In this document: piece after piece, positions 1 through 64,000 of the stretch | How the letters are laid out: each line of letters begins with the position of its first letter | Numbering within the stretch: position 1 is the stretch's first letter | From: Paeniglutamicibacter sp. Y32M11 | GTDB lineage: Bacteria; Actinomycetota; Actinomycetes; Actinomycetales; Micrococcaceae | Length of the DNA: 64,000 bases | Assembly (NCBI RefSeq): GCF_019285735.1 | Contig: NZ_CP079107.1 | Span: 3,224,001 to 3,288,000, forward strand | Reading direction: 5' to 3' | The notes under the pieces: model-generated | What the model was told of the DNA's origin: nothing | Database searches by the model: none | What the model saw: only the letters and a program-made list of their open reading frames with translations | Program-made: the position numbers and the translations under genes

Positions 1-2
1 TA

Positions 3-83
3 TCGAGCGAGCACGACGAGGCGCTGGTGCAGGAATGGGAAGACGAGTCTTTTCCTGCTTCGGATCCACCGTCGAATTACTGA
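3..83 (+). CDS. C-terminal 26 residues of a small acidic protein, cut by the window edge
   Basis: The window opens inside a reading frame ending in TGA at 81-83. The visible tail is acidic and finishes with ESFPASDPPSNY. A tail of the type 'E-S-F-P-A-S-D-P-P' is one I recall from short uncharacterised actinobacterial proteins, so the frame is probably real despite its length. Function is unknown and the start lies upstream of base 1. A hairpin about 90 bases downstream is a plausible terminator for this gene. Confidence 0.6.
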   Translation, partial: SSEHDEALVQEWEDESFPASDPPSNY

Positions 84-173
84 CTCAAAGCTGAATGACA
101 CCATTCGCCCAGCTTCCACACAGCTTCCCATTTTAGGCTAGTAACTACCTTCTCAAGGTGCGAGTGATGATCA

Positions 174-236
174 GAAGAACCGGTCGCGGCGGAGTTTCAC
201 CTCCTTTGCCGTCACGACCGGTTCTTCACTTTTAAC
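174..236 (+). terminator. Probable terminator after the partial first gene
   Basis: A perfect 13-bp inverted repeat (GAAGAACCGGTCG at 174-186 pairing with 215-227) encloses a 28-nt loop and is followed by a T-rich stretch. It separates the partial gene at the window edge from the aldo/keto reductase. The rest of 84-406 holds no gene I can support; it probably contains the promoter of the next gene. Confidence 0.6.
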
Positions 237-406
237 CTTTCTGCCTTCCACTCGGAGTCAAGTCACATTGCTGCATATTGGACCGCATCACCGCATGCCG
301 AAGCCCAATACCGTGGACGTGACGGGAATGTGGGGCAAGAATGGGATCCGCGGACGCAATGTTAACTTTCCGCCTTCCCCACGAAATCCAGGAGAACACC
401 CACCCC

Positions 407-1450
407 ATGGCCGAAGAACTCCGTTACTCCCCCATCCCAGAAACCCACGCACCGTATCTGGCTGCAGCTGACCGATATGAATCCACCGGATACCGCCGCG
501 TGGGCACCTCGGGACTTATCCTTCCCCCGATTTCCTTGGGACTGTGGTGGAATTTCGGTGACAACCGGCCCTTCGACACCCAGCGCGAAATCCTGCGCCA
601 CGCCTTTGATCACGGCATCACCCATTTCGATCTGGCCAATAACTACGGCCCTCCGTATGGCTCTGCAGAAGAGAACTTCGGCCGGATGATGCGCACCGAC
701 TTCAAGGCCTACCGCAATGAACTCATCATTTCCTCAAAAGCCGGCTGGGACATGTGGCCAGGTCCCTATGGAAACCTGGGATCACGCAAATACATCCTGG
801 CATCCGCGGACGAGTCCCTGTCCCGCATGGGTCTTGACTACGTGGATATCTTCTACTCGCACCGCCCCGATTTGGACACCCCCATTGAGGAGACCATCGG
901 AGCACTTGATACCTTGGTACGCCAGGGCAAAGCGCTCTACGTCGGGATCTCTTCGTACTCCCCTGAGCGCACCGCACAGGCAGCAGCAGTGGCCAAGGAG
1001 TTGGGCACCCCCCTGGTGATCCATCAGCCGTCGTACTCGATGCTGAACCGCTGGGTCGAGGACGGGCTTCTCAACACGCTGAGTCAACATGGCATGGGAT
1101 CTATCGCCTTCACTCCACTGGCGCAGGGCCTGCTGACCAATAAGTACCTCGGCAATGATGCGGCCACTCCCGCCGGCGGTCGCAACTCCGTACAGGCGCA
1201 CCTCACCGAGGAAAATTTCGCCAAGGCCCGAGCCTTGGCGACTGTTGCGGAATCACGCGGTCAGTCGCTGGCCCAGCTCGCTATCTCCTGGCTCTTGCGG
1301 GCCGGTGGAGTGAGCTCGGTGCTGATCGGAGCCTCCTCGACGGCTCAGTTGGACGAGAATCTTGGCGCACTCACCAACACCTCGTTCACGCCCGAGGAGC
1401 TTGAATTGATCGACAAGATCACCATTCCAGAGGGCTCCAGCAACCTCTAG
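407..1450 (+). CDS. Aldo/keto reductase, MgrA/YghZ-like
   Basis: A 347-residue NADPH-dependent aldo/keto reductase of the cytosolic (beta/alpha)8-barrel family. The expected catalytic residues are visible: Asp and Tyr in DLANNYGPPYG, Lys in ISSKAG and His in FYSHRPD. The C-terminal cofactor segment reads VLIGASSTAQLDENLGAL. The long N-terminus and the 'RRVGTSGLILPPISLGLWWNF' layout resemble the YghZ/Kv-beta-like branch that reduces methylglyoxal or L-glyceraldehyde-3-phosphate; the substrate is not settled by sequence. I chose the ATG at 407 because AGGAGA lies at 390-395 before it; an in-frame ATG at 341 has no such site. A strong hairpin follows, so the gene is probably transcribed alone. 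Confidence 0.9.
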   Translation: MAEELRYSPIPETHAPYLAAADRYESTGYRRVGTSGLILPPISLGLWWNFGDNRPFDTQREILRHAFDHGITHFDLANNYGPPYGSAEENFGRMMRTDFKAYRNELIISSKAGWDMWPGPYGNLGSRKYILASADESLSRMGLDYVDIFYSHRPDLDTPIEETIGALDTLVRQGKALYVGISSYSPERTAQAAAVAKELGTPLVIHQPSYSMLNRWVEDGLLNTLSQHGMGSIAFTPLAQGLLTNKYLGNDAATPAGGRNSVQAHLTEENFAKARALATVAESRGQSLAQLAISWLLRAGGVSSVLIGASSTAQLDENLGALTNTSFTPEELELIDKITIPEGSSNL

Positions 1451-1489
1451 TCTCAGCTGACCACCGGTTACGTAGGCACCAGATCCACA

Positions 1490-1536
1490 GCCAGAAACCC
1501 TACTAACAATGATTCCGTAGGGTTTCTGGCTTTTTT
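1490..1536 (+). terminator. Rho-independent terminator
   Basis: A perfect 14-bp stem (GCCAGAAACCCTAC at 1490-1503, partner 1517-1530) with a 13-nt loop is followed at once by six T residues. It is a textbook intrinsic terminator 40 bases after the aldo/keto reductase stop. Confidence 0.9.
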
Positions 1537-1694
1537 CAACGAAAAACCACAGAAAGTAATTCGCTTACGGCGGATATCGATACGATCGGCGCGTGACGGC
1601 CTTCACAAATTGCCACTTTCGCGACATGATGGATGGGTACGTGGCGCGCAAGATACAGCCTTGCCGCCCAACGACCACCAAAAGGAGCATGGCC

Positions 1695-3098
1695 GTGACT
1701 TCCACCGCCCAGACGCCGACCGCCCCCGGATACCGAGTCCTCAATCCAGCCACCGGAGCAATTCTCGAGGAATTCGCCACGGCCACCGACACCGATATTC
1801 AGGAAGCTCTCGCCGCCGCCGAAAGCGGTTACCAGGCGTGGAAGAACGTCGACATCAACGAACGTGCCAAGATCGTGGCACGCGTGGGTGAGCTATTCGC
1901 CGAGCGAGCCGACGAGTTGGCCGCAATCGCCACCGCGGAAATGGGTAAGCCGCTCTCCGAGTCCAAGGGTGAAGCAGAATTCTGCAAAGACATCTTCGAG
2001 TACTTCGCCACCGAAGGCCCGGGCCTGGCAGCAGACCAGGAAGTTAAGACCTTCGGCGGTGGCAAGGCCATCATTGAGCGCCTGCCCGTCGGCCCGTTGT
2101 TGGGCATCATGCCGTGGAACTACCCCTTCTACCAGGTCGCTCGTTTTGCGGCCCCCAACCTGATGCTGGGTAACACGATTGTGCTCAAGCACGCCGAGAC
2201 CTGCCCGCGATCTGCTTTGGCGATCCAGGCAATCATGGATGATGCGGGTGTGCCAGCTGGCGTGTACAACAATGTTTTTGCCTCCCATGATCAGATCGCC
2301 ACGATCATTGCCGACCCCCGCATCCAGGGTGTCTCGCTGACCGGGTCCGAGCGCGCCGGTGCCATTATCGGCGAGCAAGCCGGGCGCAACCTTAAAAAGG
2401 CAGTTCTGGAATTGGGCGGATCTGACCCGTACGTCATCCTCGACTCTGCCGATATCAAGGCCGATGCGGCGACCGCATGGGCAACGCGCATGGAGAACAC
2501 CGGCCAGGCCTGCAACTCCAATAAGCGCATGATTGTCATGGAGGACATCTTTGACGACTTCGTCTCCGAGCTGACCGCGCTGGCTACCGATTTGGTTCCG
2601 GGCGATCCGGCCGAAGAAGTAGCTGGAACGTTCGCCCCGCTGTCTTCCCGCGCGGCTGCCGAGTCACTCGCAGCTCAGGTGAAGGACGCCGTCGACAAGG
2701 GCGCAACCCTGCACGCCGGTGGCACCCTGCATGAGGGCCCGGGCGCCTACCTCGAACCGACCGTGCTCACCGGAATTACCAAGGACATGCGTGCCTACTA
2801 CGAAGAGCTCTTCGGCCCGGTAGCAGTTGTTTACAAGGTGACCTCGGATGAGGAAGCACTCGAGTTGGCCAACGACACTCAGTACGGACTCGGTGGCGCT
2901 GTATTCTCCACGGATCCTTCCCGCGCAGCCAAGGTCGCCGCCGGTCTTGAATCGGGTATGGCAAACGTCAACACACCATCAGCCGAGGGTGCAGAGATGC
3001 CGTTTGGCGGCGTGAAGCGTTCAGGCTTCGGCCGCGAGCTTGGTCCGCTAGGCATGGATGAGTTTGTGAACAAGCGACTGTTCTACGTGGCTGGCTAA
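1695..3098 (+). CDS. NAD(P)-dependent aldehyde dehydrogenase, succinate-semialdehyde type
   Basis: A 467-residue cytosolic ALDH-superfamily enzyme oxidising an aldehyde to the acid; the closest recognisable group is succinate-semialdehyde dehydrogenase of the GABA shunt. Family landmarks are MPWNYPFYQ, LTGSERAG (cofactor domain), LELGGSDPYVIL with the general-base Glu, and the catalytic Cys in NTGQACNSNKR. The C-terminal PFGGVKRSGFGRELG is also typical. The start is best placed at GTG 1695, seven bases after AAAGGAG (1681-1687). ATG 1689 is only one base from that site. A longer reading from 1593 lacks a ribosome site. Substrate identity is inferred from family resemblance only. It ends before a 52-bp palindrome. 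Confidence 0.88.
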   Translation: MTSTAQTPTAPGYRVLNPATGAILEEFATATDTDIQEALAAAESGYQAWKNVDINERAKIVARVGELFAERADELAAIATAEMGKPLSESKGEAEFCKDIFEYFATEGPGLAADQEVKTFGGGKAIIERLPVGPLLGIMPWNYPFYQVARFAAPNLMLGNTIVLKHAETCPRSALAIQAIMDDAGVPAGVYNNVFASHDQIATIIADPRIQGVSLTGSERAGAIIGEQAGRNLKKAVLELGGSDPYVILDSADIKADAATAWATRMENTGQACNSNKRMIVMEDIFDDFVSELTALATDLVPGDPAEEVAGTFAPLSSRAAAESLAAQVKDAVDKGATLHAGGTLHEGPGAYLEPTVLTGITKDMRAYYEELFGPVAVVYKVTSDEEALELANDTQYGLGGAVFSTDPSRAAKVAAGLESGMANVNTPSAEGAEMPFGGVKRSGFGRELGPLGMDEFVNKRLFYVAG

Positions 3099-3113
3099 TT
3101 CGAACAGCTAAGA

Positions 3114-3165
3114 AGAAGTGGCTGCGGTTCTCATCCCCTAGGGGATGAGAACCGCAGCCACTTCT
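3114..3165. terminator. 52-bp perfect palindrome, likely bidirectional terminator
   Basis: Bases 3114-3138 (AGAAGTGGCTGCGG... ) pair without mismatch with 3141-3165 around a central TA. It lies between the dehydrogenase and the convergent SH3/VanY gene, where a two-way terminator is expected. There is no poly-T tail on either side, so the terminator role is inferred from strength and position. Confidence 0.6.
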
Positions 3166-3270
3166 GTAAATAGGAGAACCCGGAGCGAGTCGGCACGGAT
3201 AAACACCTACAACCCGGCCTAGGCGGTCCCACCACTCGTCGTATCGATCGCGCCCCTTCTTGCGTTTCCG

Positions 3271-4578
3271 CTACCGTCCTACATAGTCAAAATGCCAAGC
3301 CTCGGCGTAGGGTGATTCTTCTTCGAGGATCTTGCGGTGCACCCAGTTGTAATTCTTGGAATTCGCCTTCAGCCACTTGAAGTATTTGCCGCGGAATGAA
3401 TAGTTATAGGTTTCTGTCATATCAATGGCCGTACCCCAACCATGGTTTGACGTGCCGGGGCGCGCAGCGACATAGGGGCCGAGCTTGACCCAGTAGGCAT
3501 CCTGAGTTGCCCGAGTTCGGTAGGCTAGGTCAATATCAATATTCTTGCCAAACTTCTTTTTGAAGGCCGCGTTAAGCCGATTCAGGTCTTTGAGCGCCGG
3601 TGAGGCGATCAGTGTTTTCTCGGGATCCCACGCAATTGCAGCGAGCATCTTTTCCGGAACTTTCCCGTTCGTTTGGGCCAGTACCTGCTTTGCCGTGTAT
3701 TTGCTTGGCTTCGTAGTTGCCGTCGATTTGCGGGACAGCTGACTTGTTTTCATCCACCCAGTCATGCCCTGAGTATGAACAAAGATCCAGCCGCTCACGG
3801 AACCAGCAGTCTTTTCCAGCTTCAAGTCTCGATAAACCACCGAATTACGTGGGATATCGCCAATGAGAATTTTTCCATTGACACTCTGCCGGAGGTCACC
3901 TCCAGAAATCTTGGTCCAGTATCTATCGGTCAGACCTGCGCGGTTTGAGGTGTATTTTTGATCAATATAAATCTCGCGGCCTGGCTTCTGGGCAACGGTA
4001 GAAAGATATGTGCTTTGGACCCAGCCAGTTTTGCCACGCCGCATGATTTGGGCAAAACCACCGGAAATTCTTTTGACAGTGAAGATCCCCGCCTTTGGGA
4101 CTGTGGCCAGCACCTTAGACACTGTGTTCGCATTTTGTCGCAATTTTAGCTCGGCAGTGGTCTTGCCAAGTTCACCGGCCCTTATGGCTTTGGCGACAGT
4201 GCGCAAGTAGTCGTTAGAGGCCCACCCCGTCTTGCCTCCGTACCGCACCTGGCTCCAACCAGAATTGGTTGCGCTGACACTTAGCTTGGTGCCTTTGGGC
4301 ATCACTGCGAGCTTTTTGCTCGAGGACGAAGGGGACGCGCGTAGATTAAGGTTCGTAGTGGTTTGTACCGTTCGAACTGTTGCTGCCGCCACCGTTAAAC
4401 CCGATTGCAGCGTTGTTTCCTTCAACGAGGAAATCAACTCAGCGGCGTTAACACCACTGGAAGGAATCTGCTGCGCCTGAACAGGGTTTAAGGGCGCAAG
4501 TGCAACAATCGGTGCGACCAATAGAACCACCGCTACCCGCTTGAACCCGAGTTGCGGACGTGGACTTGACCAGATCAT
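3271..4578 (-). CDS. Secreted SH3-repeat protein with VanY-type D,D-carboxypeptidase domain
   Basis: A 435-residue exported cell-wall protein. Residues 1-36 form a signal peptide (basic start, hydrophobic VAVVLLVAPIVAL, cleavage after PVQA). Two clear bacterial SH3 repeats follow at about 70-125 and 140-195, each ending in a KTGWxxxxYL pattern. A third, diverged repeat spans about 200-290. The C-terminal 135 residues are a peptidase M15B/VanY domain with zinc and catalytic motifs SNHGWGTAIDM and EAWHFDY. It is predicted to bind the wall through its SH3 repeats and trim D-Ala-D-Ala stem peptides. It stands alone and converges on the dehydrogenase upstream; a second SH3-repeat protein lies 1.6 kb away. 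Confidence 0.9.
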   Translation of the reverse strand: MIWSSPRPQLGFKRVAVVLLVAPIVALAPLNPVQAQQIPSSGVNAAELISSLKETTLQSGLTVAAATVRTVQTTTNLNLRASPSSSSKKLAVMPKGTKLSVSATNSGWSQVRYGGKTGWASNDYLRTVAKAIRAGELGKTTAELKLRQNANTVSKVLATVPKAGIFTVKRISGGFAQIMRRGKTGWVQSTYLSTVAQKPGREIYIDQKYTSNRAGLTDRYWTKISGGDLRQSVNGKILIGDIPRNSVVYRDLKLEKTAGSVSGWIFVHTQGMTGWMKTSQLSRKSTATTKPSKYTAKQVLAQTNGKVPEKMLAAIAWDPEKTLIASPALKDLNRLNAAFKKKFGKNIDIDLAYRTRATQDAYWVKLGPYVAARPGTSNHGWGTAIDMTETYNYSFRGKYFKWLKANSKNYNWVHRKILEEESPYAEAWHFDYVGR

Positions 4579-4742
4579 TTACGTTCCCCACAAGTACTAT
4601 TCAGATTCATCCTGCGACAGCACATGCGCTGCCCACTAGGATGTTATTAGCCTAACCTTTTTGCAAAGTAGTAGTGTTCGGTAGCCGCTCTGTCGTCGCA
4701 TTGCATAGAGTGGAGAAGTTGCCAATTTCAAGGAGTCAATTG

Positions 4743-6017
4743 ATGTCACCGAAGTTAGGCCTGAAGAGGAAGGTGCGGACGAGTTCAGCCACGCCACCCG
4801 AAGGTGCCGCCGCTCTGCCCGTCTCTAGCACGCCGAAACACACAGTCTCAGGGATGTGGATCGACCCACTGGGCCGCGTTGCCACGCGCTCGGTCCAGTT
4901 ACTTGTGGTTATCGTCTTGGCATCTGCGGTTGTATTTTCCCTACTAAAGCTCAGCCTCATTGCCCTGCCCATTCTGCTGGCATTGATCCTCTCCTGCGCT
5001 CTCTGGCCATTGGTACGGCTGTTGCGCAAGTACATGTCTGCGCTGCTGGCAGCATGGGTGGTCTTCCTCGGCACTCTGCTGGTTCTCGGCGGCATCGGCA
5101 CTGCACTGGTCTATTCAGTGGTGGCCGAGTGGCCAACCCTTGTTGATAAGGGAATTGAAGGTTTCGGCAAGCTCCAAGGAATGCTGGATCAGCTGCCCCT
5201 CACCATCTCCAGCGATCAGGTTGACCAGGCAGTCACTCAAATCACGAGCTTCCTCACCAGCTCACAATTTGGTGCTGGCGCGCTCAACGGGTTGTCTGCG
5301 GCCGGAAATTTCTTTACCGGCCTAGTGCTGCTGCTGGTCATCTTGTTCTTCTTCCTCAAGGACGGCGACAAGATTTGGCAGTTCTTCCTCTCCTGGATGC
5401 CGGATCACCAGATGCATCGTTGGCTCTCCACCGGTGAACGCACGGTAGAGACACTCGGTGGATACATGCGCGGAACAGCGACCGTGGCGGCAGTTGACGC
5501 CATCGGCATTACCGCAGCCCTGCTGATCCTCCGTGTTCCTCTGGCCATACCCTTGGGTGTTGTGGTGTTCATGAGCTCCTTCATTCCGTTGGTCGGAGCC
5601 ACCTTCGCCGGAATTCTGGCCACGTTAATCGCTTTGGTCACCAACGGACCACTGGTGGCTCTGATCGTCCTCGGTGCCGTGATCGTGGTGAACCAGTTGG
5701 AAGGTAACTTCCTGCAGCCGGTTGTCATGGCCCACGCGCTGAACCTTCACGCCCTAGTGATCTTGTTGTCGCTGGCCGCAGGTACGGTTCTCGGCGGGCT
5801 GGTGGGTGCCATCTTGGCCGTGCCATTGGTGGCTGTTGCCTGGTCCATCACCAAGATCTGGTCCGATCGTGATGAGCGAACCGAAACACCGGGATCGACC
5901 CCATCTGGTGAAGGCAATACTCCGGAAGAACTTCCGACTCCGGCTTCGGTAGTTCTTGAGGCCAAAAAAGACCAGGAATCAGCAACCGTTGGCGAGCAAC
6001 GCGAGGCGACCGCGTAG
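4743..6017 (+). CDS. AI-2E family transporter (permease-like membrane protein)
   Basis: A 424-residue multi-spanning membrane protein of the AI-2E/YdiK/PerM family. Hydrophobic helices begin near residue 45 (VQLLVVIVLASAVVFSLL), and the conserved central FFFLKDGDKIW and late NQLEGNFLQPVVM are present. The last 60 residues are a charged cytoplasmic tail rich in Glu, Pro and Thr. Some members export autoinducer-2 or act as Na+/H+ antiporters, so the substrate is open. ATG 4743 is chosen because AGGAG sits at 4731-4735; the longer reading from 4674 has no such site. The gene is flanked by terminators and appears to be a single unit. Confidence 0.88.
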   Translation: MSPKLGLKRKVRTSSATPPEGAAALPVSSTPKHTVSGMWIDPLGRVATRSVQLLVVIVLASAVVFSLLKLSLIALPILLALILSCALWPLVRLLRKYMSALLAAWVVFLGTLLVLGGIGTALVYSVVAEWPTLVDKGIEGFGKLQGMLDQLPLTISSDQVDQAVTQITSFLTSSQFGAGALNGLSAAGNFFTGLVLLLVILFFFLKDGDKIWQFFLSWMPDHQMHRWLSTGERTVETLGGYMRGTATVAAVDAIGITAALLILRVPLAIPLGVVVFMSSFIPLVGATFAGILATLIALVTNGPLVALIVLGAVIVVNQLEGNFLQPVVMAHALNLHALVILLSLAAGTVLGGLVGAILAVPLVAVAWSITKIWSDRDERTETPGSTPSGEGNTPEELPTPASVVLEAKKDQESATVGEQREATA

Positions 6018-6068
6018 AGCTTAACCAACCACGTGGGAGTAGCTCGTAACTAGAATTCTCCGAACGCC

Positions 6069-6115
6069 AAAGAGGCGGTGATCAAAACGCATTGCGTTTT
6101 GATCACCGCCTCTTT
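6069..6115. terminator. Strong hairpin between convergent genes
   Basis: A perfect 22-bp inverted repeat (6069-6090 with 6094-6115) has a 3-nt loop. Its outer arms are AAAGAGG and CCTCTTT, so each strand ends in a T-rich stretch. It can terminate both the AI-2E gene (+) and the SH3-repeat gene (-). Confidence 0.85.
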
Positions 6116-6174
6116 CGGCTATTGTCGAATACCTAAGACCCAATCTCCCTTGCGGAGCAGGCCCAGCGATTCGC

Positions 6175-7224
6175 TTAGCCCAGATGAGTGCTGTGAACCC
6201 AGCCTTCGAGGCGACCGGCACGTACCTTAGTCCATTGCCCGCGGCTGGCCATGACTTCAAGCTGTTCACCAGCAGGCAGCTGAGCCAGCGCTCGATAGTT
6301 GGCCGAGGCACCACGGTAGAGGGTGGTTTCGGTGACCGTAACCGGGGTCTTGGAAACCACATAACGCAATTGCAACTGGCTTGCTGGAACCCACCCTGTT
6401 TCTTGGTCCAACATGATTCTGCGCCACGGACCGAGCTTCCCATTAACCCTCACCAGGGTTCCTTGCTGGAGGATGCGTAATACGGCGAACCTGTCCCCCG
6501 CGTCCTTACGGACATTCAGGCGCACGGTGGTGGTGAATTCCGTCGGAGACATCGGTTCGATCCCGGTGGCGGGACGACGGACATTGATTCTCGCGAGGTA
6601 GGCGCTCGGAACCCAACCGACATCTTTTCCCGTGGAGACTTTGGCCCAAGTTCCCAATTCGTCGATCTGTCGCACTTGGATGTTCGCTGCCAAAACACGC
6701 AGCACTGGGTAATTGGTACCGGATCCCTTACGCAGATTCAGATCCGCGGTACTGCGGTGGGTCGGAATGAAGTCCTCGTCCGGGATCTCGGGGGCACTTG
6801 CCGCGGTGGGACCGACTGCGTTGCTGCCAGTCACGGGTCGTGCAGGGATCTGAGGCTTGGATCGCGGGGCCTCAAGGCGTTCAAGGCACTGGGTCGGGAG
6901 CCATCCAAAGGTCTGGCCGTGCTGCACGCTCGCCCATAGCCCATTGGTGCGCAGCAGGTACACCGCAGTGTTTTCAGCGATGAGGTACTGGGTGGCATAG
7001 TGCCGGCCCGCACCCTTGCGTAGCTTGAGCTCGGCGGTGGTCCGGTGCGTCGGCCCTGGCGCCTCTACCGGCGCGGGAGTCAGCGAGATGCGAGCTGAAT
7101 CAAATTTCTTCATGCTGAGACCACTGCTGTAGCCGTGCCCGCTTCGGGGTTCCGTAAAGTCAGGCGTGCACGGACTGGGGACACGTGGAATTGACCTCAC
7201 TGAAAGAGTAATTGACCGGAGCAT
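6175..7224 (-). CDS. SH3-domain repeat protein without an obvious signal peptide
   Basis: A 349-residue protein made almost wholly of bacterial SH3 repeats, each opening with a 'LNLRK/LKLRKGAG' strand and closing with 'xGWVPSxxL'. Four repeats are visible at about 64-115, 155-207, 217-268 and 275-349. Proline- and alanine-rich linkers join them. No signal peptide or membrane segment is seen at the first ATG or at the alternative ATG at 7111-7113, and neither has a good ribosome site. The true start may therefore be elsewhere, or the export signal may have been lost. The repeats resemble those of the VanY protein at 3271-4578. Peptidoglycan binding is the likely role. Confidence 0.75.
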   Translation of the reverse strand: MLRSITLSVRSIPRVPSPCTPDFTEPRSGHGYSSGLSMKKFDSARISLTPAPVEAPGPTHRTTAELKLRKGAGRHYATQYLIAENTAVYLLRTNGLWASVQHGQTFGWLPTQCLERLEAPRSKPQIPARPVTGSNAVGPTAASAPEIPDEDFIPTHRSTADLNLRKGSGTNYPVLRVLAANIQVRQIDELGTWAKVSTGKDVGWVPSAYLARINVRRPATGIEPMSPTEFTTTVRLNVRKDAGDRFAVLRILQQGTLVRVNGKLGPWRRIMLDQETGWVPASQLQLRYVVSKTPVTVTETTLYRGASANYRALAQLPAGEQLEVMASRGQWTKVRAGRLEGWVHSTHLG

Positions 7225-7335
7225 GGCTTAGTGGCTGGAAGGAATTCGCAGGTCCACCAACTGTCCAGGCGTTGTGAAATACGTGGTCCGGACCCCGGCA
7301 TCAAAAGATGCCTTTCCCCTATGTTAATGCACACA

Positions 7336-7374
7336 TGACCAAGGCCCCCAGTTGCATACCGAGGGCCTTGGTCA
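7336..7374. terminator. Hairpin downstream of ferritin
   Basis: A 12-bp inverted repeat (TGACCAAGGCCC at 7336-7347 with 7363-7374) lies about 60 bases past the ferritin stop and before the divergent SH3 gene. No poly-T follows on the minus strand, so this is a probable rather than certain terminator. Confidence 0.5.
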
Positions 7375-7431
7375 CATCGTCATCTTGCGTGCGCCCGCAT
7401 GGTGGTGCGAGCACTGAGACGAGCGTCGTTT

Positions 7432-7920
7432 TTAGCGTGCTGACAATTCGCCGTCGAGGCGCAACAGTCCGTTGCCGTCATTGTTGATCATCTTGACACG
7501 GTCAAGGATTCCGCCAACGGTGGCTTCCTCTTCGACCTGCTCCTCGATGAACCAGTTCAGCAGCGGCACCGAATCAATGTCGCCCTCATTGTGTGCCAGA
7601 CGGTAGAGATCTCGAATGGACTCCGAAACCTTCTTCTCGTGGCCAAGGGAAGCCTCGAAGGCTGCCGCGACGGAGGATACGCTCAGCGCCGGTGCCGTGA
7701 TGTCACCGATCGCCGGGTGGGCACCGCGGTCGGTCATGTGGGTGGCGAACTTCTCTGCGTGTTCCAGTTCCTCAGCGGCCTGGGCGCGGAACCAGCCAGC
7801 AATACCGGGCAGGCTCAGAACGTCCATTTCAATGGCCAGCTGACGGTAAACCGTCGAAGCCTGAAGTTCCAGAGTGATTTGGTCGTTGAATGCGTCTGCG
7901 AGCTTTCCGTTAAGTTCCAT
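7432..7920 (-). CDS. Ferritin
   Basis: A 162-residue four-helix-bundle iron-storage protein of the non-haem ferritin family, assembling into a 24-subunit cytosolic shell. Ferroxidase ligands fit Glu in ITLELQAS, the EELEHAEKF pair (ExxH) and FIEEQVEEEATV. Length and the start MELNGKLADAFN match bacterial ferritins, so I favour ATG 7918-7920; a GTG six codons upstream (7936-7938) is possible, and neither has a clear ribosome site. A near-palindrome 39 bases upstream of the chosen start may be an operator. Expression is probably tied to iron or oxidative stress, but no classical IdeR/DtxR box was recognised. Confidence 0.92.
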   Translation of the reverse strand: MELNGKLADAFNDQITLELQASTVYRQLAIEMDVLSLPGIAGWFRAQAAEELEHAEKFATHMTDRGAHPAIGDITAPALSVSSVAAAFEASLGHEKKVSESIRDLYRLAHNEGDIDSVPLLNWFIEEQVEEEATVGGILDRVKMINNDGNGLLRLDGELSAR

Positions 7921-7958
7921 AGAAAGTACGTTACGCACTCTTTAGTGCCTTGTCACCG

Positions 7959-7974
7959 AAGTATGGCCGTACTT
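7959..7974. promoter_or_regulatory. Near-perfect 16-bp palindrome upstream of ferritin
   Basis: AAGTATGGCCGTACTT is symmetrical except for one T/G position. It lies in the ferritin promoter region. It does not match the TTAGGTTAGGCTAACCTAA consensus of IdeR, so the binding protein is unknown. Confidence 0.3.
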
Positions 7975-8055
7975 ACCTTGCAGTAAATATGGGCACATTA
8001 CCGCTCGTAGGAAGGGCACGTGAAGGTGATCCTCACCTATCTTCGGTAGTAAAGA

Positions 8056-8451
8056 TTAGTCGGTGATGATGCGCTCCCCTGCGTGAATCTTGGCAACCGC
8101 TCGGTTCGCATCCCGCAGCCCCAATATCAATCCCGTGACCATGATGACCATTCCGAGGATCAAGCCAATTGCCAGAACGGCTTCCGACATTTCCATGGCG
8201 ACTGTCGCAATCCCCGCGACGGCCATCACCACTGCGGCGCTCGCGAAGCCCCAGATGCTTTTGCTGGCCGCGGCATGGTGTCCAAGAAGCCAGCACGTTT
8301 CACAATGCATCAAGGCCGTGGTGCGCAGCCCGATCCAAGGGTTCGGTTTAATGGCTCCATTTGCCGCTGCTTTCATCATCCAGATCATTGCGGCCATGAT
8401 GAGGACCATGATCACGGTGGTGATGAGTAATGTCAGTTGTTCGGTGTTCAT
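8056..8451 (-). CDS. SdpI-family small membrane protein
   Basis: A 131-residue integral membrane protein with a long N-terminal helix (LTLLITTVIMVLIMAAMIWMM) and two more hydrophobic segments near residues 68-85 and 90-112. The loop after helix one, NPWIGLRTTALMHCETCWLLGHHAA, matches the 'N-x-W-x-G-I-R-T...W...H' signature of the SdpI family, whose founder gives immunity to the SdpC toxin in Bacillus. No toxin gene is nearby, so immunity is not implied here. It lies between ferritin and tex, each on the minus strand but with separate spacing. Confidence 0.7.
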   Translation of the reverse strand: MNTEQLTLLITTVIMVLIMAAMIWMMKAAANGAIKPNPWIGLRTTALMHCETCWLLGHHAAASKSIWGFASAAVVMAVAGIATVAMEMSEAVLAIGLILGMVIMVTGLILGLRDANRAVAKIHAGERIITD

Positions 8452-8554
8452 GGTTTTGCGTGGCCTTTACAGTTTCCTGGGTTCATGCCGGTGAAAGGCA
8501 TACGGGTCATCATTTTTAAGGGTATGCCCACGTCCCGCAGACGGGAAAGTACGC

Positions 8555-10927
8555 CTATTTTCCGAGTCCGGCGCGACGAAGAGCTTCGGCCATAGCGGTG
8601 TTTCCGCCGGCGCTTGGCTTGGCTTCCCGCTGCGTCGCAGACTTGGCACCCCGGGCTGGGGCATTGTTGGTCCTCGGCGCCCGGGGCTCGGCACCCCGCT
8701 GCGGCAGAGACAACCGTTCGTTCCGCTCAACTTTTGCGCCTGGCTCATCATCCAGGCGAAGCGTCAGCGAGATGCGCTTTCGCGCCGGATCCACTTCAAG
8801 GACCTTGACCTTAACAACTTGGCCGGAGGTGACAATCTCGCGTGGGTCAGAGATGAACTTGTTACTCATGGCCGAGACGTGAACCAGACCGTCTTGATGG
8901 ACACCCACGTCCACGAATGCGCCAAAGGCGGCCACGTTGGAGACTGTTCCTTCTAGAATCATGCCAACTTCAAGGTCACTGATTTTCTCCACGCCTTCCT
9001 TCAGGTTGGCGGTCTTGAAGTCGGGTCGTGGATCGCGGGCAGGACGCACCAATTCAGAGATAACGTCCTTGACCGTGGGTAAACCAAACTGTTCTGTGAC
9101 AAAGTCCACTGCATTCAACGAACCAACGGATTGGTCTTTGGAGGCAGCGGCAGCCAGCAAGCGCTCAGCCAGCCCGTAAGCCTCCGGGTGTACCGCAGAT
9201 GCGTCCAGTGGCTGCTTGCCACCGGTGATACGTAAGAACCCGGCACACTGTTCGAAGGCCTTGGCCCCCAGACGTGGAACCTTCAGTAGGGCCTTGCGAG
9301 TGGCGAAGGGGCCGTTGGCGTTACGGTGCTCAACGATGTTCCGACTGAGCAAGGAACCAACACCTGCCACTCTCGCCAATAAAGCCGGCGAAGCGGTGTT
9401 CACATCAACGCCCACGGCATTCACGCAGTCCTCGACCACTGCGTCCAGTGAGCGGTCTAGTTTGGCAGGGGTCAAATCGTGCTGGTACTGGCCAACTCCG
9501 ATGGACTTAGGTTCAATCTTGACCAGTTCGGCCAACGGGTCTTGCAGCCGGCGGGCAATCGATACTGCTCCACGAATGGAGACATCCAGATCTGGCAGTT
9601 CGGCACTTGCCAGCGCGGACGCCGAGTACACCGAGGCACCTGCCTCCGAAACGATGACCTTGACCGGCTTGTCGGTTAGTTTGGCAATGACTTCTCCGGC
9701 CAATTTATCGGTTTCGCGGCTGGCGGTACCGTTACCCACGGCGATAAGTTCAGTGCCATGTTTGGTTGCCAACCCGACCAGCGTGGCTACCGACGCGTCC
9801 CATTTATTGGCTGGCGCGTGGGGGTAAATAGTGGCAATGTCCACGACCTTGCCCGTGGCATCCACGACAGCGACCTTGACGCCGGTACGTAATCCCGGGT
9901 CCAGGCCCAGCACCGCACGGTTCCCGGCGGGTGCGGCGAGCAATACGTCTCGTAGGTTGGCGGCGAAGACTTTGACGCTGGCTTCCTCCGCTGCCTCGAA
10001 GAGACGGGTGCGGAGATCGGATTCCAGCCGGGCCAGCAATCGTCCGCGCCAGGCCAGTCGAACAGTCTGCGCCAGCCATTTTCCGGCCGGGGCATCAGCA
10101 GCTGCGTTGATCCCCAATGAATGGGCCACGGCTGCTTCATAGCCTCTTCGTGCCTCCGCCAAGGCTTCTTCAGAACGAGGGTCCGCCTCGGCAAGTTCCA
10201 GGGATAGGGCGCCCTCACGCTCGCCGCGCAGTAGCGCCAAGATGCGGTGCGACGGCTGTGTGGCAACGGGCTGAACGAAGTCCTCGTAGTCGGAGAACTT
10301 GGCGGCTTCCGAGGCCGACGCGCCTGGGGCAATCTTTGAGGCGATTTTTCCTCGGATCCATAGCCTTTCGCGCAGCTCGGCGATTAGGACGGGATCCTGC
10401 GAGGCTCTCTCCGTGAGGATGGCTCGGGCGCCTGTTAACGCGTCAGCCACGGCGTTAACTTCGTACTCGGCATTCAGGAAGGAAAGGGCCAGAGCTTCCG
10501 GATCCTGATTGGGATCGTTGATGAGCGAGTCTGCCAAGGGTTCCAGACCGGCCTCGCGGGCAATCTGGGCGCGAGTGCGGCGCTTCGACTTGTAGGGAAG
10601 GTAAAGATCTTCGAGTTCTGACTTAGTGGTCGCCGAGCTGATTGCCCCACGCAGTTCGTCGGTGAGCTTGCCCGATTCGTCGATGGACTTCAAGATCGCT
10701 TCCCTACGATCTTCTAGCTCGCGCAAGTACCGCAGGCGTTCTTCCAACAACCGCAGCTGAATATCATCTAGCGTGCCCGTGACTTCTTTACGGTATCGAG
10801 CAATGAACGGAACCGTTGAACCTGCATCCAGCAATTCGACAGCAGCCTTCACTTGCCAGTCTGCGACAGGTGCTCCCCCGGCGGATAGTTCGGTGGAAAT
10901 TGTCTGGATTATTCGCGTTTGGCTCAC
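8555..10927 (-). CDS. tex: Tex-family RNA-binding transcription accessory protein
   Basis: A 790-residue cytosolic nucleic-acid-binding protein. Domain order follows Tex: an N-terminal helical Tex_N region (1-190), a YqgF/RNase H-like domain around 330-440 (RAVLGLDPGLRTGVKVAVVD), helix-hairpin-helix motifs around 480-560 (NAVGVDVNTASPALLARVAGVG), and an S1 RNA-binding domain at about 650-725 (DLEVGMILEGTVSNVAAFGAFVDVG). The last 65 residues are a basic, low-complexity tail. Tex proteins influence transcription and virulence-gene expression, and the mechanism is only partly known. It uses a GTG start. Confidence 0.95.
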   Translation of the reverse strand: MSQTRIIQTISTELSAGGAPVADWQVKAAVELLDAGSTVPFIARYRKEVTGTLDDIQLRLLEERLRYLRELEDRREAILKSIDESGKLTDELRGAISSATTKSELEDLYLPYKSKRRTRAQIAREAGLEPLADSLINDPNQDPEALALSFLNAEYEVNAVADALTGARAILTERASQDPVLIAELRERLWIRGKIASKIAPGASASEAAKFSDYEDFVQPVATQPSHRILALLRGEREGALSLELAEADPRSEEALAEARRGYEAAVAHSLGINAAADAPAGKWLAQTVRLAWRGRLLARLESDLRTRLFEAAEEASVKVFAANLRDVLLAAPAGNRAVLGLDPGLRTGVKVAVVDATGKVVDIATIYPHAPANKWDASVATLVGLATKHGTELIAVGNGTASRETDKLAGEVIAKLTDKPVKVIVSEAGASVYSASALASAELPDLDVSIRGAVSIARRLQDPLAELVKIEPKSIGVGQYQHDLTPAKLDRSLDAVVEDCVNAVGVDVNTASPALLARVAGVGSLLSRNIVEHRNANGPFATRKALLKVPRLGAKAFEQCAGFLRITGGKQPLDASAVHPEAYGLAERLLAAAASKDQSVGSLNAVDFVTEQFGLPTVKDVISELVRPARDPRPDFKTANLKEGVEKISDLEVGMILEGTVSNVAAFGAFVDVGVHQDGLVHVSAMSNKFISDPREIVTSGQVVKVKVLEVDPARKRISLTLRLDDEPGAKVERNERLSLPQRGAEPRAPRTNNAPARGAKSATQREAKPSAGGNTAMAEALRRAGLGK

Positions 10928-11298
10928 TCACACTAGTTTGCCGTATTTGGCATGTGGTCTCTGGCTCCCATAGAAAGATCGGTGTTTGCGTGTCGCTTTG
11001 GGACCAAAAGTGGCGAGACAGAGCGAAGAGGCACTTCGACGGCGAACTTTCCTTATGAGATGATTCTCCGCGTCGCTCGAAGCCGGAAATCATCGTGCTT
11101 ACCGACCATTGATGTCAACGGCCTGTCCTTTTCGTGTTCCGAGAATCCTCTGTGTGAACATAACCGTCTAAATTCACAGCTGCCAAGCAAGACGACATTG
11201 GAATTTTGAGACCGAGCAGCTTTCGAGGGTTTGTGGTCACCTTTTCAGGGTTGGATCACCACCGCATCTCGAATCTGGTCGGCCGCATACCGTAATTC
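10928..11298. other. Intergenic stretch upstream of tex, no feature recognised
   Basis: About 370 bases between tex and the small membrane-protein frame. Both strands were read; no convincing gene, RNA gene or strong hairpin was seen. It probably contains the tex promoter. Confidence 0.4.
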
Positions 11299-11418
11299 TC
11301 AGGAAACCATTAGATATATAACTGCACCAACCACCGCTGCGGCCAAAACGGCTAGGCCAATGTTTTGCCACAGTATCGGAACGCGTGGTTCCCTACCGTA
11401 ACTATTTCGTTTCCCCAT
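11299..11418 (-). CDS. Possible 39-residue single-span membrane protein
   Basis: The frame starting at ATG 11416-11418 gives a basic start (MGKRNSYGREPR) followed by one hydrophobic helix (IGLAVLAAAVVGAVIYLMV) running to the end. That charge-then-helix design fits a real small membrane protein. A GGGG stretch ahead of the ATG could serve as a weak ribosome site. The frame can be extended upstream to 11502, but the extra residues look non-coding. Function unknown. Confidence 0.35.
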   Translation of the reverse strand: MGKRNSYGREPRVPILWQNIGLAVLAAAVVGAVIYLMVS

Positions 11419-11682
11419 AACTGCCCCAATTCCGTAATTCACACGAGATACTTCAATCTTCGATCCATTCGTATTCGCTAAGGTTCGTGCCGTGGCCAAC
11501 AACGGAGTCTTTTCACCCTGATATTCACCCTTGTAGGTTTTGGGTCATATTGGATATGAACTAATGCCCTAGGTCACAGCTTGTTCGCCCTCCATTTCGC
11601 TCCATCTCAACGGGCAAGGCCAAGATCATAGGGTCTCGCGTTCCCAGCATCTTCACAACACCAAACAACTACGATGGATCAC

Positions 11683-12039
11683 ATGACTTTTTCACGCTCC
11701 AAGAAAGCCTTGATTACAGCCCTTGCCGTCTTGGCTATAGCGACTTCCGGCTGTGCAGGCATTGCCGACACTGCCTCATCGGCTGCTTCTTCCGCAGCCA
11801 CGCAGTTAGCCGACGGCGCGAAGAAAGAACTCATCAAGCAGGTATGCGCTCCGATAAAAGACGGCACCATTAACGCAGAGGATCTGAAGATCGTCACATC
11901 AATGGTTGATGCCGTTCGTGAAGGCGGATTGCCCAAGGAAATTGTCAGTGCCTTGGATGACGTCGCAGCTTCGGGCGACAAAGTTCCCGCCGACGTTCAG
12001 GCTCGACTCGTCGCGGCGTGTGACAACGCATCGGCCTAG
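11683..12039 (+). CDS. Small secreted lipoprotein, function unknown
   Basis: A 118-residue protein with a lipoprotein signal peptide: basic FSRSKKALIT, hydrophobic ALAVLAIA and the lipobox ATSGC with the lipidated Cys near residue 24. The mature part is Ala/Ser-rich, then helical and charged, with two further Cys (QVCAPIKDG and the C-terminal AACDNASA) that may form a disulphide. ATG 11674 three codons upstream is an alternative start. I do not recognise a domain. It is followed by a separate S4-domain gene. Confidence 0.7.
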   Translation: MTFSRSKKALITALAVLAIATSGCAGIADTASSAASSAATQLADGAKKELIKQVCAPIKDGTINAEDLKIVTSMVDAVREGGLPKEIVSALDDVAASGDKVPADVQARLVAACDNASA

Positions 12040-12128
12040 GATCCATCGGGGAAATCCAATTGCGTGCCGGTTGGAGCCACGTGACGCACTGCTCCGCAGT
12101 TGCACGCAGTGCTGGATAGACTGTCGAG

Positions 12129-12506
12129 GTGAAGCAGGAAACTAAGGCAGTTCGAATCGACGCATGGCTCTGGTCCATTCGGATTTTCAAAACGCGTTCG
12201 GCAGCAACTACGGCCTGCCGTGCTGGCCATGTGCGTCTCAACGACAAGCCAGCCAAGGCGGCCCAAATCGTCGTGCCCGGTGACACCATCCGCGTGAGGC
12301 AATCCGGATTCGACAGAACTCTGGAGGTGACAGCCTTGATAGCCAAAAGAGTTGGCTCGGACGTGGCAGTTCGCTGCTACGTTGACCACACTCCGGTCAG
12401 ACCGAAGGAAGTCATTCCGCAGGTTCCCGTCCGAGATAGAGGCGCTGGACGGCCAACCAAAAAAGACCGCCGCGAGATGGAACGGCTTCGCGAACAGATG
12501 CACTGA
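12129..12506 (+). CDS. S4-domain RNA-binding protein (Hsp15-like)
   Basis: A 125-residue basic cytosolic protein. Residues 8-65 form an S4 RNA-binding domain (RIDAWLWSIRIFKTRSAATTACRAGHVRLND...AAQIVVPGDTIRVR). The tail from residue 95 is highly basic (GRPTKKDRREMERLREQ). Layout and size match Hsp15/HslR-type proteins, which recognise stalled 50S subunits carrying tRNA-nascent chain. It begins with GTG. A small membrane-protein gene follows on the same strand. Confidence 0.85.
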   Translation: MKQETKAVRIDAWLWSIRIFKTRSAATTACRAGHVRLNDKPAKAAQIVVPGDTIRVRQSGFDRTLEVTALIAKRVGSDVAVRCYVDHTPVRPKEVIPQVPVRDRGAGRPTKKDRREMERLREQMH

Positions 12507-12584
12507 CCTGAGAGCTACGATAGGAAAGGTACCTCATCTGTGGGAGGGAATTCGCCACAACCACAATTTAGCCTGAGGAGAAGT

Positions 12585-12812
12585 ATGGCTCGGAATAAAA
12601 GCTGGAATGAACTTTCTGTTGTCGCTCGCTGGAGGATCGCGATCTTGGCGCTCGCACAGCTGGCTCTTCAATTCGTTGCCTTACGCGACTTGGTCAAGCG
12701 CCCAGCAGCTGACGTACGTGGTTCCAAAAGTCTCTGGGCGGCTGCAACTTTCATCAATTTCTTTGGCCCATTGGCTTACTTGGCTTTTGGCCGCGGGTGG
12801 AAAAATAAGTAA
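12585..12812 (+). CDS. Small membrane protein with PLDc_N-type domain
   Basis: A 75-residue protein with two hydrophobic segments: about 17-33 (AILALAQLALQFVALRDL) and 50-68 (AAATFINFFGPLAYLAFGRG). The order 'helix, R-x-L/V, helix with F-G-P-x-x-Y-L-x-F-G-R' is typical of the phospholipase D nuclease N-terminal (PLDc_N) family, which has no catalytic residues of its own. ATG 12585 is preceded by GAGGAG at 12576-12581. Role unknown. Confidence 0.75.
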   Translation: MARNKSWNELSVVARWRIAILALAQLALQFVALRDLVKRPAADVRGSKSLWAAATFINFFGPLAYLAFGRGWKNK

Positions 12813-12948
12813 GCGTCTTTTCTCGAATGAAGGAAATCCCGAGTAGGCCTAACGATACGTGAGGAATTTTCTTCATTTCTGAGCTGTTCCATTCGTCAAG
12901 AAACGAAGCGCTTTCTTCATGAATCGCCTTAACAAGTAGGCTGACAAT

Positions 12949-13659
12949 ATGACGAAAACGAGCCAAGCTAAGCGACGCCTTCCGACCTGGCTTTCGGCGC
13001 TGACCAACTTCGTAGCCGCACTGATCGTCATCGCGCTAGTGCAGGCCTTCGTTGTTAAGATTTACCACGTGCCCTCCGCTTCCATGGAAAAAACACTCAA
13101 CACCGGCGACCGAATCCTCGTCAGTCGCTTAAACGGAGCTAAGCCTTTCACTCCGCAAAACGAGGACGTCATCGTATTCAAAGCTGCCGGCGACTGGAAT
13201 GATAACGTTCCATCGGAGCAAGAATCTCTAGCAAAACGTGTCCTCAAGACCTTCGGTGACATCACGGGCATCGGTCCTTCACACGAAAAAATCCTAGTTA
13301 AGCGCGTGATCGGGTCGCCCGGAGACACTGTGGAGTGCTGTAACTCCAAAGGGCAGCTCATTCGCAATGGACATCCGTTCAACGAGCAATACGTCCAACA
13401 GGATCTTCCGTTCGCTTCTGATGAGTCAGGCTGCGGAGACGCAACGCTCTCCATGCGCTGTTTTGGGCGCATCGATGTACCAGCCGGCAAATACTTGGTG
13501 ATGGGCGATAACCGCAGCAACTCCTCAGACGGGGTAGCTCGCTGTCGTGGAATTGCACTTTCGGACGCACAAAGTTGCGTAAGATTCGTTGACGCAACCG
13601 ACATAGTGGGCCCGGTCATCAGTGTTATTTGGCCAGTGAAGAACTGGACGTCGTTGTAA
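12949..13659 (+). CDS. lepB: Signal peptidase I
   Basis: A 236-residue membrane-bound serine peptidase that removes signal peptides of Sec- and Tat-exported proteins. One N-terminal anchor (residues 15-37, LTNFVAALIVIALVQAFVVKIY) is followed by the S26 boxes: catalytic Ser in VPSASMEKTL, catalytic Lys in VKRVIGSPGDTVE, and GDNRSNSSDGVARCRG near the end. A Cys-rich insertion (ECCNSKG and SGCGDATLSMRCFG) may be disulphide-bonded on the outer face. It is on the plus strand; the next gene on that side is a decaying minus-strand rml remnant. Confidence 0.93.
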   Translation: MTKTSQAKRRLPTWLSALTNFVAALIVIALVQAFVVKIYHVPSASMEKTLNTGDRILVSRLNGAKPFTPQNEDVIVFKAAGDWNDNVPSEQESLAKRVLKTFGDITGIGPSHEKILVKRVIGSPGDTVECCNSKGQLIRNGHPFNEQYVQQDLPFASDESGCGDATLSMRCFGRIDVPAGKYLVMGDNRSNSSDGVARCRGIALSDAQSCVRFVDATDIVGPVISVIWPVKNWTSL

Positions 13660-13771
13660 CCAAAAACTAGGATGACGGGACCCACGTAACGCTGTATTTT
13701 GTCGCTTACCGATCTGCATGTTAGCAAGGTGACGGCTAGCTAAGATAGTCGCGCAATGCCTCCACATGGTC

Positions 13772-14372
13772 TCACGGTGCGAATCCTGCCCTTTTGATTT
13801 TGGTCAGGTCCAGCATACTGTTGGCTGGCCGTTGTGCGGCTGGCTTACCGGCGGAGAATTCCTCGGTCGTGATACCCGAAACCGATGAACGTTGTTTTTC
13901 GGTCATTTCGAATACCAAGGCGGCAATGTCCGCCCGCGATGTTGCTTCTCCGTCGTTGCTCAGGTTGTAAGTTCCAAATGGTGCTTTGGACTCTAGGAGG
14001 TGCCGGATACCGAAAACGATATCTTCGGTGAACGACAAACGACCGATTTGGTCGTTGACAACACGTGGCTCAATTCCCTTATCCGCCAGGCTCTGCATGG
14101 TGGCCACGAAGTTCTTGCCTTCGCCTATCACCCAGCTCGTACGAATGATGTAGTGCCGCGGCACGTTAGCCACGGCGATATCGCCGGCGGCCTTGGACTG
14201 CCCGTAGACACCCAGCGGAGAGAATGCTTCATCTTCTGTATGAACTTTTCCGTGCCATCAAATACGTAGTCTGAGGCACGAATACCACCCTCGGCAGATC
14301 AATTTCAGCGGTGAAGACACTTCCAAAGGCGGAACCGTCCCGAAAGTCGGCACATACAGTTGCACGGCACGT
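13772..14372 (-). pseudogene. Decayed rmlC-rmlD fusion (dTDP-rhamnose synthesis)
   Basis: The downstream 400 bases encode the C-terminal third of dTDP-4-dehydrorhamnose reductase (HYIIRTSWVIGEGKN, FGTYNLSNDGEATSRADIA). Reading upstream, the frame continues as PLGVYGQSKAAGDIAVANV. It is then broken near 14250 by a lost base, beyond which SDYVFDGTEK is in another frame. Further upstream, 14292-14348 encodes DFRDGSAFGSVFTAEIDLP, a piece of the RmlC epimerase domain joined directly to the reductase. The middle of the gene is deleted. The pattern matches the RmlC-RmlD fusions known in actinobacteria. The remnant cannot make an active enzyme. Confidence 0.7.
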
Positions 14373-14399
14373 TAATTGGTGATAAGCTGTCGAGTTCGA

Positions 14400-14605
14400 T
14401 GCCGATGAGCCGAAGGCCAAGCATAAACTTCTCGACGATTCGTGCCCATTGGATATGCCGCTGGATGTGGAATCCGAGGAAATCGAATCCGTCGTAAATA
14501 AGAGCGGTACGGGTCTTCTTGTCCGCCAGCCGTAGCCCGATCTTCGTGGCCACCTCATTGACTTGTTCGCGCTACGCCTCCGTGTGCTCCCGGGTGCCAA
14601 ATGCC
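14400..14605 (-). pseudogene. Scrap of a group II intron reverse transcriptase/maturase
   Basis: The minus-strand frame reads FGTREHTEA, a stop codon, then REQVNEVATKIGLRLADKKTRT and GFDFLGFHIQRH. This is the order of the C-terminal half of the palm and the start of the thumb of group II intron reverse transcriptases (HGTREHAEA...GLxLxxxKTRI...GFDFLGFxIQR). The YADD catalytic segment and everything upstream are missing and there is an in-frame stop, so it is dead. It is joined directly to the rml remnant. Confidence 0.65.
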
Positions 14606-14645
14606 ATGAATAGGCGTCGACCTTTCAGGCACGTCTTCACAGTCG

Positions 14646-15752
14646 TTAGCGTGAGCTGAAACCGATCATCTCGAGGATCTGGCCGGGGTGGTTTCGCAGG
14701 TTCCGGGTGGTTCTGGCGAGGTTCTTGTGGCCCTGAGGTTTGAGCAGCGTGATGGCAATGTTCCGCAGGAAGACCATCACCCGTGGTGTCTCACCGTTGC
14801 GCACAGGGTGTTTGTCTTCCAGAAAGAGGACGTCCCGCCGCCAGTGGAGACCATTTTCGATGCCCCCAGTGGCCGCGCACCCAACTGGCCAGCTGCGTCG
14901 GGCTCGCTTGGTATGTCGGTAGCGAGGTGACGGCGTAGACGGTTTCCAGAAGCCATTTCTTGGTGCCGACCGGCCTGGATTTGCAGGTGATCTGTCGGCC
15001 GTTGGCCGTGACGCTGGTGCGGTTCCCGGTTGGATCCTGTTCCCAAGTAGCGTCGGAGAGCTGTTTCAGCAACGTGGGCTGGTTGCCTTTTACGGTAAAA
15101 ATATAGTGCGCGGCTCTCCCCGCGAGATAGTGGGCGTGGCTGCTCTGCGTATGCAGGGCGTGGGCGGTGACGACCACCCCGGCCAGCGACGGAAAATGGT
15201 CCATCAGCACCGTGAACTGCAGAATCTCGTTGCTTTCTCGCCCAGCGCCACCTTCGCCAGCACCGCATTGGTGTTCTGTTCGATCGACGACAGGCGGATC
15301 CGGCTTCCCGAGCCGTTCTTCGCGCCGCGCATTTCCTTGCCGTCCACCGCGATGGCTGCTGGCCGGCCGAGGTCCTGCGCCCAGTCGGCGGCCAGAAGGT
15401 CGAAGGCATTCGATTCCAGCCGTTCAAAAACTCGGGCCAAGGTGGTGGCATGCGGAGCACCAATCCCGCAGGCAGTTAGCTCGGTCCGCGCTGTGTCGGC
15501 GGCCCACTCGGCCATTTCCACCAGCGTCTTCGCGCCGGCTAATACGGAGCACACCATGGTGAGGACCAGATGCGCGAATTGGTAGCGGACTCCGCGCCCG
15601 GCCCGGGGATCCCGCAGCTGGGCAAACGCTGCCAGCAGGCGGGACGGGTCCACGCTGACGGGTTCGGATGCGGAAAACTTGGTCAATAAAGACCGGAAGG
15701 TGGGAAAGCTACACGAAGGAACTCCTCTTGAAACATGTGGACTGATATTCAC
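14646..15752 (-). pseudogene. ISAs1-family transposase with two frameshifts
   Basis: Three frames together give a complete ISAs1/H-repeat-type transposase of about 365 residues. The N-terminal part (15204-15752) has AVDGKEMRGAKN, with the first Asp. One A is missing near 15237, where the canonical KSNEI motif is split. The second part holds GVVVTAHALHTQSSHAHYL and YIFTVKGNQPTLL. An extra G near 14857 breaks RGHWG from IENGLHWRRDVLFLEDKH, which then runs to the stop at 14646. In the usual D-A-L-H-T motif the Asp is replaced by His (TAHALHT), so catalysis would be lost as well. Confidence 0.8.
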
Positions 15753-15771
15753 ATGCTTAATAGGAGTTCCT
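15717..15771. repeat. Nested inverted repeat ahead of the ISAs1 transposase
   Basis: AGGAACTCCT (15717-15726) pairs with AGGAGTTCCT (15762-15771), and inside it CATGTG (15734-15739) pairs with CACATG (15750-15755). It overlaps the transposase start and probably belongs to the IS end region. Confidence 0.45.
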
Positions 15772-16138
15772 GTCCGTTAAAAGCTGGCGCGGGGGTCGTC
15801 TCACATATTAAGACCGTCGGGCCCATTCGCGACTTTGCTGACGCCCTGCCCTTTCAGGCGACTCGTCGACGCAGAATATTAACGTATGCTCCGCAGACAG
15901 TCAGCCCTGATTCGCCAGAAATCCCTTGTCATGAAATTTCGAGGCTAAAGCGAGAGGCAATTCACAAAAGGACTACACAACTGCACTGACGTTCAATCCC
16001 TCAGACTTTTAGTCTTCCGTCATCAAACAAATATGACTCCCGGCAATGGGAAGAAATTTTTGACTTTGAAGCAGGTAGTGTTAGATGAAACATGTCTGAG
16101 ACCGCATTAATTGTGGCGTCACCTTCGTAGGGATACCA
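15772..16138. other. Leader region of the EPS operon, no gene
   Basis: About 370 AT-richer bases separate the transposase remnant from the first glycosyltransferase. A weak promoter-like pair, TTGACT at 16060-16065 and TAGATG at 16082-16087 (16-bp spacer), lies about 50 bases before the first ATG. No reading frame here is convincing. Confidence 0.35.
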
Positions 16139-17197
16139 ATGAATACAAAAACGCTTTTAGTAATCCCTTGGCTTGAGGGCGGTGGAGCCGAAAAAGCGTT
16201 ACTAGAACTCATAGGCCGCGTGCCCGGAAGAGAAAACATCGACGCGATAGTCCTATTTAGCGGCTCCAAAAACATACAGCCGCTAGAAAACCTTGTAAAC
16301 ACGGTAGACGTCCTTGGCTGCAAACGCGGCCCACTGGGCGCATTTGCAGCCTCTCAAAAACTGGCCAGCGTTCTCCCAAGTTATGGTCGCATCTATTCAT
16401 TGATGCGTGCCTCACATGTTGTCTTAGGACTGCTGCCAAGAAAAGTCTTGGCCGACAAGTCGATTGCCGCAACATTTCATCAACTGCCAGAGCCGGAGTC
16501 CAGAGGCCTACTTGGAGCAATCGAGACTCGCTTGATCGCCCGCGGACTCAGCAGAGCTGATCTAGTGACGGCACCTTCACGCCGCGCCGTTCAGCAAATA
16601 CAAAAAATGGGTCTAGCCCCATGGAATTCAGTGACATTTGAGCCGAACATGGTGTCCTTGGACACGCGTCCACTCCGCGCCCAGCGTCCAGCGCCACTAG
16701 GTATTCTCCGTCTACTCTTTTGCGGCAGGCTGACACACCAAAAAGGACTCGACCAACTACTGCAAATCTTCGGTAACTCAACATCGAACATCCAATTGCG
16801 AATAGTGGGCGATGGCCCTGAACGTTCCCGATTAGAGACTTTGGCGCGAGGGCTTCCCCCTCAAGTTCACGTTGAATTTGTGCCTCACGTCGACGATGTC
16901 ACGCCACACATTGATTGGTGTGACGCATTTTTCATGCCCAGTCGGGAAGAACTCAATCCCATGTTCCTCCATGAAGCATGGAGGAGAGGCCGTGGCGGCA
17001 TAGTCTCCGGCATCGCCCCATTCCGGGATCTATCGGCTGAAGGGCCACTACTCATTGCTGATAGCCCAAATAAGTACCTGCAAATATTCAGCGAAATCAT
17101 AATAGATTCCGCTTGGAGAGCAAGTGCATATGATATGGCAGACGCTTATGCAGAAATTGACTCGTCATTATTAAGCAATTTCCTCAAGGAACATTAA
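16139..17197 (+). CDS. Glycosyltransferase family 4
   Basis: A 352-residue GT-B-fold retaining glycosyltransferase, cytosolic or membrane-associated. The C-terminal half carries the GT4 pattern: LLFCGRLTHQKGLDQLL, IVGDGPERSRLE and the EELNPMFLHEAW region that provides the E-x7-E-like donor site. The N-terminal MNTKTLLVIPWLEGGGAEKALLELI is the glycine-rich acceptor loop. It is the first gene of a tightly packed set (TAATG overlap with the next gene), so it should add one sugar of the EPS repeat unit. Donor and acceptor cannot be read from sequence. GC content is visibly lower than in flanking genes. Confidence 0.88.
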   Translation: MNTKTLLVIPWLEGGGAEKALLELIGRVPGRENIDAIVLFSGSKNIQPLENLVNTVDVLGCKRGPLGAFAASQKLASVLPSYGRIYSLMRASHVVLGLLPRKVLADKSIAATFHQLPEPESRGLLGAIETRLIARGLSRADLVTAPSRRAVQQIQKMGLAPWNSVTFEPNMVSLDTRPLRAQRPAPLGILRLLFCGRLTHQKGLDQLLQIFGNSTSNIQLRIVGDGPERSRLETLARGLPPQVHVEFVPHVDDVTPHIDWCDAFFMPSREELNPMFLHEAWRRGRGGIVSGIAPFRDLSAEGPLLIADSPNKYLQIFSEIIIDSAWRASAYDMADAYAEIDSSLLSNFLKEH

Positions 17198-18288
17198 TGA
17201 AAATACTATTACTTCACGCTTACAGTTCAAAGAATACCGGTGACGGTCTACTTGTTGAACTATCACATTCACTCTTGAATCGGGCCTTCAGCAACCCTGA
17301 AATCACAACGGTTGCCTTAGACGCAAGTTCCTTTGGCGAACGAGACGTCATTCAATGGGGCGACGCCTCCGTCCAAAACCACAAAATCCCCGTGCCCGCT
17401 GGCATGTTCATCGCGTCGCTCATTGGGAATAAGAATCTGAATGAGATCGCCAGCAAATCTGACCTTATATTGGGTGTCGGAGGAGGATACATGCGCGGTG
17501 GGACACTAATCGAAGCGATTAAGTATGTCGGCGCTCATTTCGGGCAACTGCGCATCGCAGCTCGACACGGATCTCGATCAATTCTACTACCGCAAAGCAT
17601 AGGACCATTTAGGGGCCCTTTGAAGCAGATAATAGGCTCGAGATTATCAAAAATTGACACCATATACTTACGTGATGAGCGTTCCATAAATGATCTCCAT
17701 AAATTGCAAAATATATTGCGTGGATCAGATTTGGCCGTCATGGAACTAGCGCGGAGCATAGAAGAAATTCCTGAACCAGTGGACAATCGACCTGTTATTA
17801 TTGCTCGCCACCTGGCGGGAAAGAACAAAAAATACGGAATACTGCTTCGGGATCTAGCAAAGGACAAGCGATATGGCTGGGCTGTTCAGTCTCGTGGTCG
17901 TGGGAATAACGACGGTCCCCTAACGGATGCACTGAGTGAATCAACCGCACCAAATTTAGCTGAGCTACTGGCCGCAAAGAAAGCTGGTGTCATAGTGAGC
18001 ACCCGCCTCCATGGCTCGATGGCAGCGCTCCTAGCCGGCGTTCCAACTGTCCACCTAAGTTACGAGCGAAAAGGGTGGGGGGCATTCAGCGATCTTGGCC
18101 TTGACCGATACGTTCTAAACGCACGCAACACAACTCTGGCTGAAGTCAATACACTTGTGGATGAGATACAAAACGACCAGACTGCCTACTGGAAACGAGT
18201 CCTAGCGGCGCGCGGTATGATTTCTAAGCGCGAAATCGAACTAATTCACAATCTGCGCCGAGTTGCAGGAGAGCGCGTCCATGGATAA
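17197..18288 (+). CDS. Polysaccharide pyruvyl transferase
   Basis: A 363-residue protein of the polysaccharide pyruvyl transferase family (CsaB/WcaK/ExoV-like), which moves pyruvate from phosphoenolpyruvate to a sugar as a ketal. Markers are the N-terminal SSKNTGDGLLVE, the LILGVGGGYMRGG loop, LLPQSIGPF and the C-terminal STRLHGSMAALLAGVPTVHLSYERKG, where Arg and His are thought to bind PEP. It starts at ATG 17197 overlapping the preceding stop by one base, and its end overlaps the next gene by 8 bases. It predicts an acidic, pyruvylated polymer. Confidence 0.88.
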   Translation: MKILLLHAYSSKNTGDGLLVELSHSLLNRAFSNPEITTVALDASSFGERDVIQWGDASVQNHKIPVPAGMFIASLIGNKNLNEIASKSDLILGVGGGYMRGGTLIEAIKYVGAHFGQLRIAARHGSRSILLPQSIGPFRGPLKQIIGSRLSKIDTIYLRDERSINDLHKLQNILRGSDLAVMELARSIEEIPEPVDNRPVIIARHLAGKNKKYGILLRDLAKDKRYGWAVQSRGRGNNDGPLTDALSESTAPNLAELLAAKKAGVIVSTRLHGSMAALLAGVPTVHLSYERKGWGAFSDLGLDRYVLNARNTTLAEVNTLVDEIQNDQTAYWKRVLAARGMISKREIELIHNLRRVAGERVHG

Positions 18289-19363
18289 TTCACCCAACCA
18301 AATTTCAGCTAGCCCGAATTACAAAGCGACCGTGCTGCACGTTTCCGAGGCAATGGGTGGCGGGGTTCACACAGCAGTATCCTCATGGGCGAGGGTTACT
18401 CCAGAAATTCGTCACATAGTTTTAGCAAAGCGTCGCGCTGGTCAATCTACCTCCGAATGGCCAACGAATGTATGGCCCTTAGAAATCGATGGATCTTTAT
18501 TGGATCTATTCAAGAGTGCGAAGTCAATGTATAAACTAACGAGACCTTCTGCGATTCATTTCCATTCAAGCCTTGCCGGATTATTCCGATTCTCAAACTT
18601 TAGTGGAAGTAAAGTTATCTATTCACCTCACTGCTTCGCTTTCGAACGCACTGATGTCAGTATTCTGAAACGAAAAATATTTCGTCGTATTGAAATCCTC
18701 TTAGCAAACCGTTCGACTTTTGGCGCGGTAAGTCCACACGAAATAGAACTTGCCAGAAAGCTATCACATCGAGCCAAGATTGAATTAATTCCCAACTTTG
18801 CCGAAATCGAATTTATACGGAAATTGAACACCAGATCACGACGAAAGATTGTGACTGTTGGCAGAATATGCGCGCAAAAGGATCCTAAGTTCTTTTCTGA
18901 AGTCGTTCGGAATCTACCTTCAGATATCGAAGTAATATGGGTCGGTGATGGTGACCTCGAATCCAAGAAAGAACTAGAAAGCGTCGGCGTAACCGTTACG
19001 GGATGGGTGGACATGAAAACTGTACATTCAGTAGTCGAGTCAGCTGGCGTCTATGTTCACACTGCAGCATGGGAGGGATCTCCGTTGGCCACACTAGAGG
19101 CGGTCGCCTGCGGAACACCAGTAATCTCGCGGAATGTTCCTTCGATGCAATCGGTTGGATACTACACGCCAAGTATGAATCCGACCGGAATTACTGAGTC
19201 GATCATCCGCTATTTTGATGATGATTCATATGCAGAGGAAATTAGACTCATCTCCGAGAACGTTCTTGAAGAGAACTCAGCGGCCAATGCGGCCAGCGCT
19301 CTTCGTGGACTCTACGGATTCGGCATGAACCAGGCTACAAAGGATTACCATGCAACGTCTTAG
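18281..19363 (+). CDS. Glycosyltransferase family 4
   Basis: A 360-residue GT-B glycosyltransferase. The N-terminal VSEAMGGGVHTAVSSW resembles the acceptor loop of galactosyl- and rhamnosyl-transferases. The C-terminal half has IVTVGRICAQKDPKFF, WVGDGDLESKKEL and EGSPLATLEAVACGTPVISR (the E-x7-E motif). ATG 18281 follows AGGAGAG at 18267-18273, so translation couples to the upstream gene. A longer frame from 18263 is unlikely. It probably adds the second or third sugar of the repeat unit. Confidence 0.87.
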   Translation: MDNSPNQISASPNYKATVLHVSEAMGGGVHTAVSSWARVTPEIRHIVLAKRRAGQSTSEWPTNVWPLEIDGSLLDLFKSAKSMYKLTRPSAIHFHSSLAGLFRFSNFSGSKVIYSPHCFAFERTDVSILKRKIFRRIEILLANRSTFGAVSPHEIELARKLSHRAKIELIPNFAEIEFIRKLNTRSRRKIVTVGRICAQKDPKFFSEVVRNLPSDIEVIWVGDGDLESKKELESVGVTVTGWVDMKTVHSVVESAGVYVHTAAWEGSPLATLEAVACGTPVISRNVPSMQSVGYYTPSMNPTGITESIIRYFDDDSYAEEIRLISENVLEENSAANAASALRGLYGFGMNQATKDYHATS

Positions 19364-20150
19364 TGTCATAACAATTACACGAAATGACTTGGAGGGTTTG
19401 AAGCGCACAATTAATAGCGTGAAGAATCAGTCATTCGAAAACATTGAACATATAATTATCGACGCAGACTCCACAGATGGAACCAAAGATTTTCTCAATA
19501 ACCAACCCAATTTGAAATTCATTTCTGAACCCGATGACGGTCGTTACGATGGAATGAATAAAGGTGCTTCACATGCCAGCGGTGAGATCATTTGGTTCTT
19601 GCACTCTGCGGATATTTTTCCTGATACTGATACCGCAAAATTTGTGATGGAAAAAGTCGAATCTACGCATGGTAATTTCCGGTGGGGCTACGGCCTAAGT
19701 AGTATCGAACGAGAGGGAATACCGCTTGGGATTGGAGGCCAGGTGCCCTTTGACCTAACCAGGTTTCTGTTAGGTGGACGCATAATACCGCACCAAGCTG
19801 CAGTCTTTGATTCCGAGTTCTTTGCCGATCAAGGTGGTTACAACATCAAGTTTGGACTAGCCGAAGATCAGGCGTTCATGGCACGATGCGCTGTCAAATC
19901 TCTTCCGCTTGTATGGCCCCGAACGCTGTGTGTTTTCGACGCGGACGGAGCCGGTTCAACTCGGGGCGCATTTGCTCACTATCGCGATATGGGACGAGCC
20001 CGTAGAGGTACTGGAGTAAGTGTAACTGGGAAAAAATGGATGGATAGCGTTCTTTCCTTCTACTTTGCCATAAATACAAAGAAGGAACGCTTGGAACGTC
20101 GCATTGTCAGTAAGCTCAGCCCTACGGCGTCGATATTGGAAAAAAAGTGA
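19350..20150 (+). CDS. Glycosyltransferase family 2 (WcaE-like)
   Basis: A 266-residue inverting GT-A glycosyltransferase. Residues 4-110 carry the nucleotide-sugar fold: SVITITRNDLEGLKRTI, IIIDADSTDGTKD, and SEPDDGRYDGMNKGASHASG, which is close to the 'SEPDxGIYDAMNKG' signature of colanic-acid type enzymes. No membrane helix is seen. It overlaps its upstream neighbour by 14 bases and its downstream neighbour by 4, and AAAGGA lies shortly before the ATG. Donor sugar unknown. Confidence 0.88.
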   Translation: MQRLSVITITRNDLEGLKRTINSVKNQSFENIEHIIIDADSTDGTKDFLNNQPNLKFISEPDDGRYDGMNKGASHASGEIIWFLHSADIFPDTDTAKFVMEKVESTHGNFRWGYGLSSIEREGIPLGIGGQVPFDLTRFLLGGRIIPHQAAVFDSEFFADQGGYNIKFGLAEDQAFMARCAVKSLPLVWPRTLCVFDADGAGSTRGAFAHYRDMGRARRGTGVSVTGKKWMDSVLSFYFAINTKKERLERRIVSKLSPTASILEKK

Positions 20151-21025
20151 CCGATCTCGATGTAGTAATCCCTTGTTTCAACATGCAAGCACTTGTTGCC
20201 CGTGCCATCGAAAGCGCCCACATAGCTGGAGCAAATAGAATAATTGTTGTTGATGATGGTTCAGCTGATGATTCGGCGATGATCGCCGAAAAGCATGGTG
20301 CAACTGTCATTCGTCAGGCAAATAGCGGTGCAGCAGCAGCGCGTCGTACGGGCGCAAAGGGATCAACTGCCACTTATCTGATTTTTTTGGACGCTGATGA
20401 CCAATTGCTAGCGCCAGGAGTCAAAGAATCTCTCCTGCTACTTGAGTCCAACGTTGGTTCGCCAGCCGTCGGTGGAGCCGTAGTCGGTGTAATGCCGAAT
20501 GGCAAAACGACGAGGCTCAAGAGCCATTACTCAAACTCAATTTCAACTGCTGATCTTCTGTCCAAGGGATTCGGTCCGTGGCCACCGGCTGCTGCGGTTG
20601 TTCGACGATTAGATTACCTCAAGGCAGAAAACCAATTTCCCAATAAGCTAACAACTGACTACGCAGAAGACTTTGAGATGTTTATTCGTCTGTCGATGAT
20701 CGGCAAAATACTTAAACATGACGTTCCTGCTGCGAAATATAGAATGTTCGATGGAAAATCCAGTAAAGACTACCTTAAGCCGATAATGGCCAAGGAGCGA
20801 ATTGTCGAATATTATGGTCAAGCTTTGAAGTTACCTCACACGGTTATGTCTGGTGTTGATATCCGGCTTGCTTCACATACTCGAGCGATCCGAACAATGA
20901 TTGCACGCGCTGAGTACGGGAAACTAATCCTACTTATTGTCAAAAGTCTTGCTTTTGATCCGAAAATTAATTTTCTCGGAGTGAAAAAGGGTGTTCAGAA
21001 ATTCATTAAAAGAGATGAAAAATGA
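20147..21025 (+). CDS. Glycosyltransferase family 2
   Basis: A 292-residue GT-A glycosyltransferase with LDVVIPCFNMQALVARAIES, VVDDGSADDSAMIA, NSGAAAARRTGAKG and the metal-binding FLDADDQ. The acceptor-side TDYAEDFEMFIRL carries the likely catalytic Asp/Glu. It starts with GTG in a GTGA overlap with the preceding stop and ends in an ATGA overlap with the flippase, so all three are translationally coupled. Donor sugar unknown. Confidence 0.88.
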   Translation: MTDLDVVIPCFNMQALVARAIESAHIAGANRIIVVDDGSADDSAMIAEKHGATVIRQANSGAAAARRTGAKGSTATYLIFLDADDQLLAPGVKESLLLLESNVGSPAVGGAVVGVMPNGKTTRLKSHYSNSISTADLLSKGFGPWPPAAAVVRRLDYLKAENQFPNKLTTDYAEDFEMFIRLSMIGKILKHDVPAAKYRMFDGKSSKDYLKPIMAKERIVEYYGQALKLPHTVMSGVDIRLASHTRAIRTMIARAEYGKLILLIVKSLAFDPKINFLGVKKGVQKFIKRDEK

Positions 21026-22359
21026 CTAAGACTCGATTCTATCGTAAGCTTAAAAGCAGAGCTAAAGAGATAGATCTTGGCTCAACGGCTAGCTACAAAG
21101 GGATCTCTTTAGCTTTCGGTCTTATTGCTAATCTTGGCGCAGTTGCGGTATTGAGTAACAAGTTTGGCGTTCATGAGTATGCCGCGTATTCGCTAATTGC
21201 ATCGCTCATCTATCTGTTGCCCTTCGCAGATCTTGGTTTAGGTGCAAGCGTTGTCAATGCCGTATCGGATCAACGTGAACGGACAATGTCTCAACGCGAT
21301 CTTTCACTCGTCCTGGGTCGAGTTCGGCTATTGCTCTCATTCGTCGGTTTCGTCCTAATCATTATCGCTGTGTTATTAACCATTTCAGGCGGATGGGCCA
21401 TAGCGTTCGGCAGCTTGGGTGCAAATGACGGCATTTCCACTGCCGCGATGGTTACGGTCGCATCGATTGGTTTGGCCCTCCCTCTTGGGTTGGGCAGCCG
21501 AATTCTGCAAGGATTAGGACTCGTCAGGGAAACAGTCCGGGCATCGCTTTTCGCACCGATAGCAACTGTCACGCTGTTCCTTACATTCTTAATGATTAAC
21601 GCTCCAGCAGCATTTTATCTTTGTGTACCAGCAGTTGGGTATTTCATCGTCGCAGTTGTCACCTACGTTCGTGCCATCAAGCTGCTAGACATCGACCGAG
21701 CCAGAATCCCAGATATTTTACTCGAAAAACTCTCTGAAAAGCGGTCCATCGCCAAGTCTGCCGTTCCTTTTTTCATTATTTCGATTGGATTAGCTTTTGG
21801 TCTTCAGAGCCATAGGCTGCTACTCGCGCAACTGGGAACTCCTACTGACGTGGCTACGTACTCCCTTGTTGCCCAGTTTACGGGCCCTATCCTTGCCATA
21901 CTCACAGTCGCCGCTCAGAATCTTTGGTCTAGATACCGAAAATCAGGAATGACAGACCAATCCAGCTACCTGAGAGATATTTCTCTTTTCTCGCTACTCG
22001 GTATCTTCGGAAGCGTTATCTTGCTTGTCGCCATTCCGATGGCTTCGAAATTTCTGACAGCCGGAAACGTCCTCGTACCTGATCTCTTACTCTTCGGCGC
22101 CTCGATGTATATTGTTATTGTTGCGATTCACCAACCGGGCGCTATGCTCCTTAACGATCATTCCGGACTACGCTTTCAGGCTCTGCTGGTTGTTTCGGTT
22201 AGCTCAATTTCGTTTTATTTGCTATTTATTTACATTCCAAGCTTTGGAGCTTCCTTCACTTATCTCTGCTCTGCGATTGTAATGATATTTGTACAAGTTA
22301 TTCCAACAGTTTTAATTTCTTTAAAGAGATTACGAAATGCGGAACAAGCCTTTCGCTAA
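21022..22359 (+). CDS. Wzx-type oligosaccharide flippase
   Basis: A 445-residue integral membrane protein with about 12 hydrophobic helices and short loops, starting with the usual 'A-S-Y-K-G-I-S-L-A-F-G-L' first helix of the MATE-like polysaccharide flippases. It should flip the undecaprenyl-linked EPS repeat unit to the outside of the membrane. It closes the first half of the cluster. The expected partner, a Wzy polymerase, is not found in the window. The IS21-family insertion begins 90 bases downstream. Confidence 0.85.
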   Translation: MTKTRFYRKLKSRAKEIDLGSTASYKGISLAFGLIANLGAVAVLSNKFGVHEYAAYSLIASLIYLLPFADLGLGASVVNAVSDQRERTMSQRDLSLVLGRVRLLLSFVGFVLIIIAVLLTISGGWAIAFGSLGANDGISTAAMVTVASIGLALPLGLGSRILQGLGLVRETVRASLFAPIATVTLFLTFLMINAPAAFYLCVPAVGYFIVAVVTYVRAIKLLDIDRARIPDILLEKLSEKRSIAKSAVPFFIISIGLAFGLQSHRLLLAQLGTPTDVATYSLVAQFTGPILAILTVAAQNLWSRYRKSGMTDQSSYLRDISLFSLLGIFGSVILLVAIPMASKFLTAGNVLVPDLLLFGASMYIVIVAIHQPGAMLLNDHSGLRFQALLVVSVSSISFYLLFIYIPSFGASFTYLCSAIVMIFVQVIPTVLISLKRLRNAEQAFR

Positions 22360-22593
22360 TTCCAATTTTGTATATATAAACTATTTTTTTATAAAGGCTT
22401 AATTTTCTATATACTCAGGGGTCCAGACAGGTCCGAACATTGACAATGTGCTGAATAGCCTCAGGAGGTAGTGCTGTTCTGACGACTTGGTAGAGCTGTT
22501 CTGGATACACGGTAGTGCTCGTAACCTTCTCATGATGCTCTGATCGATTCGCCACACAACACGGTGCGGCGAATCGATCAGAGGAGAAATACC

Positions 22594-23693
22594 TTGGTGG
22601 ATTATCAAGCCATCATGTCTTTGATGTTCAAAGGCCGAACCTACATGGAAATCACCACGTCCGTAGGTTGCTCACATCGGGATGTCTCGACCGTGAAGAA
22701 AGCCATCACTACTGCCGGCATCACTGCGGAGCGCTTTGCCTCCCCGGGGAAGGTCCCTCAAAATCCGGTCGGTCAAAGGGATGCCGAGGCATGCTCGGGA
22801 TAACGAAATCCTCGGAATAATCTTTCTAATCCCGAATTCGGGATTACCGGGACAAGGCACATGTCGAGCGAATGGTTCAAGCGGTGGAGAGCCGAGTCAT
22901 CGGTTATCTCGCCTCCCAGACCTGGACCTCGTTCGAGGAACTCAACGACGTCGTGCAGGAACGACTGGTGGATCTGAACGAACAACTACGCCGGGTCAAC
23001 GGGACCACGCGGCAAGAAGTCTTTGACGCCGAGGAAGCAGCGTTGCTACAGCCCCTGCCGGATCATCCGTTTGAATCGGTGGAATATAAGCAGTTGAAGG
23101 TCGGGCGGAACTATCACGTCACCAGCGACTACCAACACTATTCGGTGCCGTATGAGTTGGCCGGCAAGATTCTTTCAGTCCGGATCACCGCAACCACCGT
23201 GAGCATCTTTGACGGGCAAGCCAAAGTTTGTGAGCACCCGCGCAAGCTCGGGCGCCGGGGTCAATATTCCTCGGAGTTATCGCATGCTCCCAAGCATCAC
23301 CAGCAGGTTCAGGGGTTGTGGTCCAGGGAGTGGTTCTTGAACCGTGCCCGGAATTATGGACCGGCTACCGTGCAAGTCATCACGCAGATTTTGGACCGCA
23401 GCAAGATTGAAGCCCAAGCCTTCTTGGCGTGCCGCAATATCCTCTCGGAGTTGGGCGGGAAGAAATCCTCGTTGGAGGAAGCGTGCCAGGAAATGCTGAA
23501 CATCAACGGGTATCCGAACTACACCTCGCTCAAACGAGTGATGGCGACCTTGGCCGCGGCCAAGGCCCAACCGGCTGCGGCAGCTCCGGCAGCGCAGAAC
23601 GTGAAGAATCTGAAGGACGTCCAGAACCTGCCCGGAGTGTTTGTTCGCGATGCGGCGCACTACAAGGGGTTCGGTGGTTCCCATGCTGAATAG
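22594..23693 (+). pseudogene. istA transposase with catalytic core deleted
   Basis: The first frame (TTG 22594, preceded by GAGGAGAAA, to the stop at 22803) encodes the helix-turn-helix start MVDYQAIMSLMFKGRTYMEI and ATTAGITAERFA. The next in-frame match begins near 22847 with DKAHVERMVQAVESR and runs to 23693, the C-terminal DNA-contacting half. The intervening 200 or so residues, which hold the D-D-E catalytic triad, are missing. The transposase is therefore inactive, although the downstream istB is complete. Confidence 0.8.
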
Positions 23694-24450
23694 TGAAGAT
23701 CATCAGAAGATCAAGGATCTTCGACTCACCACGTTTGCCGACAAGTTCTTGGAGCTGACCAACGACGAAGCCAACGACACGTTGCTGCCGGAGGAAGTGT
23801 TCATGCAGGCGGTGAACCATTCTTTGGATTTGCGGCGGTCGAACAAGATCGACAAACTCATCAAACAGGCACGGTTTCCCCTACCGGGCGCATCGATTGC
23901 CGAGCTGCACTATGTTCCGGGTCGCAAGATCGATGAGGCACGGATGAAACGCTACGCGATGCATCAGTGGCGAGATGATCCGACGAACTTGTTGATCATC
24001 GCCCCCAGCGGTGGAGGCAAAACCTATATCGCCTGCGCGATAGGTATTGCTGCCTGCCATAGCGAGCACTCGGTGTTTTACACGCGGATGGACGTCCTGG
24101 CCAGAAAGCTGCTCATCGCACGGGGTGATAGCAAAGTTCATGATGCCCTGCTTGAAAAGTTACGGGAGGCAGATGTGTTGATCATTGACGACTTTTTGAC
24201 CGTGGGTATCGATCAGAACATTGCCAGTGACCTGTTCGGGGTTTTGGCTGATCGGGAGCATCGGTTGCCGACGGTGATTGTCAGCCAGACCGATCCGGCG
24301 TATTGGGTTCAGGTACTACCTGACCGCGTGGCTGGGGATTCGATTGTGAATCGGCTGGCCAATAACACCAGGTGGCTCATGTTGGGAGATACCGACATGC
24401 GCAAGCTCAAACATGGGAAAGCCCGGGACTCAGACAATTTTTGGGAATAG
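23683..24450 (+). CDS. istB: IstB-like ATP-binding protein of the IS21 element
   Basis: A 255-residue DnaC-like AAA+ ATPase that helps IstA capture target DNA. Walker A is APSGGGKTYIACAIG (about residues 106-120) and Walker B is ADVLIIDDF; the sensor region reads PTVIVSQTD. ATG 23683 overlaps the istA stop by 11 bases, the usual coupling in IS21. The frame is intact, but without a working IstA it is probably non-functional in this copy. Confidence 0.88.
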   Translation: MLNSEDHQKIKDLRLTTFADKFLELTNDEANDTLLPEEVFMQAVNHSLDLRRSNKIDKLIKQARFPLPGASIAELHYVPGRKIDEARMKRYAMHQWRDDPTNLLIIAPSGGGKTYIACAIGIAACHSEHSVFYTRMDVLARKLLIARGDSKVHDALLEKLREADVLIIDDFLTVGIDQNIASDLFGVLADREHRLPTVIVSQTDPAYWVQVLPDRVAGDSIVNRLANNTRWLMLGDTDMRKLKHGKARDSDNFWE

Positions 24451-24650
24451 ATTTGCAGTCCGTTCCTGAACAGCTAACTCCCGAGCCTTCCCCCTAAATA
24501 GTATTGGCCAAGAGCCCGTCATCGGTTCTTGGTCAATACGGAAAAACCTCTGGGCGCACTACCGCTTCGCCGGAAACGCACTACCGTCTGCCCGGAAAAT
24601 GCACTACCGAGTCGCCAGAACATCACTACCAAGAGACGCTATTTGGCACA

Positions 24651-25288
24651 ATGACGGTAACCCAGCAGTCCGATGTAGGCCCATTTACGGCTGGCATCTG
24701 CAGAGGTTGTCCGGGCCCTGTTCAGTCCGCTGGCTGTTGGCCAGCTCGAAGCGTGGAAAATACGCCTGTCCGGTACGGATGTTCCTCGTCAGTGGTGTGC
24801 AATCTCGCAGCATCGTGGATACCGAGTTCCTGGAATGGCGTACCACTTAGGCATATTTACCAAATACTGAATAGCGGGTGATTTTACTTCGGTTCTGTCG
24901 ACGTGAAAATGGAATACCGGGGTACCCGCCGGGTGCGTGGAATGGACATGCCACCCAGGCATATTTGTCACACCCAGAGGACGGAGTACGACTACCGCCA
25001 GAGGGAATTTATCAAATGTACCCCTAAGGGCTCTATTCTATAATATCGTTTATTTATTTTTTCTCCGTACTGTCAGAATATCATTCTCGGACTTTCGTGG
25101 GGCGACTTCGTGTTCGGTTGCGATCTTTTTAATACACTCCGGAATAAACCGAAGACTCAAAAGATTCATAAACGTACCCACGAGATCTGCATGCAACCGA
25201 AAATCAGATATGATTATTTCAACGTACCGTTACTGTCCGGGACATCCCTTGACTGATTTTTGTTTACATATACCTTCGGAGGAATGAT
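24651..25288. other. Gene-free stretch between IS21 remnant and gmd
   Basis: About 640 bases without a credible gene. Around 24795-24840 the sequence (TGTGCAATCTCGCAGCATCGTGGATAC) resembles the core found in the small elements at 31838-31882 and 36869-36920, so it is probably another eroded IS fragment. The last 100 AT-rich bases should carry the promoter of gmd. Confidence 0.4.
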
Positions 25289-26323
25289 TTGACGAAACGT
25301 GCACTAATCACGGGCATTACTGGACAGGATGGGTCTTACCTAGCGGAGCTGTTGCTAGGCAAAGGGTACGAAGTTCATGGTCTGATTCGTCGAGCTTCCA
25401 CTTTTAATACTGCAAGGATCGACCACATGTATGTCGACCCACACCAGTCCGATGCCAAGCTTTTCCTGCACTACGGTGACCTCTCTGACGGTGCCCGACT
25501 GGTTACACTTCTTTCTAAAATCAACCCCGACGAGGTTTACAACCTCGCTGCGCAATCGCATGTACGAGTTTCATTCGATGAGCCCGAGCACACGGGCAAC
25601 ACTACGGGTATCGGCACTGTACGGTTGCTCGAAGCCCTGCGAATGGCCAACGTGGATTCTCGCTTTTACCAAGCTTCTTCGTCGGAAATGTTCGGAGCGA
25701 CGCCACCGCCGCAGAACGAAGACACTCCCTTCTACCCTCGTTCGCCTTATGGCGCAGCGAAGGTATACAGCTATTGGATCACCAAGAACTATCGCGAAGC
25801 ATACGGTATGTATGCGGTCAACGGAATTCTGTTTAACCATGAATCCCCACGCCGGGGCGAAACCTTCGTCACTCGCAAGATTACGCGCGCGGTTGCAGCC
25901 ATCAAGGCGGGCAAGCAGGACGAACTTTTCATGGGCAACTTGGATGCCGTCCGTGATTGGGGCTACGCAGCGGAGTTCGTGGAAGGTATGTGGCGAATGC
26001 TTCAGGTCGACGAGCCAGAAGACTTTGTCTTGGCTACTAACGCCGGTTACTCGGTGCGCGATTTCCTCCAGATTTCTTTTGAACACGCAGGACTTAACTG
26101 GGAAAACCATGTCCGTTTCGACGAACGCTACCTCCGCCCAACCGAAGTTGACGCTCTTATCGGTGACTACTCAAAAGCGGAAAAGAAACTAGGTTGGGTT
26201 CCAACTGTCAAGACTCCAGAACTTGCTCGCATCATGGTCGATGCTGACATTGAAGCTTTGAAGAATGCCGGAAACTCATGGATTGACACGGTCAACCTTG
26301 CTAGCTGGAAGGTTCCTGCCTAA
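25289..26323 (+). CDS. gmd: GDP-mannose 4,6-dehydratase
   Basis: A 344-residue short-chain-dehydrogenase-type enzyme converting GDP-D-mannose to GDP-4-keto-6-deoxy-D-mannose, the first step to GDP-L-fucose. NADP binding is shown by [19 protein letters not shown], the catalytic Thr/Glu region by QASSSEMFG, and the Tyr-Lys pair by [24 protein letters not shown] is characteristic of Gmd. It starts with TTG at 25289, five bases after CGGAGGA (25277-25283); no in-frame ATG fits. The next gene starts directly after its stop, so the two form an operon. Confidence 0.95.
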
Positions 26324-27295
26324 GTGGAGGCCTCAGAATTCACCCCGCGACCACTTGACCGTTCGGCAAAAATCTACGTCGCCGGGCACCGAGGACTCGT
26401 AGGTTCTGCTATTTGGCGCAAACTCGAAGCCGAAGGTTTTAGGAATATCATTGGACGAAGCTCTTCCGAGCTGGATCTAAAGGACCGCGGAGCAGTTTTT
26501 GACTTCTTCGAATCTGAGAAGCCAGAGTATGTTGTTCTTGCAGCTGCCAAAGTAGGTGGAATCTTAGCAAACAACACTTACCCAGCTGATTTCTTGAGCG
26601 AGAATTTGCAGATCCAAGTCAACACCATGGACGCAGCACTCGTAAACGATGTTGAACGGTTGCTCTTCTTGGGTTCCTCATGTATCTATCCCCAGATGGC
26701 TCCGCAGCCGCTGAAGGAAGAATATCTACTGACGGGTCACCTAGAACCTACAAATGATTCTTACGCAATAGCAAAGATTGCCGGCATACTTCAAGTCCAG
26801 GCAATTCGCCGTCAGCATGACAAGTCTTGGATCTCTGCAATGCCTACGAATCTCTATGGACCAGGGGACAATTTCTCTCCTCAGGGATCCCATGTTCTGC
26901 CTGCCCTTATCCGCCGATATGACGAAGCAGTCCAAAACGGTGCGACTTCTGTCACGAACTGGGGCAGCGGAACTCCACTGCGAGAATTTCTCCACGTTGA
27001 TGACATGGCTTCCGCGTGCCTATTCCTCTTGGAAAACTACGATGGCCCAGATCAAGTTAATGTTGGTGTTGGGTCGGATGTCACTATCAAGGAACTTTCC
27101 GAAATCGTGGCACGTTCTGTCGGCTACAAAGGTGCGATGGAATGGGACTCGACAAAGCCCGATGGGACTCCACGCAAGCTTATGGACATTTCAAAACTTG
27201 CAGAAGCAGGGTGGACAGCCCAGATCGGGCTATGTGAAGGAATTCAACAGACCGTCGATTGGTTCCGCGCCAATCAAGGTACTTTTCGCAGTTAG
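26324..27295 (+). CDS. fcl: GDP-L-fucose synthase
   Basis: A 323-residue epimerase/reductase that converts GDP-4-keto-6-deoxymannose to GDP-L-fucose with NADPH. Features are IYVAGHRGLVGSAIWR, AAAKVGGILANNTYPADF, FLGSSCIYP, the SYAIAKIAG Tyr-Lys pair and LREFLHVDDMA. The GTG at 26324 directly follows the gmd stop codon. With gmd it makes the fucose donor for the EPS. A small hairpin lies downstream before the next gene. Confidence 0.94.
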   Translation: MEASEFTPRPLDRSAKIYVAGHRGLVGSAIWRKLEAEGFRNIIGRSSSELDLKDRGAVFDFFESEKPEYVVLAAAKVGGILANNTYPADFLSENLQIQVNTMDAALVNDVERLLFLGSSCIYPQMAPQPLKEEYLLTGHLEPTNDSYAIAKIAGILQVQAIRRQHDKSWISAMPTNLYGPGDNFSPQGSHVLPALIRRYDEAVQNGATSVTNWGSGTPLREFLHVDDMASACLFLLENYDGPDQVNVGVGSDVTIKELSEIVARSVGYKGAMEWDSTKPDGTPRKLMDISKLAEAGWTAQIGLCEGIQQTVDWFRANQGTFRS

Positions 27296-27353
27296 CTCTT
27301 AGAGCGGAAATGGTTGGCTTCATCCCCGTTTCAAACATCATTCGTTAGGTCCG

Positions 27354-27387
27354 CTGCCAGTACGTATGCGGTTATGCGCACTGGCAG
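27354..27387. repeat. Short inverted repeat between fcl and ugd
   Basis: CTGCCAGT (27354-27361) pairs with ACTGGCAG (27380-27387), with more partial pairing inside the loop (TATGCG/ATGCGCA). There is no T tail. It may be an attenuator or a processing site rather than a terminator. Confidence 0.3.
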
Positions 27388-27417
27388 TCAGCCGGTGTAC
27401 TTTTCACGGGAGTTAAA

Positions 27418-28776
27418 GTGTCACAACGCATTGCGGTCATCGGTATGGGCTATTTGGGTGCCACCCATGCGGCCTGTATGGCAGAACTTGGCTTTGAAGT
27501 TATTGGCCTAGATGTTGACCAAACCAAAATAGATAGTCTCTCCCGCGGTGAACTTCCTTTTCACGAACCGGGCCTTCCAGAACTACTGCGCAAGCATGTT
27601 TCCAATGGTTTGCTCCGGTTCACCACTTCCTACGAAGAAGTAGGCGCATGGGCAGACATACACTTCATTGGCGTGGGGACACCACAGACCCCCGGTGATA
27701 ACGCAGCGGATCTTACTTATGTTGATGCAGCGACGCTGTCACTCGCGAAGCACATCTCCAAGGATGCCTTCATCATCGGAAAGTCAACTGTTCCTGTAGG
27801 CACGGCACGTCGTCTGAAGCACCTAGTGGCGAGTAACAAAAAGCCCCAAGTTTCGATCGGATTTGCTTGGAATCCGGAATTTCTTCGCGAGGGTTTCGCA
27901 GTCAAGGACACTCTTCACCCTGACCGTCTAGTGGTCGGTGTCGATGATGAACGGACTGAAAATGTCCTTCGGAGTATCTATGCTGCGGCCCTCGAAAACG
28001 ATACACCCTTTATTTCAACTGATTTCGAAACTGCTGAATTGGTAAAGGTTGCTGCCAATGCTTTCCTGGCTACGAAAATCTCATTCATCAACGCATTTTC
28101 AGAGATTACCGAAACTGTTGGCGGTGACATCCGGACCCTAGCTGATGCGATTGGTCATGACGTGAGAATTGGGCGGCGTTTCCTTAATGCTGGTGTCGGC
28201 TTTGGAGGTGGATGTTTGCCCAAAGACATTCGAGCATTGCAAGCCCGAGTTGGCGAACTTGGTTTGGAACGGAGCATGCGTTTTCTATCAGAAGTTGACG
28301 CGATCAACTTACGCCGCCGAGACAGGGTGGTTTACCTGGCAGAGGAGATGATAGGCGATTTTTCTGGAAAGAAAATAGCCATCTTGGGCGTCACATTCAA
28401 GCCAGATAGTGACGATGTCAGGGATTCCCCTGCACTCGACGTGGCAATTCGGCTTTTCAGTTCGGGTGCTGAAGTCAGCGTTTTTGACCCTCAAGGCAAC
28501 GTGAATGCGGCGAAACGCTTTCCCCGCTTAAAATACGTTGACTCAACGGTTCAGGCCGTGGAAGATGCCGACTTGGTGGTTTTGCTCACAGAGTGGGCAG
28601 AATTTAGGAATTTAATGCCACAGGATATTCAGGAGTTGGTCGCGAAACGGAAGATCATTGATGCACGCAATGTATTGGACGTTGGAATCTGGCAAGGGAG
28701 CGCCTGGCAGATTGCGGCGCTTGGTCACAAGTTTGATTCAATTTTAGTATCAGACGCTGAAATGACTATGTCATAA
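27418..28776 (+). CDS. ugd: UDP-glucose 6-dehydrogenase
   Basis: A 452-residue NAD-dependent enzyme oxidising UDP-glucose to UDP-glucuronic acid. The N-terminal Rossmann fold reads IAVIGMGYLGATHAACM, the linker VKVAANAFLATKISFINAF is typical, and the catalytic Cys is in FGGGCLPKDIRAL (about residue 262). The C-terminal UDP-binding domain begins GVTFKPDSDDVRDSPA. It starts with GTG, ten bases after GGGAG. It should supply the uronic acid of the polymer. Some homologues are switched on by BY-kinase phosphorylation, and such a kinase occurs at 37467-39053. Confidence 0.94.
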   Translation: MSQRIAVIGMGYLGATHAACMAELGFEVIGLDVDQTKIDSLSRGELPFHEPGLPELLRKHVSNGLLRFTTSYEEVGAWADIHFIGVGTPQTPGDNAADLTYVDAATLSLAKHISKDAFIIGKSTVPVGTARRLKHLVASNKKPQVSIGFAWNPEFLREGFAVKDTLHPDRLVVGVDDERTENVLRSIYAAALENDTPFISTDFETAELVKVAANAFLATKISFINAFSEITETVGGDIRTLADAIGHDVRIGRRFLNAGVGFGGGCLPKDIRALQARVGELGLERSMRFLSEVDAINLRRRDRVVYLAEEMIGDFSGKKIAILGVTFKPDSDDVRDSPALDVAIRLFSSGAEVSVFDPQGNVNAAKRFPRLKYVDSTVQAVEDADLVVLLTEWAEFRNLMPQDIQELVAKRKIIDARNVLDVGIWQGSAWQIAALGHKFDSILVSDAEMTMS

Positions 28777-28828
28777 ACTGGCTTGCAGGGAAACTAGTCG
28801 AATTCGATATTCTTGGGGGATCATTACA

Positions 28829-30271
28829 TTGCGTATAATGAATCAAGACTGGAAAATAGGTATTCCTAGATTCTTGGGTCTGGTCGACGGAGCTTGCATC
28901 GTCGTCTCGATGGTGGCTGCCCAGTTCTCGAGATTTGGACTAGGCGGTAATCCCTCATTGGATGGCACTGTGTCTACGAGTTACTGGCTCGTTACTGCGT
29001 TGCTGAGCGTCGTATGGTGGCTTGCATTGCAAATCTGGGGGTCGCGAGATCCTAAGATTTTTGGTACTGGAACGGAGGAATACAAACGAGTTGCATCTGC
29101 GTCTCTATATTTCTTCGGTTCTATCGCCATTGTTTCCTACGCACTAAATATCCCAACTGCAAGGGGTTACATAGGTGTTGCATTGCCTCTGGGTATTATC
29201 CTACTGATTGCAGCCCGTTGGCTCTGCAGACGTCGGTTGGTCCGGCACAGAATGAACCACCGATTTACGCGCAGACTGATGCTAGTTGGCAGTCCAGCAG
29301 CCGTCGAACACTTACATCAAAGCCTTATTAGTGAACCTGGCGCTGGCTACCTCCCCGTTGCCGCCATTCTTCCTGGTTACAAGTTGTCATCGCCTTCGGG
29401 CAGGGAATTGGAATTACCGATAGCAAGCGTGGGTACTCATCTTTCAGAGGTTTTGAATGCCATTGAAGCTTACGGTGTCGACGCCATCGCAATCTCAGGT
29501 GGAATCACATTGAAGCCTCGCGTTATTCGGCAACTCGGCTGGGAACTGCAGGAACGCAAGATCAGCATGATAATGGCGCCGGCCCTCACCGACATTGCCG
29601 GACCACGAATCCATACACAGCCGATTGCCGGTTTGCCATTGATCCATGTTTCAACTCCGGAGTTGGAAGGATGGCAGACATTCACCAAACGCGTCTTTGA
29701 CTGCGTTGGTGCCGCTTTGGCGCTGATTTTGCTCTCTCCCGTTTTCGTGATCGTTGCTCTACTAATCAAGAAGGATGGTGCCGGACCGGTATTTTTTCAT
29801 CAGGAACGTATCGGCAGAAACAGCGTACCTTTTAGGATGCATAAGTTTCGTTCCATGGTTGTGGATGCTGAAGCTCGTCTGAACGATCTCCAAGAGGTCA
29901 GCGAAGGCAATGGCATACTTTTTAAGATGAAAGCCGATCCACGTATTACTAAAATTGGTGCGTTTATACGCCGCTACAGCATCGACGAACTTCCCCAGTT
30001 GTGGAACGTGGTCTGTGGTGAAATGAGTATGGTTGGTCCCCGTCCGCCGCTCGAAAGCGAAGTAGACACCTACGAGGAGTACGTCTTACGACGACTCAAG
30101 GTTAAGCCGGGTCTTACTGGTCTTTGGCAAGTCAGCGGACGTTCGGATCTTTCTTGGGATGACAGCGTTCGTCTGGATTTGTACTACGTGGAGAACTGGT
30201 CATTGATGCAAGACCTAATTATCCTATTCAGGACAGCCAAAGCTGTCGTTGGCAAAGACGGCGCTTATTAG
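28829..30271 (+). CDS. Initiating sugar-1-phosphate transferase (WcaJ/WbaP type)
   Basis: A 480-residue membrane protein that loads the first sugar phosphate onto undecaprenyl phosphate. Four to five N-terminal helices (15-130) and a central Rossmann-like region (about 150-270) are followed by one more helix (295-315) and the bacterial sugar transferase domain: FHQERIGRNSVPFRMHKFRSM, IRRYSIDELPQLWNVV, MSMVGPRPPLESEV and KPGLTGLWQVSGRS. It starts with TTG 28829 after TGGGGGA; ATG 28838 is possible. It is the last EPS gene before the IS-rich zone. Glucose-1-P or galactose-1-P specificity is not decided by sequence. Confidence 0.92.
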   Translation: MRIMNQDWKIGIPRFLGLVDGACIVVSMVAAQFSRFGLGGNPSLDGTVSTSYWLVTALLSVVWWLALQIWGSRDPKIFGTGTEEYKRVASASLYFFGSIAIVSYALNIPTARGYIGVALPLGIILLIAARWLCRRRLVRHRMNHRFTRRLMLVGSPAAVEHLHQSLISEPGAGYLPVAAILPGYKLSSPSGRELELPIASVGTHLSEVLNAIEAYGVDAIAISGGITLKPRVIRQLGWELQERKISMIMAPALTDIAGPRIHTQPIAGLPLIHVSTPELEGWQTFTKRVFDCVGAALALILLSPVFVIVALLIKKDGAGPVFFHQERIGRNSVPFRMHKFRSMVVDAEARLNDLQEVSEGNGILFKMKADPRITKIGAFIRRYSIDELPQLWNVVCGEMSMVGPRPPLESEVDTYEEYVLRRLKVKPGLTGLWQVSGRSDLSWDDSVRLDLYYVENWSLMQDLIILFRTAKAVVGKDGAY

Positions 30272-30315
30272 TTCGCTGCTTCGTGAATTTCGGACAGCGG
30301 AGTTAGCATTTTCTC

Positions 30316-30600
30316 TTACGCTGCCCTTTCAGGCTGTTGGTAACTGTAGTGCGCTTCATTGGGCCGACGGCAATCCAGTGCTGAATACCGTCTCCGGCTG
30401 TTGTAAAAGACATCAATGTATTGGATGACGTTGACGTCGTCCCGCTCTTTGGTCGCGTATTCTGTCCGATAACCTCGCTCGTTCTTCAAGGCCGAAAAGA
30501 TAGTCTCGGCTTGGCTGTTGTCCCAGCAAACACCGGGGCATCCCATCGATGAACGCATTCCCAGGAGCTTCACCAGCGCCCTGCAAGGGCTGGATGGAAG
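30316..30600 (-). pseudogene. IS3-family transposase, C-terminal scrap
   Basis: The frame encodes the end of an IS3-type OrfB integrase core: SMGCPGVCWDNSQAETIFSALKNE (with the last catalytic Glu in this segment), YIDVFYNSRRRYSALDCRRPNEAHYSYQQP and a stop. Everything N-terminal to this is missing and the upstream bases do not continue the protein. The scrap ends about 50 bases before the 583-bp element. Confidence 0.75.
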
Positions 30601-30648
30601 TGTTGCAGCGGCATTGCGCAGCGCTCCCTCGACGGGTTTGGAAAATAC

Positions 30649-31231
30649 TGAATATTTGACTCATTGGGGGCCAGCAATATTGCGCGTGGGGGCCACCGCG
30701 GGAAAACCCGAATATTGTCCGTGGGAGTCACCAGTGGCATTGCCGGGAGCCGCTTTGCCGTCGGGATGGTGGGTGCCGCGACGTGAGCAGTGCCTGCAGG
30801 GCCGCGGTCGACCCTGCAGGCTGACGTGCGCTCCCAACGACGGGAAGTGCACGGCGGATTCCTTCCTGCCGGCGATAGAGAAGCCGTTGCCTGGGGACCC
30901 TGCCGGGAAGCGTCTCCGTAGGCGGCCCGCGCCCAGGAACGTCGCCGCGGCCCGGCCCTGGGTGTCCTGCACTCGGTGTCTGCAGAAGGATAGGCACCGG
31001 CGGCCCGCCTCCGGCGTCCACGCAGAGGATGGTCATGGACCGGGACGTCCACAACACCAGCCGGCACTGAGCGGGAGGGCGCCCGTGGCGTGAGAGGATC
31101 GGCTCCGTCCGGAATTGAGTGGAACCCGCTGGAGCCCGGTGGCTCCCACGAGGGGAGGTCCTGGTCCCCAACTGCAATATCAATGGCCCCCAACGGCAAT
31201 AATGGGTGGTCCCCAAAGCGTCGAATACTCA
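30649..31231 (-). mobile_element. 583-bp non-autonomous element A with 6-bp target duplication
   Basis: The ends are inverted: TGAATATTTGAC at 30649 and, on the minus strand, TGAGTATTCGACG from 31231. Both run on into TTGGGG(G/A)CCA repeats. It is flanked by AAATAC at 30643-30648 and again at 31232-31237, a 6-bp direct repeat. The interior is GC-rich and encodes no recognisable protein. It matches element B (31956-32519) over both ends and in parts of the middle, in opposite orientation. The size and sub-terminal repeats suggest a relic derived from an IS21-like transposon. Confidence 0.7.
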
Positions 31232-31287
31232 AAATACGGCTTGGTGGTACGCCTATTCCGCGTACCTTGTGTTTGATCGCGCAGCAT

Positions 31288-31366
31288 CTTGGACACTGAA
31301 TCTCACCACTTCGTAGACAACCGATCTCATGAGTTCGGGTCGCCTGAATAGCGCTACCAAGAGGCG
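31288..31366 (+). mobile_element. Partial copy of the 175-bp element
   Basis: The core TGGACACTGAATCTCA, CTTCGTAGACAACCGATCTC and the right end GCGCTACCAAGAGGCGCTGTTTGGCA match the small elements at 31776-31950 and 36811-36960. The left end is missing. Confidence 0.5.
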
Positions 31367-31775
31367 CTGTTTGGCATCGAAAATCAGTCGATGCTGGCCG
31401 CCAATCAGATGAAACTTTGCCATGTGTGAATGTAGGTTATGTCGCCCACGAACTCGACTCTGGGCACGGTGGTGGCTCTCAAAGAGTCAAATATTCAGTT
31501 AAGTCCTGCTTCACCAAATCCGGGATCTTCGCGCCCGCTTCGGCGTCCGCTTGGGTGGTGATCCTGAACGGGCAAGGCAGGGTCCACTGTCCGAAATCTC
31601 TAGGCTCACCAGTCGGGCGTCGATGGGTTCGTTGGGTTTCGCATCCGCTCGGTTCATCGCATGAACCTATGGATTAACAGTCCTGAAGTGTCACCATGAA
31701 GGAGTGCTGTTTTGTCATCAATATCCTGCTACATAGCATCTTTCATTTACAACTTGACGTCATTTTTCCTTTTAG
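31367..31775. other. Stretch between element remnants, no gene recognised
   Basis: About 400 bases read on both strands. Short frames are present, but none has a ribosome site, plausible composition or a known motif. The end is AT-rich and carries the TTTAG that is duplicated around the next element. Confidence 0.4.
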
Positions 31776-31950
31776 TGTGCCAAATAGCGCCTCTTGGTAG
31801 TGATGTTCTGGCGACCCGGTGTGTAACCTCGCAACTTCGTGGACACTGAATCTCAGCACTTCGTGGACAACCGATCTCATGGCTTTGTGTGTATCCAGAA
31901 CAGCTCTACCAAGTCGTCAGAACAGCACTACCTCCTGAGGCTATTCAGCA
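31776..31950. mobile_element. 175-bp MITE-like element with 5-bp target duplication
   Basis: It starts TGTGCCAAATAGC and, read from its other end, TGCTGAATAGCC, the same two ends as the IS21-family element at 22447-24650. Sub-terminal GGTAGTG/TGTTCTG blocks are kept. TTTAG occurs directly before (31771-31775) and directly after (31951-31955). The middle carries two direct copies of CTTCGTGGACA and no reading frame. It is small enough to need transposase in trans. Confidence 0.75.
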
Positions 31951-31955
31951 TTTAG

Positions 31956-32519
31956 TGAGTATTCGACGCTTTGGGGCCACCGATTATTGCGGTTGGGGCC
32001 AGCAGCTGCCCGGATGGGAGCCACCTGTCCCAACGGATTCCACCACGCTGAACCATGTCGAGCTTCGCCCGCATATTCGATGCCTCCAGCATCGATCCAA
32101 AAGGGGTTTGGATGACTCGGACCATGACCGCGTCGTCGTGGATGCCGGGCCTGACTGCGGGCGCCGGGCTCGAATCAAGAGTCTGCGTGCGCAGTACTTT
32201 CCGGTGGTGCCGGCCTGACTTGTGCTCAAACGGCGTGCGGAGGCACTTTCCCGTGGCAGGTTCCGCCAGTGGTCGTTCCACACCGACAGGAAGAATCCGG
32301 GCGTGTTCGTCCAGAGCCTTGCAACGCAGATCGGATTGTCCTGGGCAATCTGTCCATTTCCGCCCCGGCCGCCTCACGGCACGAAAACAGCCACCTGCGA
32401 CGGTAAGGTGGATCCCAGCAATGCCGCTGGGGTTCCCTCGTAGGGTAATCGCATATTCGCTGATTCCCGCGATGGTCCCCCCTGGCAATATTGCTGGCCC
32501 TCACAGGAGCAAATATTCA
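31956..32519 (+). mobile_element. 564-bp non-autonomous element B, related to element A
   Basis: The left end is TGAGTATTCGACG; the right end read inward is TGAATATTTG, then GGGCCAGCAATATTGCC. Both ends share repeated TTGGGG-CCA units with element A (30649-31231), and the middle is recognisably homologous although diverged. TTTAG lies at 31951-31955 before it and at 32521-32525 just after it, one base outside the element. Long open frames inside on either strand show no protein-family features and are not conserved in frame between A and B. Confidence 0.65.
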
Positions 32520-32687
32520 CTTTAGTCAGGTCAACGTTCGCTTGGGGTTGGAACGGAACGGCCCTGAGCCTACTGAAGATCTGTGTTTCGGTTCAGTTCA
32601 GGGCAAACGGCAGCCTGAATACTTATAGGTTTTTCCACAAAACTTAGCTTGTACTCACGGCTTAGACGCCAACCGTAAGCTATACAT

Positions 32688-33629
32688 ATGAACACTTCCG
32701 ATTCCGGGCTTTTGCCTGTTGCACACCTCTATCCCCATGAGGCCGTCGAACTCGCCGCAGCACTCGTTGCATCAATTGCAGCTGAAGCCGGTCTTCAGTG
32801 TCTATTCATAAAAGGCCCTGCCGCCGTATCAATCAAGGCAAGACCACCTCGGGCTTCGTCCGATATCGACGTTCTTGCGCTTCCAGAAGAAATAGACATA
32901 TTTATTAATAGGCTAAAGATTCATGGTTGGTTAATTAGACCTTCCGAAGATGGGTTGGGAATTCCAAGACACTCACACACTCTCTATCATGAGAATTGGC
33001 CGTCCGACATTGATCTCCATTTTCGATTTCCAGGGTTAGAGGCGAAACCGGAAGAAGCGTTTGCGGCGTTGAATAAACAATCAACAATTCATTACTTTGC
33101 TGGATTTAAAGCATTCATACCATCATTCCCTGGACATGTCGTAATTCAGATTACTCATGCACTGAGAAATCTTCCGAGCACTGAGATCTACCATTCAAAA
33201 AACGCACATTCTGACTATGATTTCTTAAGATTCTCGGATAAGTTGCCAAAATGGCCGATAATGAAAGAAATTCTTGATGGCACTGACTCATGGGCGGCAA
33301 TGAGACCGTTCCTAGAAGATGCCTACCCATCTTATCTAGAGGCCCTCTCCATCCACCCACCCTCCGAAGATTGGATATCTCGGACGACGGTGGGCTACGG
33401 AAGTACATTCAAGCTCATGGAGTTTCTAAGAGCTCCTTGGAGGCGAAAGCTGATCGTTCTCTATCGCGTATTCATCCCGAGTCGCGAAGGCCTTGCCGTC
33501 AGTAATATTTCAATACTCAACGCTAACCGTAAAACATATAATCGAATCCTGACTAAACATTGGATACATCTTTTGAAACGTGCACCATTTGCGATTTTTA
33601 TTACAGCAAAAAGATTGCGCGGAAGATAA
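32688..33629 (+). CDS. Nucleotidyltransferase-like protein (NTP_transf_5 type)
   Basis: A 313-residue protein with the layout of the uncharacterised nucleotidyltransferases found beside lasso-peptide, PqqD and EPS genes. IKGPAAVSIKARPPRASSDIDVL (residues 41-63) supplies the KGPA turn and the paired Asp of the G-S/D-x-D site, and SDIDLHF (about 104-110) the third acidic position. A helical C-terminal half ends in a basic tail. It is flanked by IS remnants and has AT-rich codon use like the EPS genes. It lies on the same side as the HPr-kinase-like and PqqD genes 6-8 kb downstream, with which this family often occurs, so it may belong to the same system. Confidence 0.75.
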   Translation: MNTSDSGLLPVAHLYPHEAVELAAALVASIAAEAGLQCLFIKGPAAVSIKARPPRASSDIDVLALPEEIDIFINRLKIHGWLIRPSEDGLGIPRHSHTLYHENWPSDIDLHFRFPGLEAKPEEAFAALNKQSTIHYFAGFKAFIPSFPGHVVIQITHALRNLPSTEIYHSKNAHSDYDFLRFSDKLPKWPIMKEILDGTDSWAAMRPFLEDAYPSYLEALSIHPPSEDWISRTTVGYGSTFKLMEFLRAPWRRKLIVLYRVFIPSREGLAVSNISILNANRKTYNRILTKHWIHLLKRAPFAIFITAKRLRGR

Positions 33630-34000
33630 ACCTTAAATTTGATGAAGAAAATTTATCGATCTCGTTTACTTGAATTCCATTTAAAATGGATAGAACATTT
33701 TCACAAAGTTTTTTGATTTTCCTAATAAATCAACATCCGGGGACCAAATAGATGCACTGCGTGCTCTACTACATGCCTGCCCTGCAGATTCTCTAGCCTG
33801 AACGCCTTCCTCCTCAAAGACGTGCTGTAGGCGTTGGTCTGGGAACCACGAGCGGAAGGCGCTACACGGTCTAGGGCCCGGATGAAGATGGTCGTCTCGA
33901 CCACTGCCAAATAGCGTCAGGAAGAAATCATGTATTAGCTTGTTCGTAGTGCTATTCCGACAATGTAGTGACGCCTGGGTCTATTATCTGCCCGCGATTG
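33630..34000. other. Gap upstream of the complete IS21 element
   Basis: About 370 bases. A minus-strand frame at 33722-33910 (62 codons, with RGSQTNAYSTSLRRKAFRL) has protein-like composition and may be a scrap of a lost gene, but I cannot assign it. GATTG at 33996-34000 is the left copy of the target duplication of the IS. Confidence 0.35.
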
Positions 34001-34020
34001 TGTCAGCGGAAGTTCTAAAG

Positions 34021-34103
34021 TGACCACAGGCGGCAATCCCCGCTGACCACCAGCGGCAATGAGACTGACCACCGACGGCAACGGTTTTGACCGCAAGCGG
34101 CAA
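34021..34103 (+). repeat. Four transposase-site repeats, left IS end
   Basis: Units matching TGACCACNNNCGGCAA start at 34021, 34044, 34066 and 34088, a spacing of 22-23 bases (two helical turns). The fourth reads TGACCGCAAGCGGCAA. They are expected to be IstA binding sites. Confidence 0.8.
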
Positions 34104-34263
34104 CGTCTTCCGACCCGTTTCCCGACACCGGAATACCCGCCCTCCACGCTGGTGATGTTCATTGCCCAGGCCTCACGTGGAAACGAGGCGAGCCCCTCCC
34201 CACTGCGATGAAATAGCGATGCCAATCGTTTTTTCAACCCGCATTTAAAGGGAAGGGGCTCAT

Positions 34264-35823
34264 ATGAAGTCTCCAGGGGAGTTCATGGAAATTCTAGCTA
34301 CTTACGACCTCACCAAGTCATACCGTGCCACCGCAGAAATCTGCGGCGTCTCTCACAACACCGTCCGCGCATTCATCAAAGCCCGCGACGAAGGGCGCAG
34401 CAACGAAGCCGCCCACCGCACCTCCACCAAAGCTGAACCCTTCATGGAACAGATCGAGGCCTGGGTGGACGCCTCCAGAGGAAAGATCCGCGGGGACATC
34501 ACCCACGAACGCCTCGTCGCCCTGGGATACACCGGATCCCAACGCACCACGCGCACCGTCGTGGCCAAGATCAAAGCAGACTACCGAGCCGCCGAAGCTC
34601 GCCCGCACCGGACATGGATCCCGGAACCTGGTCGCTGGCTCCAATACGATTTCGGCGATGGACCGGTCATTGATGGAGCCAAGACCGTACTGTTTTGCGC
34701 ATGGCTGGACTTCAGCCGATTCCGCATTGTGTTCGTGATGCGGAACCGGCAACGACCAAACGTTTTCTCCGCCTTGGACCGTGCGTTTCGGTTGATTGGT
34801 GGGATTCCTACGTACGTTTTGACTGACAACGAGAAGCTGGTGACGATCGAACACGTGGCCGGGTTGCCCGTGCGTAACCCGCAAGCGGTCGCCTTTTCGC
34901 AGCACTATTCCACCGTCATTCATACCTGTATGCCGGCAGATCCCGCCACCAAGGGCGGCGTGGAAAAAACGGTGCACCTTGCCAAAGCAGACATGGTCCC
35001 TACCGACGCGAATCTCTTACCCACCTATGACACGTTCGCGCAGGTCGAGGCCGCCTGCACGGCCTTCATGGAAAAGGTCAATAACCGTGTTCATTCGGCG
35101 ACGCTGGAGATCCCTTCACAGATGTTGGAAAACTTTGAACGATCAGTCCTGCACCGGGTCCCAGAGGAACCCTTCGCCTTGGCGTTGGGTCACGGACGGG
35201 TGGTGCCACCGAACACGCCAATGGTGACTTTTGAGAAGTCCCGCTATTCAGTTCCGTACCAGTTGATGGGCCAAAGTGTCTGGGTGAGACAGAACGGAAA
35301 CGATGAGATCATCATCGTGCACGTCGGAGCCCAAGGACCTACGGAGGTCGCCCGGCACCAACGTACCCGTCCCGGGGTTCCGTCGGTGCTTGACGCGCAC
35401 TTCCCTCCGCGTCCTGCAGGATCCTTGGAGCGCGAACCGAAGGGCAAAAATGATGCGGATCTAGCCTTCCTAGACATTGGGGAAGGCGCGAAGCTTTGGC
35501 TGAAGGAAGCTACGGCAGCTGGGGTCGGGAAGATCCGGGTGAAGATGGCCGCCGCCGTGGAGCTCGCCAAATTACTGGGTGTCACCAGCGTCGACCACGG
35601 GCTCGGAGGTGCTGCGGTGCACCACCGATTCACCCACGAAGACTTACTCTCAATCATTGATACCAATAGGTCTCCGGGCTACCTGAGTGAGACTCGTATG
35701 GTCCTGGATCCGAACCAGATTCTGGCTCAAGGTACCGGTGCGTGGGCCGGATTCGGCACCACCGATGAACCGGTCACCGATGAGGGCGCCACAGAAATTT
35801 CGGAGGGCAACGATGAAAACTAA
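34264..35823 (+). CDS. istA: IstA transposase of the IS21 family
   Basis: A 519-residue DDE transposase. An N-terminal helix-turn-helix (SYRATAEICGVSHNTVRAFI, about 19-38) precedes the integrase core: WLQYDFGDGP with the first Asp, YVLTDNEK with the second, and ATKGGVEKTVHLAK with the Glu. A beta-barrel-like C-terminal half follows (MVTFEKSRYSVPYQLMGQSVWV). The ATG is preceded by GGGAAGGGG. Nothing is missing compared with family members, so the protein is probably active. It overlaps istB by 11 bases. Confidence 0.93.
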   Translation: MKSPGEFMEILATYDLTKSYRATAEICGVSHNTVRAFIKARDEGRSNEAAHRTSTKAEPFMEQIEAWVDASRGKIRGDITHERLVALGYTGSQRTTRTVVAKIKADYRAAEARPHRTWIPEPGRWLQYDFGDGPVIDGAKTVLFCAWLDFSRFRIVFVMRNRQRPNVFSALDRAFRLIGGIPTYVLTDNEKLVTIEHVAGLPVRNPQAVAFSQHYSTVIHTCMPADPATKGGVEKTVHLAKADMVPTDANLLPTYDTFAQVEAACTAFMEKVNNRVHSATLEIPSQMLENFERSVLHRVPEEPFALALGHGRVVPPNTPMVTFEKSRYSVPYQLMGQSVWVRQNGNDEIIIVHVGAQGPTEVARHQRTRPGVPSVLDAHFPPRPAGSLEREPKGKNDADLAFLDIGEGAKLWLKEATAAGVGKIRVKMAAAVELAKLLGVTSVDHGLGGAAVHHRFTHEDLLSIIDTNRSPGYLSETRMVLDPNQILAQGTGAWAGFGTTDEPVTDEGATEISEGNDEN

Positions 35824-36541
35824 CACCACCGGATCCCCGGCTCCGGCCATCGCGCAAGACGCTACCATCAGCATGGTCATCGAGTTGATGCGCACCAATC
35901 GGATGCCCCACGCTCGAGAAATTGCCGAGGAACTCCTCACCACAGCCAAGGCCCAACTCTGGGATCCGGCCGAAGCCGTGCGCCTCCTGTTGGAAGCCGA
36001 AGCTTCCGGGAGAAATAAGTCCATGCTCGACACCCGCCGCAAGCGTGCCGGGTTCCCGTCAGGGAAGACCTTCGAAGCATGGGACGCGTCGATTTCTAGT
36101 ATCCCCACCGCCACCACCCACTATTTGCGCACGTTTGAATGGGTGAGGCGCAAGGAGAACCTGATCGCATGCGGACCAGCCGGCACGGGGAAATCGATGC
36201 TGCTCGAAGCCCTTGGGCATCAGGCCATCGATGCGGGAATGAGCGTATCTTGGCTGAGCATGGAGGATCTAGGGTCTTTGGTGCGACACCGAATCGATGA
36301 CAGCCTGAACAAGGCCATCACCAATGGAACCGGTTCCGACGTGATCTGTATTGACGATATCGGGCTATTGCCAGTTTCTGATGATGCCGCCGAGGGGTTC
36401 TACCGGATCGTGGATGCTGCCTATGAGAAGCGTTCCTTGGCGATCAGTTCCAATATTCACCCTGCGGGCTTTGATCAATTGAAGCCTAAGACGTTGGCTA
36501 CGGCGACCGTGGATCGGTTGTTGCATCACGCGCATGTCTGA
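35813..36541 (+). CDS. istB: IstB ATP-binding protein of the IS21 element
   Basis: A 242-residue AAA+ ATPase working with IstA. Walker A is CGPAGTGKSMLLEALG and Walker B is DVICIDDIGLLP; the C-terminal helix reads LATATVDRLLHHAHV. ATG 35813 follows GGAGGG at 35802-35807 and overlaps the istA stop, so I prefer it to an earlier in-frame start at 35687. The frame is complete. It differs clearly from the IstB at 23683-24450, so the two IS21 elements belong to different subgroups. Confidence 0.92.
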   Translation: MKTNTTGSPAPAIAQDATISMVIELMRTNRMPHAREIAEELLTTAKAQLWDPAEAVRLLLEAEASGRNKSMLDTRRKRAGFPSGKTFEAWDASISSIPTATTHYLRTFEWVRRKENLIACGPAGTGKSMLLEALGHQAIDAGMSVSWLSMEDLGSLVRHRIDDSLNKAITNGTGSDVICIDDIGLLPVSDDAAEGFYRIVDAAYEKRSLAISSNIHPAGFDQLKPKTLATATVDRLLHHAHV

Positions 36542-36677
36542 CAGACCAATGGTGAATCGATCCGGCTGCTCCAAGCTCAATCTGGGAAGGGGACCCTGCC
36601 GATGAGCTAACGACGTGCATAAGGTTCGGGACGCCGGTGGCCATCAGCGCGGCGTCCCGTTCGACCGGTCAATATTC

Positions 36678-36760
36678 TTGCCGTCAGTGGTCAATTCTCA
36701 TTGCCACTGGTGGTCAGTGGATTGCCGTCAGTGGTCATTTTCGTTGGCCGTCAGTGGGCA
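36678..36760 (-). repeat. Four transposase-site repeats, right IS end
   Basis: Inverted copies of the left-end unit (TTGCCGTCAGTGGTCA and variants) start at 36678, 36701, 36722 and 36744. The same spacing of 21-23 bases as on the left side marks the right end of the IS. Confidence 0.8.
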
Positions 36761-36783
36761 GTTTCAAACTGCCGTTGACAGAT

Positions 36784-37310
36784 TGAGCATTCGACGTTTC
36801 GGGGACCACCTGCTGAATAGCCTCCGGAGGTAGTGCTGTACTGACGTCTTGGGGTGTAAGTAACCTCGCAACGTAGTGGACACTGAATCTCAAAACTTCG
36901 TGAAAACCGGTCCGATGAGTTCGGTTAGCCAGAACGGCGCTACAAAGAGGGGCTATTTGAGCGCGCCCATTAATCCGGTTGGGAGCCACCGCTGGCACCA
37001 GTTGGGGGCGAGTATTTCCCTGGGTTGGAGCCACCGGCCCCAAACGGGCTCATCAATTCCTGAACGATGCCTTCCATCTCGCGCAAGTTTACGTTCCAGT
37101 TTCAATCCAAATGGTGTTGTGGATGATCTGGCTCTGCTCGCGCCGACGCCGGATCAGAGCCGCTGTTGCCAATCTTTCTGCTGACAACGCGTGCAGACCT
37201 TGTTCGTACCATGCTCATTTGAACTGACTTACTCTTTCACGCGGTATGGCTGCAGCATGAAGGTGGCCGTGGCGGAAGAAGCCGGATTCTCGAGGGGTCA
37301 CAATGTCCGA
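36784..37310 (+). mobile_element. Element C, a truncated third relative of elements A and B
   Basis: It starts TGAGCATTCGACG, then GGGGACCACC as in A and B. After the small insertion at 36811-36960 it resumes with CCCATTAATCCGGTTGGGAG and TTGGAGCCACC. The interior resembles B over about 110 bases (for example ATCCAAATGGTGTTGTGGAT against ATCCAAAAGGGGTTTGGAT). No matching right end was found, so it is cut short. No gene is supported inside. Confidence 0.5.
36811..36960. mobile_element. Diverged copy of the 175-bp element nested in element C
   Basis: The left end is TGCTGAATAGCCTCC and the right end GGCGCTACAAAGAGGGGCTATTTGA. The core carries GTAACCTCGCAAC, GGACACTGAATCTCA and ACTTCGTG. Relative to its ends, the core is inverted compared with the copy at 31776-31950. 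It interrupts element C exactly after GGGGACCACC. No clean target duplication remains. Confidence 0.55.
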
Positions 37311-37347
37311 GACTTTCATTCGGGGCCACCAGCTATCACACAGAACA

Positions 37348-37383
37348 TAATAATGCCCCGGAACCTGAGTTGGTTCCGGGGCC
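37348..37383 (-). terminator. Terminator of the Wzz/BY-kinase gene
   Basis: GCCCCGGAACC (37355-37365) pairs perfectly with 37372-37382 across a 6-nt loop. On the minus strand it is followed by ATTATTATGTT. It lies about 85 bases past the kinase stop. Confidence 0.65.
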
Positions 37384-37466
37384 GATACACATAACTTCTG
37401 CTAAACAAGTAGAGGAATTATCTCTCTTACGGGTAGAAATCAAACTTGTCAGAGGCATATGAGAGT

Positions 37467-39053
37467 CTACCGATTTCGACGTAACCGCCGAAATTCCGGG
37501 TCTCCGCCGATGTGAGTATCTGGAAAAGCTGAAGCTGGCGTTGCCTCCGAATTCGGATAGGGCGATGCCCTCGGCGGCGTTGGTTTCTTCAATCTGCTGC
37601 TGGGTTTGCCAGATTTGATCGAATCTTCTTCTGTATTCGAGTAGTAATATTTACCGTAATAGCCATACTGTGCCGCTCCGACGCCCTTGGTTGGGACTTG
37701 GTTCAGGATTGCACCCAAGATATTTGCATCAACTTTTCGTAGGTTGTGCAATGCTTTGTTGACTTCGTCACTGGTTGTATTCCCTGCGCGGACAGCAACG
37801 AGAATACCGTCGGCAGCTGTGCTGAGTACTGCAGCGTCTGTGACGGGAAGAAGTGGTGGTGCGTCAACGAGTACCACTGCATCCCGCGCCAACTCCTTCA
37901 GCAGAAGTTTCATGGCCTTTGAGCCGAGCAACTCGGAAGGGTTAGGTGGAATACGGCCCGAGCCAAGTAACTGTAAATTGGGAACCGGACCATAGGGTTG
38001 AAGGACATCTTCAATATCTGCACTGTGGCTCAACACGTCAGTAAGTCCAGCTCCCTCAATTAGATCAAACAACTTAGTTTGAACCGGGCGACGCAGGTCA
38101 GCATCGACCAATACGACGTTCCTACCTGTGGATGCAATGGCTACTGCCAGATTTGCAGTGACCGAGGATTTACCTTCGCCTGGAACGGATGAGGTCATGA
38201 CGATGATCCGGGGCGGGTTATCTACGTCAATGTAATTAAGATTTGTTCGCAATTCACGTAGTGCCTCCGAGAATGCGTGTGCTGCGCGGTCACCGTGGTC
38301 GATAGCACCGGTTTCCACAACTGCGCGTTGTGCCATGAGGCGCTTGTCTTCCGGAATTGTTCCAACAACACTAAGTCCAAGCAATTCCAGCGCCTCAGCC
38401 GAACGAATTCGGCGGTCCAGATGATTGCGAATCATCGCGTAAGCGGCACCGATCGCCAGTCCAACTAGGCCTCCAAGAGCTAATGCAAGCTTGGTGTTGG
38501 GCGAGACAGGTGTAGATGGCAAAACTGCTTGCCCCAACGGGTGCAAGTTCACGGCCGATACGCGTTCAGCGCCATCGACTGATGCCGATTCCAGTTCCTT
38601 GATCTGATCTGCGAGGGCAACGACCCATGCATTCGCCAGTCCGCGCGCCTCCTCCGCGCCTTCCGAAGAAGCCGTTATACGGATTTCAGCGGTACCGGTT
38701 GGTACCGTTACTTCTATGCGTCCAAGCAAGGAATCAGCGGTCTCGTCGAGTTTCATGTCGTTGATGACTCGGTCCGCAACTGGGCGGGTAGTAGCGATGC
38801 TTTTGTAGCCAACTGCTTTCGACTTCGCCAAACTGTCGCCGGCCAAGGCATTTCCGATATTTTCCGAGTCTCCTGCGATGACCAAACCCGAAGAAGAAGC
38901 GGCGTAAATGCGTGGCTGAAGCAAAGTCCAGGCGAAGGTAAGCAGTAGGCAAATTAAGAAAATTGCTACGATTCCGCGCCAAAAACTGAATAAGACTCTT
39001 ACGTAGTATCGAAGGTCAGCGCCAGACTCAGAATTTATCTCGGTCGGTTCCAC
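37467..39053 (-). CDS. Wzz chain-length regulator fused to BY-type tyrosine autokinase
   Basis: A 528-residue inner-membrane protein. Residues 15-50 and 185-207 are the two membrane helices of a Wzz domain (FWRGIVAIFLICLLLTFAW; LALALGGLVGLAIGAAYAMI) that frame a short external segment. The cytoplasmic kinase follows, with Walker A SSVPGEGKSS (about 288-297), Walker A' VLVDADLRRP and Walker B VLVDAPP. A Tyr cluster (QYGYYGKYYYSN, about 460-472) is the expected autophosphorylation site. Such proteins set polymer length and export. Start is GTG after AGGGAG. The matching phosphatase is encoded at 39565-40155 on the other strand. Confidence 0.94.
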   Translation of the reverse strand: MEPTEINSESGADLRYYVRVLFSFWRGIVAIFLICLLLTFAWTLLQPRIYAASSSGLVIAGDSENIGNALAGDSLAKSKAVGYKSIATTRPVADRVINDMKLDETADSLLGRIEVTVPTGTAEIRITASSEGAEEARGLANAWVVALADQIKELESASVDGAERVSAVNLHPLGQAVLPSTPVSPNTKLALALGGLVGLAIGAAYAMIRNHLDRRIRSAEALELLGLSVVGTIPEDKRLMAQRAVVETGAIDHGDRAAHAFSEALRELRTNLNYIDVDNPPRIIVMTSSVPGEGKSSVTANLAVAIASTGRNVVLVDADLRRPVQTKLFDLIEGAGLTDVLSHSADIEDVLQPYGPVPNLQLLGSGRIPPNPSELLGSKAMKLLLKELARDAVVLVDAPPLLPVTDAAVLSTAADGILVAVRAGNTTSDEVNKALHNLRKVDANILGAILNQVPTKGVGAAQYGYYGKYYYSNTEEDSIKSGKPSSRLKKPTPPRASPYPNSEATPASAFPDTHIGGDPEFRRLRRNR

Positions 39054-39219
39054 AGATTTTGCTCCCTGGCGTTCTTGGCACGTGTCTTATTTTTTCGCAT
39101 GGCACAAACGCTCATGGTTATCACTTTGATCCTAGCGGTTCCATATAGGTGATGGATAATCTGATCTTCACACTCGCGCTAATCACCCATATATTGCTGA
39201 ACCCTTTAGGTCAAAAAAA

Positions 39220-39510
39220 TCATTTGGGTGTGACTATCAGCCTTTGGGCCGCAAGCTGCTCCAAGAAGTTCCTTATTTGCGGTATTAAGATTTCTATCTC
39301 GATATCATAGTCAACAGATAACTTCAAGGCCATCGATGGCACTGAATCATATTGATCAAGAGCAGACCAAATTGCCGCACCGGATCCCGTAAGAACCACA
39401 GGTTGCGAGGCATCCAAATTTAGAATAGCGAAACGGCTATCCTCTTCGGAACTAACAACGGCCAAACGCGACGATTTAATCCAACGCAATTCTTCGGGTT
39501 TCGAGGTCAT
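39220..39510 (-). CDS. PqqD-family small protein
   Basis: A 96-residue protein with the PqqD fold: a strand-rich first half (RLAVVSSEEDSRFAILNLDASQPVVLTGSGAAIWSAL) and helical second half (YDIEIEILIPQIRNFLEQLAAQRLIV). The segment 'L-x-G-x-G-A-A-I-W' is the family core. PqqD domains hold leader peptides of modified peptides for their processing enzymes. It diverges from the phosphatase gene 54 bases away, and a second PqqD domain ends the kinase-like protein at 40219-41358. No precursor peptide is evident next to it. Confidence 0.8.
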   Translation of the reverse strand: MTSKPEELRWIKSSRLAVVSSEEDSRFAILNLDASQPVVLTGSGAAIWSALDQYDSVPSMALKLSVDYDIEIEILIPQIRNFLEQLAAQRLIVTPK

Positions 39511-39564
39511 GTCATCAATCTTAAGTCAGCCTTTGCCAACTGCGTAATCCCGTATGATCGAAGC

Positions 39565-40155
39565 ATGATCTCACTATTGATGGTGTGTACCGGGAATATT
39601 TGTCGTTCTGCCTATGCCGAACGACTATTGCAGCATCAACTCGATGAAATTGCACCCGGTGCGTTTGTAATCCGGAGTGCCGGGACTCAGGCCCTCGTGG
39701 GTCATCCCATGGAACCATCCGCCGCGCAACGGCTGACTCTTAAGAACGGCAGCGACATGGCTTTCATGGCGCGGCAACTAAATGAAAACACTCTGGCCAG
39801 TGTCGACTTTGTGTTGGCTATGACGGAAGAACATCGAACGGCTGTTGTGGAATTATCGCCAAAGATGCTCAAGCGCTCATACACAATTCGAGAGTTTGCT
39901 GCGGTCATAGATGCAATTCATGACGATCAGAACATCGAATTACCGCGCGGTAATAGCCCGGAGACGCGTACCGAGCGTTGGACAGAGCTTCGTGCCAACG
40001 CGGTGTTGAAGCGCCACGAGGCCCGAACGCACCTTGACGGAAAATTGGACATCGAGGATCCGTACCGCCGAGGAGATACAGCCTTCGACGCCATGGTTAT
40101 GGATCTGGCTCCGCTATTGGACAGAATCGCAAGATTCGAGATCTCACACTCTTAA
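39565..40155 (+). CDS. Low-molecular-weight protein tyrosine phosphatase
   Basis: A 196-residue phosphatase. The P-loop CTGNICRS (Cys8 to Arg14) is the C-x5-R-S signature, placed right after the first strand MISLLMV as in all LMW-PTPs. The DPY-type general acid is present late as DIEDPYRRGD. The protein is about 40 residues longer than Wzb because of an insert around 105-150. It should dephosphorylate the BY-kinase and so restart EPS export cycles. It lies between two PqqD-domain genes. Confidence 0.92.
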   Translation: MISLLMVCTGNICRSAYAERLLQHQLDEIAPGAFVIRSAGTQALVGHPMEPSAAQRLTLKNGSDMAFMARQLNENTLASVDFVLAMTEEHRTAVVELSPKMLKRSYTIREFAAVIDAIHDDQNIELPRGNSPETRTERWTELRANAVLKRHEARTHLDGKLDIEDPYRRGDTAFDAMVMDLAPLLDRIARFEISHS

Positions 40156-40218
40156 AAATTTCAAGTTCACGGCTTTCGAATTCGGACTCCACGGCCTTCA
40201 TCCGGCGAAATAGGAACA

Positions 40219-41358
40219 ATGAAAATTTCTGAAAATTTCATCCATTCTCACGCAAGCGAGGAATTGATCGAATCAGATAGCACTCACTCTGTGCTTATTG
40301 ACGTCATCAGGACGACAGTTCAAATTAGTGGTCTTTCTGCACTCGAGGCCAACATAGTTCTTCACACTTGGGCTCGTTGTGACGCCCGATTGGCCATCGA
40401 TTCTGAAGCGACGCAGGATTTCGAGACACTGAACCGTCCAACGTCCTTAAGTTGGACTCAATTTCATGAGAACCTTGTAAGTTGGGCAACGCTCAAAGCT
40501 ATAGAATCCGGTCGTGGTGAACTATTCATGTTTCATGCGGCCGCCCTAAGCTGCCCTGACACCGGCGCTACAATTATCCTGACTGCTGAGTCGGGAACCG
40601 GAAAGACGACTGCGACACTAAATCTCGCCAAGGCACTGGGCTACGTCACAGATGAAACAGCTGCGTTCGGCCTTGATGGCAGGCTACACCCGTATGCCAA
40701 GCCTCTGTCCTTGCTGCCAGCCAGCAAGCAGCGGCCCAAGACTCAATATTCGCCCGAAGATCTCAATCTCATACACCCTAACGTTGAGCCTTATGTTGCT
40801 GCGATAGCTATTCTTGACCGTGATCGATCCGGCGAAAGAATAACACCGACATTGGAGACGCTACCGATCGCAGAAGCCTTGAGCCAGGTTATTCCTCAGA
40901 TTTCTTCCCTTGCGCACCTTGACCGGGGACTAGTTCAGCTTTGCCAACAGATAGATAGTCTCGGCGGTGTTATTCGTCTGCACTATAGCGAAGCTTCGGA
41001 TCTTACAACCGTGGTAAATGATCTCTTGGCCTCGCAGTGGCTGCACCAGGTAGGCGAATGGACGGCCTTGGAAGTAGGAATGTCTAACACCGCTGCGCCG
41101 ACCGCCGGGTATTACCGACGAGTTCAGGTCGATGATGCGATCTTGCTAAGTAACGAGATTGCGATTCTCATTAACGAGGAGTATTTTGTGCTTTCCGGTA
41201 TCGGCCCAGCAATATGGCAGTCACTATCCAGCTGGAAGTCTAGTGCCGAATTACTAGATGAGATCGTGGCGGAGCATGGCCGGCCATCTGACGCCGAACT
41301 CATGTTAAACAATCAGTTGGCCGTCCTCACAGATCAAGGAATCGTCGAACGCTCCTGA
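40219..41358 (+). CDS. HPr-kinase-like protein fused to a C-terminal PqqD domain
   Basis: A 379-residue predicted cytosolic protein. The central domain matches HPr kinase/phosphorylase relatives: HAAAL before the P-loop LTAESGTGKTTATLNLAKAL (123-140), then YVTDETAAF and PYAKPLSLLP, the order seen in HprK-related kinases. The last 80 residues (about 297-379, DDAILLSNEIAILINEEYFVLSGIGPAIWQSL) form a PqqD-like domain. HPr itself is not encoded nearby. In lasso-peptide and HPr-rel systems such kinases act on peptides or unknown partners. It is read in the same direction as the phosphatase, 63 bases apart, so the two are likely cotranscribed. Confidence 0.8.
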   Translation: MKISENFIHSHASEELIESDSTHSVLIDVIRTTVQISGLSALEANIVLHTWARCDARLAIDSEATQDFETLNRPTSLSWTQFHENLVSWATLKAIESGRGELFMFHAAALSCPDTGATIILTAESGTGKTTATLNLAKALGYVTDETAAFGLDGRLHPYAKPLSLLPASKQRPKTQYSPEDLNLIHPNVEPYVAAIAILDRDRSGERITPTLETLPIAEALSQVIPQISSLAHLDRGLVQLCQQIDSLGGVIRLHYSEASDLTTVVNDLLASQWLHQVGEWTALEVGMSNTAAPTAGYYRRVQVDDAILLSNEIAILINEEYFVLSGIGPAIWQSLSSWKSSAELLDEIVAEHGRPSDAELMLNNQLAVLTDQGIVERS

Positions 41359-41488
41359 CCGAATAAATGCTGACGCCAAATGACCTTACGGTCACCACCA
41401 CTTTCCACTCCTCTCGAGCTCCGATTCGGGGGATTTAACTACTGGATTCTGCTTGGCACAAGATAATCCCACATTCTAAGGCGACGCC

Positions 41489-42439
41489 ATGGTAGCAACG
41501 CGGTTCATATCCCCGTCCAAATTCATGCTGAGCGAACCATTACCGCTGATTCCTCCGATATCGTTGGAATCTAGGTACACGAATCCTCTGGAGTCCAACC
41601 AAGGTCAAGAAATTTTGACTTGGGGAACTCATTTCGGTGAGACAACCATCTACCACTCCACCGTTCCAACCGGAACGTTCCACAAAATAGGATATAGACA
41701 ATTCGATAATTTGTTTCTAATGTTCATTGATAGTGGATCTGGTACTATAGTTGTAAATGACTCAGGTAAATTGGAGTCGCATAAATTCGCAGTAGGTACA
41801 ATTCTTGCATTCGACGATACGTGCAGTTTTGAACTTGTTCAAAAAATTGATTCTATAATTACTGGAATTCGAATACCAATTCAGACAATTAAAGAATTCG
41901 GACTATGTTGCACATTTGAAATAATAGGCACAGGCAATCCTTCGGTCTTAGCGCGGGCTGCGCGTGATTTTGTTGCGTCAATAATAGTTCAAAAATCTGA
42001 CTTATCCTCGATTTCGTCTTATTTTATAGAAAATTTGCTGCAGGAAATGATCTCTGGAATAATTCTCGAAAATAACGGTAATACCGTTAATCAAAATTCC
42101 CGTAAAAGCATCTACGACCAGGCGATGTCATTTATAGCTGCGTCCGCAAATGATCCTGAATTAAACACGGCCAATTTAGCGCGTGAACTATCCATCTCTG
42201 TGCGTCAGTTGCAAAGAGAATTCAAAAAAAATAATCTCACCGTGGCTCAAACCATCAAGAATCAACGAATCGATCTGGCAACTAGATTACTGAGCAACTC
42301 AAAAATGAACGTCCTTTCCCTCGACGAAGTTGCCACTTTCTCAGGTTTTACGTCGTTGATTCAGATGCGACGTGCACTCAGCGAGAGAGGATTGCGACAT
42401 CCCACCCGAATTCGCGCCGACGCTCTCAATTCCCTCTGA
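41489..42439 (+). CDS. AraC-family transcriptional regulator
   Basis: A 316-residue DNA-binding protein. The first 190 residues form a beta-rich sensor domain of the AraC-binding-like type without a recognisable ligand motif. Residues about 205-312 form the two helix-turn-helix units: TANLARELSISVRQLQREFK and LDEVATFSGFTSLIQMRRALSERG, ending RHPTRIR. Codon use is AT-rich. It sits between the kinase-like/PqqD gene and a Tat-exported protein and may control either. No operator was recognised. Confidence 0.88.
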   Translation: MVATRFISPSKFMLSEPLPLIPPISLESRYTNPLESNQGQEILTWGTHFGETTIYHSTVPTGTFHKIGYRQFDNLFLMFIDSGSGTIVVNDSGKLESHKFAVGTILAFDDTCSFELVQKIDSIITGIRIPIQTIKEFGLCCTFEIIGTGNPSVLARAARDFVASIIVQKSDLSSISSYFIENLLQEMISGIILENNGNTVNQNSRKSIYDQAMSFIAASANDPELNTANLARELSISVRQLQREFKKNNLTVAQTIKNQRIDLATRLLSNSKMNVLSLDEVATFSGFTSLIQMRRALSERGLRHPTRIRADALNSL

Positions 42440-42629
42440 GAAATCGCCAGACCATCTGCTGCTCCCAAGTTACGTTCCTGATGGCATAATTCGCGACACA
42501 AAAGTAACGATTTACGACATTGATTACGTGTATCGGTGCGGCTCCTAACAGTTCAGTGTTTACTTTCTAATCGAGTGTTCCAAATTCGGGACGTCCTCGC
42601 CACCAAACATTTTCTAAAATGGGAGTCGT

Positions 42630-43292
42630 ATGTCTGAGATTGAACAGCAGGGTTTTTCTGCTAAGAGCAGTAGCCGCAGGACCATCGTTAAGGGTGCCGC
42701 GTGGTCCGTCCCTGTCATTGCTGCCGCCATTGCAGCACCGGCAGCTAGTGCCTCGGTAGCAAGCGCAACAGTAGCTTTCACTGACGTTTCGGCAAACCTG
42801 GTTTGGCTTGATTTGCTGAACGGTGGTGTGGCTTCAGCTTCTGTACTTGGCACCGGCCCACAGAACATCACTGTCATTAACACTGCTGGTGCAATCGTTG
42901 GTCCTCTGACTGGTGTCATCACCATTGCTCCGAACAGCGCAACCTTGATCAACTTGGGTGGACGCCCGAAGGCTATTGGCGTTCAGACTCTTTCAGGTGC
43001 AACCGTTACCAACCGGACAGCATCCGGCGGCACCAACGGCGCTCTGGGAATTGGCGCCAGGGCAGATACCACCACCACGAACTTTACTGTTGCGGCTGGT
43101 ATTGCCGGCGGCGGTAGCCTTGTCCTTCCGATCGCTTTCGGGTACACCGGCACGGGCGCGTTGCTTACTGCACAGGTTTTGCAGTCGTACACCGCTACTC
43201 TGGTTCTCAAGGATGCAAATGGCACGACTATTGCTTCCTTGGGATCAGCTACGCTTTCGTCGCTTCTGAATGCAAGCGTTATTGGTGGCTAA
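42630..43292 (+). CDS. Tat-exported protein of unknown function
   Basis: A 220-residue protein with a twin-arginine signal: SSRRTIVKGAAWSVP (Arg16-Arg17), a hydrophobic AAIAAPAA region and cleavage near ASA. The mature part is rich in Ala, Gly, Thr and Val in alternating strands, has no Cys, and looks like an all-beta surface or matrix protein. No domain is recognised. A perfect hairpin follows, so it is a single-gene unit. Its place at the end of the EPS locus suggests an envelope role, but that is inference. Confidence 0.8.
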   Translation: MSEIEQQGFSAKSSSRRTIVKGAAWSVPVIAAAIAAPAASASVASATVAFTDVSANLVWLDLLNGGVASASVLGTGPQNITVINTAGAIVGPLTGVITIAPNSATLINLGGRPKAIGVQTLSGATVTNRTASGGTNGALGIGARADTTTTNFTVAAGIAGGGSLVLPIAFGYTGTGALLTAQVLQSYTATLVLKDANGTTIASLGSATLSSLLNASVIGG

Positions 43293-43325
43293 CTAGCGTT
43301 CTAGCTAGCTACTACACCGCATTTG

Positions 43326-43366
43326 TTGGCGTGATCTCCCAGCCCAAGGCTGGGAGATCACGCCAA
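43326..43366. terminator. Perfect 19-bp hairpin, terminator
   Basis: 43326-43344 (TTGGCGTGATCTCCCAGCC) pairs fully with 43348-43366 around a 3-nt loop. It closes the Tat-protein gene and faces the convergent oxidase gene. There is no poly-T, but it is very stable and probably acts in both directions. Confidence 0.75.
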
Positions 43367-43496
43367 GAATGGGGTCTACTTCTCTTAGGGCAGCCCAGTC
43401 TATTCACCTCTTCTTGCACCTGATTTGATGCTGGTGTGTGAACACGGGGACTTCCCGCTAATTACACCAGAATATGTCTGCCGTTTTCTAAGCCAC

Positions 43497-44885
43497 TTAA
43501 CGCCCAGAAATCTTGTCGGCAAGGCGCGCGATCGGTGCGATGTTTTCGCGTCCGGCTGCCTCTTGCACATCGGCCCGGTGGTACATCGCGTACATGCCTT
43601 GCACCGCCAGCCAGCGCAGTGGCTCAGGTTCCCAGCGGGGCACACTGCGATTAACCCACGGCATAGTCGTTTCCTTTGTGTCCTTGCACAAGACCAGGTC
43701 CGCGAGCGTGCGTCCGGCGAGGTTGGTGGCGGTGACACCGGTGCCCACGTATCCCCCGGCGAAACCGAGCCCCGTGGACGGGTCGTAGTTAACGCTCGCC
43801 TTCCAGTCGCGCGGAACTCCCAATACGCCAGCCCACGCGTGATCAATTTTTACCTCGCCGGCCGCAGGGAACATCTCGCGCAAGATGCGGTGCAACGTCT
43901 GGATAGTCTTTTCCTGGGTTGCACCGTCCATGTCGGTACGCGAGCCATAACGATAGGGCACCCCGCGCCCACCCAGAGCTATGCGCCCATCCATCGTGCG
44001 TTGAAGATACACATAAGCGTGGGCCAGATCCTCGAGAGTCTCTCGGCCCTCCCAGCCGATCTGCGACCACGTTGCCGCATCCAACGGTTCTGTGACAATC
44101 ATCGAGGAATTCATCGGTAGCCAGTCGCGGTGGGCCTGCGGCAGATTAGCTGTGAACCCTTCGGTGGCCCGCAGTACATGGTGTGCCCGCACCACTCCGC
44201 GTTCGGTTACCGCGCTCGGTGTGCGCGTTGGTGTCCCCGCGTTGATCTGCGTGACCATGGTGTTTTCAAAAATCGTCACTCCCTGCCGTTCCACGGCTTG
44301 TGCCAGACCTTGTACCAGTTTGGCCGGGTGGACGCGGGCACAATGTGGGATAAACATAGAGCCCAAGGCTCCTGCGACATTAATCCGCTGGGCGGTCTGG
44401 TCCGCCGAAAGGCGATAGGCATCATCCTCCGGCCACTTCTGTTGTTCCAGTGCCAGTTCATCCAGACGGCTCAACTGCGCGGGATTACGTGCCACCAGCA
44501 GCTCCCCACCCTTGTGAATATCTGCATCGATGCCCTCGGCTGCGGCAACCCGAATGACCTCGTTGATGGTCTCGTTAAGCATCCGTTGGAAGTCACCCAC
44601 CAGTGCACGCCCATGGGTTTTGACGTATCCATCGCGACCGCCGGTGATGGTATTGGCCAGCCAGCCTCCATTACGCCCCGAGGCGCCAAAGCCGGCGAAG
44701 CGAGATTCTAGTACCGCGATCCGTAACGTCGGATCGGCTTTCGCCAGATAGTAGGCAGTCCACAGCCCGGTATACCCGGCCCCCACAATGGCCAGGTCCA
44801 CATCTAGGTCACCGGCGAGCGCGGGCCGAGGCGTTGGCAGACCGTCGGCGGCATACCAGAACGACACGTTTCCGTTAGTGGTCAC
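43497..44885 (-). CDS. FAD-dependent amine oxidase (DAO / PuuB-like)
   Basis: A 462-residue flavoenzyme of the D-amino-acid-oxidase family. The FAD-binding motif is LAIVGAGYTGLWTAYYLAK (about 32-50), followed by FGASGRNGGWL, which is typical of the gamma-glutamylputrescine oxidase and related branch. The C-terminal GLGFAGGYVGTGVTATNLAGRTLADLV contacts the flavin. It starts with GTG. The S9 peptidase gene lies 21 bases upstream on the same strand, so they may be cotranscribed. The exact amine substrate is not determined. Confidence 0.9.
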   Translation of the reverse strand: MTTNGNVSFWYAADGLPTPRPALAGDLDVDLAIVGAGYTGLWTAYYLAKADPTLRIAVLESRFAGFGASGRNGGWLANTITGGRDGYVKTHGRALVGDFQRMLNETINEVIRVAAAEGIDADIHKGGELLVARNPAQLSRLDELALEQQKWPEDDAYRLSADQTAQRINVAGALGSMFIPHCARVHPAKLVQGLAQAVERQGVTIFENTMVTQINAGTPTRTPSAVTERGVVRAHHVLRATEGFTANLPQAHRDWLPMNSSMIVTEPLDAATWSQIGWEGRETLEDLAHAYVYLQRTMDGRIALGGRGVPYRYGSRTDMDGATQEKTIQTLHRILREMFPAAGEVKIDHAWAGVLGVPRDWKASVNYDPSTGLGFAGGYVGTGVTATNLAGRTLADLVLCKDTKETTMPWVNRSVPRWEPEPLRWLAVQGMYAMYHRADVQEAAGRENIAPIARLADKISGR

Positions 44886-44906
44886 GATTTCCTCATTCTC
44901 TTATTT

Positions 44907-46868
44907 CTAGGAAAGGTTAAGCACCGGGACATCTGCTTCAAAACCGAAGACTGCGGCGTAGAACCCTAGCGAGGTTTCCAGCGCGTTGATGATGGTTTCC
45001 GCACGCCGGAAGCCGTGCTGCTCCCCCGCATAAAGCACATAGGCATGAGGTATGCCGTTGACCGCCAGTGCGTCTGCGACCACCTGAGACTGGGCCGGAG
45101 GAACTACCTTGTCCTGGTCCCCCTGGAGCAACAGCACCGGGCAGCTGATATCTTCCACGTGGTTGATCGGGGCACGTTGAGCGTAGAGCTGTGCGGCCTC
45201 GGGGTAGGGCCCCACCAGGGATTCCATGTAGCGGGACTCGAAGTCGTGGGTGTCACGCACCAGTCCCACCAGGTCCGAGACTCCGTAGCGCGAGATGCCG
45301 GCGGAGAACCTCTTGGTGGTGGTCAGTGCGCTCAATACCGTCCAGCCACCGGCGGATCCGCCTTCGATGGCCAGCCGCTGGGGATCTGCCAAGCCCACCG
45401 CCACCATGCCGTCGAGCACCGCGACGGTGTCCTGCACATCAACCACACCCCATTGACCGTTGAGGCGTTGACGGTAGGCACGTCCGAAGCCCGTGGAGCC
45501 ACCATAATTCACATCCACCACACCAATGCCGCGGGAGGTGTAGTAGGCAATGGACAACGAGAGTTGGGCGAAGGCTTGGGAGGTGGGCCCACCGTGGACA
45601 AAGGCAACATAGGGTGGCAGCTCCCCCTCATGTCCCTGCAGGTCCCCCAACTTGGGAGCATAAACGTGGGCATACACCGGTGACCCATCTGTCGTGGTGA
45701 ACTCCATGGCCTCGGCTCCGGGCAGCGCCAACGGTTCCGGCAGCTGGCGCAGCGCCAGGGACACGTTAATCGTCTCGAGGCTTTCCAGGTTTATCAATCG
45801 CAACCCATCTCCCTGTAACAAGGAGGTGGCTGTGGCTAGGAGTTGGCTCCCACGCACGGCACAGGGCGAAACCCGGGTAAAGGGAAGGGGCAGTTCCTTC
45901 AGCTCTCCCGTAGAGACGTCCAACGTGGCCAATGCCGAACCGTGAGTACCGTGCGTGAGGAGCAAAGTATTGGGATCCATGACCTTGTACCAACTTTGCC
46001 CCACGGTCCATAGCGGCCCGGCGAATTCCTCGGCACGTTCGCACAGGGCTCGGCAATTGCCTGTGGCGACTGTGTAGAGGTAGGGGTTCCACCAGCCGCT
46101 GGAATCGGAGACGAAAACCAGGTCGTCGTCGTTGAGCCATTCGGGCTGGAGCACCGATTCGGTGGTGGATCCGGCCACTACCGAATCATTGCTGGCCACC
46201 CCGGCTTCCACGTCGGCAATGTGCAGTTCGGTGCCGTCCCACGGCATCTGCGGGTGTTCCCAGGAGATCCAACTCAGCCGAGTCTTGGAGGGGTTCAGTC
46301 GCGGGGCAGCAACAAAGCGTGACGATTCGGTGACTTCGGTGAGCGCCTGAGCGTCTTCGGCGGCCGAACCATCCAGTGGCACAGCCACGATGTAGCGGCG
46401 CAGCTCGGTACGGTGATCCTCACATACGGCCAAGATGCTTCCGGCATCCGTGCCCTCAATAATTTCGGCAAAGCGGAGAGCAGGATCCCCGTCGCTGCCG
46501 ACACTGTCCGGGGTCAGCGGCACCGGGGTGCTGCCGTCCGCACCGGCAAGATATAGGCGCTGATCCGCGAAGTTCACAAATACTAGCTTCTGGGCACCGC
46601 CTACCTGGATGGCTGCCCAGGCTGCGCCACCGTATTCGTTAACCCTGCTGCGTACGTTGAAGGGGCTAGAGACCAGTTCGCGCGGTTCTCGGTCGGTCTT
46701 CGCTTCGCGTGCCAGCACCGTCAGTCGGCCACCCTCGGCCGGGCGGCCTTCGAGCCACCAGATCTCATTTCCCACAAAGGTGCCGCCACCCACGGGCGTG
46801 GTTCCGGCCGCGACGTCTTGAGCGGAAATGGGAGAGGGCCAGGAGCCATAGGGCAAACGCGTAGTCAT
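44907..46868 (-). CDS. S9-family prolyl oligopeptidase-type peptidase
   Basis: A 653-residue predicted cytosolic serine peptidase. The first 400 residues form a beta-propeller (repeats ending in WxxxxLxIADV-like strands). The C-terminal alpha/beta-hydrolase has VDVNYGGSTGFGRAYR, the nucleophile GGSAGGWT, Asp in LLLQGDQDKVVPP and His in YAGEQHGFRRAE. No signal peptide is visible. Members cleave short peptides, often after proline or releasing dipeptides. It precedes the amine oxidase and diverges from the Nramp-related transporter. Confidence 0.92.
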   Translation of the reverse strand: MTTRLPYGSWPSPISAQDVAAGTTPVGGGTFVGNEIWWLEGRPAEGGRLTVLAREAKTDREPRELVSSPFNVRSRVNEYGGAAWAAIQVGGAQKLVFVNFADQRLYLAGADGSTPVPLTPDSVGSDGDPALRFAEIIEGTDAGSILAVCEDHRTELRRYIVAVPLDGSAAEDAQALTEVTESSRFVAAPRLNPSKTRLSWISWEHPQMPWDGTELHIADVEAGVASNDSVVAGSTTESVLQPEWLNDDDLVFVSDSSGWWNPYLYTVATGNCRALCERAEEFAGPLWTVGQSWYKVMDPNTLLLTHGTHGSALATLDVSTGELKELPLPFTRVSPCAVRGSQLLATATSLLQGDGLRLINLESLETINVSLALRQLPEPLALPGAEAMEFTTTDGSPVYAHVYAPKLGDLQGHEGELPPYVAFVHGGPTSQAFAQLSLSIAYYTSRGIGVVDVNYGGSTGFGRAYRQRLNGQWGVVDVQDTVAVLDGMVAVGLADPQRLAIEGGSAGGWTVLSALTTTKRFSAGISRYGVSDLVGLVRDTHDFESRYMESLVGPYPEAAQLYAQRAPINHVEDISCPVLLLQGDQDKVVPPAQSQVVADALAVNGIPHAYVLYAGEQHGFRRAETIINALETSLGFYAAVFGFEADVPVLNLS

Positions 46869-47237
46869 GAAGCGATCCTAGCCTTCCGGTGCTCGGTCGT
46901 GAATGCCCGTGCGACGTGGGGTGCCGTCTCGACCCGACGTACCGTTGGCGCTTTGGTTCTGCACCACTTGTGCTAAGAAAGTGTTAAGAGTCGGCGCGGC
47001 AGGCCCACTTCCGGCCGCGCACCTGTAGCTTGAATGTGACCTACAGCGCACGAGGATTGCGGGGTGGTGCCACGGCAAGGATGCCGAGGTCCATCACCAC
47101 CGCCTTCCTCATGAACCCGGCGGCAGCACCGCCGCATGGCCGTTTCGGGAGACCTGCCGACCCGAAACAGCCCGGACTCCATCACCGGATTCCAACACTC
47201 GCACCTCAGGCATCTTCGAGGGACAAGGAAGTCAATC
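46869..47237. other. 369-bp divergent region upstream of the Nramp-related gene
   Basis: It contains several short inverted repeats (for example CTGTAG/CTACAG near 47022-47046 and GGCGGC/GCCGCC near 47120-47133), which could form a structured leader. It does not match the manganese (yybP-ykoY) or M-box riboswitch patterns I know. The promoters of both flanking genes must lie here. Confidence 0.35.
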
Positions 47238-48545
47238 ATGCCAACTGGAAACACCCCACCACCAACAAAAATTATCCACTCCGACCGCATCGATGATGAT
47301 GGCGGAAAGCCAGCCAAATGGAAGATCGTCGGCCCCGGCCTGGTGGTCGCGGCGACCGGTGTCGGAGCCGCCGACATGGTGGCCACTCTGGTGGCCGGAT
47401 CCCGCTACGGATATGGCCTGCTTTGGGCAGTGATCATCGGTGTCATACTGAAAATCATTCTGGTCGAGGGTGCGGGCCGTTACACTCTGGCCACCGGAAA
47501 AACCATCTTTGAGGGCTGGAAGTCACTGGGCAGGTGGACCACCTGGTACTTCGGCCCGTACATCATCATCTGGGGCTTCGTCTACGGCGCCACCGCCATG
47601 TCCTCGGCCGCCCTGCCACTGGCGGCCATGTTCCCGGCGGTCGATCTGAAGATCTGGGCGGTGCTGATGGGTCTGGCCGGATTCGTCATGGTCTGGTTTG
47701 GCCGCTACGAAATTTTCGAGAAGATCACCGCAGTATTGGTGGGCATCATGTTCGTCACCGTCGTTGGTCTGGCCGTCATTGCCGTTCCGAACATTCCCGA
47801 GATGTTCAAGGGGCTCATCCCCATGATTCCTTCCGGCGGTTTGGTTTACACGCTGGCCTTGGCTGGCGGCGTGGGCGGCACCATCACCCTAGCGGCCTAC
47901 GGCTACTGGCTCCGTGAAAAGGGCTGGTACACGCCCAAGTGGATGAAGGTCATGCGCATTGATAACTCCATGGCGTACGTGATCACCGGAATTTTTGTCA
48001 TTGCCATGCTCATTGTTGGTGCCGAGGTGGTTCGCGCCGCGGGTGTCTCACTGAGCGCCGGTGACAAGGGGCTGCTCGACCTGACGAATGTGCTCAACGA
48101 GAAGTACGGAGACGTGGTGGGTACCGGGTTCCTAATCGGTTTCTGGGCCGCTTCCTTCTCATCAATCATTGGCGTGTGGAATGGCGTCTCGCTGATGTTC
48201 GCCGATTTCTGGGGGAACATGCGTGGCAAGGAATCGGGTCACCCCGACACTCGCGTGGGCGGCAAGTACTTCAAGTTCTATGTCCTATGGTTGACCTTCC
48301 CGCCGATGATTCTGTTCCTGCTTGAACAGCCGATCGGCCTGATCTTGGCCTACGGCGTATTGGGCTCGCTCTTCATGCCGTTCCTTGCGGTGACATTGCT
48401 GGGCCTGCTCAACGGCAAACGCATCCCCAAGGCTTGGTCCAACAAGCTGCACACCAACGTCCTGCTGGCCATCACCGCTGCACTGTTCATTTCCCTGGGT
48501 GTCCAGCAGCTCTACAAGGCCATCTCGCCACTCTGGGGCGCCTAG
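47238..48545 (+). CDS. Nramp-family metal-ion transporter, atypical branch
   Basis: A 435-residue membrane protein with about 11 helices. The first helix reads IVGPGLVVAATGVGAADMVATLVAG, which keeps the family opening GPGL but lacks the canonical DPGN metal site. The MPHN motif of helix six is not seen either. The closest description is an Nramp-related transporter whose metal preference (Mg2+, Mn2+ or other) is uncertain. ATG 47238 has AAGGAAG at 47225-47231; the upstream in-frame ATG at 47136 is unsupported. A strong terminator follows. Confidence 0.82.
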   Translation: MPTGNTPPPTKIIHSDRIDDDGGKPAKWKIVGPGLVVAATGVGAADMVATLVAGSRYGYGLLWAVIIGVILKIILVEGAGRYTLATGKTIFEGWKSLGRWTTWYFGPYIIIWGFVYGATAMSSAALPLAAMFPAVDLKIWAVLMGLAGFVMVWFGRYEIFEKITAVLVGIMFVTVVGLAVIAVPNIPEMFKGLIPMIPSGGLVYTLALAGGVGGTITLAAYGYWLREKGWYTPKWMKVMRIDNSMAYVITGIFVIAMLIVGAEVVRAAGVSLSAGDKGLLDLTNVLNEKYGDVVGTGFLIGFWAASFSSIIGVWNGVSLMFADFWGNMRGKESGHPDTRVGGKYFKFYVLWLTFPPMILFLLEQPIGLILAYGVLGSLFMPFLAVTLLGLLNGKRIPKAWSNKLHTNVLLAITAALFISLGVQQLYKAISPLWGA

Positions 48546-48561
48546 CCACTCTGATTGCACC

Positions 48562-48608
48562 ACGCTCGGGGCCCTAGACCGTATCCTGCGGTCTAGGGCC
48601 CCGAGCGT
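48562..48608 (+). terminator. Perfect 20-bp stem terminator
   Basis: 48562-48581 (ACGCTCGGGGCCCTAGACCG) pairs completely with 48589-48608 across a 7-nt loop, then CATTCTTTA. It lies 17 bases after the transporter stop. Confidence 0.85.
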
Positions 48609-48661
48609 CATTCTTTACTCGTCATTGGACAAGTACCCACCCACGGCACAGACTTGGCCAC

Positions 48662-49213
48662 ATGAATTTCTTTGCTGTCTTTTTGCGCGGGGTCAACGTC
48701 GGTGGCGTCAAGGTCCTCATGAAGGACCTGACCACGCTGCTGCAGGACGCAGGATTCGAGAGTATCCGCACCTTTCTGGCCAGTGGCAACGTGGTGCTGG
48801 CCGCCGAAGAAGCCGATCCCCTGGTCATTAAGAATCGTATTGAAGCTGCCCTGCTCGAGCACTACGGCCGAGAAATCCCGGTGATCGTGCAAGATGCTAC
48901 GCAACTGGACCATTTTGTCCAGAACTATCCCTTTGTTCCACCCGAAGATGGGATCGCGCGCCACCGCTATCTGGTACTCACCAGCACCACAGAAGACGCA
49001 GCAGGGATCCTTCAGAGCGCCCCGGATCCCACGGCCACCGAACGCCTTGCCTCGCTGGGGCATGGCATCTGCTGGGAGGTCGAGCGCGGTGACAGCCTGG
49101 GTACCCCTTTGGCAAAACACTTCACCAAGGTAGCCTCCAAATTTCTGGTAACCACCCGAAATATGAATACCATCGAAAAAATTGACGCGGCCCTGCGCGC
49201 AGCCAGTGCGTAA
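48662..49213 (+). CDS. DUF1697-family protein
   Basis: A 183-residue protein with the family opening FFAVFLRGVNVGGVKVLMKDL, the middle FESIRTFLASGNVVLAAEE and the end TRNMNTIEKIDAAL, all hallmarks of DUF1697. The fold consists of two ferredoxin-like halves; the biochemical role is unknown. It is cytosolic and stands alone between terminator-flanked neighbours. Confidence 0.88.
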   Translation: MNFFAVFLRGVNVGGVKVLMKDLTTLLQDAGFESIRTFLASGNVVLAAEEADPLVIKNRIEAALLEHYGREIPVIVQDATQLDHFVQNYPFVPPEDGIARHRYLVLTSTTEDAAGILQSAPDPTATERLASLGHGICWEVERGDSLGTPLAKHFTKVASKFLVTTRNMNTIEKIDAALRAASA

Positions 49214-49303
49214 CTAAGCCCACCACAACGGGGCCATGGCGTAGTGTGCAGTTGCGTCCAACTCACGACGTGAGAAATACCAGAACGAGAGAAAGATCCC
49301 CCA

Positions 49304-49936
49304 GTGACCATCCCCTTGTTCTTTGATCTATTGGGTGTTTTCTTCTTTGCCGTTTCCGGTTCCCTCTTGGCCGCACGCCGTGGCTTCGACATAGTCGGTT
49401 CCTTCTTGCTCGCAGGCATGACCGGGTTTGGTGGCGGCATCGTGCGCGATCTGATTCTCGGCGTGGTCCCCACCGCATTTGTGAACCCGTTCTACTTCAT
49501 CCCACCAGCGATAGCCACCCTGCTCGTCTACTTCGTGGCTCCGGGGGTACAACGATTGGTGCGCCCGCTACTCATCTTTGATGCGGCGGGATTAGCGCTG
49601 TTCTGTACCTCGGGCACCATCAAGGCCTTAGAAGCCGGAATGAATCCCTTCTCCGCCACGCTGCTCGGCGTCACCTCGGCCGTGGGCGGCGGGTTGATCC
49701 GCGACGTCATAGCCAACAAAACCCCGTCGATCTTTGATCCGCATGACATTTACGCGGTACCGGCCATGATGGGATCCGGACTGATCGCGATGCTTTGGAT
49801 GCTGGGGATTCGCGGCTGGACCTGGGAATTGGGAGTTACGGCCGTGGTCTTTGCACTGCGCATTCTGTCCCTGAAGCTGGACTGGCGGGTGCCCAAGGCC
49901 GTGGGCCCGTGGCACCACAACACTCAACTGAGGTAG
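49304..49936 (+). CDS. Trimeric intracellular cation channel (TRIC/YicG family)
   Basis: A 210-residue membrane protein with seven predicted helices. Two pseudo-repeats each carry the family motif: GFGGGIVRDLILG (about 45-57) and VGGGLIRDVIAN (about 127-138), the conserved G-G-x-x-R-D element. Bacterial TRIC channels conduct K+ or Na+. It uses a GTG start. The end is three bases from the end of the convergent MFS gene. Confidence 0.9.
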   Translation: MTIPLFFDLLGVFFFAVSGSLLAARRGFDIVGSFLLAGMTGFGGGIVRDLILGVVPTAFVNPFYFIPPAIATLLVYFVAPGVQRLVRPLLIFDAAGLALFCTSGTIKALEAGMNPFSATLLGVTSAVGGGLIRDVIANKTPSIFDPHDIYAVPAMMGSGLIAMLWMLGIRGWTWELGVTAVVFALRILSLKLDWRVPKAVGPWHHNTQLR

Positions 49937-49939
49937 GGG

Positions 49940-51196
49940 CTACAGAACACGCTCAAGTTCACTGGCGGGGCTGGGCCCATTCTTGCCGTCCTCGATTTTG
50001 CGCGGCCCATTGATCATAAAAGCACCGGTGAGCATCACCAAGATGCAGACCCCCAGCATGGCAAAGGATGCGCTCCATCCACCGGTGGCATCCTTGACGA
50101 TTCCAAAGAGCAACGGCACGATCGCTGCCCCCGCATAACCAAGCCCCTGGCTAAATCCGGAGAGTACCCCGGAGCCATAGGTGGTGCGTGAGCGTAGGTT
50201 CATCATCAACAGGGCAATGGCAAAGGTTCCCTGACCCAATCCGGAGAAGATAATCCACACCACGGTGTGATCGGTAGGTGATAGATAAAGCCCCAGGTGC
50301 CCCACGATCCAGCAGCCGGTAAAGACCAATACCGCCACCACCGGGTGGCGCAGCCGAGGCACGATCAGGGGCACCAGCAGGCTGACCGGCAGACCCAGGA
50401 TGGCAAAGAGGGCAAGCATTGAACCTGCCGCCGCGGCGTCCAGACCCTGGTCCCGTAGATACGGAGGCAGCCACGTGAAGTAGACATAAGTTTGGGCCGA
50501 GTTGCCCGCAAGGAAAATGGCCAGTCCCCAGGCGACCGGAGACTTCCAGGGGTTAATGCGCACGGGGTGAACAGCCACCAGCCCATTAACCAACGGCGCA
50601 TCGGGTCGTTTGTTTTTCCGGTCCCGGAACAATTGGATGCCCCACGGCACCAATACCACCGCCGAGAGCAGGGACCACGCGGCAATCGAGGTGCGCCAAT
50701 TCGTCGCGGTGGCCAGCGGGACGGAGAATTGCGGGCTCATCCAGGTGCCCACCGCCAGCATCGTGACATAACCGGAAGTCACCACCGCCAGACGATCGGG
50801 GAAATACTTTTTGACCAATGGCGGCAACACCACGTTGCCCATGCCATAACCGGCCAGGGTGATCACCGAGAGCAGCAGGAAACTACTGACGTCCCCGACG
50901 GTGGCCCGCAACAGCTGCCCCGCGACGGCCAAGAGCACCGCGCTCAGCAGCACCTTCTCCAAGCCTAACCAGCGGATCAGGCGCGGAGTCAACAGCCCAA
51001 AAGCGGCAAAGACTACGGGGGCCAACATGGCCAGCAATCCCGTGCTGAAGGAGGTAAAGCCAAGCTCCGGGCCGATACTCCCCAGCAGCGGCGGCACCGA
51101 GACGACAGCCGCCCGCAGGGACAGCGCCATCAGCAGGATGCCCAACAGGGCACCAATTCGGCCCGCGATCTTTTCGCGGCGTGGAGTCAGAGACAT
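49940..51196 (-). CDS. MFS transporter, CynX/NimT (cyanate permease) family
   Basis: A 418-residue membrane protein with 12 predicted helices. The first helix includes LLGILLMALSLRAAVVSVPPLLGSIGPELGF, the R-x-x-x-x-x-x-P-P signature of the cyanate porter family. Substrates in the family include cyanate, 2-nitroimidazole and others, so none is assigned here. The gene starts 8 bases downstream of the tetR stop on the same strand, so both may be one transcript under TetR control. Confidence 0.87.
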   Translation of the reverse strand: MSLTPRREKIAGRIGALLGILLMALSLRAAVVSVPPLLGSIGPELGFTSFSTGLLAMLAPVVFAAFGLLTPRLIRWLGLEKVLLSAVLLAVAGQLLRATVGDVSSFLLLSVITLAGYGMGNVVLPPLVKKYFPDRLAVVTSGYVTMLAVGTWMSPQFSVPLATATNWRTSIAAWSLLSAVVLVPWGIQLFRDRKNKRPDAPLVNGLVAVHPVRINPWKSPVAWGLAIFLAGNSAQTYVYFTWLPPYLRDQGLDAAAAGSMLALFAILGLPVSLLVPLIVPRLRHPVVAVLVFTGCWIVGHLGLYLSPTDHTVVWIIFSGLGQGTFAIALLMMNLRSRTTYGSGVLSGFSQGLGYAGAAIVPLLFGIVKDATGGWSASFAMLGVCILVMLTGAFMINGPRKIEDGKNGPSPASELERVL

Positions 51197-51204
51197 GGGG
51201 TGTT

Positions 51205-51747
51205 TTAACTACCGTTCTTGAGTCGTTCCACCTGGTCCAGCAGGTGGTCCAGATCCTTACCGAAGGTGCCGCGCGACCAGGGTCCGGGCATGGAGGACTG
51301 ATAGTAGAGGCCCTCGCCGATCAGCATGATGGTTTGAGCAGCGTATTGGTCCTTCACCTCGGTGCGGATCTGATTCAGCCAGCTCGAATGCACCAATTCG
51401 AGCGCCTCAATCGAGGGCTCGTGGCCGGTCTGGGCCAGCCGCAAAACGGCAAGGAACAATCGATCTAGCTCGGAGCCGACCACGGTGGAGGTACGCACAA
51501 AATACCGTGCTGGGCCTTCTGGGGCTGATGCCATCAGTTCGAGGTCTTGTTTCACGATCGCGTGCAGGGCCTCGATCACGCCGAGGGCTAAGGCTTCCTT
51601 GGAGGCGAAATGGTAGAGCAGCCCGCCCTTAGAAACCCCTGCCTTGGCGGCGGTGGCTTCGATGGTGGCTGCGCGCTCACCGTCGTCACAAAGCATCGAG
51701 GCGTAGGCATCGATGATCTTTTCCTTGGCTATTGGCGGTCGAGACAT
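51205..51747 (-). CDS. TetR-family repressor
   Basis: A 180-residue regulator. The N-terminal helix-turn-helix is EKIIDAYASMLCDDGERAATIEATAAKAGVSKGGLLYHFASKEAL (residues 8-52); the rest is a helical ligand domain. It is transcribed away from a DHA2 efflux pump with a perfect 30-bp palindrome between them, the standard design for drug-responsive autoregulation. It is likely to repress both itself (with the downstream cyanate-porter-like gene) and the pump. Confidence 0.92.
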   Translation of the reverse strand: MSRPPIAKEKIIDAYASMLCDDGERAATIEATAAKAGVSKGGLLYHFASKEALALGVIEALHAIVKQDLELMASAPEGPARYFVRTSTVVGSELDRLFLAVLRLAQTGHEPSIEALELVHSSWLNQIRTEVKDQYAAQTIMLIGEGLYYQSSMPGPWSRGTFGKDLDHLLDQVERLKNGS

Positions 51748-51787
51748 GTACTGAACCTTATCCCTTTGATGTTTGGATCGTCACATT

Positions 51788-51817
51788 GTAACTGTACCGT
51801 CCGGACGGTACAGTTAC
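51788..51817. promoter_or_regulatory. 30-bp perfect palindrome, probable TetR operator
   Basis: GTAACTGTACCGTCC is followed directly by its exact reverse complement. It lies 41 bases from the tetR start and 43 bases from the pump start. The centre ACCGTCCGGACGGT resembles operators of TetR proteins next to QacA-type pumps. Confidence 0.85.
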
Positions 51818-51859
51818 GATTGTCAGGATCATCCTTCTCTACAGAAAACGTCACGCATC

Positions 51860-53401
51860 ATGAGCACATCTCCCCTGAACCAGCGCCTCTCCAACCCTGT
51901 TACCGGCACCATGTACCGCCGACGGTGGGCAGCTCTTCTTGTCCTGATGTTCCCGGTGCTACTGACCTCCATCGACAACACCGTGCTCAGCTTTGCTGTG
52001 CCGGCGCTCTCCGCCGCCCTCTCACCTAGTGGCAATCAGCTGCTGTGGATCATCGACATTTACCCGCTGGTGTTGGCCGGGTTGCTGGTCCCCATGGGTT
52101 CACTCGGGGATAGGTTTGGACGCCGCCGAATGCTGCTGATTGGATCCACCGGCTTCGCGGCGGTCTCCGCCGCGGCAGCCTTTGCCACCAGCGCCGATCA
52201 GCTGGTGGCAGCCCGTGCCCTGCTGGGCATCTTCGGTGCCATGCTGATGCCCGCAACGCTCTCACTGATCCGCAATATCTTCACCGATACTTTGGAACGT
52301 CGTAAGGCCATCGCCATTTGGGCCGCTGGCTTCTCCGGTGGCGCCGCGTTGGGTCCGGTGGTTGGCGGGTTCTTGCTGGAGCACTTCTGGTGGGGATCGG
52401 TCTTCCTGATCGCCGTGCCCATGCTTCTGCCGCTGCTGGTCCTGGCCCCCATCTTGGTTCCGGAGTCCAAGGACCCGAGCCCCGGACCCATTGACCCGAT
52501 CTCCATTGGCCTGGTCATCCTGACGCTGCTGCCCATCGTGTACGGCATCAAGGAAATGACCAGTGGACACTCGCTGGTTATCCCCGTCCTCGCGATCGCT
52601 CTAGGCATCGGCGCTGGCGTGGCCTTCACCCGTCGGCAACTGGCGCGCAAGAACCCCATGCTTGATGTGCGCCTGTTCAAAAACCGCAGTTTCTCCGTGG
52701 CACTGGCCGTGAACCTGATGAGCATCTTTGCGCTGGTCGGATTCATCTACTTCATTTCCCAGCACCTGCAGTTGGTCGCCGGTTACACACCCATGATGGC
52801 CGGGGTACTCCTGCTTCCTGGACTGGCACTGACCGTGATCTTCGGCCTGTTGGCCGTCCGCCTGACCCGGCGCTTTGCCGTGCGTCACGTGATGGCGTGG
52901 GGTCTGGGGCTCAACGCCGCGGCCTACGGCATCGTGATGCTCACTGGCCAGTCCGGCTCCGTGCCGCTACTCATGATTGCCTTCAGCGTGCTGGGGGCCG
53001 GGGTGGGGTTGAGCGAAACCCTGTCCAATGACATGGCATTGTCCGCCGTTCCGCCAGCACAGGCCGGCGCTGCCTCGGCAATCTCCGAGACCGCCTACGA
53101 GGTGGGGTCGGTGTTGGGCACCGCGGTGCTCGGTTCGATCCTCAATGCCGTGTACCGCACCAATGTGCAGCTTCCGAAAAATCTTGGACAGGACGCCGCG
53201 GAAACGGCCAGCCAGACCCTGGGTGGGGCGCACGAGATCGCCACAACGCTAAATCCAACTGCGGCTGGCAAGCTACTGGAATCCGCTGCTCATGCCTTTG
53301 ATACAGGAGTGCTCTACACCGCAGCCATTGCCATGGTGTTGGCACTGGCCTCGGCGCTGATCGTAGCGGTGGTGCTACGCCAGCGCCGCGCCGCCGCCTA
53401 G
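51860..53401 (+). CDS. DHA2-family (EmrB/QacA) drug efflux MFS transporter
   Basis: A 513-residue, 14-helix drug:H+ antiporter. Motif A is GSLGDRFGRRRMLL; motif D1 is LLTSIDNTVLSFAVPAL with the Asp in helix one; motif C is the GFSGGAALGPVVGGFLLEHFWW segment. ATG 51860 begins the conserved part and is 43 bases from the operator; the upstream in-frame start at 51773 would place the operator inside the gene and is rejected. Its stop and that of the convergent hemD share the same CTAG. Confidence 0.92.
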   Translation: MSTSPLNQRLSNPVTGTMYRRRWAALLVLMFPVLLTSIDNTVLSFAVPALSAALSPSGNQLLWIIDIYPLVLAGLLVPMGSLGDRFGRRRMLLIGSTGFAAVSAAAAFATSADQLVAARALLGIFGAMLMPATLSLIRNIFTDTLERRKAIAIWAAGFSGGAALGPVVGGFLLEHFWWGSVFLIAVPMLLPLLVLAPILVPESKDPSPGPIDPISIGLVILTLLPIVYGIKEMTSGHSLVIPVLAIALGIGAGVAFTRRQLARKNPMLDVRLFKNRSFSVALAVNLMSIFALVGFIYFISQHLQLVAGYTPMMAGVLLLPGLALTVIFGLLAVRLTRRFAVRHVMAWGLGLNAAAYGIVMLTGQSGSVPLLMIAFSVLGAGVGLSETLSNDMALSAVPPAQAGAASAISETAYEVGSVLGTAVLGSILNAVYRTNVQLPKNLGQDAAETASQTLGGAHEIATTLNPTAAGKLLESAAHAFDTGVLYTAAIAMVLALASALIVAVVLRQRRAAA

Positions 53402-54543
53402 GTGTTCAGTCGATAACCGCGCTTCACCACGGTGGAGATCAGCCGCGCGTCGGGCAGCGCCCGGCGCAGCCGGCTGACGGCCATATCCAGCGCGTGATCC
53501 GAGGATCCCTCGGGCAACAACGCTGCCAGCGCGGGCCGGGCGACCACATTTCCTCCGGCCGCGAGCAGGGCCTTAAAGATGCGTAACTGCGAATCCCCCA
53601 GTTCATGCTGCTCACTCACACCCTCGAGATGAACCGTGTCGCCGCGCAATTGGCACAGTCCCAGCACCGTGGCACATTCCATCGAACCGTTGGCTCCCAG
53701 ATGTTCTACCAGGGTACGGATCATGGCGCCCATTCGGTGCCGTTCGGGCACCAGCGGTTCAATGCCCAGCGCCCGCAGCGGGGCGGCGGTCACCGGGCCT
53801 ACCGCCACGGTACACAGCGAGGACTGCAGTGCCGCCAATAGCTCATCCTTCAGATTGTGCAAGCGTGCGGCGTCCAACAGGGCATGTACCGCCGGTGCGC
53901 TGGTAAACGTCAAGACATCCAAGGAACCGGCGCACAGGGCGCGCACCAGCACCTCCAACTTGCTCGGATCCGCCGGTGGCACCCAGCGGTACGGGCTAAT
54001 CTTCACGACCTCGGTGGCACCGGCACGCAAGAGCGCGGCGGTGGCCTCGGTATCGAAGTACCCGTGGTGTTGCAAAACCACCAATTTGCCCTGCAGATCG
54101 GGGGCCAGCTCGGCCACCAAGGTCCCCGTCAGTTCATCTGCTGCCATGGACTCGGCATCAAAGCCCAAAGCCCGGACCGCGCCCAGGGCCTTGGGACCGC
54201 GCACATGGATCTTGGCGGAGCGGAACACGTCGGCCAGCTCGTCGCCCATGCCCGCGGCCTCGGCACATTCAAACCAGCGCCTAAAACCATAGGCGGTACA
54301 GACCACCACGTAGTCGGGCCGTATTTCCAGCACGCGACGGGTGCGAGCGAGCAGTTCCTCATCCCCCTCCAACGGAGCAATGGAAAGCGTGGGGGCGTGT
54401 AATACCGTGGCCCCACGGCGTTGCAATGCCTCAATGAGTTCGGTGGAGCGGCGCTGAGAGGTCACCGCGATACGGAAACCGGAGAGCACTCCAGCCGGAA
54501 CATCGATCATTTCCGGGGCGTACCCGGTCGCCAGCGCGCTCAT
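53398..54543 (-). CDS. hemD: Uroporphyrinogen-III synthase with C-terminal winged-helix domain
   Basis: A 381-residue fusion. Residues 20-265 form a HemD-like domain (FRIAVTSQRRSTELIEALQRRG, LVVLQHHGYF, LTFTSAPAVHALL). The last 100 residues form an OmpR-type winged helix (LGDSQLRIFKALLAAGGNVV, AVSRLRRALPDARLISTVVKRGYRL). The same fusion is known in mycobacteria near nitrite-reductase genes. It may regulate siroheme genes, or make uroporphyrinogen III, or both. ATG at 54541-54543 overlaps the cobA stop as ATGA; the longer frame to 54636 is rejected. Confidence 0.88.
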   Translation of the reverse strand: MSALATGYAPEMIDVPAGVLSGFRIAVTSQRRSTELIEALQRRGATVLHAPTLSIAPLEGDEELLARTRRVLEIRPDYVVVCTAYGFRRWFECAEAAGMGDELADVFRSAKIHVRGPKALGAVRALGFDAESMAADELTGTLVAELAPDLQGKLVVLQHHGYFDTEATAALLRAGATEVVKISPYRWVPPADPSKLEVLVRALCAGSLDVLTFTSAPAVHALLDAARLHNLKDELLAALQSSLCTVAVGPVTAAPLRALGIEPLVPERHRMGAMIRTLVEHLGANGSMECATVLGLCQLRGDTVHLEGVSEQHELGDSQLRIFKALLAAGGNVVARPALAALLPEGSSDHALDMAVSRLRRALPDARLISTVVKRGYRLNT

Positions 54544-55559
54544 CGCACGGCCGCCGGGAGCAGGGCCGCAACATTTTCGGGCACTTCGCCCAGGGCCGCG
54601 ACCCCACCGATGATGATCACCGCGGGGTTGGTGCACCCGGCACGGAGCACCGCTTCGGCCAGCGTGCCGAGGGTGGCTCGGGTGCTGCGCTGCGAATCGG
54701 TAAATCCACGTTCAATAACGGCGGCGGGAGTGGTGGGAGCCAGTCCATGGCGCAATAGACCGGCCGCGGTTTGCTGCAGCGTGGCCACACCCATCAGCAC
54801 CACCACCGTGCCACCCATGCCGGCCAGGTGGCTCAGCTCGGTTTCGGTAAACGGATCGTGACCCGACACCACGGTGAAGGACTTGGATACTCCGCGTGCC
54901 GTTACCGGGATCCCCGAAACGCCCGGGACCGAGATCGCACTGCTGATCCCCGGGATCACCTCGACGTTGATGCCCGCATTCAAGGCTGCCTCGCGTTCCT
55001 CGGAACCACGACCAAAGACGTACGGGTCTCCACCCTTAAGCCGCACCACGGTGGCCCCGGTGCGGGCAGCTTTAATCATGCCCTCCTGGATTTGCGCCTG
55101 CGGAACCTTATGGTGCCCGGGAGCCTTGCCCACATCCACCAACTGCGCTCCGGGTGCCAATTCGGCTAAATCTTGCCCGGGACCCAGGCGGTCATGGAAC
55201 ACCACATCGGCCATGGCTAGGGCGTGGGTGCCGCGCACCGTGAGCAGATCGGCACTGCCGGGGCCTCCCCCCACCAGAATGATTTTGCCTTCCCGTGCCG
55301 CTGCCGGCTCGCTGAGCTGCAAGATTCCTGCGTGCCGGGCCGCGGCCCGGAGCTTGGCCCAGGAGGAGGCACCGTCATCGATGGTGATCACTAACCGGAT
55401 GGTTGGATCGATTCCGGTTCGATTGGAGAATTCTGAGTTGGTGTGGATTTCTGCGACCTTCGCCCCGGCGGCCGTGTAGCTGGCCACCGCGCGCCGAGCT
55501 GCCCAGGGGGCACCGGCAATCAACACACTCTGGCCCGCCAAATCAAGTCCCGGAATCAT
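54540..55559 (-). CDS. cobA: Uroporphyrinogen-III C-methyltransferase with CysG-like N-terminus
   Basis: A 339-residue enzyme adding two SAM methyl groups to uroporphyrinogen III, giving precorrin-2 for siroheme. Residues 1-100 resemble the Rossmann domain of CysG (VLIAGAPWAARRAVASYTAAG), possibly with residual dehydrogenase function. The methyltransferase follows with VGGGPGSADLLTVRG and RLKGGDPYVFGRGSEE. It overlaps nirB upstream and hemD downstream by ATGA contacts, so the three form one translationally coupled operon serving nitrite reductase. Confidence 0.93.
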   Translation of the reverse strand: MIPGLDLAGQSVLIAGAPWAARRAVASYTAAGAKVAEIHTNSEFSNRTGIDPTIRLVITIDDGASSWAKLRAAARHAGILQLSEPAAAREGKIILVGGGPGSADLLTVRGTHALAMADVVFHDRLGPGQDLAELAPGAQLVDVGKAPGHHKVPQAQIQEGMIKAARTGATVVRLKGGDPYVFGRGSEEREAALNAGINVEVIPGISSAISVPGVSGIPVTARGVSKSFTVVSGHDPFTETELSHLAGMGGTVVVLMGVATLQQTAAGLLRHGLAPTTPAAVIERGFTDSQRSTRATLGTLAEAVLRAGCTNPAVIIIGGVAALGEVPENVAALLPAAVR

Positions 55560-58189
55560 GATGCCACGCTCCCGGTGGTCGGAGCGCCAATAGAAACGGT
55601 GGAGCCGAGTGAGACCGGCTCGACGGGGCGGTGCTGCCCGCGCTCGGCGATATAGGTGAGATCCTCATCCTTCTGATCCGGTGCGTTTACAAAGGAGCGG
55701 AAGCGGCGCAGTTTTTCCGGGTCCGCCAGGGTGGCCGCCCATTCGTCCTGGTAGTTGCCCACATGGTTTTCCATGGCCGCCTCAAGCTCCGCGCCCAGGC
55801 CCAGTGAGTCATCAACCACCACCGACTTCACGTGCTCAATTCCGCCGTCCAGATCTTCCATCCAGCGTGCGGTGCGCTGGAGTTTATCCGCGGTGCGGAT
55901 GTAGTACATCAGGTACCTATCGATGTAGCGGAGCAGTGTTGCATCATCGAGCCCGCCGATCAGCAGTTGGGCGTGGGCCGGGTTGGCCCCGCCGTTACCA
56001 CCCACATACAGGTTCCAGCCCTCGGCCGTGGCAATCACACCCACATCCTTGGCACGCGCCTCGGCGCATTCACGGGCACATCCGGAGACACCCATCTTGA
56101 ACTTGTGTGGGGCGCGCAGCCCGCGGTAGCGCAGCTCCATCTCGATCCCCATGGCGACCGAGTCCAGCATGCCGTAGCGGCACCAGGAGGAACCAACACA
56201 GGTCTTCACGTTGCGTAGCGACTTGCCATAAGCCTGTCCGGATTCAAATCCGGCGTCCACCAACTCCTTCCAGATTTCCGGCAGTTGTTCGAGCCGGGCA
56301 CCAAACATATCGATGCGCAGGCCACCGGTGAGCTTGGTATAAAGATTGTATTTTTCCGCAACTGCCGCGATCACTCCGAGTTTTTGAGGGGTGATTTCCC
56401 CGCCCGGGATGCGTGGGACCACCGAGTAGGTGCCGTCCTTTTGCATATTGGCCATGACGCGGTCGTTGGTGTCTTGGGCGCCGGCCAATCCGGCTTCCAT
56501 CGGGTGACCCGAGGTTTGGGAGGCGAGCACCGAGGCGATGACCGGCTTGCAGATATCGCAACCCGAACCCTTGCCGAAGCGCTCCATGATCGCCGGGTAG
56601 CTGTGCAGCCCGGCAACCCGGACCGCCTCGAAGAGCTCGGAGCGGGAGAGGTCAAAGTGCTCGCACATGGCGGTGGAGACGACCACGCCGTTTTTGGTCA
56701 TCTGCGATTCCATGAGCTTCTTGAGCATCGGCACGCAGGAGCCGCACTGGGTTCCGGCACGGGTGCAGGTCTTCAGCGTTGCCAGGTCATTCACCGGTTC
56801 GTTGCCCTCACAAGACCCGCAACCACCCACCGCATCCTTGATGGCACCAACCGAGACACTATTGCAGGAGCAGAGCACCGCGTCATCGGGCAAGTCCCCA
56901 TCGGGTACCTCCCCGCCGAGCGCACTGAGGTAGGCACCGGCCTCGGCGGGGAGTTCGCGGCCCAGCAGCGGGCGCAGCGCCTGGTACGGGCTGGCGTCTC
57001 CCACAAAGATGCCACCGAGCAAAACCTTGGCATCGGAGGAAACCACGATTTTTTGGTACAGGCCGCGGGCCGCGTCGGCGTACACCACCTCCAGGGAGCC
57101 CTCGGTGCGGGCGAACCCGTCACCGAAGCTGGCAACATCCACACCGGAAAGCTTCAGTTTGGTGGCGGTATCAAAGCCGGTGAAGGCTGCCTCCCCACCC
57201 TGGAGGTGAGCCGCGAGTACCTCGGCCATGGCGTTGGCCGGGGCCACCAGGCCGATGCACATTCCAGCAAAGTTGGCGACCTCGCCGATGGCCCAGATAT
57301 GTGGGACAGCGGTGGCGCAGTGCTCGTCGATTTCGATCCCGCCGCGCGGACCAAGACCAAAGACCGGTGCGTGGGCGCCGGTGTCCTGAATCATCTGGTT
57401 GTAGTTCCGGGCCAGTTCATCACGCGGACGCACACCGATGGACACGATCACCATGTCGGCCGGGATGTGGTTCTCGTCGGCCATCAGGACGCCGGTGACC
57501 CGACAAACGCCGTCCACCGATTCGGTGGTGACTTCCTTGGGGAAGACTCCACCGTGAACCTTAAATCCGGTCTGTGCGATCAGTCGGCCCATGGCCTGGC
57601 CGGCACCCTCATCCAGCTGGGTGCCCATCAGCCATTTGCCGCCGTCAATGACCACTGCCTCGGCGCCCAAGGATTGGGATCCGGCTGCGGCTTCGAGTCC
57701 CAGCAGTCCGCCACCGATGGTGGCGACTACCGGCTTGCGGCCCAGCTGGGCGGCGAGGTGCTGGATGCCGGCATTGATGGCCCAGACATCTTCGAGTGTG
57801 CGGTACACGTGGGTGTGTTCATTGCCCGGGATCGGCAGGGTTGCGGCATTTGATCCGGTGGCCAGCACCAGTTCGTCGTAGGCGAAGCTGCGCCCGTCGT
57901 GCGTGATGACCAGCTGGTTGATGCTGTCCAGTGTTTTCACGCCGGCATTCGTCACCAGCGTGACGTTTTCTTGGGCCCACAGTCCCGGGTCGCCCAGGGT
58001 GAGGTCCACGGAGGTATTAGTCAGGGCCTTGGTCAGGGCAACACGGTCATAGGGAACGTGTGCTTCCTCGGTCAGTACGGTGATGTCGAGATTGCTTGGT
58101 TCACGTTTTGCCATGGCTTCGGTGAAGCGATGTGCGGCTGGACCGCCACCGATGACTACGATGCGGCGTATGCCGTTTCCTGTACCCAT
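55556..58189 (-). CDS. nirB: Nitrite reductase [NAD(P)H], large subunit
   Basis: An 877-residue siroheme enzyme reducing nitrite to ammonium in the cytosol. Order: FAD/NAD(P) reductase (IVVIGGGPAAHRFTEAM, ATIGGGLLGLEAA), a BFD-type [2Fe-2S] domain (CSCNSVSVG...CGSC; CTRAGTQCGSC), the sulfite/nitrite reductase half domain, and the 4Fe-4S/siroheme site TCVGSSWCRYGM and SGCARECAEARAKD. It starts the nirB-cobA-hemD operon. Its small subunit nirD is encoded on the opposite strand across a 339-bp promoter region, which is unusual. Confidence 0.96.
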   Translation of the reverse strand: MGTGNGIRRIVVIGGGPAAHRFTEAMAKREPSNLDITVLTEEAHVPYDRVALTKALTNTSVDLTLGDPGLWAQENVTLVTNAGVKTLDSINQLVITHDGRSFAYDELVLATGSNAATLPIPGNEHTHVYRTLEDVWAINAGIQHLAAQLGRKPVVATIGGGLLGLEAAAGSQSLGAEAVVIDGGKWLMGTQLDEGAGQAMGRLIAQTGFKVHGGVFPKEVTTESVDGVCRVTGVLMADENHIPADMVIVSIGVRPRDELARNYNQMIQDTGAHAPVFGLGPRGGIEIDEHCATAVPHIWAIGEVANFAGMCIGLVAPANAMAEVLAAHLQGGEAAFTGFDTATKLKLSGVDVASFGDGFARTEGSLEVVYADAARGLYQKIVVSSDAKVLLGGIFVGDASPYQALRPLLGRELPAEAGAYLSALGGEVPDGDLPDDAVLCSCNSVSVGAIKDAVGGCGSCEGNEPVNDLATLKTCTRAGTQCGSCVPMLKKLMESQMTKNGVVVSTAMCEHFDLSRSELFEAVRVAGLHSYPAIMERFGKGSGCDICKPVIASVLASQTSGHPMEAGLAGAQDTNDRVMANMQKDGTYSVVPRIPGGEITPQKLGVIAAVAEKYNLYTKLTGGLRIDMFGARLEQLPEIWKELVDAGFESGQAYGKSLRNVKTCVGSSWCRYGMLDSVAMGIEMELRYRGLRAPHKFKMGVSGCARECAEARAKDVGVIATAEGWNLYVGGNGGANPAHAQLLIGGLDDATLLRYIDRYLMYYIRTADKLQRTARWMEDLDGGIEHVKSVVVDDSLGLGAELEAAMENHVGNYQDEWAATLADPEKLRRFRSFVNAPDQKDEDLTYIAERGQHRPVEPVSLGSTVSIGAPTTGSVAS

Positions 58190-58334
58190 GTCTGTTACCC
58201 GACTTTCACTCTTGCGCTGGTGACGCTTGCTTGATTGTCTTCAGCCTAGGAAACGCGCTTTGCCTACCAATTTCCCTTTTGTTTCATTCGTGACAACTCT
58301 CTATCCCCCACGCATACCGCCTCGTGAGGATCGA

Positions 58335-58350
58335 GAAACACGTTCGAAAC
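58335..58350. promoter_or_regulatory. Candidate GlnR-type half-site pair between nirB and nirD
   Basis: GAAAC, six bases, then GAAAC lies in the shared promoter region; GTAAC-n6-CTGAC follows at 58470-58485. Actinobacterial GlnR boxes are GTNAC/GAAAC half sites spaced by six. The match is partial, so this is a suggestion only. Apart from these, 58190-58528 shows no gene. Confidence 0.35.
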
Positions 58351-58528
58351 AGAGGGAAAGACAATTGCTTGCGCCGTGGCTGTTTTTGATGACTCAGCGA
58401 AGTTCACATCCCCACGGCCGCACCCGTGAGCCGGGGTTTACGCATCGGCAATATCTGACCCGCACCGCTGTAACACGTGCCTGACAAGCTCAATTCATCG
58501 AACAAACACCCCGATGAAAGGACAAGCG

Positions 58529-58906
58529 ATGAGTGCATCAGTTCAAGAAACCACGCTCGAAAGCACCACGTCCATGGTGGCCGTCTGCACCACCGGCGAC
58601 CTCGAACCGGGGTGGGGTGAAGCAGCATGGGTCAACGGCACACAGGTCGCCATGTACCGCACCGAGTCCAACCAGTTTTATGCCACTTCCCACCACTGCC
58701 CGGGGTCCGGTGCCAAGGTCATGGCCCGCGGCATCCTCGGAGATAAGACGATCGACGGCAATCGGGTGCCCACCATCGCCTGCCCGCTGCACAAGGAGGT
58801 GTACCGCCTGGACACCGGTGCATGCCTCAGCGCAAACAGCGTCGCACTGCCCATCTTCGCGGTGCACAACCTGGATGACACCCTCTGGATGGAGACCGGA
58901 TCATGA
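58529..58906 (+). CDS. nirD: Nitrite reductase, small subunit
   Basis: A 125-residue Rieske-like protein that completes NADH nitrite reductase. In NirD the iron-sulfur ligands of true Rieske proteins are usually lost; here HHCPGSGAKVM and ACPLHKEVYRLDTG still show a C-x-H pattern only in part. ATG 58529 is chosen because AAAGGA lies at 58517-58522; an ATG at 58514 is too far upstream. Its stop overlaps the start of cbiX as ATGA. Confidence 0.92.
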   Translation: MSASVQETTLESTTSMVAVCTTGDLEPGWGEAAWVNGTQVAMYRTESNQFYATSHHCPGSGAKVMARGILGDKTIDGNRVPTIACPLHKEVYRLDTGACLSANSVALPIFAVHNLDDTLWMETGS

Positions 58907-59694
58907 GCATCGAGGCCGCACCCCGTGCTCACACGCTGCTTTCACCACGCCTTGAACATTCGGCCTGGCTCGGCTGGGTAGAGGCAGATCCCTCTCCCGA
59001 TCTGGTAGCAGTATCCCACGGGACCGATAGCCCCAGCGGGCGAGCAGCCATTCTCGCTCTAGTAAATGAGGTGGCCAGGGCCCTTGATGGCATCAGGGTG
59101 CACGGCGCATTTGTTGATGTGCAGGAACCACGGGTTGAGACCCTACTGGCATCCTCCACTCTTGGCACCGAACATCGAGCCGCCATCATTCCTCTGCTGT
59201 TATCTGCCGGCACCCACGCCTCAAAAGATTTGACTGCCGCAGCTGCCCTACGTGCCGGAACCACGGTGGCCGCCCCATTGGGCCCGGATGCTTCGATTGC
59301 TGCGCTGATGCACCGGCGACTAACAGAGGCGGGCTGGATGCCGGGAGAAGCCGTCATCATGGCCTGCGCCGGAACCACCGATCCACAAGGGATCAAGGAT
59401 TGCCGTTACATGGCTCAACTGTTGGCGGGCAGTTTGCAGGTTCCGGTAACTGTTGCTTACATCTCAGCGGAGGAACCTCGGCTAGAGGATGCTCTCACCT
59501 ATGCCCGAACACACAATCCGGGGCGGCGCACCGTGGTGGCAAGTTACCTGCTGGCGCCGGGATATTTCGCCCATTTGGCGGGCCTAAGCGCCCCTGACGT
59601 GCTGAGCGCTCCCCTTTTGGCTCCCACACAATCTCCTCCTAGGGAGCTGGTGGATATCGTTATTAGCCGGTACCACCAGTCAACTCGGAGGTAA
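58903..59694 (+). CDS. Sirohydrochlorin chelatase (CbiX-type)
   Basis: A 263-residue type II chelatase, probably inserting Fe2+ into sirohydrochlorin to make siroheme for NirB. Two CbiX halves are visible: LVAVSHGTDSPSGRAA with a metal-binding His (about 31-46), and the second half with VIMACAGTTDPQGIKDC and VASYLLAPGYFAHL. The usual second His motif is IPLLLSAGTHASKDL. It is coupled to nirD by an ATGA overlap. A hairpin starts just after the stop. Confidence 0.88.
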   Translation: MSIEAAPRAHTLLSPRLEHSAWLGWVEADPSPDLVAVSHGTDSPSGRAAILALVNEVARALDGIRVHGAFVDVQEPRVETLLASSTLGTEHRAAIIPLLLSAGTHASKDLTAAAALRAGTTVAAPLGPDASIAALMHRRLTEAGWMPGEAVIMACAGTTDPQGIKDCRYMAQLLAGSLQVPVTVAYISAEEPRLEDALTYARTHNPGRRTVVASYLLAPGYFAHLAGLSAPDVLSAPLLAPTQSPPRELVDIVISRYHQSTRR

Positions 59695-59697
59695 ACA

Positions 59698-59740
59698 ATC
59701 GGGGTATTTGCGGCAAACATTGCTCCAAAAGTACCCCGAT
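59698..59740 (+). terminator. Probable terminator of the nirD-cbiX operon
   Basis: ATCGGGGTA (59698-59706) pairs with TACCCCGAT (59732-59740), with some further pairing inside. It starts four bases after the cbiX stop. There is no T-tail. Confidence 0.5.
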
Positions 59741-59939
59741 GGTAGCAACCGGGCGCTAAGTAGCGTACCGTAGAGCTTGTAGTTCTAGTTTTTCTCGCAG
59801 TAAAGCAGTGCAAATACCCCGTTGCCGGGGCGAGTACCTTTCTGAACCGCGTTGAATCACGTAGCTGCAAGTGAATTCCACAGTGGAGTTCGCTCCCCTA
59901 CGTCCCATTTCAGGACAGTCTCGAAAGGACACCCCCATC

Positions 59940-60143
59940 ATGGCAACAGGTACCGTTAAGTGGTTCAACGCCGAAAAGGGCTTCGGCTTCATCGCTCCGG
60001 ACGACAACTCGGATGATGTCTTTGCACACTACTCCGCCATTCAGTCGAACGGCTTCCGCTCGCTCGAAGAGGGCCAGCGCGTAGAGTTCGAAGTTACCCA
60101 GGGCCAGAAGGGCCTGCAGGCCACCGATATCCGCGCTGTCTAA
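59940..60143 (+). CDS. Cold-shock protein
   Basis: A 67-residue single-domain RNA chaperone. RNP1 is KGFGFIAP and RNP2 is VFAHYSAI, with the usual start [21 protein letters not shown] 59940 is preceded by GAAAGGA at 59931-59937. About 200 untranslated bases lie between the upstream operon and this gene, long enough for the structured leader usual in cold-shock genes. Confidence 0.96.
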
Positions 60144-60180
60144 GCTCCGGATCATCACCTGCAGCTTCTAGCTGACTGAT

Positions 60181-60212
60181 ATGAGCGCTTCTCCTTCGGG
60201 AGAGGCGCTCAT
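60181..60212 (+). terminator. Terminator of the cold-shock gene
   Basis: ATGAGCGCTTCTCC (60181-60194) pairs with 60199-60212 around a stable TTCG tetraloop, with one G-T wobble, followed by GTTATTTA. Confidence 0.85.
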
Positions 60213-60228
60213 GTTATTTAAGTCCCGT

Positions 60229-60894
60229 TTACCAACTGTAGGAACCGTGTTTCACGTCCTTTCTCTCCACATGGAAGATGAAGAGCTGTGACCCCTGCGG
60301 CGCTAAAATTACCGTCCATTCCTCCACGGCCCGCGGCGTCGGTTCCCCACCGTTAACTCGGCGCACAATCAGATTCAAGAAGGCACCCTCCGGTGACCGC
60401 GAACCCTGCTGCAGCACCATCAATTCACGCTTCACCTCACTGGCCCTCCCCTGGGCGCGCGCCGTCTGCAGGTTCAGCAGATTTTCCTTGATGATTGTCC
60501 TTCGGAATGCCGCCGTAGTGGGATCCCCACCGACGGCCACCAGCGTGCCGGCGTGCATCGCGCCAATGACCTGCGCCAGATCCGCTAGACAATGATCGGG
60601 CACAGAGGAATCCACCCATTGCGGTTCATTGGTCAGCATGGCGCTTCCGGCGTTCACCCACTGATCCACCGCGGCCAACATATCTGCGGCCAGCTGCGCC
60701 TCACTGCCCTCCCCCAGTCCCACGGACGCTGCCAGGGCCCCACTGTGTGGGCAATCTGCTGGCAGCTGCAGCAACGGATTCGGAGCCGAGCGGGTGACTG
60801 GGGCCGGAACGGGCGGATCCGGAACCAACTCGGTACAGCCACTCAGGGCGCTGGCCAGCAAGCTACCGACCAGCAATGCGGCCAACTGCTTCAT
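60229..60894 (-). CDS. Lipoprotein of unknown function
   Basis: A 221-residue lipoprotein. The signal [20 protein letters not shown] ends in the lipobox LSGC. The mature part starts Pro-rich (DPPVPAPV), then two regions with conserved-looking Cys ([18 protein letters not shown]) and a Gln/Glu-rich helix. AGGGAG lies two to seven bases before ATG 60892-60894; a longer frame to 60990 would lack an export signal. No known domain was recognised. It diverges from the luciferase-like gene. Confidence 0.75.
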
Positions 60895-60982
60895 ACTCCC
60901 TGATGCTACGCTTGCCGCGCCGCGGAGTGTGCTCCTAGCCACTGACGGGAATGAATCACCGTGCAGGCTAGTTGCCGATGAT

Positions 60983-61975
60983 GTGAGCATTCCTTTGTCG
61001 ATCCTTGATCTTGCCCCTATCCGCCGTGGCGGTACCGCCGCACAAACCTTCGCCGAGAGCGTTGAACTGGCGCAAACCGCGGAAGCGGTAGGTTACCAAC
61101 GCGTCTGGTACGCCGAGCACCACAACATGAGTTCCATCGCCTCCTCGGCGACGGCCGTACTCATCGGACACATCGCGCACCACACCAAGACCATTCGTCT
61201 GGGTGCCGGCGGCGTCATGCTGCCCAACCACTCCCCGCTGGTGATCGCCGAGCAGTTTGGCACCCTGGAAACGCTTTTCCCCGGACGCATCGATCTGGGC
61301 CTGGGACGCGCGCCCGGCACCGACCAGGCAACGTTTAGGGCCATGCGCCGGGACCCTGCGGCCTCCGACGCCTTCCCACACGATGTCCTTGAACTCCAGG
61401 CCTTCCTCGGGGATGCTTCGCGCATCGAGGGTATTCACGCCTACCCGGGACGCAATACCAACGTCCCGCTGTACATCTTGGGTTCAAGCCTCTTCGGCGC
61501 CCGGCTGGCCGCTCAATTCGGTCTGCCGTATTCCTTTGCCTCGCACTTTGCCCCCGACGCACTCATCCAGGCCGTCTCGGTCTACCGCGAAGAGTTCCGT
61601 CCGTCCGAGTTCTTGGCCGAACCCCATGTGATTGCGGGCGTTGGTGTGGTCGCCGCATCCACCAATGCGCAGGCCCACACCATCATGGAGCAGGTCCGCC
61701 GCGACCGCATCCGGATGTTCCTGGGACGAAACCGGGAAACCGAATTCACCGATGCCGAGGTGGAAATGCTGCTCGACTCCTCCCATGGGGAATCGATCAT
61801 GAAGATGCTCAAGTACACGGCCGTCGGCGACGAGGCCACCGTTGGTGCCTACCTCGAAGAATTCGCTCGCACCGCAGGCGCCGATGAACTGATCACCGTG
61901 CACAATTCCAGCAGCGCCGCCGAGCGTCTGGAATCCGTGAAGATCACCGCGAAGGCCATGAAGCTGGCCAGCTAA
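60983..61975 (+). CDS. Luciferase-like (LLM class) flavin-dependent oxidoreductase
   Basis: A 330-residue FMN-dependent TIM-barrel monooxygenase of the LLM class (MsnO8-like subgroup). Markers are [19 protein letters not shown] at the start, [37 protein letters not shown] and [17 protein letters not shown] 60983 gives the conserved start; the long frame from 60794 overlaps the divergent lipoprotein and is rejected. The ribosome site is weak. The substrate is unknown. Confidence 0.88.
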
Positions 61976-61988
61976 CACACGGATCACA

Positions 61989-62025
61989 AGTGATGGCCGC
62001 CGGGGATACCCCGGCGGCCATCACT
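61989..62025. terminator. Perfect 17-bp hairpin terminator
   Basis: AGTGATGGCCGCCGGGG (61989-62005) pairs completely with 62009-62025 across a 3-nt loop, then GTTTCA. It follows the oxidoreductase stop by 13 bases. Confidence 0.85.
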
Positions 62026-62149
62026 GTTTCAACGGCCAGTCATCATCCAGCGCCATGCTCAGCCGGATCAGGAGCATGCCAGCCGCGGCAAGAAGTGGCG
62101 AACGCGCAACCCTTGGGGTGAAGAAGCGTGCCGCAATATCACTATCCAT
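62021..62149 (-). CDS. Possible 42-residue protein
   Basis: A minus-strand frame from ATG 62147-62149 to TGA 62021-62023. The product has a basic start, one hydrophobic stretch (SPLLAAAGMLLIRLSMAL) and an acidic end DDDWPLKQ. AAGGG touches the ATG, too close for a normal ribosome site. It would fill an otherwise empty 250-bp gap. I do not recognise it. Confidence 0.3.
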   Translation of the reverse strand: MDSDIAARFFTPRVARSPLLAAAGMLLIRLSMALDDDWPLKQ

Positions 62150-62286
62150 CCCTTGAGCCTACGCCCAACGAAGGCACGATCCCGCGTCCAAAAAATGCCC
62201 ATTCCCATAGACCCGGATGGGACATAGGCTGTAATCAATCGGGGTTCATCCGAATATCCCGTCCCATGGCAAAGTGAGGGTTAACG

Positions 62287-62541
62287 ATGAGCAGTACCTT
62301 TGACGATACGGTCTTCGACGAGCCGCTTGATGATGACATGTTCGAGCCCGGTGATGGTCGAGATGGGCAACCCTATGAAGGCTCCTCCGATAGTCCCGAG
62401 TCCATGACGGCCCTCGACCCGCTGCGCAAACACCTTTATCTCCTGGATGATGACCTCACCGCCGAAGACGAAGACAGTGATGAAGAAACGGTTGAGCAAG
62501 AGTGGACCGACGACGAAATCTCGGAAGAAGAAAACCAATAG
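62287..62541 (+). CDS. Small, very acidic protein of unknown function
   Basis: An 84-residue protein in which over a third of the residues are Asp or Glu, including LLDDDLTAEDEDSDEET and a C-terminal DDEISEEENQ. No Cys, no membrane segment. GAGGG lies upstream of the ATG, and a terminator follows, so it is a plausible real gene. It may act as a cation- or protein-binding buffer, but nothing proves this. Confidence 0.65.
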   Translation: MSSTFDDTVFDEPLDDDMFEPGDGRDGQPYEGSSDSPESMTALDPLRKHLYLLDDDLTAEDEDSDEETVEQEWTDDEISEEENQ

Positions 62542-62560
62542 CCGCTTGAGCCATAGGATG

Positions 62561-62607
62561 GGAAGCGGAGCGTAACCGATCCGGTCGCGCTCCCTTTCCT
62601 TTTTTTG
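62561..62607 (+). terminator. Terminator of the acidic-protein gene
   Basis: GGAAGCGGAGCG (62561-62572) pairs imperfectly with CGCTCCCTTTCC (62588-62599), followed directly by seven T residues. Confidence 0.75.
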
Positions 62608-62625
62608 GACGGCACGGGAGTTTCA

Positions 62626-63561
62626 GTGGTCAATCCGGTTCATCTGCGCACGCTGATCGAAGTGGTGAAGCACAAGTCATTTGCTTCAGCCTCGCTCGCC
62701 TTGGGTTACACGCCCTCGGCCGTCTCCCAGCAGATGTCGGCTCTTGAACGCGACACCGGAACCACGCTTTTTGCGCGTGGGGCTAAGAGCATTGACCCCA
62801 CTCCCGCCGCTCTGACCATGATCCGTCATGCCCGGCGAGTCCTCACCGATATCGACACGCTCATGGCGGCGACGGCCACCCCCGATTTGGACGCCAGTGG
62901 CAAGCCACTGCAGGAACTGAACCTCGGGATCTTCCCCTCGCTGGCTACCTATGCGCTACCTCGACTGCTGGGATCGGCCGATTGGGACAAGCTCGGCATA
63001 GCCCTGCGGGTGAATGTGGGCGAACCTCAACTCACCATCGGCGGACTGCGTCGGGACGGCGATCTAGACGTTGCCCTGATCTTCCAGGTGGGCCAGGGCG
63101 GGCTGGCCTGGCCGGCACAGTTGCAACGCCAATGGCTCGGGGACGATCCGTTCCGGGTGGTGGTTCCGGCCTCATGGAAACTTGATGGCTCGTCGATTTT
63201 CAGTGCCGACCAGCTGGCGGACATGCCCTGGATCATCCACCACCCCGGCACCTCCGATGCAACGGTGATCTCACGGCTCTTTGACGCGGTTAATCTGCAC
63301 CCACGCGTGGTGGCACACAGCGACGACTTTAACGCTTCCCTGCAGATGGCTGCCGCCGGACTCGGAGCTGCCTTGGTTCCCCAATTGGCCATGGCGCAGG
63401 CGCCAGCCGGCATTCAAGTCATCGATGCACCGGAAATACGCCTCGCCCGCAGCATCTTCGCCCTGCGCCCCGAGACGCGAGAAAACCCGAAGGTTGGCGT
63501 GTTCATGGATCGCCTGGCCGGAGTCTTGGCCGAGCTGGAGATCGCCCCAACCAAGAACTAG
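62626..63561 (+). CDS. LysR-family transcriptional regulator
   Basis: A 311-residue regulator. The N-terminal helix-turn-helix is LRTLIEVVKHKSFASASLALGYTPSAVSQQMSALERDTGTTLFARG (residues 5-52), then a linker helix and the two-lobed periplasmic-binding-like sensor domain. GTG 62626 has GGGAG at 62616-62620; the TTG at 62605 lies in the preceding T-tract. It has no operon partner, and its target and ligand are unknown. Confidence 0.9.
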   Translation: MVNPVHLRTLIEVVKHKSFASASLALGYTPSAVSQQMSALERDTGTTLFARGAKSIDPTPAALTMIRHARRVLTDIDTLMAATATPDLDASGKPLQELNLGIFPSLATYALPRLLGSADWDKLGIALRVNVGEPQLTIGGLRRDGDLDVALIFQVGQGGLAWPAQLQRQWLGDDPFRVVVPASWKLDGSSIFSADQLADMPWIIHHPGTSDATVISRLFDAVNLHPRVVAHSDDFNASLQMAAAGLGAALVPQLAMAQAPAGIQVIDAPEIRLARSIFALRPETRENPKVGVFMDRLAGVLAELEIAPTKN

Positions 63562-63586
63562 GTGCCGTAACGGGGACTCGGCTTTG

Positions 63587-64000
63587 TTAGCTATTGCCAC
63601 TGACCGTACTGGTGCTCACCGAGACGACAGCCCCATTTGTGGTGCGCACACCGCTGGTATTGCCTACTCCGCGATTGTCCAAGATCTTGGATCCCGAAAC
63701 CTTCATGGTGGCCGAACCGGACGCGGCAATGCCACCGGTGAAGGTGGTCGGTTTGTACCCGGCCCACCCGTTGGCACTGATTTCCGTGCTCTTGATAACC
63801 GAGTTTTTCCCGGTGGAGCCGGTGATTCCCGACTGCCCGTTGAGTCGCACCAAGGAGCCGCTGATCGTGGTGGATTGTCCATTGCTCTGCACGCCAATGC
63901 CGTGATTCCAGGCGACGGTCGAGGCATACAGCGTTGAGTGGGCACCCTTGAGCCACAGCGCACCGGTGTTGCTCGGATTGGCGTAGCCAATGATGTACAC
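63587..64000 (-). CDS. Right-handed beta-helix repeat protein, 3' part only
   Basis: The last 137 residues or so of a gene that enters from beyond the window. The visible part is a series of short turns of about 22 residues rich in Gly, Ser, Thr and Asn (STLYASTVAWNHGIGVQ, TTISGSLVRLNGQSGI, MKVSGSKILDNRGVGN), the pattern of parallel beta-helix proteins such as pectate lyases and surface carbohydrate-binding proteins. The N-terminus, any signal peptide and the catalytic residues are outside the window. Confidence 0.75.
   Translation of the reverse strand: MYIIGYANPSNTGALWLKGAHSTLYASTVAWNHGIGVQSNGQSTTISGSLVRLNGQSGITGSTGKNSVIKSTEISANGWAGYKPTTFTGGIAASGSATMKVSGSKILDNRGVGNTSGVRTTNGAVVSVSTSTVSGNS

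Follow-up and report, generated by a model that had tools for sequence, protein, structure and literature searches.

The 64,000-nucleotide stretch of DNA analyzed here (the window) carries the genes of what is probably a leader-guided protein-modification system of Actinomycetota. The linkage of its HprK-like kinase, an NTP_transf_5 nucleotidyltransferase, and secreted proteins with a particular N-terminal signal (clients) is strongly supported, and the sequences suggest that certain surface proteins are chemically tagged before export in these bacteria. So far, phosphorylation guided by an RRE has been known from small peptides whose role is unknown; in the present case, the same enzyme logic apparently serves whole secreted proteins across Actinomycetota.

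Genes of the kinase system

A PqqD-like gene (free RRE), a low-molecular-weight phosphatase (LMWP) gene, and a gene for an HprK-like kinase with its own PqqD domain lie side by side at 39220–41358, adjoining a BY-kinase gene, and the coordinates and strands given for them in the first-pass annotation were right (Table 1). Its grouping of these genes held, but the extent of the module did not, as the NTP_transf_5 gene and an accessory signal peptidase gene outside this segment also belong to it.

Table 1. Positions in the window of the genes and loci discussed
Feature	Position	Strand	Part	Basis
Six-cysteine signal peptidase I (bacterial type)	12949–13659	+	Frequent accessory	TIGR02227, PF10502
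Exopolysaccharide (EPS) locus	16139–30271	+	Context	Pfam/NCBIfam domain scans
NTP_transf_5 (PF14907-like) nucleotidyltransferase	32688–33629	+	Core	Family alignment, co-occurrence
EPS-locus BY-kinase, Wzc type	37467–39053	-	Associated	TIGR01007 165 bits (cut-off 108.05)
Free RRE (PqqD-like) domain	39220–39510	-		PF05402 36.2 bits (cut-off 23.4)
LMWP (Wzb/Stp1-like)	39565–40155	+	Associated	PF01451 85.5 bits (cut-off 23.2)
HprK-like kinase with C-terminal RRE (PqqD) domain	40219–41358	+	Core	Alignment and profile evidence
AraC-type regulator	41489–42439	+	Possible regulator	PF12833 39.5 bits
Client protein, secreted, 220 aa	42630–43292	+		N-terminal RR16-17, W25, P28, I30, P37, S42

The PqqD domains had been taken for leader-binding domains, and profile searches agreed. 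As a single sequence, the free RRE matched nothing in the PDB up to E=1 except TbiB1, 9x8z (LppB), and 9x90 (PbaB1), with E values of 0.011–0.17; as an 18-member profile, it matched them at E=5.7e-12, 4.5e-7, and 1e-9, respectively, and PqqD domains of the PQQ pathway were matched too. Phe82 was kept in 17 and Leu86 in all 18 of the aligned sequences. The C-terminal domain of the kinase, which as a single sequence scored 19.2 bits against a Pfam cut-off of 23.4, matched 9x8z (LppB, E=2.5e-6) and 5v1u (TbiB1, E=1.7e-4) in the PDB profile search.

The kinase had also been likened to lasso-tailoring kinases, which it does resemble. An invariant P-loop (S125-G126..G128-K129-T130-T131), His106, and D145-E146-T147 were seen in a 17-member alignment. 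In the PDB profile search, the P-loop part matched many unrelated ATPases, and the matches listed (60 of 212) included no chain of HprK. Because the window kinase and a deep-branching relative at locus L192 scored only 23.4 and 91.1 bits against TIGR04352 (cut-off 200), the likeness to HprK rests on the aligned P-loop, His, and Asp together with family-level matches. The same pairing of kinase and PqqD occurs in the HPr-rel-A system (TIGR04352 and TIGR04353; the system name is that of the model titles), but the window proteins lie far below both cut-offs, TIGR04353 giving 14.8 bits against 35.

The window NTP_transf_5 protein alone scored 23.3 bits, below the PF14907 cut-off of 31.2; K42-G43, D59-x-D61, and D109-x-H111 were invariant in its 17-member family, and the deep-branching relative in L192 reached 104.4 bits. 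The signal peptidase was clearly of the bacterial type (TIGR02227 120.7 bits, cut-off 47; PF10502 107.5 bits), whereas its scores for the archaeal TIGR02228 (22.8, cut-off 51.85) and the SipW model (14.7, cut-off 190) were too low. Ser45, Lys118, and the six Cys were invariant among 16 aligned members. The C-x5-R loop of the LMWP appeared intact by eye.

Client proteins share an N-terminal signal

No clear precursor had been recognized in the window, but a precursor class is present. What we found is a family of secreted proteins, not a small peptide, although a further small peptide may exist. The window client has the N-terminal motif RR-x7-W-x2-P-x8-P-x4-S, with the codons of W25 and S42 at 42702 and 42753. 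With 24 of 34 candidates scored, no signal match other than this client (E=5.7e-17) was found in its own genome. A nucleotide pattern gave three off-target matches in this genome and was replaced by profiles.

Like Tat substrates, the window client has the twin arginines, a hydrophobic region, and an A-rich A-x-A region; the RR of the gathered clients is there by construction of the profile. The window client and nine others did not reach the cut-off (16.7) of the Tat model TIGR01409, which two of five deep-branching clients passed (L189, 18.9; L191, 21.0). The 110 profile matches, less two without the RR..WxxP frame and nine repeats, left 98–99 distinct signals. Among 98 distinct sequences, Ser stood at W+17 in 93, Pro at W+12 in 96, and [LVIFA] at W+5 in 96, although these values are not fully independent because the same columns were in the profile that gathered the sequences. 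The client motif belongs to the [Y/W]xxPx[LVIFA] class, and the near-invariant downstream Ser is placed like the phosphorylated serine of an LPP precursor.

Clients have a conserved N-terminus and a variable C-terminus. There is usually one kinase per genome, and up to 16 clients were found per genome. The window client matched no Pfam or NCBIfam family up to E=1; among ten clients scanned, one had DUF5122 propeller repeats above the cut-off and one had weak Ig-like matches below it.

The kinase and the signal occur together

The occurrence of the kinase in the family is more than chance. A single-sequence search found relatives in 83 of 295 genomes, and the signal was present in 81 of these 83 against 8 of the other 212, so that 81 genomes had both, 2 the kinase only, 8 the signal only, and 204 neither (p=2e-60). 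The order-wide replicate of 248 genomes, 46 with the kinase by profile search, gave 40, 6, 11, and 191, respectively (p=1e-29), and without the window's own family 32 genomes had both, 6 the kinase only, and 10 the signal only. Both p-values assume independent genomes, an assumption that does not hold. Counted by genus, and by our own reading, the kinase and signal sets covered the same 14 of 32 genera in the family. Eight genomes of the window's genus were tested for the kinase, NTP_transf_5, RRE, and six-Cys peptidase, and all four had the same distribution, occurring in G000 and G094. In the phylum-wide sample, the kinase was found in 8 and the signal in 3 of 149 genomes, both together only in G000 and G310.

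The neighborhood, too, is conserved in other genomes, as the first-pass annotation had supposed. Of 79 loci collected by the kinase alone (best 80 of 168 relatives), 43 encode a signal protein within 2 kb of the kinase; they span four named families of actinobacteria, with Arthrobacter or Pseudarthrobacter contributing 23. Adjacency is quoted for this set since loci L153–L172 were picked knowing where signal matches lay. In L031–L070, mostly top kinase matches and genera chosen for spread, the count was 11 of 40. Among seven deep-branching loci, reached via six other phylum-sample genomes with weak kinase matches, an RR...WxxP protein was found in five, directly beside the kinase in four (one arginine-rich antisense match, in L190, was left out).

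Exceptions occurred on both sides. Three of the eight kinase-negative genomes with the signal had 3–4 copies (G266, G174, and G077). Seven 20-kb neighborhoods from such genomes were checked, and none showed a kinase. For four of the six kinase-only genomes of the order, a relaxed pattern was applied and gave a plausible neighbor in two, so that four remain unpaired; three of five relaxed-pattern matches (L043, L056, and L074) were dropped as not signal-like. No signal protein was in view in 67 of 140 neighborhoods. Absences and copy numbers are inexact because only the first candidates were scored, 24–48 per genome for the signal and 6–13 for the kinase.

An ordinary, lineage-typical Tat signal might also be associated with the kinase by shared descent or by hitch-hiking in EPS islands, in keeping with client genes and kinase often sharing a locus and with the signal-only genomes. 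We consider this very unlikely, given how rarely the signal matched in kinase-negative genomes of the same family, that of 67 other Tat-like N-termini in the neighborhoods only 3 had the motif (one of them beside a PqqD gene), and that kinase and signal are also paired, in differing gene orders, in other families and classes. The clients very probably belong to the kinase system.

Other parts of the system and the BY-kinase

In a set of 149 genomes, the NTP_transf_5 family was present in 40 of 41 with the kinase and in 1 of 108 without it (40 both, 1 kinase only, 1 NTP_transf_5 only, and 107 neither). The six-Cys peptidase class (score at least 297 bits) was found in 24 of 41 and 2 of 108, respectively (24 both, 17 kinase only, 2 peptidase only, and 106 neither). 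A free RRE was found in 34 of the 41 kinase genomes. In this tally, matches inside the kinase were left out by position; G036 and G124 (E 3.6e-5 to 8.8e-5) were included only as their matches adjoin NTP_transf_5 or BY-kinase, and the equally weak matches of the kinase-negative G017 and G129 were set aside.

An EPS context had been suggested for the module, and an EPS locus is indeed in the window. The genes could serve to control EPS synthesis, with a tyrosine cycle of BY-kinase and LMWP, PqqD on the BY-kinase tail, the HprK-like kinase as a tuner, and the secreted proteins as passengers. The BY-kinase is in all 41 kinase genomes. In a set of 126 non-redundant loci, it and the signal proteins each lie within 2 kb of the HprK-like kinase in 61, and the kinase of the distant relative L154 carries a fused LMWP-like domain (PF01451 27.6 bits, cut-off 23.2). 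However, 55 of 108 genomes without the HprK-like kinase also have the BY-kinase, whereas NTP_transf_5 and the signal track the kinase far more closely. Moreover, [WY]xxPx[LVIFA] is absent from the window BY-kinase and from 95 of the 97 BY-kinases tagged in the neighborhoods, which disfavors the earlier proposal that PqqD binds the BY-kinase tail and leaves room for another binding mode. EPS control is thus an unlikely function of the set.

Comparison with known systems

We compared the system with LPP RiPPs (Popov et al. 2026, PMC13381572) and with paeninodin-type lasso peptides (PadeK/ThcoK and PsmK/PsmN; PMC9266682). According to the former, [Y/W]xxPx[LVIFA] is a structurally proven RRE-binding motif common to lasso and LPP leaders, the LPP leader consensus is YxxPxVLxHQxIxFETxxS, the precursors have 35–200 aa, and the authors call LPP restricted to Bacillota. 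The HprK-like LppK phosphorylates Ser3, 18 residues past the motif Tyr, and deletion of lppN, the NTP transferase gene, gave no visible change in a heterologous host (PMC13381572). Compared with that account, the window system likewise has a discrete RRE, an HprK-like kinase, an NTP transferase, a leader peptidase of the signal-peptidase family, precursors with conserved N-termini and variable C-termini, and polysaccharide loci.

Differences from LPP as described there were also evident. The motif aromatic is Trp instead of Tyr, with the Ser 17 instead of 18 residues away; the motif lies inside a twin-arginine export signal; the peptidase is the bacterial six-Cys type instead of the SipW/archaeal type; the kinase has its own RRE; and the clients, some of them long and many in one genome, are from Actinomycetota (PMC13381572). 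They do not match the LPP leader consensus but have WxxPx[IVL] and an A-rich h-region, so that only the wider motif class is shared. A recurrent MsbA-like exporter, an LPP feature, was not found near the kinase, and there was none among the window genes scanned with Pfam. In 20 of 140 loci, a motif scan found one ABC ATPase longer than 480 aa per locus; of seven scanned, six had two ABC domains (ABC-F or importer-like), and the one in L143 (Agromyces) had a single C-terminal ABC domain and was exporter-like.

In a true LPP-type RiPP system, the product would be a short N-terminal fragment or a linear peptide, and the long secreted proteins its precursors or decoys. The shared enzyme set, the polysaccharide loci, the precursor architecture, and the overlap of precursor sizes with those of the clients speak for this (PMC13381572). 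Nevertheless, it is quite unlikely, because the mature parts have a median of 144 aa and reach 501 aa, one of ten scanned having the DUF5122 repeats and one the weak Ig-like matches, and because of the peptidase type and the missing recurrent exporter.

The paeninodin-type systems likewise combine an HprK-like Ser kinase, an NTP-transferase-like partner, and an RRE with a WxxP leader; PsmK phosphorylates Ser, and PsmN is needed for hexoses on that Ser, with a sugar-adding host enzyme still possible (PMC9266682). By our own alignment, the residue of the window RRE that corresponds to PbaB1 Gln79, which contacts the leader Trp (PMC13381572), is also Gln. Their Ser is at the C-terminus of a short peptide, unlike that of the clients, and their kinases are described with Asp-Asp, where by our own correspondence the window kinase has the invariant Asp-Glu (PMC9266682). 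Neither a lasso cyclase (C) nor a B2 protease was among the window genes scanned with Pfam. In open-licence papers, we found no RRE/PqqD system tied to a Tat signal and no actinobacterial LPP counterpart.

In PEP-CTERM/exosortase systems, one enzyme set serves many EPS-linked surface proteins with a common sorting signal. In the window system, the signal is instead N-terminal, and a kinase and an NTP transferase make up the enzyme set.

A possible route of client modification

From these sequences, we infer both the chemistry of the modification and the role of the clients in the matrix. Clients would be made in the cytoplasm with an N-terminal signal of two parts, the first a twin-arginine export signal with W-x-x-P-x-[IVL] in its hydrophobic stretch and the second a signal-peptidase site with the near-invariant Ser 17 residues after the Trp. 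The free and kinase-fused RREs would first bind the W-x-x-P-x-[IVL] segment, a step we regard as likely. The HprK-like kinase would then phosphorylate the Ser at the future N-terminus, which seems somewhat more probable than not, and the NTP_transf_5 protein may, more tentatively, extend the phospho-Ser with a hexose or a nucleotide. The stretch bound by the RRE is also the one that would insert into the membrane, so the scheme requires a hand-over, in which the RRE lets go of the signal and the client is exported, with Tat as the likely route. A signal peptidase, often the six-Cys one, would cut in the A-rich A-x-A region, leaving the modified Ser as residue 1–2 of the mature protein, which would sit at the surface within the EPS matrix. 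The phosphatase and the BY-kinase may serve the EPS side or reset phosphorylation.

We put forward, as a doubtful extension, a protein-sorting code in which the Tat-type signal with its RRE docking motif marks surface proteins for N-terminal Ser phosphorylation and then glycosylation or nucleotidylation before export, the glycophosphate would join protein to exopolysaccharide, and the RRE, in a second role as a chaperone for REMP-like proofreading of Tat substrates, would pass only modified protein. Such a code would be an N-terminal counterpart of PEP-CTERM/exosortase. If the leader-guided modification system itself is real, it would join RiPP leader recognition, twin-arginine export, and exopolysaccharide assembly. 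Clients could then be named for poorly annotated kinase, PqqD, and NTP_transf_5 genes, unannotated surface proteins would gain a common handle, and the purpose of LPP-type polyphosphorylation would become testable on whole proteins.

Other genes of the neighborhoods

Homologs of the AraC-type regulator were found in 14 of 140 loci; in the non-redundant set of 126, they lay no more than 2 kb from the kinase in 12. The EPS locus encodes glycosyltransferases, a pyruvyltransferase, sugar-nucleotide enzymes, and a polyprenyl-phosphate sugar transferase, and is interrupted by an IS21-type pair. MauE-thioredoxin genes were also noted among the neighbors.

A secreted protein signal and a conserved gene set accompany the kinase

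To examine the neighbourhood, we used 20-kb surroundings together with 79 named loci obtained from the kinase profile (best 80 of 168 relatives). A kinase relative was present in 83 of the 295 genomes of the host's family. The set that recurred around it comprised a free RRE (leader-binding PqqD-like domain), a BY-kinase, an LMW phosphatase (LMWP), an NTP_transf_5 protein, a signal peptidase, an AraC regulator and secreted proteins with an unusual N-terminus, hereafter clients. Many Arthrobacter/Pseudarthrobacter loci had the order secreted protein, free RRE, kinase-RRE, BY-kinase and NTP_transf_5. Gene order from the BY-kinase through RRE, LMWP, kinase and AraC to the secreted protein is the same in the window and in the congener G094, whose kinase is 54% identical.

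The client N-terminus was sought with a profile (A2) in the same 295 genomes, of which 89 matched. Kinase and signal occurred together in 81 genomes, the kinase only in 2, the signal only in 8 and neither in 204 (p=2e-60). In the order (n=248, profiles for both), the corresponding numbers were 40, 6, 11 and 191 (p=1e-29), and six of the 11 signal-only matches were weak (E above 1e-6). These p-values are only descriptive, because the genomes are not independent, and the searches scored just the first candidates of each genome. The genera with the kinase and those with the signal, compared from genome lists, were the same 14 of 32.

Across 149 family genomes, NTP_transf_5 and the kinase were both present in 40 and both absent in 107. 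The single kinase genome without NTP_transf_5 was 82% complete, and the single NTP_transf_5 match outside the kinase genomes was a broken remnant in G061, which also has the signal. Of the 41 kinase genomes, 34 had a free RRE, which in two was a weak match accepted by position; kinase-negative genomes gave two equally weak matches. The six-Cys signal peptidase, set apart from the housekeeping enzyme by score (at least 297 versus at most 171 bits), occurred in 24 of 41 kinase genomes versus 2 of 108 others. The BY-kinase, used as the control, was present in all 41, yet also in 55 of the 108 others; thus, the EPS (exopolysaccharide)-type BY-kinase accompanies the system without predicting it. 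Among eight genomes of the host genus tested for all four, the kinase, NTP_transf_5, RRE and six-Cys peptidase were in the same two, and a third, G074, had the signal alone. The G061 remnant (L187:9210-9779) lies in a genome that retains the signal protein and has no kinase match, which looks like a system in decay.

Identity and setting of the window genes

The first-pass annotation had placed a free PqqD, an LMWP and an HprK-like kinase with its own PqqD domain side by side, next to a BY-kinase, and all four genes were found where it put them. The free PqqD exceeded the Pfam cut-off. Searched as a single sequence, its sole PDB matches up to E=1 were TbiB1, 9x8z and 9x90 (E 0.011-0.17), the latter two being LppB and PbaB1 (PMC13381572). 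Its family profile matched leader-binding RRE structures at E=5.7e-12 to 4.5e-7, and PqqD domains of the PQQ pathway were matched too. The kinase scored poorly in a single-sequence family search, whereas the family alignment bore out its HprK-like character, with the P-loop, His106 and Asp145-Glu146 all invariant. Its last 60 residues resemble leader-binding RRE structures, and the C-terminal part of the family matched 9x8z at E=2.5e-6 in a profile search. The LMWP is Wzb/Stp1-like with a loop that is intact by eye, and the BY-kinase is Wzc-type and belongs to the exopolysaccharide locus.

The window parts are scattered across 30 kb. The segments at 16-22 kb and 38-42 kb have a GC content of 47-51% versus 58-64% beyond 44 kb, and this lower GC suggests an acquired island.

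Features of the system and its setting in the window (nucleotide positions; client signal by residue)
Feature	Position	Remark
Six-Cys signal peptidase	12949-13659	
IS21-like pair	22872-24450	within EPS locus; with the second pair, gives matches to IstB_IS21, rve and Mu-transpos_C_2
NTP_transf_5	32688-33629	
IS21-like transposase pair	34264-36541	also within EPS locus; separates NTP_transf_5 gene from BY-kinase
BY-kinase	37467-39053	
Free RRE (PqqD)	39220-39510	
LMWP	39565-40155	
HprK-like kinase-RRE	40219-41358	
AraC regulator	41489-42439	
Client	42630-43292	
Client signal residues	RR16-17, W25, P28, I30, P37, S42	

In two loci (L154:6024-7415 and L157:5768-7180), the HprK-like kinase carries a fused N-terminal LMW-phosphatase-like domain, and the LMWP is tied to the kinase by this fusion. 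By eye, the catalytic Cys of the domain is substituted, as in a pseudophosphatase, and the apparent kinase RRE is a separate gene of 91-102 aa downstream. The contig of L113, titled Stenotrophomonas maltophilia P13, bears the actinobacterial cassette in the gene order of the Microbacterium loci L124/L132 and is probably a contaminant.

The signal combines a twin arginine with a putative RRE-binding motif

The layout RR-x7-W-x-x-P-x8-P-x4-S was derived from 98 distinct neighbourhood sequences, in which RR, W and the first P were fixed by construction; the second P was present in 96 and the S in 93. Position W+5 was L, V, I, F or A in 96 of the 98. The signal fits [Y/W]xxPx[LVIFA], the motif that lasso and LPP (linear polyphosphorylated peptide) RREs bind according to crystal structures and mutants (PMC13381572). 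Another 67 N-termini from the neighbourhoods were Tat-like, and only 3 of them had the motif. In the WxxP complex of PbaB1, the leader Trp is contacted by Gln79, whose LppB counterpart is Asp70, for Tyr (PMC13381572). With our own mapping around Phe82, the window free RRE has Gln at this position, and 18 family members have Asp (7), Gln (5), His (3) or others (3). The client Ser lies 17 residues past the Trp, immediately beyond an A-x-A region; the HprK-like LppK phosphorylates Ser3, 18 residues past the motif Tyr (PMC13381572).

We infer that the RREs would hold the client signal in the cytoplasm for Ser phosphorylation by the kinase, after which the NTP-transferase may extend the phosphate; export of the client by Tat and its cleavage would follow. 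In the published LPP account, precursor lacking phosphorylation is poorly cleaved by a signal-peptidase-like enzyme, and lppN deletion is described as having no visible effect (PMC13381572). For pseudomycoidin, hexoses on phospho-Ser are reported to require PsmN (PMC9266682). The six cysteines of the accessory peptidase are invariant, which suggests that it acts outside the cytoplasm. A MauE membrane protein with a thioredoxin-like second half occurred in 15 of 140 neighbourhoods (L031:6233-7246, PF07291 71.2 bits, and 14 others of its cluster), in some close to the six-Cys peptidase gene; it might supply disulfides.

Clients are numerous and vary in length

Family genomes had 1 to 16 signal matches versus one or two kinase matches. 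One enzyme with many clients is the pattern of a signal for sorting or modification and not of a single precursor. Mature parts had a median of 144 aa and a maximum of 501 aa. Among ten clients scanned, one had DUF5122 repeats above the cut-off and one weak Ig-like matches, and the remainder had no meaningful family. In L153-L157, all from one genus of the order (G403, G320, G455, G429 and G364), client genes form tandem arrays of at least three, up to five or more, beside the kinase. Arthrobacter/Pseudarthrobacter clients encoded upstream of the free RRE (loci among L075-L095) share an added N-terminal block, GAQLSEVLNAEV...EEGGF, ahead of the twin arginine, which was not seen in the other clients listed.

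Reach beyond the family

In the phylum sample (n=149), a strong kinase and the signal were together only in G000 and G310. Six genomes with a weak kinase yielded seven deep-branching loci, five of which had an RR...WxxP protein, directly beside the kinase in four and ~5.5 kb away in L193. Two such proteins flank the kinase, PqqD and NTP_transf_5 in L192. Of five scanned, two exceeded the NCBIfam Tat-signal cut-off. The RR-W spacing was longer and variable, as in GRRDFLKRTAVVGGMVWAAPLIQSAPAFAA, which adjoins the kinase and PqqD in L189. Of the order's six genomes with the kinase only, four were examined, and two of these, G316 and G408, also had a long-spaced RR...WxxP neighbour. The Arg pair and WxxP are therefore separable, as would be expected of one element for export and another for RRE docking.

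Relation to known systems

The proposed mechanism is like that of the LPP and phosphorylated lasso pathways. We did not file the system as LPP, because it differed when tested for peptidase type and for leader consensus, and no exporter recurred among the window genes and neighbourhoods scanned. The window proteins fell below the cut-offs of HPr-rel-A. Searches of open-licence full texts turned up no account of an RRE system that targets Tat-type surface proteins. In Agromyces, an exporter-like protein of 603 aa (L143:10083-11891) is encoded ~6 kb away from the kinase. It has one ABC domain, at the C-terminus, versus two in each of the other large ABC proteins scanned.
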